Program-made: the position numbers and the translations under genes
Shown here: one piece after another, positions 1-34,810 of the stretch
How the letters are laid out: every line of letters starts with the position of its first letter
Numbering within the stretch: the first letter of the stretch is position 1
From: Gemmatimonadales bacterium
GTDB taxonomy: Bacteria > Gemmatimonadota > Gemmatimonadetes > Gemmatimonadales > JACORV01
DNA: 34,810 bases
NCBI GenBank assembly: GCA_030697825.1
Contig: JAUYOW010000099.1
Span: forward strand, 1 to 34,810
Direction of reading: 5' to 3'
Notes under the pieces: generated by a model
What the model was told of the DNA's origin: nothing
Databases searched by the model: none
What the model saw: the letters and a program-made list of their open reading frames with translations, nothing else

Positions 1-927
1 CGGCAGTTCCAGCAGGTGACTCCGATGCTACGCTGCTTCGAGCACTGGTTCGGCCCGTATCCCTGGTACGAGGACGGCTACAAGCTCATCGAGGCGCCCC
101 ACCTGGGGATGGAGCACCAGAGCGGCATCGCCTACGGCAACCACTACCAGAACGGGTACCTGGGGCGCGACGTCTCGCGCACCGGCCTCGGCCTCCAGTG
201 GGACTTCATCATCGTCCACGAGAGCGCCCACGAGTGGTGGGGCAACAACATCTCGGCACAGGACCACGCCGACATGTGGGTGCACGAGAGTTTCGCGAAC
301 TACGCCGAGGGGATCTACACCGAATGCCAGCAGGGCAGGAGCGCCGGCGCCGCGTACATCATCGGCTCGCGCCGCGGCATCCGGAACGACCGCCCGATCC
401 TCGGTACGTTCGGTGTCAATCGCGCGGGCTCGGGCGACATGTACCCCAAGGGCGGGAACATGCTGCACACGATCCGCACGATCATCGACGACGACGCGCG
501 GTGGCGTGGCATCCTGCGCGGCCTGAACCAGACGTTCCGGCGCCAAACCGTCACCGGGCAGCAGGTCCGGGACTACATCAGCCGCGAGGCCGGACTGGAC
601 CTGAGCAAGGTGTTCGCGCAGTACCTGACGACGACGATGATCCCGTCGTTCGAGTATCGCGTCGAGGGCACAACACTCTCATTCCACTGGGCGAACGTGG
701 TCCCCGGGTTCGGCATGCCGGTGAGGGTGAACGTGCCGGGAATGGGCTCGCGGGTGCTGCACCCGACGGAGGCGTGGCAGAGCCTGGCGGTGAGTTCCCC
801 GCAGGCGGCCGAGCTGGTGGTGGACGAGAACTTCTACGTGACGCAGCGCAACGCCGGCGCGCCGGCGGGGACCCGGAGGCGGTCTTCAGCGCGCGCTGGG
901 CGCCGGATGGCAGGCGCATCGCGGTGA
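1..927 (+). CDS. M1 family zinc metallopeptidase, 5'-truncated by window edge
   Basis: The reading frame is open from base 1, so the N-terminus lies outside the window. The gluzincin zinc site is intact: HESAH (bases 217-231) supplies two histidines and the catalytic glutamate, followed by EWWG. The third ligand, Glu at 283-285 in the HESFANYAEG stretch, lies exactly 18 residues after the second histidine, as the M1 family requires. The family comprises aminopeptidases; homologues of this type in related phyla are usually secreted or periplasmic, but the signal region is not visible here. Coding sense is convincing to about base 855 (VVDENFYVTQRN). The last roughly 20 codons to the TGA at 925 are an out-of-frame reading of the propeller remnant that follows, so the native stop seems to have been lost. 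Confidence 0.88.
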   Translation, partial: RQFQQVTPMLRCFEHWFGPYPWYEDGYKLIEAPHLGMEHQSGIAYGNHYQNGYLGRDVSRTGLGLQWDFIIVHESAHEWWGNNISAQDHADMWVHESFANYAEGIYTECQQGRSAGAAYIIGSRRGIRNDRPILGTFGVNRAGSGDMYPKGGNMLHTIRTIIDDDARWRGILRGLNQTFRRQTVTGQQVRDYISREAGLDLSKVFAQYLTTTMIPSFEYRVEGTTLSFHWANVVPGFGMPVRVNVPGMGSRVLHPTEAWQSLAVSSPQAAELVVDENFYVTQRNAGAPAGTRRRSSARAGRRMAGASR

Positions 928-1208
928 CAGGCACGACGCGAATGTGGATCGCTAACGCCGACGGGTCGAACCCGGTGGCGTTCTGTCCGCCGCCCGCCGG
1001 ATGCTTCTTTCCGCTCAACCTCGACTGGTCGCCGGACGGCACCCGCATTCTGCTGGACAGCTTCAACGCGCTCTCGCTGGCCAAGGTCGATGGCTCGAGC
1101 GCGACGCCGCTCCAGACGTCCACGAGCTGTTGCGACATCGCCGTCGGAACACCGCGGTGGTCGCCGGACGGTTCACAGATCGCGTTCGTGAAGATTCCCG
1201 CCGGCTAG
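864..1208 (+). pseudogene. PD40/TolB-type beta-propeller fragment (C-terminal remnant)
   Basis: In frame 3, about 114 residues from base 864 to the TAG at 1206 contain three PD40-like blades: FSARWAPDGRRIAV, LDWSPDGTRILL and PRWSPDGSQIAF. These are the hallmark of TolB-like and WD40-like propeller proteins. There is no start codon or ribosome site of its own, and the sequence begins inside the tail of the upstream M1 peptidase in a different frame. This looks like the 3' end of a longer surface or periplasmic propeller gene joined to the peptidase by a deletion. An alternative is that a single-base indel splits one fused gene. Confidence 0.7.
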
Positions 1209-1220
1209 CGGCCCTGACGC

Positions 1221-2660
1221 CTAGTTGATTCCCACGCGACCGCGCACCTGCTCGATCATGCGCGGCGCGTCGTAGCCCACGCCGTCCTTGAACACCGTCA
1301 CCACGTTGCGAATCACCGCCGGATCGCCGGTGAGATCGCCGCGCAACAGGACCAGGTCGGCGGTCTTGCCCGCTTCCACCGAACCCAGCTGGGCGTCGAT
1401 GCCCAGGACTTTCGCGCCATTCAGGGTGCATACTCGCACCGCCTGCTCCACCGTGAGGCCGGCCTCGATCAGCAACTCGTAGCCCCGCTGGTCGCCGAGG
1501 CCCGGCAGCGCGCCGCCGTTGCCCGTCGGGTCCACGCCGCTGGCGAGGTTGCCGCCCGCCGCGAAGAACGCGCGGTCGAAGTCGAGCGCGCGCCGGAATC
1601 CTGCCGCCGTGAGCGGCTGACGGCTGGTCGTGTCGATGAAGGCGCGGTTGGCGACATACGCGGCCCGCACGTCCGGCGCCATCAGCCCGAGGACGCGCTC
1701 GTCGGTGACCGGCCGGTGGGGATAGAACAGCTCGAACACCGGCATCGTCGTCGTCATCGAGACGTTGCGGCGCACCATGAGCGCGATGAGATCGCGGCCG
1801 ATCGGTCCGTCGGCCACCACGTGCGTGTCCAGCACCGCGAAGTTGTCGGGCGGGCAGCGGTCGAGCTGCTTGCGCGGATGGAAGTCGGTCGCCGTCAGCG
1901 CGCCGTGCGAAAGGTCGTCGATGCCCAGTTCCACGGCTTCACGGAACGTCACCGAGCACAGGTGGCCCGTGGTGCGCATGCCGCGGCGATGCGCCTCCTC
2001 GATCGCGGCTCGCATGTTCTCGCGCGTTATGTCGGTATAGAACTTGATCCACGTCGCGCCTTCCTCGGCCCAGTACGCCACGAACCGGCGGGCCTGTTCC
2101 GGCGTCGTGACGACGGACATCGAGCCCCCGCCGCCCTCGCCGGTCAGGTAGGGCGTCGTGACGTGAATGCGAGGGCCGGGCACGTTTCCGGCGTCCACGT
2201 TGCGCTTGAGGTTGATGTCGGCGTACGGCGACTGGCTGCCGGTGGTGCGGATCGTCGTCACGCCGGAGGCCAGGTACAGCCGCGGGCCGGTGAAGCTCAT
2301 CTGCATCGCGCGGCCGCCCGACGCCGTGTAGTAGAGGTGATCGTGCAGTCCGACGATCCCCGGGATGACCGTGTGTCCGGCGCCGTCGATGACCTGCGCG
2401 CCCGCGGGAACGGCCGTGCGTCCCGTCGGCCCCACCAACTCGATGCGCCCGTCGCGGAGGACGATCGTCTGCCCGCGCCGCGCGGCGGACCCCGTGCCGT
2501 CCACCAGCGTCACGTTGGTGATCGCGACCACGGAGGTGTCCACGGATACCATCCGCCGGACAGCCGGAGAGAGCTGGGGACGCTGCGCCGCGGCCGACGC
2601 GGTGATCGAGCCGAGCGCGGCGGCGGCGAGTACGGCGAGCGGGAGCGTGCGGTTCGTCAC
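1221..2660 (-). CDS. Secreted metal-dependent amidohydrolase (imidazolonepropionase-like)
   Basis: The 479-residue protein starts at GTG 2660. A GGAGG lies 5 nt upstream, and the start overlaps the stop of the multicopper oxidase as GTGA, which decides the start against longer upstream readings. Residues 1-26 form a signal peptide ending in an ASAAAQ site. The amidohydrolase TIM-barrel follows, with a small beta-sandwich domain (LVDGTG, residues 52-57; GRIELVG), the metal-binding HDH at 106-108, a likely carboxylated Lys in WIKFYTD, histidines in GHLCS and DLSHG, and a late Asp in SGVDPTGN. The family hydrolyses C-N bonds; members of this periplasmic group are often Xaa-Pro dipeptidases or uncharacterised. 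The substrate here is unknown. It is translationally coupled to the oxidase, so both probably act in the periplasm. Confidence 0.85.
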   Translation of the reverse strand: MTNRTLPLAVLAAAALGSITASAAAQRPQLSPAVRRMVSVDTSVVAITNVTLVDGTGSAARRGQTIVLRDGRIELVGPTGRTAVPAGAQVIDGAGHTVIPGIVGLHDHLYYTASGGRAMQMSFTGPRLYLASGVTTIRTTGSQSPYADINLKRNVDAGNVPGPRIHVTTPYLTGEGGGGSMSVVTTPEQARRFVAYWAEEGATWIKFYTDITRENMRAAIEEAHRRGMRTTGHLCSVTFREAVELGIDDLSHGALTATDFHPRKQLDRCPPDNFAVLDTHVVADGPIGRDLIALMVRRNVSMTTTMPVFELFYPHRPVTDERVLGLMAPDVRAAYVANRAFIDTTSRQPLTAAGFRRALDFDRAFFAAGGNLASGVDPTGNGGALPGLGDQRGYELLIEAGLTVEQAVRVCTLNGAKVLGIDAQLGSVEAGKTADLVLLRGDLTGDPAVIRNVVTVFKDGVGYDAPRMIEQVRGRVGIN

Positions 2661-4768
2661 GGTTCCTCCACATCCAGGGCCATCATCATCCCGGATTGCA
2701 AGTGTTCGGCGATGTGACAGTGGAGCATCCATCGCCCGGGGTTGGACATTTCGACCAGAAGGTCCACGCTGCCGCCGGCCGGCACGAGCGCAGTGTCCTT
2801 CCAGGCAGGATTCTGGTTCCGGATCCCGTTCACTGCCAATATGACGAACCGCTGGCCGTGCAGGTGAATGGGATGCTGCATGCCGTGCAGCGTATTGCGC
2901 GCGCCCACCAGGCGAATACGCACCATGTCGCCAACGCGATAGCGCCAGCGCACATCCATGTTCTCCAAGCCCGTGGCCGGATCGCGCAGCGCCCAGTGCG
3001 CCTGGCGTGCGGTCGTCGCCCAGTTCATGCCGGGCATCGTCCCGTCCCATTCGACCGGATTGAAGAAGATCGAGTCGAGCCGCATCAGCTGGGCACTCAC
3101 GAACGGCAGGCCGGCAAAGTCCACGCGCAGCTCGAGCGTGCGATCCACGGGCCGATCGGCGCCGGCGAGGAAGCGCGCCAGCTCCGCGGCGGCGGGGCTG
3201 GTGCGCAGCGTGTCAAACCGGGTGCGGGGTGCGGGGTGCGGAGTGTTCGACACCGTGACGACTCCCAGCGTGTCGGTGCGGCTGAAGAACCGGCCGTTCA
3301 GGTGATCGAGTGCCCGTACGCGATTCAGCAGCGCGACGCGTCCCGGCCTCTCGAAGCGCACGTCAACCACATAACGCTCGGCGGGCGCGATCACCACGCT
3401 CTCCACCCATTCTTCGCGCGCGAAGGCGCCGAGGTCCGACCCGACGACCTTCATGCGCGCCCCCGGGCCGAATGACGCGTTGAAGGTGCGGGTGTTCGAG
3501 GCATTCGTCAGATAGAGGCGCACCACCTCGCCGCGCCGGACGTTGAGGCGCCACGCCGGCTCGCCGTTGACGAGAAAGGTGTTGCCGAACCGTCCCATGG
3601 CGGCGTGCGTTGCCGACTCCGCGCCGTACGGAACCGGGCCGTTCTCGCCGATGAGGATATCGTCGAGAATCAGAAACGCTTCGCGGTGCGCCGGCCCGAA
3701 CGTGCCGGCCGGTGGTTTCACGAAGATGTTGCCGTAGAGGCCGAGGTCCTGCTGGATGTCCTCGCGCACGTGCGGGTGATACCAGTAGATGCCGGTGTCG
3801 GGGAAGCGCAGCGTGTAGACGAAGGATCCGCCGGGCGGCACTTCGGGCTGGGTCAGGCCCGGTACGCCGTCGAAGCGATTCTCCAGCCGCAGCCCGTGCC
3901 AGTGCACCGTCGAAGGAAGCGGCAGCTGGTTGGTGAAGCGCACCGTGATGCTCGCCGACTGCGACACCTCGAGCAGCGGGCCCGGGTACTGGCCGTTGAA
4001 CCCGAACATCGTGTACGTACGGCCGGCGATGGTGCGCCGTACCAGGTCGGCGGAGAGTTCGAGTGTGTCGCCGCCGGCCAGCCTGACGATACGCCGCGGC
4101 ACCGCAGGAGGAATGTGCGGGTCGTCAGGCGGCGACCAGGCGCGAGTCTCGGGCCGAAGCGCCATTTCCGACGGGAGCATCTCGAGCCCTGGATACATCG
4201 GCACCGGTGTCCAGCCGAGCGAGTCCGTGGTCGCATGGTGCTGATGTGGGTCGCTGCCGCTCAGGGCACCGAGAAAGTACTGGTAGGTGTCGGCCGGCCG
4301 CATGCGGTTTCCCGCCGACTCGCCGCGCAGCAGCACCGCGCCGTGTCGCTCGGTGGCCAGCGTATCGGGCTCCGCCGTCACGAGCAGATAGAATCGGTCG
4401 AAGGCGAGCGCGCCGGTGCGCGTCATGCCTTCGCGCACCACGCCCAGCTTGACCATCGGAGACATGGAGGGCGGCGCGGCCCAGGCGACGTAGCCGGGTC
4501 GGGGCCCGGTGACGGGCGGCAGACCCTTGAGCCGGAAGGTGATACGCCAGCGATGCGTGCCGTCCGCGGCCACGGCGACGGTGAACGGCCCTTCGATCCA
4601 GTCGAGTTGCGCCGTGCCCGAGGCGGAGTCCGCCGCGGCGCCGGGCAGGAGTTCGATACAGTAGAGATCCCGGCTCGCGCCGAGGCTTCCGGGCGCCACC
4701 GTGCATGGTTCCTGTGCCGCCGCGGGCGCGGCCGCGAGCATGGCAGCGAACAGGAAGCGCGCGAGCAC
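2657..4768 (-). CDS. Secreted multicopper oxidase with an extra N-terminal domain
   Basis: The 703-residue protein starts at GTG 4768, and residues 1-18 form a signal peptide (MLARFLFAAMLAAAPAAA). All four copper-binding segments are present: HWHG at 289-292, HPH at 331-333, HPIHLHG at 632-638, and HCHIAEHLQSGMM from 683. The last gives the type 1 Cys684 and a Met694 axial ligand, so it should be an active blue copper oxidase. Residues of about 20-230 precede the first cupredoxin domain and contain no copper motif; I do not recognise this region. It may recruit substrate or a partner. The family oxidises phenols, metals or amines with O2 as acceptor; the substrate cannot be told. Its start shares one base with the TAG of an upstream gene remnant, a sign that it was once a downstream operon member. 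Confidence 0.9.
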   Translation of the reverse strand: MLARFLFAAMLAAAPAAAQEPCTVAPGSLGASRDLYCIELLPGAAADSASGTAQLDWIEGPFTVAVAADGTHRWRITFRLKGLPPVTGPRPGYVAWAAPPSMSPMVKLGVVREGMTRTGALAFDRFYLLVTAEPDTLATERHGAVLLRGESAGNRMRPADTYQYFLGALSGSDPHQHHATTDSLGWTPVPMYPGLEMLPSEMALRPETRAWSPPDDPHIPPAVPRRIVRLAGGDTLELSADLVRRTIAGRTYTMFGFNGQYPGPLLEVSQSASITVRFTNQLPLPSTVHWHGLRLENRFDGVPGLTQPEVPPGGSFVYTLRFPDTGIYWYHPHVREDIQQDLGLYGNIFVKPPAGTFGPAHREAFLILDDILIGENGPVPYGAESATHAAMGRFGNTFLVNGEPAWRLNVRRGEVVRLYLTNASNTRTFNASFGPGARMKVVGSDLGAFAREEWVESVVIAPAERYVVDVRFERPGRVALLNRVRALDHLNGRFFSRTDTLGVVTVSNTPHPAPRTRFDTLRTSPAAAELARFLAGADRPVDRTLELRVDFAGLPFVSAQLMRLDSIFFNPVEWDGTMPGMNWATTARQAHWALRDPATGLENMDVRWRYRVGDMVRIRLVGARNTLHGMQHPIHLHGQRFVILAVNGIRNQNPAWKDTALVPAGGSVDLLVEMSNPGRWMLHCHIAEHLQSGMMMALDVEEP

Positions 4769-4995
4769 TACCGGCGCGGGTTGCAGCCGGGCATGCGGAA
4801 GGCGCCGATGCGCGACGAGTAACGGGTGGCGTCGCGCCGCAGGTAGTCGCCGACGTACCGGATGGTGCAGTCGTCGCTCGGGTCGATCGCGGTCTGCGAG
4901 TAGTCCTCCCAGCGCAGCGTGTTCCTCTGCGCCGCCTCGCCTTCGACGAGTACAGCCTCGCGCAGCGTCAGCACGTCGCGGCGGTCGTTGGCGAG
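4768..4995 (-). pseudogene. C-terminal fragment of a large secreted protein
   Basis: About 75 codons read RRDVLTLREAVLVEGEA, then WEDYSQTAIDPSDDCTIRY, and end RIGAFRMPGCN. The WxDY...DPxDDCT...W/Y...RIxxFxxPxC pattern is one I recognise from the C-termini of large secreted proteins in Acidobacteriota and Gemmatimonadota; their function is not known to me. No start codon belongs to it: upstream of about 4995 the frame reads antisense to a kinase fragment. The TAG stop overlaps the GTG of the multicopper oxidase by one base. I read it as the surviving 3' end of a gene that used to head this operon. Confidence 0.6.
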
Positions 4996-5172
4996 CCGCC
5001 CAGCGAAGCGCTGGCCGACGAAGTGAGCGAGGTCCCGCCTACGCCGGCCGAGCTGGTCGGGGATCTCCCGCCGGCGCTGAGCGCGGTGGTCATGGGCCTG
5101 CTCACCAAGCGGCCGGAGGGCCGGATGCAGAGCGCCGCGAACCTCGCCCTGGCGCTGGCGGAGATCAGCTAG
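4996..5172 (+). pseudogene. C-terminal fragment of a PknB-type Ser/Thr protein kinase
   Basis: The last 57 codons end LPPALSAVVMGLLTKRPEGR then MQSAANLALALAEIS and a TAG. This is the typical end of a bacterial Hanks-type kinase domain (subdomain XI, with the conserved Arg in KRPEGRMQSA). Nothing kinase-like is found upstream: the frame runs antisense into the opposing secreted-protein fragment at about 4996. Without the ATP-binding and catalytic loops it cannot be an active kinase. The junction is a tail-to-tail remnant of two unrelated genes. Confidence 0.6.
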
Positions 5173-5378
5173 CCGGGCGGAGGCCGCGCGGGGCGCTAGC
5201 AGCCCTCGTCGAGGACGAGCGAGGCTGACCGCGACGGCCAAGCCGGTGCCACGAATAGCGGGTCGATACTCGCGCACATGGACTCCGACTGCGAGGACAG
5301 TTCCCCGTCGTGCCACCTTCTCGATTCGATCGCGGGCGCCCGCTGCAATGCGCGTGATCGGCCACCGACCGGCAACGG
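5173..5378. other. Non-coding gap with no recognisable feature
   Basis: This stretch lies between the kinase remnant and the 3' end of the DHH phosphoesterase gene. I see no convincing coding frame, hairpin terminator or repeat in it. It probably belongs to the same decayed segment as 4768-5172. Confidence 0.5.
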
Positions 5379-6314
5379 TCAGCCGTCGGTCGTGATCTGC
5401 CGGATCAGCTCCGCGCGCACCGTCCCGGCGCGGTCGTTGTCCACCTGGCAGGTGCCCGCGGCATCGTGCCCGCCGCCGCCGTAGCGCAGCGCCAGGTCCC
5501 CGATGTGCGTCTTCGACGTCCGGTTGAGGACGGACTTCCCGATCGCGAACACCGTGTTCTGCTTCGCCCGGCCCCCCATCACGTGCATCGAGATGCTGCA
5601 CGCCGGGTTGAGCGCGTAGATCACGAACCGGTTGCCCGCGTAGATGGTCTCCTCGCCCCGCAGATCCACCTCCACGAGGTTCCCATGAACCGTCGCGCAG
5701 CGCTTGAGCTGGGCCAGGAACGGCTCCCGGTGCTCGCGGTACAGGGCCACCCGCTCCGCCACGTGCGGCTGCCGCAGGATCTCGTCCACCTCCTGCCGCC
5801 GGCAGTAATCCACCAGCGCCATCATGAGCTGATAGTTCGACACGCCGAAATCCCGGAACCGCCCGAGGCCGGTCCGGGAATCCATCAGGAAGCCGAGCAG
5901 CACCCAGCCCTGGGGATCGAGGATCTCCTCTCGGGTGAACTGCGCCGAATCCGCCTTGTCCACGGCGGCCAGCAACGTCTCCGAGACGGAGGGGAACGCG
6001 TCCCGGCCACCGAAGTGCCGGTAAACGACTCGCGTGGCCGACGGCGCGTCCGGGTCGAGCACCAGGTTCGCGGGCGCCTTACCGCCGATCCGAACCGTTT
6101 CACTGGCGTGGTGGTCGAAGGCCAGGTGGCACCGCGGCGCGTACGGCAGGTTGGTCGTGATGTCGCGCTCGGTGATCTCGACTTTCCCGTCCTGCACGTC
6201 CTTGGGGTGCACGAACAGGATGTCGTCGATAAGATCGCGGCTCTTGAGCAGCACGGCGGAGGCCACGCCGTCGAAGTCGCTGCGGGTCACGAGGCGATAG
6301 CGCTGGTCGGCCAC
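5379..6314 (-). CDS. DHH/DHHA1-family phosphoesterase (exopolyphosphatase or nanoRNase-like)
   Basis: This is a 311-residue protein with GTG start 6314, preceded by GGAG at 6 nt. The metal-binding motifs of the DHH family are visible: SDFDG (Asp13, Asp15), the FDHH signature with Asp67, His68 and His69, and VDKAD (Asp119, Asp122). The C-terminal DHHA1 substrate-binding module carries GGGGH at 279-283. The family cleaves phosphodiester or phosphoanhydride bonds in short RNAs, cyclic dinucleotide products or polyphosphate using Mn2+. Which substrate applies here cannot be read from sequence. It is the last gene of a leftward run after J-domain protein, proline dehydrogenase and cupin, separated from the cupin by 109 nt, so co-transcription is possible but not certain. 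Confidence 0.88.
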   Translation of the reverse strand: MADQRYRLVTRSDFDGVASAVLLKSRDLIDDILFVHPKDVQDGKVEITERDITTNLPYAPRCHLAFDHHASETVRIGGKAPANLVLDPDAPSATRVVYRHFGGRDAFPSVSETLLAAVDKADSAQFTREEILDPQGWVLLGFLMDSRTGLGRFRDFGVSNYQLMMALVDYCRRQEVDEILRQPHVAERVALYREHREPFLAQLKRCATVHGNLVEVDLRGEETIYAGNRFVIYALNPACSISMHVMGGRAKQNTVFAIGKSVLNRTSKTHIGDLALRYGGGGHDAAGTCQVDNDRAGTVRAELIRQITTDG

Positions 6315-6423
6315 GAGTCACTCCATTCCGGTTGAGCGATGGCGTCGAGCGTGAAGTCGTCACCGCGGGCGGGGCCCAATCTACCGCGCGGCAGCGATCG
6401 GCCGCCATGGCGCCCCGGGTCGA

Positions 6424-6804
6424 TCAGCAGCCCTTCTCGAGGATCGTGACCTTGTCGGGGCTGTTCGGCACCACGCACAGAAACTCGAACGGCCCCTCGA
6501 CCACCTGGTACGAATGCGGCACGCCTGCCGGGATGTACAGCGTGTGGTCGGGCCCGACCTCGTGGACCGCGTCGCCGATCGTGATCCGCGCCCGGCCGCG
6601 CAGCACGTACTGCTCGTGCTCGACCAGGTTGGTGTGCCGCGGCATGCCGCCGCCCTTTCCCATGATGAAGCGGCGCAGGACGAAGTTGGGCGCGCCCTGG
6701 TCGGGGCCCACCAGCACCTGCACCTCGGTCGCCGTGCCGGCCGCGACCTTCGTCCCCGGCACGTCGCCCGCCGGCCGGACGACCCCCTGCCGTGCGTCTC
6801 CCAT
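6424..6804 (-). CDS. Single-domain cupin
   Basis: The product is 126 residues. ATG 6804 is chosen because GGAGG lies 5 nt upstream; longer in-frame readings extend into the proline dehydrogenase gene. Cupin motif 1 is MPRHTNLVEHEQYVLRG (His57, His63, Glu64) and motif 2 is IPAGVPHSY (His97). The second histidine of the usual HxH in motif 1 is Asn59, so metal binding may differ from the standard set. Proteins of this size can be isomerases, dioxygenase-like enzymes or sugar-binding proteins; no specific role can be assigned. It follows proline dehydrogenase by only 8 nt and is very likely in the same operon. Confidence 0.8.
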   Translation of the reverse strand: MGDARQGVVRPAGDVPGTKVAAGTATEVQVLVGPDQGAPNFVLRRFIMGKGGGMPRHTNLVEHEQYVLRGRARITIGDAVHEVGPDHTLYIPAGVPHSYQVVEGPFEFLCVVPNSPDKVTILEKGC

Positions 6805-6812
6805 CGTTCCTC

Positions 6813-7739
6813 CTAGCCCAGCAGGCTCTTCACCACGAACCACACGTTCGCCGGCCGCTCGGCCAGCCGCCGCATGTACCACGGGAACCAGGCGCTGCCG
6901 TAGCTGATCAGCACCCGGACCGTGTGCCCCGCCCTGACCAGCGCCCGCTGGTCGGATGACCCGATGCCGTAGAGCATGTGGATCTCGAACCCGCCGTCCT
7001 TCACCCCCAGCTGAGCTGCCTTCGCCGCCAGGCGCGCGACCAGCCGCATGTCGTGGGTGCCGAAGATCGGAGGCGCACCGCCTTTCGCCGCGGCGCCCAG
7101 CAGCTTCTCGCCCAACGCGAAGTACGCCTCGTCCACGTCGGCCTTCTTCGGGAACGCGACCGCGGGCGGCTCGGCGTAGGCGCCCTTCACGAGGCGGATG
7201 ATCGGTTTCAGCGGAAGCAGCGCGTCCAGGTCCTTAGGCGTGCGGTAGAGGTAGGCCTGAAGGGCGAGGCCGACGCGTTCGTGCTTCTCGCGCAGCTTCC
7301 GGAAGAGGTCGAGCGTGCGGTCCACATAGCTCGAGTCCTCCATGTCTATCGACAACAGCGATCCGTCGGCGTCGGCCTTCGCGGCCAGCGTCTCGAGATT
7401 GGAAAGGCACGCCTCGAACGACAGGTCGAGGCCGAGCTGGGTGGGCTTCACGGAAGGTTGTGAGGCGAGCCGGCGCTCCCTGATGAGGTCAAAGACGCCG
7501 AGGTAGTGATCGCGCACGGCTTCCGCCTCAGTCAGGCTCGTCAGGTTCTCGCCCAGTTGCGTGACGACGGCGCCGATGCCTCCGGCGGCGAGCGTCTGTG
7601 CGGCGCCTAACGCATCGGTCACATCCTCGCCGGGCATGAAACGCTTGACGGCGCGGCGCGCGAAGGCGCGGCGCATCATCTGGTCGGCGAGCCAGCGGCT
7701 CCGGGACGCGCTCAGCAGGACGGTTCGGGCGAGGGACAT
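6813..7739 (-). CDS. Proline dehydrogenase, monofunctional (PRODH)
   Basis: The 308-residue protein matches the length of stand-alone PRODH enzymes (about 300 residues) and lacks the P5C dehydrogenase half of PutA. It oxidises L-proline to delta-1-pyrroline-5-carboxylate using FAD and passes electrons to quinone. Conserved segments of the FAD-binding TIM barrel are present: SVKPTQLG, SIDMEDSSYVDRT, LQAYLYRT, RLVKGAY, FGTHD, FEIHMLYG and the C-terminal RRLAERPAN, which carries the proline-carboxylate-binding arginines. Start ATG 7739 lies about 18 nt after the J-domain protein stop. The product P5C would need a separate dehydrogenase, not found in this window. Confidence 0.93.
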   Translation of the reverse strand: MSLARTVLLSASRSRWLADQMMRRAFARRAVKRFMPGEDVTDALGAAQTLAAGGIGAVVTQLGENLTSLTEAEAVRDHYLGVFDLIRERRLASQPSVKPTQLGLDLSFEACLSNLETLAAKADADGSLLSIDMEDSSYVDRTLDLFRKLREKHERVGLALQAYLYRTPKDLDALLPLKPIIRLVKGAYAEPPAVAFPKKADVDEAYFALGEKLLGAAAKGGAPPIFGTHDMRLVARLAAKAAQLGVKDGGFEIHMLYGIGSSDQRALVRAGHTVRVLISYGSAWFPWYMRRLAERPANVWFVVKSLLG

Positions 7740-7757
7740 GGGTGTCGGCCTAGAGGA

Positions 7758-7973
7758 TCACGGTGAGGAAGAGAGCGATGACGAGTACGATGGCACCCAG
7801 TACGCCTCGTTGATGCGTTTCAGGTTGTTCTCCGCCTTCTTCGCCAGCCGGGAGTCCGCGGGGAAGCGGTCGGGGTGCCAGACCTGCGCCAGGTCGCGGT
7901 ACGCGCGCTTGACCTCTTCCGGGGATTTGCCCGGAAGGAGGCCGAGAACCCGATACGCGCGACGCGGTTCCAT
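7758..7973 (-). CDS. Short J-domain (DnaJ-like) protein, possible membrane tail in another frame
   Basis: This 71-residue product is a nearly complete J domain: AYRVLGLLPGKSPEEVKRAY (helices I-II), the HPD tripeptide at residues 33-35, and a helix III/IV region ending KRINEAY. J domains stimulate Hsp70 ATPase. After NEAY the frame reads a serine-rich, non-J sequence and stops. Shifting back by one base near 7800 gives instead GVLGAIVLVIALFLTVIL and a TAG at 7750-7752, an ideal membrane helix. The intact protein is therefore likely a J domain with a C-terminal membrane anchor; either a -1 frameshift or a sequence indel separates the two parts. It heads the PRODH-cupin-DHH group. Confidence 0.75.
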   Translation of the reverse strand: MEPRRAYRVLGLLPGKSPEEVKRAYRDLAQVWHPDRFPADSRLAKKAENNLKRINEAYWVPSYSSSLSSSP

Positions 7974-7998
7974 CCTGAAGCTTGCGCTGCGTCCGCCG

Positions 7999-10377
7999 TT
8001 ACGGCCAGTGGGCGTCCCAGCCGCCGTCCTCGTTGGGCTCGTTGTCGGCGGCGGGCGCGCCGGCGCCCTCGGGCCGCCTGATCTCGTAGTTGCGCGGCGG
8101 CTCCATGCCCGCGAGGTAGCGCACGAAATAGTCCCAGCGCCGCCGGATGAAATACGGCTCGGTAAGGCTGTGCGGCCGGTCCGGCGCGATGATGAAGTCG
8201 TAGTCGCGGTTGGCCCGGGTCAGCGCGTTGATGAGCTGTATCGTCATCGCCGGGTGGACGTTGTCGTCCATGTCGCCGTGCATGAGGAGCAGGTGGCCCC
8301 GAAGGTTCTCGGCGAGCGTCTGGTTGGCCGACGCCGTGAAGTTGTCGGTGCGCCGGACCGTGTCGCGCACCAGCAGCCCCTGATACTTCTCGGCCCAGTA
8401 GATGTTGTAGCTGCGGTTGTCGTGGTTGCCGGAGCTGGAGACGGCCACCCGGTAGAAGTCGGGATAGCGCAGCATCGCGTCCGTCGAGGCGAAGCCGCCG
8501 CCCGAATGGCCCCAGATGCCCACCCGGTCGATGTCGATCCAGCGGTAGCGCGCGGCCAGCTGGCGGAGCGCAGCGACATGGTCCGGGAGCCCGTTGTCGC
8601 CGAAGTTGCCGTAGTAGTTGTCGTGGAAGGCCTTCGACCGGAGCGGAGTGCCGAGGTGGTCGATGCGGACCACGATGAACCCCAGCTCCGCGACGGCGCG
8701 CGCTTCGGCACCGCTGCTCCACGCCCAGCGGCCCACGCTCCCCACCTGCGGGCCTGGGTAGATGTTCTCGACGATCGGATAGCGCCGGGTCGAGTCGAAG
8801 TCCGACGGGCGGTACATCACGCCGTAGATGTCGGTGACGCCGTCGCGCGCCTTGGTGGTGAACACCTCACCCGGCGTCCAGCCGAAGGCGGCGAGGCGTG
8901 AGACGTCGGCGGTCTCGAAAGTGCGGATAACGCGGCCGTCGGGCGCCGCGCGCAGCACGGTGACCGGCGGGCGCTCGATCCTCGAGTAGCTGTCCACGAA
9001 GAACCGGCCGTCCGGAGAGAACGTCACCTCGTGGCTGGCATCCTCGGGCGTGATCAGCGTGAGCCCGGTGCCGTCGAAGTTCACCCGATAGAGCTGGGCG
9101 TAGTAGAGCAGCCGGCCCGGCTCGCGGCCCCGGGCGGTGAAGTAGATCTGGCGCGCGATCTCATCCACGTGCGCTACCCAGCCCACGGCCCACGCGCCCG
9201 AGGTGATCTGGTTCTTGAGCCGGCCGTCGGGGCCGAAGCGATAGAGGTGCGCCCACCCGTCGCGCTCCGACCACCAGATCAGGTCCTGCCCGTCGCGCGT
9301 GGTGTACCAGCTGGCCGGGTCTTGGGGGCTGGTCTCGACCCACGTGCGCGCCGAGTCCGCGGCGAGGACGCGGCTTTGCCCGGTGGCGGCGTCCGCTTCG
9401 ATGAGGTAGATGGCCTTGGAGGCGCGGGTCTGGAAGGTGAAGTGCAGCTTCTGCGAGTCGCTGGTCCACAACGAGTCGCGCGGCGTACCGCCCAGGGAGA
9501 GCTGTGCGGGTTGCGCCGGCAGCTCGACCCGTACGGCCTGGCGGCTCGTCACGTCGATCACGTAGAGGCTGGGCTTGGGGATGATGGTGTCGCCGGGCAG
9601 GGCGTAAGGCTGGGTGAACATCCGGGGCCGCTGCGACGTGTAGGAGATGTAGGGCATCAGTCCCACGCCCCGCACGTCCTGGCGGTTCGCGGCGATCCTG
9701 CGGGAGTCGGGCGACCAGCGCAGGTTGGGCGGCCCGCTGGGCCGGCGCCGGAGTTGCTGCTGCGGGCCCGGATCGCCCTGGCCGTACCACCAGTCGCGCA
9801 TGCCGTCGGTGGTGAGCTGCGTCGAGTCGCGCGTGGTGGTGGTGTCTCCCGGGCGGCGGAAGGGCCGCACCCAGACGTTATAGCCGGAGACGAACGCTTC
9901 CGTCGTCGAGTCGGGTGAGACCACGAAGCGGCGACGGTCGGGGAGCGTGTCGCTCACCGTGCAGGCGTACGTGGCCAGCACGCACACGAAGCGCTTGCGG
10001 TTGGCGCTGAACTCGATGGCGCGCTCGTGGTCCGTGAAGCGGAAGCTGGTGAACGGGAGCCGGCCCGGCTCGTAGGCGGTATCTCGCGCCACCGACATCG
10101 CCGCGGCGAGGCGCCCGTTGTCGAACAGCAGCTGGCGGGTGTTACGCACCGGGTCCACTACCACGTACTCGGCGCCGCTGCCGGTCTTGTTGCGGTACCA
10201 GAAGCGCGTCTTGTCCACCATCCAGTTGGGCCGCACCGAGTCGCCGGCCACGATGGGCGATGCGTTCCACGGCAGGAACCGCTCGGCGCGGGTGTAGTCC
10301 ACCTGCTGGGCGGCCAGGATGATGGGGGTGAACGCGAGCACGGCGGCCAGCGTGCAGCTGCGGAGCACGGGTCTCAT
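7999..10377 (-). CDS. S9 family peptidase, dipeptidyl-peptidase IV type
   Basis: The product is 792 residues from ATG 10377; a GTG one codon upstream is equally plausible because GGAGG sits 6 nt before it. Residues 1-23 are a signal peptide (LAAVLAFTPIILAAQQ). A long N-terminal beta-propeller with PD40-like strands (LRWSPDSRRIA, VTFSPDGRFFV) is followed by the alpha/beta-hydrolase domain. The catalytic triad can be placed: Ser625 in GHSGGGF, Asp704 in HGDMDDNVHP, and His736 in DRPHSL. DPP-IV type enzymes remove dipeptides, typically Xaa-Pro, from peptide N-termini in the periplasm. It is transcribed divergently from feoAB and probably monocistronic. Confidence 0.92.
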   Translation of the reverse strand: MRPVLRSCTLAAVLAFTPIILAAQQVDYTRAERFLPWNASPIVAGDSVRPNWMVDKTRFWYRNKTGSGAEYVVVDPVRNTRQLLFDNGRLAAAMSVARDTAYEPGRLPFTSFRFTDHERAIEFSANRKRFVCVLATYACTVSDTLPDRRRFVVSPDSTTEAFVSGYNVWVRPFRRPGDTTTTRDSTQLTTDGMRDWWYGQGDPGPQQQLRRRPSGPPNLRWSPDSRRIAANRQDVRGVGLMPYISYTSQRPRMFTQPYALPGDTIIPKPSLYVIDVTSRQAVRVELPAQPAQLSLGGTPRDSLWTSDSQKLHFTFQTRASKAIYLIEADAATGQSRVLAADSARTWVETSPQDPASWYTTRDGQDLIWWSERDGWAHLYRFGPDGRLKNQITSGAWAVGWVAHVDEIARQIYFTARGREPGRLLYYAQLYRVNFDGTGLTLITPEDASHEVTFSPDGRFFVDSYSRIERPPVTVLRAAPDGRVIRTFETADVSRLAAFGWTPGEVFTTKARDGVTDIYGVMYRPSDFDSTRRYPIVENIYPGPQVGSVGRWAWSSGAEARAVAELGFIVVRIDHLGTPLRSKAFHDNYYGNFGDNGLPDHVAALRQLAARYRWIDIDRVGIWGHSGGGFASTDAMLRYPDFYRVAVSSSGNHDNRSYNIYWAEKYQGLLVRDTVRRTDNFTASANQTLAENLRGHLLLMHGDMDDNVHPAMTIQLINALTRANRDYDFIIAPDRPHSLTEPYFIRRRWDYFVRYLAGMEPPRNYEIRRPEGAGAPAADNEPNEDGGWDAHWP

Positions 10378-10503
10378 CACTGCGATCCTCCGATGGGTCG
10401 GGCGCGCCGCCCCCTGGGGAGGGTGGCGGGAACAAAGTGCAGGGAAAACGAGATCGTAGCTAGTGTACGCTTACGCAGGGAGACGGCCCGCCGTTGCGTC
10501 ATT

Positions 10504-10530
10504 GTGAAGCCTCCTTCATTCTCGCTTCAC
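10504..10530. promoter_or_regulatory. Inverted repeat upstream of feoA, candidate operator
   Basis: Perfect 7-bp arms GTGAAGC (10504-10510) and GCTTCAC (10524-10530) flank a 13-bp centre. The repeat lies 35 bp before the feoA start, between the divergent S9 peptidase and feoAB genes. It is not a recognisable Fur box. It could be an operator or an RNA hairpin in the feoA leader; there is no T-run to make it a terminator. Confidence 0.3.
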
Positions 10531-10564
10531 GGCGGCTTGGCCCCCGGGGTCGCTTTTTTCCTTC

Positions 10565-10834
10565 GTGAACAAGAGCGCTCCCGATTCCCGACCCGCGGCT
10601 TCCGCGCGATCCCTGGCCGAGCTCTCCGAGGGCGACACGGCCTCGGTGGTGACGCTCGATCTGGAGGCCGAGGTCGCGATCCGGCTGATGGAGCTGGGCT
10701 TCATCCCCGGAAGCCGCGTGACGGCCGGGCCCAGCGCGCCGGGCGGCGACCCGCGCGTCTTCCGGGTGGACGGCAGCGAGGTCGCGCTGCGGCGCGAGAC
10801 GACTCGGCACATCGTGGTGGAGGCCGTGTCGTGA
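10565..10834 (+). CDS. feoA: FeoA domain protein, ferrous iron transport accessory
   Basis: An 89-residue product starting at GTG 10565. Residues 16-88 form a FeoA SH3-like domain: SLAELSEGDTASVV, then IRLMELGFIPGSRV, and VALRRETTRHIVVE at the end. FeoA is a small cytoplasmic protein thought to act on the FeoB transporter. Its TGA overlaps the feoB GTG as GTGA, so translation is coupled. No good Shine-Dalgarno is visible before the start, and the upstream 180 bp holds an inverted repeat that may regulate expression. Confidence 0.9.
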   Translation: MNKSAPDSRPAASARSLAELSEGDTASVVTLDLEAEVAIRLMELGFIPGSRVTAGPSAPGGDPRVFRVDGSEVALRRETTRHIVVEAVS

Positions 10835-12723
10835 GCGCCTGTCACACACCGGTGCTGGATACGCCGGCGCGGCGCGGAAAGCGGACCCGCCCGGGCACGG
10901 TGGCGATCGTCGGCGCGCCGAACTCCGGCAAGTCCACCCTCTTCAACCGGCTCACCGGGCTCAGGCAGAAGGTCGCCAACTATCCCGGGGTCACGGTCGA
11001 GCAGCGGGCCGGGACGGTGTCGCTGCGCGACGGTCGCACGATGACGCTGATCGACCTGCCGGGCTCGTACGGGCTCACGCCGCGCAGCGAGGACGAACGG
11101 GTGGTCGAGCGGGTCCTGCACGGCCGCATGCCCGGCATCCCGCGTCCCGACGCGGTACTGCTGGTGCTCGACGCCACCAACCTCGGTCGCAACCTCGCCC
11201 TCGCCGCGCCGGTCCTCGCGCTCGGGCTTCCGACCCTGGTGGTGCTCAACATGGCCGACGAGCTGCGCGCGCGGGGCGGCACGCTCGACACGGCGCAACT
11301 GGCGGCCGAGCTCGGCGCGACGGTCGCACTGGTCAGCGCCACCCGCGGCGAGGGCCTCGATACGGTGCGCCGGTTCCTCGAGGGCACGTTCGCGGTCCCG
11401 GCCCGCATCGAGCTGCCCGTCATCCAGAACGTGCCGGCGTGCCGCCTGTGGGCGGGGCGCATCGCCGACCAGTCGGCCTATCGGGCGCCGGCGCCGCCCG
11501 CTTGGACGCGGCGCCTCGACGCCGTCTTCCTCCACCCCGCCCTTGGCCCGCTGGTCTTCCTGGCCGTCGTGGTCGCGGTATTTCAGGCGATGTTCACCGT
11601 GGCACGGCCATTCATGGACGGCGTCGAAGCGCTCGTCGTCGGCTCCGGCCACTGGATCGGCGCCACGTTGCCTGCATCGATGCTGCGGGACCTGCTGCTG
11701 CAGGGCGTGTGGGCCGGCGTGGGCTCGGTGCTGGTGTTCCTCCCGCAGATCCTGCTGCTGTTCCTCTTCATCGGGATCCTGGAGGACTCCGGGTACCTGG
11801 CCCGCGCGGCGGTCATCACGGACCGCACGATGGCCCGCGTGGGGTTGCAGGGAAAGTCGTTCATCCCGCTTCTCTCGGCATACGCGTGCGCGGTGCCGGC
11901 GATCATGGCCACGCGGACGATCGAGAACCGCCGGGACCGCCTCGCGACGATACTGATCGCGCCGTTCATGACCTGCGCGGCGCGTCTGCCGGTATACACG
12001 CTCATCATCGCCGCCTTCCTGCCGGAGCGGCGGGTGCTGGGGCCGCTGCTTGGCACCCGAGCCGCAGCGCTGCTCGGGCTCTACGTCCTCGGGTTCCTGG
12101 CGGCGGTGGCGACGGCGCGGCTGCTCAAGTCCACCATCCTGAGAAGCGGGCGAGCGCCGTTCATCCTCGAGCTGCCGCCGTACCGCTGGCCCACCTTCCG
12201 CTCCCTCGGCCTGCGCCTCGTCGACCGGGCCAAGATCTTCCTCCTCCGCGCTGGGACCATCATCCTGGGCGTCACCGTGGCGCTGTGGTTGCTGGCGCAC
12301 GTGCCGCTCACCGACGGCCGGGCGCCCGCGATCGCCGACAGCGTCGCCGGGACCTTGGGCCGCGCCGTCGAACCCGCCATCGCCCCGCTCGGATTCGACT
12401 GGCGGATCGGCATCGGCCTGGTGACCTCGCTGGCGGCGCGCGAAGTGATCGTGGGCACGCTCGGCGCCATTCACGGCGTCGAAGGCTCGGAGTCGTCGGC
12501 GGGACTGCAGCAGGCCTTGCGGAAGAACCTGGCGCCGGGCGGCGCCGTGGCGCTCCTGGTCTTCTTCGCGTTCGCCATGCAGTGCGTTTCGACGCTCGCG
12601 GTGGTGCGGCGCGAGACCGGGAGCTGGAAGTATCCGCTGCTCCAATTCACTTACATGCTGACGCTCGCCTATCTGGGCGCGCTCGCGGCCAACCAGATCG
12701 TGGGCCGGCTGGTCGCGAGCTGA
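10831..12723 (+). CDS. feoB: Ferrous iron transporter FeoB
   Basis: This 630-residue protein starts at GTG 10831, set by the GTGA overlap with feoA. The N-terminal G domain shows G1 GAPNSGKST (28-36), G2 within NYPGVTVEQ, G3 DLPGSYGL and G4 as NMADE, the form FeoB uses. The membrane domain has multiple helices and the two Gate motifs, ACAVPAIMATRTI and FMTCAARLPVY, each with its conserved cysteine. The protein imports Fe2+ across the inner membrane. At 630 residues it is shorter than E. coli FeoB (about 770) but within the range of compact forms. A supply of ferrous iron would suit the iron-sulfur-rich benzoyl-CoA reductase encoded further along, though a link is only inferred. Confidence 0.95.
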   Translation: MSACHTPVLDTPARRGKRTRPGTVAIVGAPNSGKSTLFNRLTGLRQKVANYPGVTVEQRAGTVSLRDGRTMTLIDLPGSYGLTPRSEDERVVERVLHGRMPGIPRPDAVLLVLDATNLGRNLALAAPVLALGLPTLVVLNMADELRARGGTLDTAQLAAELGATVALVSATRGEGLDTVRRFLEGTFAVPARIELPVIQNVPACRLWAGRIADQSAYRAPAPPAWTRRLDAVFLHPALGPLVFLAVVVAVFQAMFTVARPFMDGVEALVVGSGHWIGATLPASMLRDLLLQGVWAGVGSVLVFLPQILLLFLFIGILEDSGYLARAAVITDRTMARVGLQGKSFIPLLSAYACAVPAIMATRTIENRRDRLATILIAPFMTCAARLPVYTLIIAAFLPERRVLGPLLGTRAAALLGLYVLGFLAAVATARLLKSTILRSGRAPFILELPPYRWPTFRSLGLRLVDRAKIFLLRAGTIILGVTVALWLLAHVPLTDGRAPAIADSVAGTLGRAVEPAIAPLGFDWRIGIGLVTSLAAREVIVGTLGAIHGVEGSESSAGLQQALRKNLAPGGAVALLVFFAFAMQCVSTLAVVRRETGSWKYPLLQFTYMLTLAYLGALAANQIVGRLVAS

Positions 12724-12747
12724 CCCTCCGGGCGCCGGCCCGGGTCG

Positions 12748-12777
12748 GGGCGCCGGTGGTGTCGCGCACCGGAGCCC
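12748..12777 (+). terminator. GC-rich hairpin after feoB, possible terminator
   Basis: An 11-bp stem with one mismatch (left arm ending CCGGTG, right arm starting CACCGG) encloses an 8-nt loop, 25 nt after the feoB stop. It has no downstream T-run, so intrinsic termination is doubtful; it may stabilise the transcript end. The rest of 12724-12909 contains further GC-rich copies of a GGGCGCC(G/A)GCCCGG element. Confidence 0.3.
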
Positions 12778-12909
12778 GGGCGCCAGCCCGGTGGCAGACC
12801 GGCGCCCGCCCCCTTATGTTTCCGCCCGGTTCCGGGGCGCCGCCGATGGCCGGAAGTCCAGGTCTCGGGCGGCGCTTCGTTGTTTCACACTCAGCAGTGC
12901 AGGGCGAAC

Positions 12910-13467
12910 ATGAAGGCGACCGAGATCCGCAAAGGGCACGTCCTGTTGATGGAGGGGCAGCCCTGCCGTGTGATGGACTTCCAACACCGGACCCCCGGCA
13001 ACCTGCGGGCGTTCGTGCAGCTCCGGATGCGCAACCTGATCAGCGGTAACACCTTCGACACGCGGGTCGCCGCCACCGACTTCATCGAGGAGGCGCGGCT
13101 CGACGTGAAGGAGTACCAAGTGATGTACCGCGACGATTCGGGCGTGCACGTCATGGACACCGAGAACTACGACCAGTCCACGCTCAGCAACGAGATCGTC
13201 GGCGACATGGCGCAGTGGCTGGAGCCGGAGATGCACTTCCAGGCCGAGCTGCTGAACGGCACGGCGGTGGGCATCCGGCTTCCGGCGGCGATGGAGTACA
13301 CCATCCTGGAGACGTCGCCGGTGATGCGGAGCGCGACCAAGACGGCGAGCACCAAGCCGGCCAAGCTGAACAACGGCGCTACCATCCAGGTGCCTGAGTT
13401 CCTCGAGGAGGGGACGCGGGTGCGGGTGGACCCGCGGTCGGGCCAGTATCTGGAGCGGGCGAAGTAA
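12910..13467 (+). CDS. efp: Translation elongation factor P, atypical loop
   Basis: A 185-residue protein, the standard EF-P length, with three beta-barrel domains (KOW-like N-terminus, central OB, C-terminal OB ending EGTRVRVDPRSGQYLERA). ATG 12910 is chosen by alignment with family N-termini; an in-frame GTG at 12880 is less likely. EF-P rescues ribosomes stalled at proline runs. In E. coli the domain I loop is KPGKGQAF with modified Lys34; here the loop reads TPGNLRAF, so the residue at the tip is Asn31 instead of Lys or Arg. Loops of this kind occur in some other phyla, but no canonical lysine or arginine modification could take place at that position. It is convergent with the rhomboid gene (4-nt gap). 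Confidence 0.93.
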   Translation: MKATEIRKGHVLLMEGQPCRVMDFQHRTPGNLRAFVQLRMRNLISGNTFDTRVAATDFIEEARLDVKEYQVMYRDDSGVHVMDTENYDQSTLSNEIVGDMAQWLEPEMHFQAELLNGTAVGIRLPAAMEYTILETSPVMRSATKTASTKPAKLNNGATIQVPEFLEEGTRVRVDPRSGQYLERAK

Positions 13468-13471
13468 CGAC

Positions 13472-14227
13472 TCAGGTCTGCGGGCTAAAGCGGTCGAGGA
13501 AGGATCGCTCGTCCGCGGAGAGGCCGGTCACACCGTGCTCCGCCAGCTTGGCCGCGACCCGTTCGTACTCCTCGCGGTTGACCGGGTGCAGCGTCTCGGG
13601 GCGGATGCGCGCCCAGCGTTCGGTCTGAGCCGCGCTGACCCGACCGGGCGCCGAGCCGGCCATGGCCTGGAACCGTGCCGCCGGCGAGCGCAGCTCCGCC
13701 CACTTGAGATAGAGGTATCCGCCCGCGAAGCCGCCCAGATGGGCAAAGTGTGCTACGCCCGATCGGGCGCCGCCGAACCCGCCCATCAGCCCGCCCGCCA
13801 CCATGAACACGATGAGCCACCGCGCCTCGACACCGAAGACCCCGTACAGGTAGACCTTCGCCCGCGGCCAGTAGCGGGCGTAACCGAGCATGACGCCGAA
13901 GACCGCTCCCGACGCGCCGACGATGTGCGCGTAGGGCGTGAGCAGCGACAGCACCGCGCCGCCCAGACCGCTCACGAGGTAGAGCCCGATGAAGCGCCGC
14001 CCGCCCAGCCGGAGCTCGAGCTGCGGTCCGAAGAAGAACAGCGACAGCATGTTGAAGAAGAGGTGCGTGAAACCGCCGTGCACGAATTGGTAGGTGAACG
14101 CGCGCCATGGCTGGGTGAGGAGCAGCGCCGGCACGAGGTCGAGGAGCGACATCAGGCCGGGCAGGCCCATGCCGACGAAGAGCACGAAGACGTTGGCGAA
14201 GATGAGGCGCGCGACCCAAGGTGTCAT
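13472..14227 (-). CDS. Rhomboid family intramembrane serine protease
   Basis: The protein has 251 residues, with about six membrane helices in residues 5-180. The catalytic dyad is Ser106 in GASGA and His163 in HFAHLGG. The HGGFTHLFFNM segment (50-60) is the conserved L1/TM2 region. Rhomboids cleave membrane proteins within or near their transmembrane segments. A soluble C-terminal tail of about 70 residues (from about 180) follows, which is longer than in minimal rhomboids and has no recognisable domain. It is convergent with efp and divergent from msrP. Confidence 0.92.
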   Translation of the reverse strand: MTPWVARLIFANVFVLFVGMGLPGLMSLLDLVPALLLTQPWRAFTYQFVHGGFTHLFFNMLSLFFFGPQLELRLGGRRFIGLYLVSGLGGAVLSLLTPYAHIVGASGAVFGVMLGYARYWPRAKVYLYGVFGVEARWLIVFMVAGGLMGGFGGARSGVAHFAHLGGFAGGYLYLKWAELRSPAARFQAMAGSAPGRVSAAQTERWARIRPETLHPVNREEYERVAAKLAEHGVTGLSADERSFLDRFSPQT

Positions 14228-14278
14228 GGTACCTAGGCTAGTCCCGCGGTGCGACGCGCGCCACCCAAACCGGGGAAC

Positions 14279-14305
14279 GGGAACCGATTGCTCGGGTAAT
14301 CCGTT
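14279..14305 (+). promoter_or_regulatory. Candidate ECF-sigma promoter for msrPQ
   Basis: GGAACC at 14279-14284, then about 17 bp, then CGTT at 14302-14305, which resembles the GGAAC/CGT layout of extracytoplasmic-function sigma promoters. It lies about 70 bp before the msrP start, in the divergent rhomboid-msrP gap. MsrPQ repairs oxidised periplasmic proteins, so envelope-stress control would be sensible. The match is short and could be chance. Confidence 0.25.
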
Positions 14306-14374
14306 TCACCCATTGCCGACGTAATATGTAGGAGTTTCGCCGCGCCCTGAGTGCGCGGCCAGAGGAACGCCGCC

Positions 14375-15280
14375 ATGCTGATCCGCCGCCCGCCCGACAT
14401 CCCCACCTCCGAGATCACGCCGGAGGAGCTGTACTTCGACCGCCGGAAGTTCCTCGCCGCGGTCGGCTTCGCCGCGGCCGGCCTCGCGCTCCCGCGCCTC
14501 GGGGCCGCGCTGCCGAGGCAGCGCGACGACGCGCCCAACTCGTTCGAGCAGATCACCGGCTACAACAACTTCTACGAGTTCGGCACGGGGAAGGAAGACC
14601 CGTCGGAGAACGCGGGGACGTTGCGGCCGCGGCCGTGGACGGTGGAGATCTCGGGCGAGGTAGCCCGGCCGGCGCGCTACGATATCGACGACCTGCTCCG
14701 CGGCCTGACGGTCCAGGAGCGAGTGTACCGGCATCGCTGCGTCGAAGCGTGGTCGATGGTCATCCCGTGGAACGGCGTCCAGCTGCGCGACATCATCAAC
14801 CGTGTTCAGCCCACGTCGCGCGCCCGGTTCGTCGAGTTCACTACGCTCCTCGACCCGGTACAGATGCCCGGCCAGCGGCGCGGCGTGCTGCCGTGGCCGT
14901 ACGTCGAAGCGCTGCGCATGGACGAAGCGATGCACCCGCTCACCATCATCGCCACGGGGCTCTACGGCCGCCCGCTCCCCAACCAGAACGGCGCGCCGCT
15001 CCACGTCGTGATCCCGTGGAAGTACGGATTCAAGGGCGCGAAGTCCATCGTTCGCATCCGGTTCAGCGAGCAGCAGCCGGCCAACACGTGGAACCTGGTC
15101 GCGCCGGACGAGTACGGCTTCTACGCCAACGTGAACCCCGAGGTGGACCACCCGCGCTGGAGCCAGGCCCGCGAGCGTCGCATCGGAGAGTTCCTGCGCC
15201 GGCCCACCCTGCCTTTCAACGGCTATGCGGATCAGGTGGCGTCGTTATACACCGGGATGGACCTGAGGCGGAACTACTGA
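14375..15280 (+). CDS. msrP: MsrP, periplasmic molybdopterin methionine sulfoxide reductase catalytic subunit
   Basis: The product is 301 residues from ATG 14375, preceded by AGAGGAA at about 8 nt. Residues 22-43 are a Tat signal ([19 protein letters not shown]), so the enzyme is exported folded with its cofactor. The sulfite-oxidase-fold core contains [16 protein letters not shown]; Cys122 is the expected molybdenum ligand. MsrP reduces free and protein-bound methionine sulfoxide in the periplasm. Its partner msrQ starts 10 nt downstream, the usual arrangement. Confidence 0.95.
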
Positions 15281-15290
15281 GCCGGTCGTC

Positions 15291-15983
15291 ATGCCGAGGC
15301 TGATCAAGCGGGCGGCCAAGCCCGCGCTGTTCCTGCTCTGTCTCGTCCCCCTCGGCAAGCTCGTCGTGGACGGGCTCACGGGGAACCTCGAGGCCGAGGT
15401 CATCAAGGACATCACTCACCGCACCGGCTTCTGGGGCATCACACTCATCACGGTGACGCTCGCCGTGACGCCGCTGCGCCGGGTTACGGCCTGGAACGGG
15501 GCGGGGCGGTACCGGCGGATGCTCGGCCTGTTCGGCTTCTTCTACATCGTGCTGCACTTCCTCATCTACCTCGTGCTCGACCAGTTCTTCGCGTGGCAGG
15601 AGATCGTGAAGGACATCGCCAAGCGGCCGTACATCACCGTGGGGTTCACCGGCTTGGTACTCATGATCCCGCTCGCCTTCACGTCCACCGCGAAGAGCGT
15701 GAAGCGGCTCGGCAGGAAGTGGGTGCCGCTGCACAGCCTGATCTACGTGACCGCGCTTGCCGGCGTCGTTCACTTCGTGTGGTCGCAGAAGGCCGACATC
15801 TCGGTGCCGACGCGCTACGGGGTGATCCTGATCGTACTGCTGGCGCTGCGGCTCGTGCCGCGCAGTAGATTGTCGGCGTGGAGTTCCACCCTCTTCCGGA
15901 ACAACGACGCGCGATCGAGGCTCCCCTCGGCCCCATCCTCGTCGTCGCCGGCCCCGGAGCCGGCAAGACCTTCTGCCTCATAG
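15291..15983 (+). CDS. msrQ: MsrQ, haem-binding membrane partner of MsrP
   Basis: The 230-residue product contains about five or six membrane helices with histidines suited to haem binding in YIVLHFLIYLV and PLHSLIYVTALAGVVHFVW. MsrQ passes electrons from the quinone pool or a flavin reductase to MsrP. The family usually ends soon after the last helix (about 200 residues), here near VLLALRLVPRSRL. The final 35 or so codons are Ser/Pro/Ala-rich and overlap the start of the helicase gene by 106 nt; they look like read-through of the helicase Walker region in another frame. A native stop may have been lost, or an indel may be present. Confidence 0.88.
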   Translation: MPRLIKRAAKPALFLLCLVPLGKLVVDGLTGNLEAEVIKDITHRTGFWGITLITVTLAVTPLRRVTAWNGAGRYRRMLGLFGFFYIVLHFLIYLVLDQFFAWQEIVKDIAKRPYITVGFTGLVLMIPLAFTSTAKSVKRLGRKWVPLHSLIYVTALAGVVHFVWSQKADISVPTRYGVILIVLLALRLVPRSRLSAWSSTLFRNNDARSRLPSAPSSSSPAPEPARPSAS

Positions 15984-18769
15984 GCCGCGTCGGCCACCTC
16001 ATCGAGCACCTCGGCGTCGAGCCGGCGCGCATCTGCGCCGTCACCTTCACCAACAAGGCCGCCGAAGAGATCGCGCAGCGGCTGCACAATTCCCTCGGCG
16101 CCCGCGCCGAAGAAGTGACCCGCGGCACCCTGCACGCGCTCTGCCTCGGCATCCTCAGAGAGCACGGCGAAGCGATCGGTCTGCGCCAGGGCTTCGGAGT
16201 CGCCGACGAGGAGTATCAGAAGATCGTGCTGCGGCGGCTGCGCGTGCCGGGCAAGCGCGCGTCTTACGTGCTCCAGGCGTTCGGCCGGAAGCGGCTCAAG
16301 GGCGCGAAGCTGACGGCCGGAGACGAGCGGCTGTTCCAGGAGTACGTCGCCTGGCTGCGTCAACGAAGCCTGCTGGACTTCGACGACCTGGTCGCGTCCA
16401 CTTCGCGGCTCCTGGACGAGCGGCCCGACGTCGCGCGAATGGTCGCGGCGCGCTGGGACTACGTGCTCGTGGACGAGTTCCAGGACCTGAACGCCGCGCA
16501 GTACGGGATCCTGAAGCACTTGGTGGAGCCGCACCACAACCTCTTCGCGGTCGGTGACGACGAGCAGTCGGTGTTCTCGTGGACCGGCGCCGACCCTCGC
16601 ATCCTGAAGCAGTTTCAGGAGGAGTTCGGCCTCCCCCGGCCGATCGTCCTCGACCGGAACCACCGCTGCTCGCGGCAGATCTTCGAGACGGCGCGCCGCC
16701 TGCTCGCCGAGAACCCGACCCTGTTCGACAAGCAGCTCTCCGCCGAGCGGGCCTCCGAGCATGACGTGGCGGCCCGTGCGTTCGAGAGCGAGGACGCCGA
16801 GGCGGCGTGGATGCTCTCTGACCTCGTGGCGGACCGCGAGGCGACGGGGCTCAGCTGGGGCGATTTCGCGGTCCTCTATCGCACCCACGCGGTGGGCGAC
16901 CTCCTCGAGGGTTGCTTCCTACGGGCCGGCGTCCCCTGCCGGATGGCGCGAGGGCGGCCGCTGCACGAGGACCCGGTGATCGGCTACGTGATTGCGGCGC
17001 TGCGCCTCATGCGCGACCCGCGCGACCCGGCCGCCGCCGAGGCGCTGGCGCGAAAGGTGCTGCCTGAGACTCTGCTCCAGGAGATCCTCCGCTCGACGGT
17101 AGCGGGCCCTGAGGACTTCATGCTCGCGGTGCGCGACCTCGCGGGCGCGAAGCGCGGCGACCCCGACGGGAAGAAGCTCTGGCGCTTGGTCTTCCAGGTC
17201 GAGAACCTGATCGCGCTGCACCAGTCCCACGCCTCGCTGGGCTCGCTGGTGGACGACCTCCTCTCTCAGCGTCTCGGCCCTTATCGCAACGTGCTCGAGG
17301 AGCATCACGACGAGCTGACCGATCCCGCCGAAGTCCCCGCGGCGGTCGCGCTGGCCGGACGCCTCGGGGACGCGCTGCGCTCGAAGGCGCGCGTGGTGAT
17401 CGCGCGCCGGGGCGGCCTCGAGATCGCGCTGCGCGGCATGCTGTTCGGCGCCGGGTACCGGATCCTCTCGCACGAGGGGGAGGCATTCCCTCCGGCGCTG
17501 GACGACCTGAGGCTCGGGGAGGTGGACGCGCTCACCCTCTTCAAGGCGCTTCAGGTCGGGCACGCGCGGGACGCCGGCGACCCGTTCCCCGGGTTCGTGG
17601 CGTTCGACCTCGAGACCACGGACAAGGATGCCGCGACGTGCGACATCATCGAGATCGCGGCAGTGCGGGTGCGGGACGGCGAGATCGCGGACCGCTTCCA
17701 CTCCCTGGTGCGGCCGACTCGGCCGATCGCGGCGCAGGCCACCAGGCTGGCGCATGGGTACACGGACGACGACGTGAAGGAAGCGCCGCCGTTCGCCGAG
17801 GTGTGGCCGAAATTCCGGGAGTTCGCGGGCGGCGACACGCTCGTCGCCCACAACGCGCAGACCTTCGATGTGCCGGTGCTGCGCCGCGCGGCCGCCGGCA
17901 TGGAGGGTGTCGAGTCGCTCGTGTTCTACGACACGCTGCCGCTGGCGCGGTCGCTGTCGAGCGATAGCGCCAAGCTGGAGGACCTGGCCCACCGGTTCGG
18001 CATCGACACCGGCCGCTCGCACCGCGCGCTCGACGACTCGGTCACGCTGGCGCGAGTCTTCCGCGAGCTGTCCCGCCGCAAGATCGTGCGCACCCGGAAG
18101 TCGGTGCTCGTGAAGGTGCTCGACTGGCTGGCGGTGGCGCTGGTGCTGGAATCGCCGCGCGGGTCCACCACCGAGCACGGGCTTCTGCTCGAGCTCGCGC
18201 GGATCCACGCCCTGGGTCGCTTCAGCGACTGCCTCGACATCTATGCCGCCGAACTGGAGAAGGCCGCCGGTGCGCCGCCGGTGGTAGAGGTGATCGAGCG
18301 CCTTGGCGGGCGGAGGCTGATGGAGAAGCTGCGGGAGGACGTGGATCCCGCCAGACGATATCCCCAGGCGGTGGCGCGACTGCAGACGCTGCTCGACGCG
18401 AGTGAGGCCGACTGGCTGGACGAGGAGATCGAGCGGTTCCTCGAGCGCGTGGCGCTCTCTACGTCGGAGGGCGCGGACGTTGACCCGCACCGCGTCAATC
18501 TTCTCACGCTGCATTCCACCAAGGGGCTCGAGTTCTCGCGGGTGTACGTCGTGGGAGTCGAGAACGGCCAGATGCCCGGGCACCGCACGCTGGACAACGA
18601 CGATCAGGCCGAGATCCAGGAGGCGCGGCGCCTGCTTTATGTCGGGATGACGCGCGCTCGAGACCGGCTGGTGCTCACGCGGGTGGACCGGCGCTTCGGG
18701 ACCGACGCGGGCGGGAGCCGGTTCCTGGACGAGATGGAGCTCGTCCCCCTCATCGCCACGACGCCATGA
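15878..18769 (+). CDS. UvrD/Rep superfamily 1 helicase with embedded DEDDh exonuclease domain
   Basis: A 963-residue protein from GTG 15878. SF1A helicase motifs in order: Q-motif region LPEQRRAIEA, Walker A GPGAGKT (25-31), DEFQD (199-203), GDDEQSVFSWTGAD, DRNHRCSRQI, TLHSTKGLEF (His879) and YVGMTRARDR (from 921). Between motifs IV and V, residues of about 570-740 form a complete DnaQ-like 3'-5' exonuclease: FDLETT (Asp577, Glu579), AHNAQTFD (Asp664) and HRALDD (His715, Asp720), so all five DEDDh residues are there. The combination suggests unwinding and degradation by one polypeptide, perhaps in repair or replication restart. The embedding is inside the helicase core, not at a terminus. A following gene begins inside its stop codon (ATGA). 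Confidence 0.93.
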   Translation: MEFHPLPEQRRAIEAPLGPILVVAGPGAGKTFCLIGRVGHLIEHLGVEPARICAVTFTNKAAEEIAQRLHNSLGARAEEVTRGTLHALCLGILREHGEAIGLRQGFGVADEEYQKIVLRRLRVPGKRASYVLQAFGRKRLKGAKLTAGDERLFQEYVAWLRQRSLLDFDDLVASTSRLLDERPDVARMVAARWDYVLVDEFQDLNAAQYGILKHLVEPHHNLFAVGDDEQSVFSWTGADPRILKQFQEEFGLPRPIVLDRNHRCSRQIFETARRLLAENPTLFDKQLSAERASEHDVAARAFESEDAEAAWMLSDLVADREATGLSWGDFAVLYRTHAVGDLLEGCFLRAGVPCRMARGRPLHEDPVIGYVIAALRLMRDPRDPAAAEALARKVLPETLLQEILRSTVAGPEDFMLAVRDLAGAKRGDPDGKKLWRLVFQVENLIALHQSHASLGSLVDDLLSQRLGPYRNVLEEHHDELTDPAEVPAAVALAGRLGDALRSKARVVIARRGGLEIALRGMLFGAGYRILSHEGEAFPPALDDLRLGEVDALTLFKALQVGHARDAGDPFPGFVAFDLETTDKDAATCDIIEIAAVRVRDGEIADRFHSLVRPTRPIAAQATRLAHGYTDDDVKEAPPFAEVWPKFREFAGGDTLVAHNAQTFDVPVLRRAAAGMEGVESLVFYDTLPLARSLSSDSAKLEDLAHRFGIDTGRSHRALDDSVTLARVFRELSRRKIVRTRKSVLVKVLDWLAVALVLESPRGSTTEHGLLLELARIHALGRFSDCLDIYAAELEKAAGAPPVVEVIERLGGRRLMEKLREDVDPARRYPQAVARLQTLLDASEADWLDEEIERFLERVALSTSEGADVDPHRVNLLTLHSTKGLEFSRVYVVGVENGQMPGHRTLDNDDQAEIQEARRLLYVGMTRARDRLVLTRVDRRFGTDAGGSRFLDEMELVPLIATTP

Positions 18770-19201
18770 CCCGTCGCCGCATGGCCGGAAGCGCTTCGGC
18801 ACTTGGCCTGGTCTCCGCGCTCCCCGATTTCGCCCTCGGAGCGACGTTCGTCGTCACCTAGATGGTGCCGGACGCGCTCGGGCGGCGGATGGTCGCCAAC
18901 TTGATGGGCGTTATGCTGCTCGAGTTCGTCATCATCCACAGTTCGGGTTTCATGGGCGTCGTCTGGCTCGGCGACAATTCCGCTGCCCGCGTTCGGCCTC
19001 ACGCAAGACGTTGTGGCGCACCAGCGCCTGCCGGGGGCCGGCCTGCCGTGGACGGACGAGCCCCAACGCGTGATCGCCGCCGGCTACTTGTACTTCATGG
19101 CGCTGGCGCTTTCGGAGATCACCGACTTCGCATGGGTGTTCCGATGGCTGGCGAACGCCAGGCGCCGAATCGAGAAGGCGGGCGGTATCAGGTCGTTGTG
19201 A
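18766..19201 (+). pseudogene. Decayed small membrane-protein gene downstream of the helicase
   Basis: Translation would start at ATG 18766 (ATGA overlap with the helicase stop). The frame reads SALPDFALGATFVVT, then a TAG at 18859-18861, then MVPDALGRRMVANLMGVMLL and FVIIHSSGFMGVV. After about 18960 the sense moves to frame 2, IPLPAFGLTQDVV and YLYFMALALSEITDFAWVF, ending at a TGA at 19199. Replacing the TAG by TGG and correcting one frameshift restores an integral membrane protein of roughly 140 residues with several helices. I do not recognise the family. Either it is a true pseudogene or the region has sequence errors. Confidence 0.65.
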
Positions 19202-19210
19202 CCGGCCGTG

Positions 19211-19648
19211 TCACGCGCCGATATCCTCGTTCCAGAGCTGCGGGTACGCGCGGATGAAATCCTGCATGAGACGCAGGCAGGTCGGATCGTCGAGGACCTC
19301 GACCATCACGCCCCGCGAGCGGAGCAGCTCCTCGTCGCCCATGAACGTGCGGTGTTCGCCGACCACGACGCGCGGAATGCCGTATAGAAGGATGGCGCCA
19401 CTGCACATCGGGCACGGGGACAGCGTGGTGTAGAGCACGCACGCGCGATAGGCCGCTGCGGGCTGGCGACCGGCGTTCTCGAGCGCGTCCATCTCCCCGT
19501 GCAATACGGCGCTGCCGCGCTGGACGCGCCGGTTGTGCCCGCGGCCGAGGATGCGCCCCTCGTGCGCGAGGACCGCGCCGATCGGGATGCCGCCTTCCGC
19601 GAGGCCTCGTTCCGCCTCCGCGACGGCCTGACGCATGAACTCGTCCAT
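19211..19648 (-). CDS. Cytosine deaminase of the yeast Fcy1 type (CDA fold)
   Basis: This 145-residue enzyme belongs to the zinc-dependent cytidine deaminase superfamily: HGEMDALE (His50, proton-shuttling Glu52) and SPCPMC (Cys79, Cys82). The whole C-terminal half follows the yeast cytosine deaminase pattern: LYTTLSPC, GAILLYGIPRVVVGE, and the terminal PQLWNEDIGA, with Trp139 and Asp142 at the places of the yeast active-site Trp152 and Asp155. That tail distinguishes it from TadA (tRNA adenosine deaminase) and guanine deaminase. It should convert cytosine to uracil and ammonia in pyrimidine salvage. It starts 25 nt after aceA and is probably co-transcribed, with no obvious metabolic tie to the glyoxylate shunt. 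Confidence 0.8.
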   Translation of the reverse strand: MDEFMRQAVAEAERGLAEGGIPIGAVLAHEGRILGRGHNRRVQRGSAVLHGEMDALENAGRQPAAAYRACVLYTTLSPCPMCSGAILLYGIPRVVVGEHRTFMGDEELLRSRGVMVEVLDDPTCLRLMQDFIRAYPQLWNEDIGA

Positions 19649-19673
19649 GCCGTTGCCCGGAGACGCGGCCGCG

Positions 19674-20963
<1,290 letters not shown>

Positions 20964-20982
20964 CGGGTGCTCCAGTACGGGT

Positions 20983-22611
20983 TCAGTCGAGGTGTTCGTA
21001 GGCCGCGATCGTGAGGAACTCGGGGTAGTCCTCGCGGGTCATCATGTCGGTGAAGAGCCTGGCGGCGAGGTCGAACTTCCCGCCGTCGAGCCGCTCCGCG
21101 CCCAGCCGGTCGCGCAGGTGCGCCAATTCCTCCGCCATCGTCTCCTGGACCAGCTCGCGCGTCACCGGCCGGCCGTCGTCGAGCTTGGCGCCGTGGCGAA
21201 TCCACTGCCACACCTGGCTGCGGGAGATCTCCGCGGTCGCGGCGTCCTCCATGAGGTTGTAGATCGGGACGCAGCCGTTACCGCCCAGCCACGCCTCGAG
21301 GTACTGGATCCCAACGTCGATATTGGTGCGAAGCCCGCGCTCGGTGACGGCCCCGGCGTGCGGCATGAGCAAGTCGTGTGAAGTCACGTGGACGTCGTCC
21401 CTGCGGCGCGGGATCTGGTTGGGCGGACGCATGTGCACCTCGAAGACGTCGCGCGCGATCCCCACCAGGCCCGGGTGCGCCACCCACGTCCCGTCGTGGC
21501 CCGCCTTCACCTCGCGCAGCTTGTCGCGCCGCACCTTCTCCAGCGCCCAGTCGTTCTCGTCCGGGTCCCCCTTGATCGGGATCTGCGCCGCCATCCCGCC
21601 CATCGCGTGGATGCCGCGGCGGTGACAGGTATGGATCAGCAGCTGCACGTAAGCGTCGAGGAAGTGCCGGTCCATCGTGACCTGAGCGCGGTCCGGCAGC
21701 ACGAACTCGGCCCGGTTCCTGAACGTCTTGATGAAGCTGAAGATGTAGTCCCAGCGCCCGCAGTTGAGCCCCGCCGAATGGTCCTTCAGCTCCCACAGGA
21801 TCTCGTGCATCTCGAAGCCGGCGTGGATGGTCTCGATCAGCACCGTCGCCCGGATGGTGCCGCGCGGGATGCCGAGGTGGTCCTGCGCCAAGTTGAAGAC
21901 GTCGTTCCAGAGTCGAGCCTCGAGGTGGCTCTGCAGCTTCGGGAGGTAAAAGTACGGCCCCTCGTCGCGCGCGATCTGCTCTTTCGCGTTGTGGAAGAAG
22001 AAGAGCCCGAAGTCGAACAGCGCCCCCGATATCGGGGCGCCGTCGACGAATAGGTGCTTCTCCTGCAGGTGCCACCCGCGCGGCCGTACGAAGAGGACCG
22101 CGGTCTCGGGCTTAAGCTCGTAACGCTTCCCTTCGGGGCCCTGAAAGGAGATCTCGCGGCGGACGGCATCACGCAGGTTGAACTGGCCGTCGAGGTTGTT
22201 GGCCCAGGTCGGTGAGTTGGAGTCCTCGAAGTCGGCCATGAAGACGTTGGCGCCGGAGTTGAGCGCGTTGATGATCATCTTCCGGTCCACCGGACCGGTG
22301 ATCTCGACCGTGCGGTTCTGGAGGTCCTTGGGGATCGGCGCGACGGTCCAGTTGCTCTCGCGGACCTCGCGCGTCTCCAGGAGGAAGTCCGGGAGGGCGC
22401 CGGCTTCGATCTCGCGCTGCCGCGTCGCGCGTCGGGCCAGCAGCTCCTGGCGCCGCCCCTCGAACGTCCGGTGGAGCGCGGCCAGAAAGGCGAGCGCGTC
22501 CGGGGTCAGGACCTCGGCGTGGGCCCCGCTCACCGGACCGCGCAGCTCGAGGCCTCCCTTGCCCAGGGACGCGTTGAGGTCGGCGCGGTGATCGACGGCG
22601 GCGGCGGACAT
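20983..22611 (-). CDS. aceB: Malate synthase A
   Basis: The product has 542 residues, typical of the A isoform. ATG 22611 is chosen because GGAGAG lies about 6 nt upstream; an in-frame GTG nine codons earlier is less likely. The family signature [20 protein letters not shown] is present, as are [12 protein letters not shown] and the catalytic-site region near [16 protein letters not shown]. It condenses glyoxylate with acetyl-CoA to malate. It leads the leftward aceB-aceA-deaminase operon. The 106 bp upstream holds a -10-like TATCTT (22642-22647) with no convincing -35. Confidence 0.97.
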
Positions 22612-22717
22612 CGAGCACTCTCCAAACGGGGACTTCACACGAAGATAGCAAGTTCTGCGCCGGTCCGACTCCCCGTCCTCCAGCCGAACTCCGTCCCGCC
22701 TCGGGTTGCGGGGGCGG

Positions 22718-23161
22718 CTAGGCGGAGAGTCGGCGGGCGGCTTCGGCGAGGCCGGCGGCGCCGAGAAGTTCCCGCGCCATCGGGAAGAGCACCTCGTTCT
22801 CGCGGGCGATGTGGGCTCGAAGCAGGTCCACGATCAGGAGCGCGGCCGTCGCCACTCGCCCCACGTCACCGGCCGCGAGTGCCAGCTCGAGCTGGTGCTC
22901 CAGATCGCGAAGGGTAGTGTGTTCCTCGACGAAGACTGCGGTCGGCGCCTCGCCGCCCAGGAGCGGGAATAGCGCGCGCTCCTCCGCCTCGTTGTGCGCC
23001 TTCACCGCGGTCGTGAGGATCGAGTGGACGGCGTGAGCACCTGCCAGGTGGGGGCCCGCCGGCTCGCCGCGCTGCAGTCCCAGGGCGGCGGTTTCCAGCC
23101 TCGCGAGCGCGTCGAGCGCCTCTTCGTGCTCCGCCTCGAAGCGGCTGAGCGGGTCGATCAC
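22718..23161 (-). CDS. Hemerythrin HHE-domain protein, last gene of the benzoyl-CoA operon
   Basis: A 147-residue four-helix-bundle protein with the ligand set of the hemerythrin family: His12 (EAEHEEAL), His56 and Glu60 ([15 protein letters not shown]), His81 ([10 protein letters not shown]), His117 and Glu121 ([14 protein letters not shown]). Such domains bind a di-iron centre and serve in O2 binding, oxygen or NO sensing, or repair of iron-sulfur clusters (RIC/YtfE group, which has an extra N-terminal ScdA part not present here). Its ATG overlaps the TGA of had as ATGA, so it is translated from the same message as the oxygen-labile reductase. Protection or iron delivery for that enzyme is an inference from position. 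Confidence 0.88.
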
Positions 23162-24180
23162 GGGGTCACGACCCAGCGGATCCCTTCGCCGCGCCGCATC
23201 CGGTCAAAACCCTCGTTGATCTCCCCGAGCGGCAGCGTGCCGCTCACGATGGGCTCCAGGTCGATGCGGCCCGACTCCACGAGCGCCACGATCTCCGGAT
23301 ACTCGCCGCCCCCGCAGCCCAGGCTGCCGCAGATCTCCAGCTCGTAGAACATCACCTTCCCGGCGTTGATCGTGACCGGCTCGCTCGCGAAGCCGATCAC
23401 GCAGAGCCGCCCGCCCTTCCGGATCAGGCTGAACGCGAGGTCGATGGTCTTAGGCGTGCCGACGGCCTCGAAGGCCACGTCCACGCCCCCGTCGGTGAGG
23501 GTGCGGACCTGTTTGTCCACCCGCTCGGTCGCGGCGGGGTTGATCGCGTGCCGCGCGCCGAGCTTCTTGGCGAGTTCAAGGCGCGCCTCGTTCACGTCCA
23601 CCGCGATCACCGTCGCACCCGCCACGACCGAGCACTGGACGACGTTCAGCCCCACGCCGCCGCAGCCCACCACCGCGACCGCGTCTCCGAGTCGGACTTT
23701 CCCGCGGTGCTTGACCGCGTGGAACGGGGTGGAGATCGCGTCGGCGATCACGCAGGCCCGCTCGAGCGGGATGCTCGCGGGCACGCTCACCAGCTCCTTC
23801 GCCGGCGCCACGACGAACTCGGCAAAGGCGCCGTCGGCGTGGTTGCCGGGCATCACCAGGTTGGCGCAGAGGTTCTCGCGCCCCATCCGGCAGAAGCGGC
23901 ACCGCCCGCATGCCCACACCGATGGCACCAGCACGCGGTCGTTGGGCTTCCACCCGTCGGTCCCAGGGCCGAGCGCCGCCACGGTGCCGGCGGCCTCGTG
24001 GCCGAGGACGAGCGGCGGGGTCTTGAAGGTCTTCACCCCGTGGTCGAGGTAGTGGAGATCGGTGTGGCACAGGCCGCACGCGGCCACGCGCACCAGCACC
24101 TCGCCCCGGCCGGGCGTCGGATCGGGGAGCTCGGTGATCTCGAGCGGCCGGCCGGTTCCATGGAACACCGCGGCTTTCAT
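23158..24180 (-). CDS. had: Zinc-type alcohol dehydrogenase, probable 6-hydroxycyclohex-1-ene-1-carbonyl-CoA dehydrogenase
   Basis: This 340-residue medium-chain dehydrogenase has catalytic zinc residues Cys38 (CGLCHTD) and His61-Glu62 (GHEAAG), four structural zinc cysteines (91, 94, 97, 105 in CGRCRFCRMGRENLC) and a Rossmann motif VVGCGGVGLNVVQ. By sequence alone it could be a general alcohol dehydrogenase. Its place in an operon with benzoyl-CoA reductase, Dch and Oah makes it the likely Had, which oxidises 6-hydroxycyclohex-1-ene-1-carbonyl-CoA to the 6-oxo compound with NAD+. ATG 24180 overlaps the stop of the small CxxC protein (ATGA), and its own stop overlaps the hemerythrin start in the same way. 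Confidence 0.85.
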   Translation of the reverse strand: MKAAVFHGTGRPLEITELPDPTPGRGEVLVRVAACGLCHTDLHYLDHGVKTFKTPPLVLGHEAAGTVAALGPGTDGWKPNDRVLVPSVWACGRCRFCRMGRENLCANLVMPGNHADGAFAEFVVAPAKELVSVPASIPLERACVIADAISTPFHAVKHRGKVRLGDAVAVVGCGGVGLNVVQCSVVAGATVIAVDVNEARLELAKKLGARHAINPAATERVDKQVRTLTDGGVDVAFEAVGTPKTIDLAFSLIRKGGRLCVIGFASEPVTINAGKVMFYELEICGSLGCGGGEYPEIVALVESGRIDLEPIVSGTLPLGEINEGFDRMRRGEGIRWVVTP

Positions 24181-24434
24181 GGTTCGCCTCCGCTGCGCGG
24201 CACCGGTTGCCCACCGGGGCCGGGCTGGCGCGTGTAGATCACCTGGAAGCCGAACGCCTGGGCGAGCCAGCACGTCTCGCAGCCGTCGCGCATCGCACCG
24301 CCGGCCTGGTCGCCGGGCCGCGCCGGAACCGACCGCACCTCGAAGCCGGCGCCGGCATAGATCTCCGCCGCCTCCCGGGTGCGCGCGGGGTCAGCGACGA
24401 AGCGCCGCTCCCAGCCGGCGTCAGGCGGCGGCAT
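24177..24434 (-). CDS. Small conserved-looking CxxC protein of unknown function
   Basis: An 85-residue product. Residues 8-36 predict an amphipathic helix and strand (RTREAAEIYAGAGFEVRSVP); then GCETC with Cys52 and Cys55, and a strand FQVIYTR; the last 15 residues are Gly/Pro-rich. I have seen similar short proteins with an EVR...CxxC...YTR layout but cannot name a family. Its start overlaps bzdQ by 14 nt (an in-frame GTG at 24440 has a better GGAAG site and would overlap 20 nt), and its TGA overlaps the had ATG. That tight coupling argues it is a real, translated gene serving the pathway. A metal- or cluster-related role for CxxC is only a guess. Confidence 0.7.
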   Translation of the reverse strand: MPPPDAGWERRFVADPARTREAAEIYAGAGFEVRSVPARPGDQAGGAMRDGCETCWLAQAFGFQVIYTRQPGPGGQPVPRSGGEP

Positions 24435-25245
24435 CGGCACGACCGGCTTCCGCGGCAAGGCGCCGCAGGCGGCGCTGCCCGAGCAGCGCCGCACCGAACG
24501 CCGAGGTGAACTGGACCAGGTCGCCCGGCGGCACGTTGACCGGCGCGCCGAGCGCCTGGCGAGCGACCGCGACCATCCGCTCGAAGCGCAGGATCCCGCC
24601 GATCAGCGTGAACTCCGGCTCCATGCGCACGCGGGTGAGCAGCTGCACCGCGCGGTCCACCAGCGAGGCGATGGCGCCGTGCATGATGTCCGCGGGGGCG
24701 GCGCCCTCCGAGAGCTGGTTGATCACCTCGGACTCCGCGAACACGGCGCAGACGCCGGAGATGGGGACAGGCTGCTTCGAGGTGGCGACCAGCGGGCCGA
24801 TCTCGTCCGTCCCGTAGCCCAGGTAGCGCGCGGTCTTCTCGAGGAACGCCCCGGTGCCGGCGGCGCACTTGTCGTTGAGGCGGAAACTCTGGACCTTGGC
24901 GTCGGCGCCGATCCGGCTGGCCTTCATGGTCTGGCCGCCGACGTCGAGGATGGTCCGCGTGCCCGGGAAGAAATGCGCGGCCCCCCGCGCCGCGGCGGTG
25001 AGGTCGGTGACTTGTGCGTCGCCGAAGGCGGCCTGGTGCCGGCCGAAGCCGGTGGTCACCACGTAGGCGACGTCCGTGCGGGCGAGGCCGGCCTCGTCGA
25101 GAGCGCGCGCGTACGCGCGCTCGGTCGCGGCGGTGAGCTTGAAGCCCGTCGGCTCCATCGCCCGGCCGAGGATCGCGCCGTCAGGGGCGGCGACGACCGC
25201 CTTGGTGTAGGTGGAGCCGATGTCGATCCCGGCGGTGATGGTCAC
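24421..25245 (-). CDS. bzdQ: Benzoyl-CoA reductase ATPase/activator subunit, BcrD/BzdQ type
   Basis: A 274-residue ASKHA-fold protein. The start is GTG 25245, which overlaps the bzdP TGA as GTGA; long in-frame extensions upstream are antisense-like shadow. Motifs: phosphate-1 [34 protein letters not shown] with Cys127, [10 protein letters not shown] with Cys166, and a late GGI. The two cysteines from each ATPase subunit bridge a [4Fe-4S] cluster between subunits in this family. The protein hydrolyses ATP to drive low-potential electrons to the catalytic subunits. The members most like it are BcrD, BzdQ and BadG. Confidence 0.92.
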
Positions 25246-26060
25246 GAGGCGCTCCCCGGGGCGTGGGCGGGCTCGCGGCCGGCCAGGATGCGGTCGAGCG
25301 CGAACAGCGCGGCGCCGAGCCCGCCCATGTAGTGCGAGTCGTCTCCGACGTTCACGCCGAGGCCAAGCCGCTTCTCGAGCGTCACCACCATTGCGCGGTT
25401 CTTGGTCACCCCCCCGGTGAAGGTGACCTGCTCCTCGATCCCGACCCGCCGGAGCAGGCCGATGGACCGCGAGGCGATGGACTCGTGCACGCCGAGCAGG
25501 ATGTCCTCGATCTTCTTGCCCTTGCCGAGCCAGGAGAGCACCTCGGATTCGGCGAACACGGTGCAGGTGGTGCTGATCTTCACGGCGCGCTCTCCCCGCA
25601 GCGCGGTCGGTCCCAACTCCTCCAGCGGGAGCTCGAGCGCCACCGCGGCGGCGCCGAGGAAACGCCCGGTACCCGCGGCGCACTTGTCGTTCATGCAGAA
25701 GTCCACGATCTCGCCCGTGGGCCGGACCCGGATCGCCTTGGTGTCCTGCCCGCCCATGTCGAGCACGGTGCGCGTCAAGGGGAACAGGTGGACCGCGCCG
25801 CGCGCGTGGCAGCTGATCTCGGTGACCTGCGTGTTGCCGAACTTCACCTTGTAGCGGCCGTATCCCGTGCCGACCACGAACTCGATCTGCTCCTCGCGGA
25901 GGTCGCCGTTCGCCAGCGCCTCGGCGTACGCGTGCTCCGCCGCCCGCATCACGTTGGCGCCGGTGTCGGTGAGCGCGCGGCCCACGATCGTCCCGGCCTC
26001 GTCGATCACCACCGCCTTGGTCTGGGTGGACCCGACGTCCACGCCCGCCGCGTAGGCCAT
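25242..26060 (-). CDS. bzdP: Benzoyl-CoA reductase ATPase/activator subunit, BcrA/BzdP type
   Basis: A 272-residue ASKHA ATPase with [42 protein letters not shown] (Cys127), [10 protein letters not shown] (Cys166), and FTGGVTKN. It pairs with BzdQ to form the electron-activating module with a shared [4Fe-4S] cluster. Having two different, both short (about 270 residue) ATPase subunits fits the Azoarcus BzdPQ type; in the Thauera Bcr type one of the pair (BcrA) is much longer. Homodimeric activators of 2-hydroxyacyl-CoA dehydratases come as one gene, so a pair argues against that. ATG 26060 has GGGAGGAG at about 8 nt and follows bzdO by 15 nt. Confidence 0.93.
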
Positions 26061-26075
26061 GGCCGGCTCCTCCCG

Positions 26076-27377
26076 CTACCCCATCGCCGCGGCGGCCTGG
26101 TGCCGCCGCGCGGCGAGCCCCTCGAAGAACGCATCGGCGCGGTTCTTCATCTGCGCCTCGGACACGACGCGCCGGTCCATCAGGTCGGACTCGACGAACA
26201 GGCTCGGCACGTCGCGCACCGCCATGAGGGCCCGGCGGGTGTCGGCGAGCCCCGTGGACACCGTGCGGCAGCTCTTGATGGGATGGAAGACGACGCCGTC
26301 CGCCGCGAAATCGTCCACCATCCCGACCAGCGTACGGGTCTGGAAGAACATGTTGTCCATCGCGTCGCGGACGCCGATCAGCACGCCCTCGGCGAGGCTC
26401 TCGAGCGGCCGCGCCAGGTCGTAGACGAAGCCGAGGTTCGCCCCGCCCGAGGCGAACGCGAGGTAGGTGGAGTTGACGAACACGCCGCCCCAGTCCGTGA
26501 ACAGCTCGGTGAACCGGCGGAAAATCGGGTAGCACGGCACCCCCACGAAGATCAGGCGCCACTTCTCGTCGGTCGTGGTGCCGATGCCGTGCGCGGCCTT
26601 GTGCCCCATCTCCTCGACCAGGTCGCGGAAGAACGCCGCGCCCTCCGCGGTGCCCCGGAACCCGTTGGCGACGCCGAGGTAGATCGTGCCGTCGGAGAGC
26701 GCGTTGAAGACGGCGGGGCGGGTCCGGTTCAGCTCCAGCACCCGCCGCCAGCCGTCGCTCATCACGTTGGCGTGCCCCAAGTGCTCGCGCAGCCGGTCGT
26801 TGTCGAAGCGGACGCCCGACACCCGCTCGCACAGCGCGATCAGCTCCCGCAGCTGGGCCTCGACGTACCGCCGGTCGCGCTCGAAGTCGTCGGTGCCGGG
26901 CGGCGACGCCAGCCCGGCTCCCCGCGAGCCGGGCACGTCGAGCGTGAACATCGGCATGCCGTACATCCGCTCCCAGATCTCGCCCCACTTCACGTAGGTG
27001 TTGCACGCGTTGGTGCACACGGCCAGCGCCGGCTTGGGGATGGTCCCCATGGGATGCGCGCCGCCGCGGAGCTGCACGGCGACGTCGGCCTTCACGTAGC
27101 CGCAGATGTCGGTCGAGTAGCCCTGGTTCTCCGCCTCGTTCAGGTACTCGTGCGCCACGCGGCGGACCGCGGTCTGCAGCGAGTTGATCTCCGGGAACAC
27201 GATCGGGAAGTCGAACACCCGCAGCAGCTCGCAGAGGCTCCCCATCACGAACACGTAGGCCGCCCCGCGGCCCTCGGCCGCCGCCCGCCCCAGCCCCTGG
27301 AACCATTCCCGGAACAGCCGGGCGCCGGCCTCGTTGCCGCGCCCGACGATCCCGGTCTCCTGTCGCGTGCCGTCCAT
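26076..27377 (-). CDS. bzdO: Benzoyl-CoA reductase catalytic subunit, BcrB/BzdO type
   Basis: The protein has 433 residues, close to the BcrB/BzdO length. It belongs to the 2-hydroxyacyl-CoA dehydratase D-component family (HGD-D), which binds [4Fe-4S] clusters. Candidate ligands are Cys49 (GSLCELLRVFDFP), Cys92, Cys121/Cys125 (CTNACNTYVKWGEIWER) and Cys370 (IKSCRTVS). With BzdN it forms the module that reduces the aromatic ring of benzoyl-CoA to cyclohexa-1,5-diene-1-carbonyl-CoA. ATG 27377 follows the bzdN stop by 8 nt. The order of the two catalytic and two ATPase genes matches bzdNOPQ and bcrCBAD. Confidence 0.92.
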   Translation of the reverse strand: MDGTRQETGIVGRGNEAGARLFREWFQGLGRAAAEGRGAAYVFVMGSLCELLRVFDFPIVFPEINSLQTAVRRVAHEYLNEAENQGYSTDICGYVKADVAVQLRGGAHPMGTIPKPALAVCTNACNTYVKWGEIWERMYGMPMFTLDVPGSRGAGLASPPGTDDFERDRRYVEAQLRELIALCERVSGVRFDNDRLREHLGHANVMSDGWRRVLELNRTRPAVFNALSDGTIYLGVANGFRGTAEGAAFFRDLVEEMGHKAAHGIGTTTDEKWRLIFVGVPCYPIFRRFTELFTDWGGVFVNSTYLAFASGGANLGFVYDLARPLESLAEGVLIGVRDAMDNMFFQTRTLVGMVDDFAADGVVFHPIKSCRTVSTGLADTRRALMAVRDVPSLFVESDLMDRRVVSEAQMKNRADAFFEGLAARRHQAAAAMG

Positions 27378-27385
27378 GGTCCGCC

Positions 27386-28576
27386 TCAGTCGAAGAGGAG
27401 GTTCTCGACGAACGTCTCCAGCTGGATCTCCAGGCCGTCGAAGCTCGTCATGTTCTCCTCGAATTCGCTCACGAAGTACGGTATGCCGCGCTGGTCCAAC
27501 GCCCGGGTGTACACCACCAGCTCCTCGAGGCCCGGCTCGCACATCTTCGCGGCCATGAGGATGGCCGCCTGCGCGCCGGAGCGCTCGAGGCGCTCGAGCA
27601 ACATCCGATCCTTCGGCTTGCGAAGGTCGTGCTGCACCGGGCTGTGCGCCGACCGCTCGATGTACGACTCGGCCAGCGCGAGGAGCGGGTCGCCGCCGTC
27701 GGGCACGTCCTCCGTCAGCCAGCGCAGGCCGATCAGCAGGTCGTCGTCCACCACGTAGCACGACCGGGCGATGGCGCGGATGAGGTCCAGCGGCGGCTGC
27801 TCGCAGAAGCCGCCCTCGAGGACGACGCGGATCTTGTCCCGGCGCGGCGCGGCGCGGGCCTCGAGCAGGGGCAGCACCGCGCGGAGCAGGTCGTTGTGCT
27901 CCTCGCGCTGGACGAGGCCGGCGATCGCCGTGAGCACGTACGCCTCGTCGGCCGAGACCAGCCACGGCCGGTCGCGCTTGAGCGCGTACAGCGCGCGCAG
28001 CAGCGCGCGGTTCTCGTTGAAGATGCGGATCGAGCGGCGGAGGTCGTCGTCGCCGATCGGCCGGCCGGCGATCCCGGCGATCACGGTCCGCACCCGGTCG
28101 TACTCGTCGCGCAGGTACCGCGTCGCGAACGCCGAGTTGGGGTTCTGCGGCAGATAGAGGATCCGGCACGGGTAGGGGAAGTTCCGGCCCCAGACGCCGG
28201 CCAGGTTGCGCGCCGCGTCGCAGATCGGGTGGGTGACGAACAGGTCGAGCTCGACCCGCCCGCTCAGGGCCAGCTCGAGCGAGGTCTTGAGGATCGAGCA
28301 GAGGTAGGAGCCGAAGTGCGACTCGGCCAGCGTGGTCTCGACCGGCGCGCCGCGGACCTTGAACGGGAGCAACCCGGCCGCGTGCGCGATCTCCTCGGGG
28401 AAATAGACCTGGAAGTGGCCGACCACCTTGCCGCCGGACTCCCGCCAGCGGCGCACCGTGGGGAAGTCGGTGTCGTCGAACAGCTCGCGGCAATGGTAGA
28501 GGACCTCCTCCAGCCCGCAGCCCCGCCACTCCGGGAAGAGCGGTGTCGTCAGGCGCTCCCTGGCCGGTGCGGTCAC
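27386..28576 (-). CDS. bzdN: Benzoyl-CoA reductase catalytic subunit, BcrC/BzdN type
   Basis: A 396-residue member of the HGD-D family. I choose GTG 28576: it overlaps the dch stop as GTGA, like other junctions here, and GGAG lies 6 nt upstream. ATG 28588 (four codons longer) has no ribosome site. Candidate cluster cysteines are Cys93 (SYLCSILKTSLELAL), Cys119 (THPICDAARN) and Cys346 (AAKMCEPGLEEL), the spacing expected of this family. FPEEIAHAAGLLPFKVRG is the conserved N-terminal region. It partners BzdO in ring reduction. Length agrees with BcrC/BzdN (about 380-390 residues). Confidence 0.92.
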   Translation of the reverse strand: MTAPARERLTTPLFPEWRGCGLEEVLYHCRELFDDTDFPTVRRWRESGGKVVGHFQVYFPEEIAHAAGLLPFKVRGAPVETTLAESHFGSYLCSILKTSLELALSGRVELDLFVTHPICDAARNLAGVWGRNFPYPCRILYLPQNPNSAFATRYLRDEYDRVRTVIAGIAGRPIGDDDLRRSIRIFNENRALLRALYALKRDRPWLVSADEAYVLTAIAGLVQREEHNDLLRAVLPLLEARAAPRRDKIRVVLEGGFCEQPPLDLIRAIARSCYVVDDDLLIGLRWLTEDVPDGGDPLLALAESYIERSAHSPVQHDLRKPKDRMLLERLERSGAQAAILMAAKMCEPGLEELVVYTRALDQRGIPYFVSEFEENMTSFDGLEIQLETFVENLLFD

Positions 28577-29340
28577 GCGTGGCTCCATGCCGGCCGCCGC
28601 CGTTCGGTGAAGGCGCGCAGCCCTTCGAGCGCGTCGGCCGTCGCCATGACGCCCTCCAGGTACAGCCGGCCGGCGCGGCGCATGGCGTCCGGCCGGGGCA
28701 GGGTGCGACCGGACCGCAACGCCTCCTTGGCCAGGCGCAGCGCGGCCGCGCTGTGCCGCGCGATGCGCTCGGCGGTGCGCAGGGCCTCCGTTTCGACCTC
28801 CGCGTCCGGCGTGACGCGCCACACCAGGCCGGCCCGCTGAAGGTCGGCGGCGCCGAGGGAATCGCCGGTGAAGACCAGGTGGGCGGCGACCCCGGCGGGG
28901 ACGAGCGCGGGGAGCAGCGCGCAGGCGGCCGGCGGGATCACGCCGAGCGTGATCTCGGGTTGCGCGAAGACCGCGCCTTCGCCGGCGACGATGAGGTCGG
29001 CGGCCTGCACCAGCTCGAACCCGCCGCCCAGGCACCGGCCGCGAACGGCGGCGATCACCGGCAGCGGGAACGCGTCGAGCGCCGCCACCGTGTCGAGGAA
29101 CTCGGGGATGAGCTCGGCGTGGTGCGGCGGCAGGTGCTCGCCCACGTCGGCACCCGCGGAGAAGTGCTTGCCCGCGGCGGTCAGCAGGAGCGCTCTCAGC
29201 GAGCGGTCGGCCGCGAGGCGGCGGAGCTCCTCGCGGAGGCACGCGAGCACGTCGCGGGTGAGGATGTTGACCGGCGGATGGTCGAGCACCAGGCGCGCGA
29301 CGCCGTCCGCCACGCTCGCGGTGACGCCGACGCCGCTCAC
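28573..29340 (-). CDS. dch: Crotonase-family hydratase, probable cyclohexa-1,5-diene-1-carbonyl-CoA hydratase
   Basis: A 255-residue enoyl-CoA hydratase/isomerase, matching the size of Dch. GTG 29340 overlaps the SDR stop as GTGA; the upstream in-frame extension is antisense shadow. The oxyanion-hole segments are KHFSAGADVGEHLP (61-70) and RGRCLGGGFELVQAADL (100-116). Dch adds water to the conjugated diene made by benzoyl-CoA reductase, giving 6-hydroxycyclohex-1-ene-1-carbonyl-CoA. The EH motif after the first oxyanion segment and the direct linkage to bzdN support Dch over a beta-oxidation hydratase, but the family is broad. Confidence 0.85.
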   Translation of the reverse strand: MSGVGVTASVADGVARLVLDHPPVNILTRDVLACLREELRRLAADRSLRALLLTAAGKHFSAGADVGEHLPPHHAELIPEFLDTVAALDAFPLPVIAAVRGRCLGGGFELVQAADLIVAGEGAVFAQPEITLGVIPPAACALLPALVPAGVAAHLVFTGDSLGAADLQRAGLVWRVTPDAEVETEALRTAERIARHSAAALRLAKEALRSGRTLPRPDAMRRAGRLYLEGVMATADALEGLRAFTERRRPAWSHA

Positions 29341-30053
29341 GGGCCGTCCACCCCGAGCAGCTGCCCGCCGTCGATCGGCAGCACGGCGCCGGTGATGAAG
29401 CCCGCGTCGTCGCCGCACAGGAACCGGACGGCCGCCGCGATCTCCTCCGGCCGCCCGGGCCGTCGCATCGGCGTGCGCGCGATCGCGCGGGCGCGCCACT
29501 CGTCCGGGAGGGTGCGCGTCATCGCGGTGTCCACGAAGCCGGGGGCGACGACGTTGACGGTCACGCCGTCGCTGGAGAGCTCGCGCGCCAGCGTGCGCGC
29601 CAGCCCGACGAGGCCGGCCTTGGACGCGGCGTAGTTGGCCTGGCCGAACCGTCCCCGCAGGCCGTTGACCGAGCCGATGAAGACCAGCCTACCGGAACCG
29701 GAGCTGCGCAGCGCGGCGGAGGCGGCGCGGGCGGTGACGAACCCGCCCGTCAGGTTCACGGCGATCACCTCGGCCCAGTCGTCATCCGACATCTTCCAGC
29801 TCACATGGTCCCGCACGATGCCCGCGGCGCAGACGACCCAGTCGATCCCCTGCCGCTCGCCCACGACCTGTTGCACCGCGCGGCCGATGCTCGCGGCGTC
29901 CCGGACGTCCGCCTCGACGGCGAGGCTGGCGTCGCCGGGGCCGTCCGGAAAGGCGAGGTCGAGCGCGGCGACCCACGCGTCCGGCGCCAGCGCGCTCACC
30001 ACCGCGCGGCCGATGCCGCGCCCTCCGCCGGTTACGAGAGCGGTGCGCCGCAT
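29337..30053 (-). CDS. Short-chain dehydrogenase/reductase (FabG-like) in the benzoyl-CoA operon
   Basis: The product has 238 residues and is a classical SDR: TGGGRGIG (8-15), Asn100, Ser128, Tyr141 and Lys145 form the cofactor and catalytic set. Asp32 at the end of the second strand favours NAD(H) over NADP(H). ATG 30053 is fixed because the TGGG motif begins seven residues later; it overlaps the end of oah by 22 nt. SDRs are not among the four core steps, as the zinc dehydrogenase can fill the Had role. It may oxidise 3-hydroxypimelyl-CoA after ring opening, or be an alternative Had. Confidence 0.85.
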   Translation of the reverse strand: MRRTALVTGGGRGIGRAVVSALAPDAWVAALDLAFPDGPGDASLAVEADVRDAASIGRAVQQVVGERQGIDWVVCAAGIVRDHVSWKMSDDDWAEVIAVNLTGGFVTARAASAALRSSGSGRLVFIGSVNGLRGRFGQANYAASKAGLVGLARTLARELSSDGVTVNVVAPGFVDTAMTRTLPDEWRARAIARTPMRRPGRPEEIAAAVRFLCGDDAGFITGAVLPIDGGQLLGVDGP

Positions 30054-31084
30054 GCGCCACAGAACCGGTGGGACGCCGGCAGACTGGTCGCGCCGCACGC
30101 GGCGCACGCCGTGACGGGGGCACCCCACGGCGCCTCCGATGACCCGCCCTCCGCCGCGCGCTGGCGCAGCAGCGCGTACCGCGCGGGCCGCTTCTCCACG
30201 AACGCTTGCATTCCTTCGACCGGCTCCCAGCAGGCGTAGTGCAGCGACAGCCAGTCCTGCGCGTGCCGCACCGTGGCGCTCCAGGCGAGGTCCTTCCAGA
30301 AGTTGGTCTGCTGCTTGGTGTAGCGGGTGCACTCCGGGAACGACGCCAGAAGCTTCCCCGCCAGCTCGTCCACGAACCCGTCGAGCCGCGAGAGGTCGAT
30401 GGAGTAGCCGTCCTCGCGGCGTTGCGCCTTCTCGATCTGCTCGGCGGTCGCGGCATCGATCCACTCCTCCCCGCGCCGGACCGACGGCACGACCCAGTTC
30501 ACCAGGCCCCACTCCGCCGCCTTGGGGGCGGGGATGGGCTCGTTGAGGAACAGGATCTCTCGCGCCCGTTTGTCGCCGACCACCAGCGGCAGCCACTGCG
30601 TCGCGCCACCGCACGCGACCGAGCCGACGTGCGTCCCGACCTGTTTGATGTAAGCGTGCTGAGCCATCACCGAGAGGTCGCAGGCGAGCTGGCTCTCGTT
30701 CCCGCCGCCCACCGCCATGCCGTTGATACGCGCCACGACCGGCTTGCCGGTATTGAGGATGCTCTCGATGTAGGCCCGGAACAGCGCCATGTACTTCCAG
30801 TAGTCGCGCGGCGCCCCCACGTAGCTCGCGGCGTACTCCTTCACGTCGCCGCCAGTGCAGAAGGCGCGGTCGCCGGCGCCGGTGAAGACGATGACGCCGA
30901 CGGCGTCGTCGAAGGCGGCGTCGCGGAAGGCGGCCGCCAGCTCCCCCAGCGCCGAGGTCGAGTAGGCGTTGTAGTGCCGCGGGCGGTTGATGGTGATGCG
31001 CGCCACGCCGTCATGCTTCTCGTACAGCGTCTCGCGGAAGGCGAAGGCGTCGGCGGGCCGGGAGGGGAAGGCGCGTGCGGTCAT
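30032..31084 (-). CDS. oah: 6-oxocyclohex-1-ene-1-carbonyl-CoA hydrolase with a C-terminal zinc ribbon
   Basis: A 350-residue crotonase-fold protein. The core (about 1-310) reads like Oah/BzdY: ITINRPRHYNAYSTSALGEL, CTGGDVKEY, NGMAVGGGNESQLACDLSVM, QVGTHVGSVACGGATQWLP and KQQTNFWKDLAW near the end. Oah hydrates and opens the ring of 6-oxocyclohex-1-ene-1-carbonyl-CoA to 3-hydroxypimelyl-CoA. Residues 327-345 add a zinc ribbon, C-x2-C-x11-C-x2-C, joined by a short linker; I do not recall this in the characterised enzymes. It is the first enzyme gene after tetR (3-nt gap). ATG 31084 gives the expected N-terminus. Confidence 0.92.
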   Translation of the reverse strand: MTARAFPSRPADAFAFRETLYEKHDGVARITINRPRHYNAYSTSALGELAAAFRDAAFDDAVGVIVFTGAGDRAFCTGGDVKEYAASYVGAPRDYWKYMALFRAYIESILNTGKPVVARINGMAVGGGNESQLACDLSVMAQHAYIKQVGTHVGSVACGGATQWLPLVVGDKRAREILFLNEPIPAPKAAEWGLVNWVVPSVRRGEEWIDAATAEQIEKAQRREDGYSIDLSRLDGFVDELAGKLLASFPECTRYTKQQTNFWKDLAWSATVRHAQDWLSLHYACWEPVEGMQAFVEKRPARYALLRQRAAEGGSSEAPWGAPVTACAACGATSLPASHRFCGACGAPLS

Positions 31085-31087
31085 GGG

Positions 31088-31705
31088 TCAGTCACCGGTG
31101 AGGCCGGCCACCAGGTGGTCGGCGAATTGGGTGCCCAGCTCAGGGGCCTGGATGTCGCCCTCCGGACGGTACCAGCGCGCGATCCAGTTGATGGCGCCCA
31201 GTATCGCGAAGGTCGCGATCTTCGGGTCCGCCGCCCGGAACTCCCCGCCGCGCATCCCTTCCTCGACGATCGAGCGCACCCCGCGCTCGTACCGGTCGCG
31301 GGCGGCCACGACCTCGGCGTGGTGGGGCGTGGAGAGCTCCGTCACCTCGATGGCGAGCGGCGAGCCCTCGAGCGTGTCCGTCATCACCCGGACGTGCTCG
31401 CGCACGATGTGCCGGAGGCGGTCCCGGGCCCCGTCGAACTCGGCCCGCGCCTCGCGCAGGATGCGCTTCAGCTCCGCCAGCGCCTCGAGGTGGCAGGCGT
31501 AGAGGATCGCTTCCTTGTCCGGGAAGTAGTGGTAGAGGGCGGTGCGGCGAACCCCCAGCTCCTCGGCGATGTCGTCGAGGGTGGTGGCGTGGTAGCCCTT
31601 GCGCCGGAAGGCGCGGAGCGCCGAGTGCAGGATGTGGGTGCGCCGCCGCTCGCGTTTCTTGAGGATGTGCGGGGACGCGGTGGGGCGGGCGCGCAGCTGG
31701 GGCAT
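31088..31705 (-). CDS. TetR/AcrR-family transcriptional regulator of the operon
   Basis: The product has 205 residues. Residues 19-68 are a TetR DNA-binding domain (RTHILHSALRAFRRKGYHAT, LDDIAEELGVRRTALYHYFPDKEAIL). The rest is a helical ligand-binding domain, of the kind that in related regulators binds acyl-CoAs. ATG 31705 has GGAG about 8 nt upstream. It is the promoter-proximal gene, 3 nt before oah, so it must be co-transcribed with the pathway and is probably autoregulatory. A benzoyl-CoA or later CoA-ester inducer is an inference. Known anaerobic benzoate systems use BzdR (Azoarcus) or BadR/AadR (Rhodopseudomonas), which belong to other families. Confidence 0.92.
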   Translation of the reverse strand: MPQLRARPTASPHILKKRERRRTHILHSALRAFRRKGYHATTLDDIAEELGVRRTALYHYFPDKEAILYACHLEALAELKRILREARAEFDGARDRLRHIVREHVRVMTDTLEGSPLAIEVTELSTPHHAEVVAARDRYERGVRSIVEEGMRGGEFRAADPKIATFAILGAINWIARWYRPEGDIQAPELGTQFADHLVAGLTGD

Positions 31706-31740
31706 GCCGAACTCCGAGTGGCGCGGTCGGAATTGAACTC

Positions 31741-31759
31741 TCAGTAAATATTCTACTCA
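31741..31759. promoter_or_regulatory. Candidate TetR operator, 19-bp imperfect palindrome over the -10 box
   Basis: Read on the minus strand the site is TGAGTA, 7 bp, TACTGA; six of nine positions pair around the centre. An ACTGAG hexamer is also directly repeated (31756-31761 and 31740-31745), flanking the -10 box. A 19-bp palindrome with short arms is normal for TetR-family operators. Its overlap with the -10 box of the tetR promoter would allow simple repression. Confidence 0.5.
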
Positions 31760-31777
31760 GTCGTCAAGTTTTGTCAA
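31750..31777 (-). promoter_or_regulatory. Sigma-70-type promoter of the tetR-oah-bzd operon
   Basis: On the minus strand, TTGACA (31772-31777, perfect -35) is followed after 16 bp by TAGAAT (31750-31755, one mismatch to TATAAT). The -10 box lies about 45 bp before the tetR ATG. It stands out in this GC-rich window as a short AT-rich patch. No other convincing promoter is seen down to the end of the operon at 22718, because genes overlap throughout. Confidence 0.65.
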
Positions 31778-31838
31778 TGCCGCGGCTGCGCCACGGGGGC
31801 CTTGGCCACACCCGATGACCCGCGGTACCATTGGAGCC

Positions 31839-33104
31839 ATGATCCATCCTGACTCCGGGCGCCCCGCGCTTCTCATCGCGGCGGCAGCCCTGTCGTGCGC
31901 CTTCGCCGACCGCGCTACCGATCCGCCGCTGACCTCGCTTCGCGAGATCCCATCGCCGGCAATGCCCGGCAGCGCTGAGGCCAATCTGGCGGTAGGCCCA
32001 TCCGGCCGGGTGTACCTGAGCTGGATCGACGTGCTTCCGGACAGCAGCCACGCCCTGCGGTTCTCCGTGCTTGGCGGTTCCAGTTGGAGCACGCCGCGTA
32101 CCATCGCGAGCGGCAGGGGCTGGTTCGTCAACTGGGCGGACTTCCCGTCGCTCCTCGCGCTCGATGACCGCACCCTGGCCGCCCACTGGCTGGTAAAGCG
32201 CGGGCGCGGGTGGGAGGACTACGACGTCCATATCGCGCGATCGCGTGACGGAGGTGCGACCTGGGGTGCGCCCGTCATCCCGCACCGTGACGGAACCGAG
32301 AGCGAGCACGGTTTCGTCTCGATGTGGGCCGGTTCGCGCGGCACGGTCGGGGTGATCTGGCTGGACGGCCGGAAGTACGCGGCCGCCGCGGCCGCGCGCG
32401 CCCGCGGCGACAGCACGCTGGTCCGCGAGATGACGCTACGGGCCGCGACGATCGGCGCGGACGGCGCGCTCTCCGGCGACGTAGAGCTGGATGGCCGCGC
32501 CTGCGACTGCTGCCAGACCGCCGCGGCTGTGACCGCCGACGGCCCGGTGGTGGTGTACCGCGACCGCTCCCAACATGAGATCCGCGACATCTATGTGGTG
32601 CGGCTGGTGAACGGCTCCTGGACCGCGCCGCAGCCGGTTGCGGAGGACGGCTGGGAGATCAATGCGTGCCCGGTGAACGGCCCTGCCGTCGCGGCCGCGG
32701 GTCGGCGGGCCGCGGTGGCGTGGTTCACCGCCGCTCGGCAGACCAAGCGCGTCAGGCTGGCCTTTTCGACCGACGCCGGCGCGACCTTCGGCAGTCCGAT
32801 AGAAGTTGACGATGGCCGGCCGGTGGGTCGCGTGGGCATCGTGATGCTCGACGACGGTGCGGCGATCGTGAGCTGGCTCGAGGAAGTCGGGCGGGGCGCG
32901 GAGGTGCGGGTGCGCCGGATCGAGCCCGACGGCTCGCGCGGCCCCAGCATGACGGTCGCCTCCACGAGCGCGGCCCGGCCGAGCGGCTTCCCGCGCATGG
33001 CGCGCGCGGGCGATCGGGTGGTGTTCGCGTGGCGAGACCCGGAAGGTCGTGGCGTGGCGCAGGTCCACACCGCCACCGCGCGGCTGCCCGGCCCGAGCCG
33101 GTAG
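31839..33104 (+). CDS. Exo-sialidase-like (Asp-box beta-propeller) secreted protein
   Basis: The product is 421 residues from ATG 31839; an ATG at 31815 would add eight residues. A signal peptide (LLIAAAALSC) ends in a possible but weak lipobox. The remainder is a BNR/Asp-box propeller: SRDGGATWGAP and STDAGATFGSP are Asp boxes, with further blades in between. A GRACDCCQT segment with adjacent cysteines occurs in the middle; I associate such a motif with this secreted subgroup, whose function is unknown. The arginine triad of true sialidases is not evident, so enzyme activity should not be assumed. It is divergent from tetR with a 133-bp gap. Confidence 0.75.
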   Translation: MIHPDSGRPALLIAAAALSCAFADRATDPPLTSLREIPSPAMPGSAEANLAVGPSGRVYLSWIDVLPDSSHALRFSVLGGSSWSTPRTIASGRGWFVNWADFPSLLALDDRTLAAHWLVKRGRGWEDYDVHIARSRDGGATWGAPVIPHRDGTESEHGFVSMWAGSRGTVGVIWLDGRKYAAAAAARARGDSTLVREMTLRAATIGADGALSGDVELDGRACDCCQTAAAVTADGPVVVYRDRSQHEIRDIYVVRLVNGSWTAPQPVAEDGWEINACPVNGPAVAAAGRRAAVAWFTAARQTKRVRLAFSTDAGATFGSPIEVDDGRPVGRVGIVMLDDGAAIVSWLEEVGRGAEVRVRRIEPDGSRGPSMTVASTSAARPSGFPRMARAGDRVVFAWRDPEGRGVAQVHTATARLPGPSR

Positions 33105-33114
33105 GACTTCGCCG

Positions 33115-33834
33115 ATGGCCGATCCGGATCCCAAGGCCCTCGCGAAGGGCGTGGCGGCGCGTGAGCACCATGTCGCGATCACGAAGACAGCGCGCTACGC
33201 CACGCTCGGGTCCCCTGGTCCCCGCACCACGCAGGTGTGGTTCGTCCTCCACGGTTTCGGGCAGCTCGCCCGCTACTTCATCCGCAACTTCGCTCCGCTC
33301 GACGACGGCCGCAGGCTCATAGTCGCGCCCGAGGCGCTCTCGCGCTTCTACGTCGGCGAGGTGAACGGCTCCACGAGCGCCCAGGCCCGGGTGGGCGCGA
33401 CGTGGATGACGCGAGAAGACCGGCTCGTCGAGATCGAAGACTACGTGCGGTACCTGGATGTTCTCCATGCGCAGGTGTTGGGGACGGTGGAAGCCGGGGC
33501 GGTTGAAATTTCGAGTGTCCAGGTCGTCGTGATGGGCTTCTCTCAAGGGGTGGCGACCGCGGCGCGGTGGGCGCACCGTGGGAGCGCGAGGCTCGACCGG
33601 CTGGTCCTTTGGGCCGGGACGCTCCCGCCCGAGATCGAGAGCGACGCCGACTTCGCGCCGTTCCGCGCGCTCGATCTCGCCATCGTCCTTGGCGGCCGCG
33701 ACCCCTTCGCCGAGCCGGCGCACCTGGAGGAGTTGGAAGGGCGGCTCCGCGCGCACGACGTGCGGTATCGGCTGATACGGTTCGACGGCGGCCACGAGCT
33801 GAACGCGGACGTGCTGAAGGAGCTGGCGGGCTGA
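33115..33834 (+). CDS. Alpha/beta hydrolase, phospholipase/carboxylesterase family
   Basis: A 239-residue cytoplasmic protein from ATG 33115, 10 nt after the sialidase-like gene. The fold is Abhydrolase_2: oxyanion loop VLHGFGQ, nucleophile elbow VMGFSQGVATA with the catalytic Ser, Asp in LGGRDPF, and His in DGGHELN near the C-terminus. The family hydrolyses esters of small alcohols, acyl thioesters or lysophospholipids. There is no signal peptide. Co-transcription with the upstream gene is likely from the spacing; a shared function is not evident. Confidence 0.87.
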   Translation: MADPDPKALAKGVAAREHHVAITKTARYATLGSPGPRTTQVWFVLHGFGQLARYFIRNFAPLDDGRRLIVAPEALSRFYVGEVNGSTSAQARVGATWMTREDRLVEIEDYVRYLDVLHAQVLGTVEAGAVEISSVQVVVMGFSQGVATAARWAHRGSARLDRLVLWAGTLPPEIESDADFAPFRALDLAIVLGGRDPFAEPAHLEELEGRLRAHDVRYRLIRFDGGHELNADVLKELAG

Positions 33835-33850
33835 AACGGCTCGTGCCGGC

Positions 33851-34006
33851 GGCAGCTTCGATCCGAAGACCTTCTACGGGCGGAACGATCTCTGGTCGGC
33901 GGGCGTAGGAGTACGCGTGCGCACCGGTGGGGCGTTGCACCTCATGGGGTGTTACGGCGTCCTCGCGCAGGACGATTCGCCAGCATCCATGAACCACCGC
34001 CATTGA
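33851..34006 (+). pseudogene. C-terminal remnant of a beta-barrel-like outer-membrane protein
   Basis: Fifty-one codons and a TGA read SFDPKTFYGRNDLWSAGVGV then RVRTGGALHLMGCYGVLAQD. The alternating pattern and the LWSAGVGVRVRTG strand look like the last strands of an outer-membrane barrel protein. There is no start codon or ribosome site, and the upstream frame runs straight into the hydrolase gene. This is most likely a leftover 3' end. Confidence 0.45.
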
Positions 34007-34016
34007 GGCCGAGGCT

Positions 34017-34810
34017 GTGAAGCGAAGCATCGCCGTCCTGACGCTCGTCGCGGTAGTGGCAGGCTGTGGCTCCGACCCGGTCACGCCGCTGGGCCCGTTC
34101 ATGCTCGCGCTGAACGCCGGTGACGGCCAGACGGGCACCGTCGGGGCGGCGCTCGGAGCGCCGCTGTCGGTGCGGGTGACCAACGCCGACGGCCCGGTAG
34201 CGGGCGTGAGGGTGCGCTGGAGCGTGACGTCGGGAGGCGGCTCGGTGCCGCCTACGTCCGAGACGGGGGCGGATGGAGTGGCCGCCGCCACCTATACCCT
34301 CGGCACGACGGCCGGGACCAAGGCCGTGACGGCCACGGTCGGTGGCGGCGACTCGGTCGTCACGTTCAGCGCGACGGCGCTCCCCGGGCCGGCGCGACGG
34401 CTGGTCCGAAACTCGGGCGACGGGCAGTCGGCCTTCGCGGGCCAGGCTGCCGCGAGCCCGCTCGCGGCGGTCGTCCTCGACCAGTACAACAACGGCGTTC
34501 CGGGAGTCACGGTGACGTGGTCTGTCACGCTGGGCGGCGGTTCGGTCGCTCCAGCGGCTGCGATGACGGACTCGACGGGCATCGCCACAACTTTGTTCAC
34601 GACGGGCGCTGCGTTGGGCAGCCAGGCAGCAAGCGCCAGCGTCGCCGGCCTCGTCGGCTCGCCGGTTTCCTTCAGCGTGATCGCCACGGCGGCCATCACC
34701 TTCGTGACCTCGGTGCCCATCGCCCCCAACTACGGGATCCACGACACTTTCGTGCGAGACGGGCTCGCGTTCGTTTGCGCCTGGAACTCGGGGCTCCTGA
34801 TCTACGACGT
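34017..34810 (+). CDS. Lipoprotein with two bacterial Ig-like (Big_1-type) repeats and start of an LVIVD propeller, 3'-truncated
   Basis: Starts at GTG 34017 with GAGG about 4 nt upstream; it stays open to the window end (264 codons). Residues 1-17 are a lipoprotein signal with lipobox VAGC (Cys17). Two homologous Ig-like repeats follow, each with an AGDGQ or SGDGQ opening, a GV(R/T)VxWSVTxGGGSV strand pair, and a TGADGVA or TDSTGIA turn (about 25-120 and 120-220). The last 35 residues (IAPNYGIHDTFVRDGLAFVC, AWNSGLLIYDV) start an LVIVD-type propeller. A cell-surface binding or adhesion role is inferred. The product is exported and anchored in the outer envelope. Confidence 0.8.
   Translation, partial: MKRSIAVLTLVAVVAGCGSDPVTPLGPFMLALNAGDGQTGTVGAALGAPLSVRVTNADGPVAGVRVRWSVTSGGGSVPPTSETGADGVAAATYTLGTTAGTKAVTATVGGGDSVVTFSATALPGPARRLVRNSGDGQSAFAGQAAASPLAAVVLDQYNNGVPGVTVTWSVTLGGGSVAPAAAMTDSTGIATTLFTTGAALGSQAASASVAGLVGSPVSFSVIATAAITFVTSVPIAPNYGIHDTFVRDGLAFVCAWNSGLLIYD

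Follow-up and report, generated by a model that had tools for sequence, protein, structure and literature searches.

What might a UvrD-type helicase do with a complete exonuclease in the middle of its chain? This question is raised by an open reading frame on the forward strand (15878-18769) of a 34,810-nucleotide stretch of DNA from a Gemmatimonadales bacterium; the whole of this stretch is called the window below. The frame starts with GTG and encodes a protein of 963 amino acids (the fusion). The gene is real, and its codon-position GC contents (0.75/0.44/0.91) are gene-like.

A UvrD-type motor and a DEDDh exonuclease in one chain

Using Pfam, we obtained matches to UvrD-helicase (residues 7-250, E 3e-64), RNase_T/DEDDh exonuclease (PF00929; residues 574-728, E 3e-28) and UvrD_C (residues 845-934, E 1e-35), all above the curated cut-offs. 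The SF1A motifs Q and I to VI lie in canonical order within PF00580 and PF13361, which places the protein among the UvrD/PcrA-type helicases (Table 1); motif Ia comprises residues 54-65. An earlier note on this DNA had located all SF1A motifs and the five DEDDh residues in a single chain, and our mapping returned the five residues at exactly the numbers that it gave; in its other checkable details, too, the description in the note was correct. The putative helicase-nuclease layout that it read from the sequence agrees with the Pfam order and is kept in 63 homologues.

By sequence, the solved structures closest to the motor were PcrA, UvrD and Rep, and the one closest to the insert was the PolC exonuclease (2p1j, E 4e-22). 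Residues 804-953 of the fusion could be aligned to residues 486-641 of PcrA. The NCBIfam equivalogs all scored below their cut-offs on the fusion protein (pcrA, 344 bits versus 911; rep, 334 versus 951; uvrD, 286 versus 1144). A separate canonical PcrA is encoded in the same genome (G000:C187). Since the window genome thus has an ordinary PcrA of its own, the fusion is a second, specialised helicase.

Table 1. Features of the fusion gene (positions in the window; residue numbers of the 963-residue protein)
Feature	Position	Strand	Evidence
UvrD-DEDDh helicase-exonuclease gene (predicted activities), 963 aa	15878..18769	+	ORF, Pfam, 63-homologue alignment, AlphaFold
Q motif (6-13) and motif I/Walker A AGPGAGKT (24-31)	15893..15970	+	Residues 24-31 invariant in 63 homologues
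Motif II LVDEFQD (197-203) and motif III (224-238)	16466..16591	+	Motif mapping, alignment
Motif IV (257-264) to IVa FAVLYRTH (330-337); first segment of domain 2A	16646..16888	+	Motif mapping, structure-template alignment
First helical part of enlarged 2B-like region (388-505)	17039..17392	+	AlphaFold secondary structure; no PcrA GIG motif, 63/63
Small conserved alpha/beta element (506-571), consensus GGxEIALxGML...LFKALQL	17393..17591	+	Alignment, AlphaFold
DEDDh (DnaQ/RNase T-type) exonuclease insert (573-732)	17594..18073	+	Pfam PF00929, 2p1j match
ExoI motif FVAFDLETT with Asp577, Glu579	17594..17620	+	Motif mapping, alignment
ExoII motif with Asp664	17840..17881	+	Motif mapping, alignment
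ExoIII-epsilon motif SHRALDD with His715, Asp720	18017..18049	+	Motif mapping, alignment
Second helical part of 2B-like region (743-862)	18104..18463	+	AlphaFold; residues 804-953 versus PcrA 486-641
Motif V LLTLHSTKGLEF (875-891) and motif VI (915-934)	18500..18679	+	Motif mapping, alignment

The exonuclease lies within a remodelled 2B region

All five catalytic positions of the insert (D577, E579, D664, H715 and D720) are invariant in the 63 full-length homologues, and the ExoI, ExoII and ExoIII motifs are those of a DEDDh exonuclease. The insert is located between helicase motifs IVa and V. These motifs are separated by 542 residues in the fusion and by approximately 204 in PcrA proteins of the same order, a difference of about 340 residues. 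At least 14 of the 21 local PcrA proteins have a GIG motif at the start of 2B, and 0/63 members of the fusion family have it at the corresponding position; a compact 2B subdomain with this duplex-binding motif, as in UvrD and PcrA, was not found in the fusion.

AlphaFold, run on the alignment of the 63 sequences, returned a single confident predicted fold (pLDDT 90.2, pTM 0.82). The solved structures that best matched the model were PcrA, UvrD and Rep, and the match extended along nearly the whole chain; as the earlier note required, the insert is thus predicted to lie within the folded helicase. The exonuclease fold occupies residues ≈572-742 of the model, between helical segments (≈384-505 and ≈745-860) and with the alpha/beta element before it. 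The note had put the nuclease between motifs IV and V at the place of the 2B subdomain. Its position there held (more precisely, between IVa and V), but it is not the sole occupant of the region, since helices lie on both of its sides in addition to the alpha/beta element. The flanking helices, the long IVa-V spacing and the absence of GIG together indicate that, in the predicted structure, the exonuclease splits and remodels an enlarged 2B region and is no simple replacement of it.

Global profile alignment of the two halves of the 2B-like region to PcrA 2B gave a poor match across the region. By sequence, the relation of the flanking helices to PcrA 2B is therefore weak, and their homology is argued for by position, by the alignment to PcrA 486-641 and by the fold. 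The 2B region of UvrD enzymes lies on the duplex side and swings widely. For this reason, the position of the exonuclease could favour the junction equally with the translocated strand, near which the earlier note had placed it. The fusion also offers a natural example of a UvrD-type motor whose 2B subdomain contains a nuclease.

The family is conserved in Gemmatimonadota

At least 63 full-length homologues (44-62% identity) have the same layout, and the key residues of their helicase motifs are invariant too. The fusion is present in 69 of 298 Gemmatimonadota genomes, all of which belong to the order of the window or to one other family of the class. A scan of ≈85,000 species genomes returned, among the matches listed, almost only Gemmatimonadota. 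Two copies labelled Planctomycetota (L068 and L071) sit on a long branch that is nested among the Gemmatimonadota in the tree; either transfer or misbinning may account for them.

The fusion family is chromosomal. No copy was present in viral contigs, in 50,697 phage records or in 72,556 plasmid records, in which only ordinary UvrD-like helicases were found; on these grounds, a phage or plasmid origin was rejected. Fusion by chance or by misassembly was likewise rejected, because the layout is kept in the 63 homologues, which come from independent assemblies, single-contig genomes included. Some giant-virus models align with the fusion from end to end, very poorly.

Gene order and co-occurrence point to Ku and LigD

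When the adjacent genes were clustered, those for Ku, LigD and a DUF72 protein recurred beside the fusion. Pfam recognised Ku (PF02735), DUF72 and a LigD with three domains (3′-phosphoesterase, ligase and primase-polymerase). Using tblastn, we detected Ku within 5 kb downstream of the fusion at 14 of 75 loci, at distances of 62 bp to 4.9 kb. Ku was on the strand opposite to the fusion in all 14 cases, and LigD came next, on the strand of the fusion, in 13 (the fourteenth contig stops at Ku). The usual order is thus fusion>, <Ku, LigD>. When only the loci with at least 5 kb of downstream flank are counted (49/75), Ku was near the fusion in 11/49 and absent nearby in 38/49.

At the level of whole genomes, Ku was found within 7 kb of the fusion in 17 of the 66 fusion-bearing genomes of the order. 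Random placement in a genome of ≈3.5 Mb would give well under one. Ku was convergent with the fusion and downstream of it in 16 of the 17; in the exception (G040), the copy is incomplete and lies at the edge of a contig. PcrA was on a different contig than Ku in those linked genomes in which it was mapped. The linked loci are dispersed on the family tree, where they require at least seven changes. They are therefore no single close group, and the arrangement is either old or formed repeatedly. At the window locus, the fusion is surrounded by metabolic genes and adjoins neither Ku nor LigD. In the window genome, these two genes are on another contig (G000:C327), where they diverge from each other; next comes a gene for an alpha/beta hydrolase whose family adjoins the fusion in some relatives.

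Ku was also associated with the fusion irrespective of distance. It was detected in 58 of 66 genomes with the fusion (undetected in eight) and in 42 of 106 fusion-free genomes of the order (Fisher p 2e-10). The same was seen in family f2 alone (24/27 with the fusion versus 22/76 without; p 5e-8). Shuffling within genera left a suggestive association (p 0.08). As the genomes are related and the signal within genera is only suggestive, part of the association reflects shared ancestry. Linkage to and co-occurrence with Ku and LigD, as expected of a component of non-homologous end joining (NHEJ), were thus both observed, the linkage in a subset of the loci to which the window locus does not belong.

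A candidate end processor and its alternatives

It is moderately probable, in our judgement, that the fusion processes the ends of double-strand breaks as a so far undescribed partner of Ku-LigD end joining. This reading is based on the architecture, the invariant catalytic residues, the predicted fold, the gene order and the co-occurrence with Ku. More tentatively, the fusion may be a third dedicated part of end joining in Gemmatimonadota, directed by Ku, which opens and trims ends ahead of filling and sealing by LigD by means of the exonuclease in its remodelled 2B region. Ku would mark the broken DNA end, and the motor would load on a 3′ tail or open the end 3′-to-5′. The exonuclease would trim 3′ ends, either damaged termini or non-matching 3′ flaps resulting from microhomology pairing, and LigD would fill and seal after trimming. 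Inferred are the helicase and exonuclease activities of the fusion, the polarity of each, its substrate and any partnership with Ku, be it physical or functional. Counted against a role beside Ku and LigD are the loci with no Ku nearby (38/49), the genomes in which Ku was undetected (8/66), the metabolic neighbourhood in the window and the kinship of the genomes; in addition, LigD has a 3′-phosphoesterase of its own. Accounts of bacterial end joining usually name Ku and LigD, and little is known of any partners for unwinding or trimming the ends (PMC3656841). The fusion family is a concrete candidate for such a partner, with active sites that can be mutated.

Alternatively, the fusion might serve homologous recombination as a single-chain stand-in for AddAB/RecBCD, resecting or degrading the ends of breaks with DEDDh replacing PD-(D/E)XK; its linkage to Ku would then reflect a shared context of double-strand breaks. 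We regard this as unlikely, although gene content lends it some weight. At a strict cut-off (TIGR02785, E≤2e-25), AddA-like genes were found in 0/66 fusion genomes and in 16/106 others of the order (p 3e-4), and strong PDDEXK_1 matches in 3/66 and 20/106, respectively (p 0.01; within genera, p 0.02); these cut-offs were picked after the data had been seen, and the conclusion depends on the threshold. Of the three PDDEXK_1 exceptions, one resembles a methylase-linked helicase-nuclease, another a prophage gene, and the third (G161) is a truncated helicase-nuclease that lies at the edge of a contig. Moreover, several genera contain both a species with the fusion and another with a strong PDDEXK_1 gene. 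The PDDEXK_1 signal is mixed, however, with TM0106-like helicases (G002 and G023), a methylase-linked helicase-nuclease (G242) and a prophage gene (G270) contributing to it, and some of the weak matches come from divergent AddA-like proteins or from helicases of other kinds. Half of the genomes of the order (86/172 at the strong PDDEXK cut-off) have neither enzyme, so neither is required. Furthermore, DEDDh enzymes trim 3′ ends whereas recombination requires a 3′ overhang, and the gene order favours Ku-LigD, a competitor of resection. The anticorrelation with AddA and PDDEXK is thus a lead that keeps a recombination-type explanation alive.

The fusion could instead be an accessory helicase of the UvrD/Rep type that acts at replication forks or in excision or mismatch repair, its exonuclease trimming 3′ ends at stalled forks; the linkage to Ku would be incidental or ancestral hitch-hiking. 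In its helicase core, the fusion is indeed most similar to PcrA, Rep and UvrD; Ku does not adjoin it at the window locus or at most others; and UvrD-family enzymes serve many pathways. Nevertheless, such a role is improbable in our estimate: the genome already has a separate canonical PcrA, and recurrence of the fusion-Ku-LigD order in distant branches would be unexpected. An anti-phage helicase-nuclease, kin to GajB of Gabija or similar, would fit the patchy presence of the family and the PADLOC GajB models, which reach as much as 316 bits over the helicase part. These scores are generic for UvrD helicases and lower than the PcrA score. Near the window gene, we identified neither a GajA-like nuclease nor any other defence gene, the fusion was not found in phage or plasmid records, and its conserved neighbours are end-joining genes, all of which makes a defence function very improbable. 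Membership in Gabija (GajAB) itself was rejected, as the OLD-type nuclease GajA was absent among the scanned neighbours in the window.

Comparison with known systems

The fusion resembles PcrA, UvrD and Rep in having all helicase motifs and a 1A/1B/2A core (best matches 1pjr, 1uaa and 4c2t). It differs from them in its complete DEDDh exonuclease, in the distance between motifs IVa and V and in the lack of GIG. With AddAB, RecBCD and AdnAB it shares an SF1A motor and a nuclease in one chain, the theme of double-strand breaks and a fold match. Those enzymes, complexes of two or three subunits, have a C-terminal PD-(D/E)XK domain as their nuclease, whereas that of the fusion is of the DEDDh type and internal, a distinction that the earlier note had drawn correctly; Pfam gave no PDDEXK match in the fusion protein.

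By analogy, the nearest functional precedent would be mycobacterial UvrD1, which is not known to have an exonuclease domain. UvrD1 is a Ku-dependent helicase on 3′-tailed DNA (Sinha et al. 2007, cited in PMC3656841). Like the fusion, with its putative Ku partnership, it is a UvrD-type helicase tied to Ku and double-strand-break repair (literature cited in PMC3656841).

The nearest bacterial fusion of a helicase to a DEDDh 3′-5′ exonuclease is ExoDinG, the DinG of Staphylococcus aureus and Bacillus subtilis (PMC12345164). ExoDinG is an SF2 XPD-like 5′-3′ helicase with an N-terminal exonuclease, whereas the fusion is an SF1A protein with an internal one and so falls outside that class. In MrfA-MrfB of B. 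subtilis, a helicase and a DEDDh exonuclease cooperate in repair (PMC11194089); these are two separate proteins, with an SF2 helicase, and serve mitomycin C repair, unlike the single chain described here.

The full-text literature that we searched, with most subscription journals outside its scope, contained no description of a UvrD-DnaQ/DEDDh fusion, or of a DEDDh domain built into 2B of any UvrD-family enzyme. The earlier note had allowed that the architecture might prove to be that of a common, characterised family; it occurs at moderate frequency within a single phylum, and this literature contains no description of it. The motor and nuclease families are known, as are helicase-nuclease fusions. 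Within the literature searched, the new elements are the DEDDh exonuclease inside the 2B region of an SF1A helicase and its linkage to NHEJ.

Start of the fusion gene and its neighbours

The start of the fusion gene shares 106 nt, in a different frame, with an upstream MsrQ-like ORF in the window. A start much further downstream is impossible, because the Walker A motif of the fusion protein already lies at residue 24. The overlap may be either genuine or the product of an extended MsrQ frame. Downstream, isocitrate lyase and malate synthase form a complete glyoxylate shunt pair.

The window's own genome carries Ku and LigD on another contig, followed by an alpha/beta hydrolase of the same family that adjoins the fusion gene in some relatives. 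A DUF72 protein recurs in the interval between the fusion gene and Ku (L089, L163 and L164) and may be associated with NHEJ.

Coordinates of neighbouring features
Feature	Location	Strand	Remark
MsrQ-like (Ferric_reduct) ORF	window 15291-15983	+	upstream of, overlapping fusion gene
Isocitrate lyase + malate synthase	window 19674-22638	-	adjacent pair, downstream of fusion gene
NHEJ locus of window genome	L162 (G000:C327) 6969-11067	Ku(-), LigD(+)	divergent pair
DUF72 protein	L089 8551-9255		between fusion gene and Ku
DUF72 protein	L163 7814-8524		between fusion gene and Ku
DUF72 protein	L164 6723-7421		between fusion gene and Ku

Family members and related proteins

The fusion is present in two Planctomycetota-labelled loci (L068 and L071), which form a long branch within the Gemmatimonadota tree. 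Members labelled Chloroflexi (L045) and Gammaproteobacteria SG8_30 (L050) are probably from mislabelled bins. Two others, L026 (G029:C6) and one in G137:C6, each contain a single in-frame stop (TAA, TGA) and are pseudogenes or sequence errors.

Two giant-virus proteins (BFVD A0A3G4ZXM9 and A0A7D3QTW5), compared by fold, aligned end to end with the fusion model with poor TM-scores; one of them is named 'Putative helicase/exonuclease'.

A UvrD-PDDEXK helicase-nuclease immediately adjoins an N6/N4 DNA methylase (L132, G242:C228), and the pair resembles a module for restriction or defence. Two TM0106-like proteins (L135, G002:C25, where the gene adjoins RmuC; L136, G023:C27) each carry PDDEXK_1 and RNase_H_2 together with AAA_11/AAA_12 helicase domains.

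Follow-up and report, generated by a model that had tools for sequence, protein, structure and literature searches.

The closest described relatives of the locus analysed here are 3-methylbenzoyl-CoA reductases (MBR). The MBR enzymes named in the cited literature come from Thauera and Aromatoleum, and the Mbd enzymes also act on benzoyl-CoA in vitro (PMC4424350). The structurally solved MBR (MbdNOPQ, PDB 9G87/9GAI) belongs to the mbd cluster of Aromatoleum (Azoarcus) sp. CIB, which has a TetR regulator and upper-pathway genes acting after the reductase step. Benzoyl-CoA reductases of the BZD type (BzdNOPQ, PDB 8S02) share the superfamily and the ATP-driven logic with our locus, and those of the BCR type (BcrCBAD, TIGR02263) form a further group. 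The same HGD-D and BcrAD_BadFG domains occur in 2-hydroxyisocaproyl-CoA dehydratase (HadBC) and its activator, a system without ring-opening genes. To our knowledge, the HadBC system has no second, different ATPase subunit.

Gene order and subclass of the reductase

In the window, by which we mean the whole stretch of 34,810 nucleotides analysed, positions 22718-31705 of the minus strand are a single tight operon with the order tetR-oah-SDR-dch-N-O-P-Q-orf-had-hemerythrin, transcribed in one direction:

31091..31705, minus strand: tetR, first gene, TetR-family regulator (Pfam TetR_N and TetR_C_24)
30032..31084, minus strand: oah, Oah-like 6-oxocyclohex-1-ene-1-carbonyl-CoA hydrolase paralogue with C-terminal zinc ribbon (top match TIGR03200)
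29337..30053, minus strand: SDR, FabG-like dehydrogenase
28573..29340, minus strand: dch, Dch-like cyclohexa-1,5-diene-1-carbonyl-CoA hydratase (top match TIGR03189)
27386..28576, minus strand: N, predicted reductase subunit, MbdN-type, gamma (59% identity, PDB 9G87 chain B)
26076..27377, minus strand: O, predicted active-site subunit, MbdO-type, beta (52% identity to MbdO; residues mapped onto BzdO)
25242..26060, minus strand: P, predicted ASKHA ATPase/electron activator, MbdQ-type, alpha (69% identity to MbdQ)
24421..25245, minus strand: Q, predicted second ASKHA ATPase, MbdP-type, delta (52% identity to MbdP)
24177..24434, minus strand: orf, small CxxC protein of 85 aa (outside Pfam and NCBIfam families)
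23158..24180, minus strand: had, Had-like (top match TIGR03201)
22718..23161, minus strand: hhe, last gene, hemerythrin (HHE) protein (PF01814)
19674..22638, minus strand: flank, isocitrate lyase (19674-20963) and malate synthase (20983-22638) (Pfam)

Overlaps of 4 nt join SDR/dch, dch/N, P/Q, orf/had and had/hhe; oah and SDR overlap by about 22 nt and Q and orf by 14 nt, and gaps of 6-15 nt separate tetR/oah, N/O and O/P. The original prediction had described two HGD-D subunits, two ATPases with Cys127 and Cys166, and Dch, Had and Oah candidates on one strand, and all were found where it had placed them. It had called the ring-opening enzymes downstream, whereas oah, SDR and dch sit upstream of the reductase genes, and it had taken the gene order as unfamiliar, but 15 of the 80 loci retrieved likewise show tetR-oah-(SDR)-dch-N. 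In MBR loci of sufficient length, homologues of O, P and Q follow N in 67/68, 66/66 and 59/59 cases, respectively, which excludes chance.

Among the products of the operon are two HGD-D proteins (206 and 196 bits on Pfam PF06050) and a pair of BcrAD_BadFG ATPases that differ from each other (211 and 178 bits on Pfam PF01869), the combination of two HGD-D and two different ASKHA ATPase subunits expected of class I. N, O, P and Q correspond to MbdN, MbdO, MbdQ and MbdP, with identities of 59, 52, 69 and 52%. N scores 535 bits to MBR against 112 to BzdNO and 128 to HAD, and O scores 510 against 86 and 99; by these comparisons the structurally solved MBR is a far better match for all four subunits than BzdNO or HAD is. 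In a phylogeny of N, part of the check on all four subunits that the prediction had proposed, N falls inside the MBR clade (support 100/100; 35 rows, among them MbdN from the PDB) and not with the 2-hydroxyacyl-CoA dehydratases, HadC lying outside this group; BCR (99/99) and BZD (99/97) are separate, with BCR as the nearest sister. N shares Cys258 and Cys273 with BCR, but reaches only 258 bits on TIGR02263, under the cut-off of 421, and P has 272 aa, unlike the long BcrA-like form of loci L115-L118. We thus predict an MBR-type class I reductase, in place of the Thauera aromatica, Azoarcus bzd or Rhodopseudomonas type originally suggested.

The cofactor residues fit this assignment. Cys127 and Cys166, the activator cysteines bridging a [4Fe-4S] cluster, are present in both P and Q. 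O retains its three cluster cysteines: in the alignment Cys92 pairs with BzdO Cys95, Cys125 with BzdO Cys128, and Cys370 with the KSC/RGC cysteine of every row. Two further residues of O were mapped, Tyr128 and Glu63; the latter is invariant across MBR and BCR rows, and the alignment places it one column off the catalytic Glu65 of BzdO. The position of BzdO His131 holds Tyr in our locus, and in 113/113 readable relatives it is Tyr and not the Phe of the Aromatoleum sp. CIB enzyme. In N, which is 28% identical to its BZD counterpart, Cys93, Cys119 and Cys346 align with BzdN Cys73, Cys100 and Cys327, the only equivalents of the BzdN [8Fe-9S] double-cubane ligand set (36/73/100/263/293/327). A BZD-type assignment is ruled out by these three of six cysteines together with the N and O scores and the N tree; the scores and the tree also rule out a HAD-type assignment, N and O not being closest to HadBC. 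A second reductase, proposed from a BadF match on C19, was rejected: its surroundings showed no HGD-D partner, and N matches one site only in the genome.

Associated genes and host genome

The Oah, Dch and Had candidates have the matching NCBIfam models as best matches, but stay under their cut-offs (TIGR03200, 209 against 464 bits; TIGR03189, 182 against 292; TIGR03201, 250 against 339), and we regard them as divergent paralogues. The full route to 3-hydroxypimelyl-CoA that had been claimed keeps its matching models, but because of these scores it rests on context. The Oah candidate and bona fide Oah have 71 invariant positions in common, and a C-terminal zinc ribbon is found in 28/28 MBR-linked members, which form a subfamily of their own. 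The Had candidate has the zinc-site residues common to bona fide Had. Dch is 67% identical to its orthologue in the bona fide BZD cluster of L120, which itself scores just 193 bits on TIGR03189. Moreover, in MBR clusters L038, L092 and L112 Had (396-461 bits) and Oah (495-556 bits) exceed the cut-offs beside MBR and Dch. Sister clusters in Gemmatimonadota combine the same MBR and Dch with Had and Oah of the bona fide kind, so that we base the pathway call on gene slots rather than on scores. The SDR possibly oxidises a 3-hydroxyacyl-CoA following ring opening; the operon of congener G005 is without it.

The small orf carries the motif GWxRRF...LY..G.EV...CxxC...IYTR. It matched no Pfam or NCBIfam family, and Foldseek against the PDB gave nothing below E 1. 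The family occurs in 41/59 MBR loci, and in 38 of 48 MBR genomes against 0 of 346 other sampled genomes of the class, and we take it for an undescribed MBR-linked small protein family. Whether its product is a previously undescribed fifth MBR component in uncultured phyla, serving as a subclass-specific partner in electron transfer, cluster assembly or oxygen protection, we judge evenly balanced. In Gemmatimonadota, TetR orthologues of 57-70% are the first genes of MBR clusters and of one BZD cluster; the bona fide BZD cluster of L120 contains an orthologue of 65%. An operator search with TTCAAAWTTTGAA across the window gave one chance-level match, away from the operon. Hemerythrin occupies the same position in L036, L053, L093, L095 and G004.

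Gemmatimonadota are a phylum known mostly as oxygen-breathing. We assign the host to it because the operon, or a divergent version of it, is also present in separately binned congeners and the flanks are native, in line with the non-proteobacterial surroundings noted at the outset. Isocitrate lyase and malate synthase are native neighbours, as their orthologues lie beside hhe-had in congener G004. Encoded in the genome are a member of the benzoate-CoA ligase family (667 bits against a cut-off of 375), one pyruvate:ferredoxin oxidoreductase and two pairs of the KorAB type, as well as aa3-type and cbb3-like aerobic oxidases. The operon itself differs from the mbd cluster in having no ferredoxin, aryl-CoA ligase or transporter gene.

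Proposed working and alternatives

Very probably, the operon serves the oxygen-independent breakdown of a benzoyl-CoA-type thioester, benzoyl-CoA or a 3-substituted one, and is built round the MBR-type class I reductase. The aryl-CoA would be made by the benzoate-CoA ligase encoded outside the operon, and reduced ferredoxin would come from the 2-oxoacid:ferredoxin oxidoreductases. The P/Q ATPase dimer, with its bridging [4Fe-4S] cluster on Cys127/Cys166, would then push electrons into N/O with ATP, and O would reduce the ring to the cyclic 1,5-diene at its [4Fe-4S] cluster. Dch would hydrate the diene, Had oxidise the alcohol and the zinc-ribbon Oah open the ring; the SDR may begin beta-oxidation, and the adjoining glyoxylate-cycle enzymes could assimilate acetyl-CoA. 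TetR probably represses the operon, presumably expressed without oxygen, until acyl-CoA binding. Points that count against this explanation are the scores of Dch, Had and Oah far under equivalog cut-offs, the operon's want of ferredoxin and aryl-CoA ligase genes, the aerobic oxidases, and the location of MBR beside a full BZD cluster in L050 and L120.

A variant is possible, if somewhat doubtful, in which the main substrate of the reductase is a substituted aryl-CoA (3-methyl-, 3-hydroxy- or halobenzoyl-CoA, for instance), with the zinc ribbon and the divergent Oah and Had adapted to that ring. The closest characterised enzyme is indeed MBR, and MBR-linked Oah forms its own zinc-ribbon subfamily. 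In L050 and L120, MBR adjoins a complete BZD cluster, which would itself take care of benzoyl-CoA, and therefore MBR may have another aryl-CoA as its substrate there. Yet the bona fide Had and Oah beside MBR in L038, L092 and L112 suggest ordinary benzoyl-CoA, which Mbd enzymes too convert in vitro (PMC4424350).

A microaerobic or biosynthetic role, such as making cyclohexene-carbonyl-CoA units, would suit the terminal hemerythrin, the oxidases and the FabG-like SDR, but seems unlikely given the oxygen sensitivity of class I reductases, the ring-opening Oah-like enzyme, the adjoining glyoxylate-cycle genes and the benzoate-CoA ligase in the genome. The contig might be chimeric or misbinned, with an operon from another phylum: DNA similarity to G005 stops at the operon ends, and operon GC is slightly above that of the flanks. 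This is very improbable, as G004, a member of the same genus, carries O-P-Q-had-hhe-aceB-aceA at this site, genomes of the same genus, family and order show 72-83% identity in the downstream flank, and N is 85% identical within the genus and 72% within the family. Hardly credible at all is a 2-hydroxyacyl-CoA dehydratase and activator with no connection to aromatic compounds; it has the superfamily in common (PF06050, PF01869), but identity to HadC is just 26%, with scores far under those to MBR, and the locus has two different ATPase genes and Dch-, Had- and Oah-like neighbours.

Distribution of MBR-type reductases

Of 394 genomes sampled from this Gemmatimonadota class, 48 (12%) have MBR-type reductases, and such enzymes occur in at least six phyla, including, beyond Gemmatimonadota, Chloroflexota, Acidobacteriota, Marinimicrobia and Planctomycetota; none was found in the plasmid collection searched. 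By homology, the MBR gene set, often with the undescribed small protein, recurs in many uncultured phyla. The proposed extension of the pathway to Gemmatimonadota holds in that the operon is in the phylum, but not as a peculiarity of this genome, because MBR-, BCR- and BZD-type enzymes are all present there and benzoyl-CoA degradation genes in Gemmatimonadota MAGs already have a one-sentence mention (PMC10581226). If the enzymes work as predicted, uncultured soil, groundwater and marine lineages would hold much potential for ATP-driven anaerobic aromatic degradation. Annotation based on cut-offs would miss such pathways, because N, O, Oah, Had and Dch are all below those of the curated models here. 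The MBR-linked small protein offers a concrete new target.

Subclass and host of the reductase

The window is contig C99 (34,810 bases) of a 3.37-Mb bin that is 98% complete. Its operon genes all overlap or lie at most 15 nt apart, include two HGD-D and two BcrAD_BadFG proteins (Pfam), and are followed on the same strand by malate synthase (aceB) and isocitrate lyase (aceA) genes:

22718-31705 (-): tetR, oah-like, SDR, dch-like, N, O, P, Q, small orf, had-like and hemerythrin (hhe) genes, in that order
Outside the operon, 10027-12720: FeoB-like ferrous iron transporter, 898 aa, with a long N-terminal part; FeoB_N from residue 291

A search of solved structures paired N, O, P and Q with the 3-methylbenzoyl-CoA reductase (MBR) subunits MbdN (535 bits), MbdO (510), MbdQ (396) and MbdP (285), to which they are 59%, 52%, 69% and 52% identical; the runners-up were HadC (128 bits) and BzdN (112) for N, and HadB (99) and BzdO (86) for O. 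In a maximum-likelihood phylogeny built from N and MBR, BCR, BZD and 2-hydroxyacyl-CoA dehydratase (HAD) rows, where the BCR and BZD representatives exceed the TIGR02263 and TIGR03190 cut-offs, MBR formed a single group (100/100), as did BCR (99/99) and BZD (99/97), the exact placement of HadC and DCCP being unsure because of their long branches. The structure matches, the identities and the grouping of N together assign the enzyme, at sequence level, to the MBR type.

The predicted Gemmatimonadota origin held: the operon's downstream flank is native to the host, and the same site in a congener (G004) is occupied by O-P-Q-had-hhe-aceB-aceA, which argues against misbinning. N is 72% identical within the family and 85% in a second congener (G005, 13,069-bp contig), which lacks the SDR gene and whose similarity does not extend past the ends of the operon. 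In G004, locus L190 (C119, 4-3161), beside aceB-hhe-had, encodes P (63% to MbdQ) and Q more divergent than those of the window, N and most of O lying beyond the contig end.

Active-site residues and ring-opening genes

Compared by alignment with published BzdNO residues (PMC11971306), O has equivalents of the BzdO cluster cysteines Cys95 and Cys128 and of the third cysteine; N shares only three of the six BZD double-cubane cysteines (BzdN Cys73, Cys100 and Cys327, with no counterpart of Cys36, Cys263 or Cys293). Since N Cys258 and Cys273 are common to MBR and BCR, and Cys137 is extra in MBR rows, N might hold a second cluster in another way. BzdO His131 is replaced by Tyr in the window and in 113/113 readable relatives, and by Phe in MbdO and BCR; O Glu63 lies one alignment column off BzdO Glu65. 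Both ATPases, P and Q, have Cys127 and Cys166.

The Oah-, Dch- and Had-like proteins match TIGR03200, TIGR03189 and TIGR03201 best, all far under cut-off. Three MBR clusters (L038, L092, L112) carry Had and Oah both over cut-off, and in a BZD cluster with such bona fide genes (L120) the TetR and Dch of the window have orthologues (65% and 67%). Its Oah- and Had-like genes would therefore seem to occupy the same slots. MBR-linked Oah-like proteins and bona fide Oah have 71 invariant positions in common, C-terminal part included, and 28/28 of the former bear an extra C-terminal zinc ribbon. On one Gemmatimonadota chromosome, locus L120 (G093, bin118, 3302-19001), this complete BZD-type cluster, in which genes resembling those for a ferredoxin and a large flavoprotein were also spotted by eye, is immediately followed downstream by an MBR-type N-O-P-Q-orf.

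A small protein linked to MBR loci

The small orf (85 aa) belongs to no Pfam or NCBIfam family, and we found no description of it in the literature searched, where subscription journals were thinly covered. A profile search located it in 41/59 MBR loci, where it usually starts no more than 200 nt beyond Q; the BCR and BZD loci retrieved, some of them short, gave no hit. Across 394 genomes of the class it occurs in 38, all among the 48 with MBR, and in 0/346 others (Fisher p = 5e-44, for related and hence not independent genomes). Its AlphaFold model (beta-alpha-beta-alpha-beta, mean pLDDT 78) had no match in a PDB search. Its invariant residues (W, CxxC and TR) hint at a role in binding, or one related to a cluster.

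Distribution, regulation and host physiology

Class I reductases have been reported for uncultured lineages, Chloroflexota among them (PMC5736913, PMC6472368), and one sentence mentions benzoyl-CoA degradation genes in Gemmatimonadota MAGs (PMC10581226); in the literature searched, no paper was found that places an MBR-type enzyme in any of these phyla. Of the 394 class genomes, 48 have an N of the MBR type (at least 60% identity), 17 have N of 34-43% and three of 28-29%, the members tested of the last two kinds being BCR- and BZD-type. Named genomes gave 338 relatives, and the best 80 fall, per database records, in Gemmatimonadota, Chloroflexota, Acidobacteriota, Marinimicrobia, Planctomycetota, Eisenbacteria and others; part of these records may be misbinned. 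Of the 80, 15 have the order tetR-oah-(SDR)-dch-N.

In the window's family, bona fide Oah and Had accompany a BCR-type cluster at locus L118 (G002, 6720-15332; TIGR02263, 425 bits against a cut-off of 421), which adds a third class I subclass to those of Gemmatimonadota. Three Gemmatimonadota loci (L115-L117, f2/f3) encode a BCR-like N-O-P-Q set in which P is of the long, BcrA-like form; neither dch nor had was seen nearby.

Palindromes of the TTTGAAC-N-GTTCAAA type, a likely TetR operator, recur upstream of tetR in seven loci (L038, L040, L044, L045, L073, L084, L120); just upstream of the window's tetR, only a degenerate form, GTAGAATATTTAC, was seen by eye. Encoded in the genome are a protein of the benzoate-CoA ligase family (667 bits, cut-off 375), a pyruvate:ferredoxin oxidoreductase and two pairs of alpha and beta subunits of 2-oxoacid:ferredoxin oxidoreductases, besides oxidases of aa3 type and cbb3-like ones. 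By gene content, the host looks facultative.
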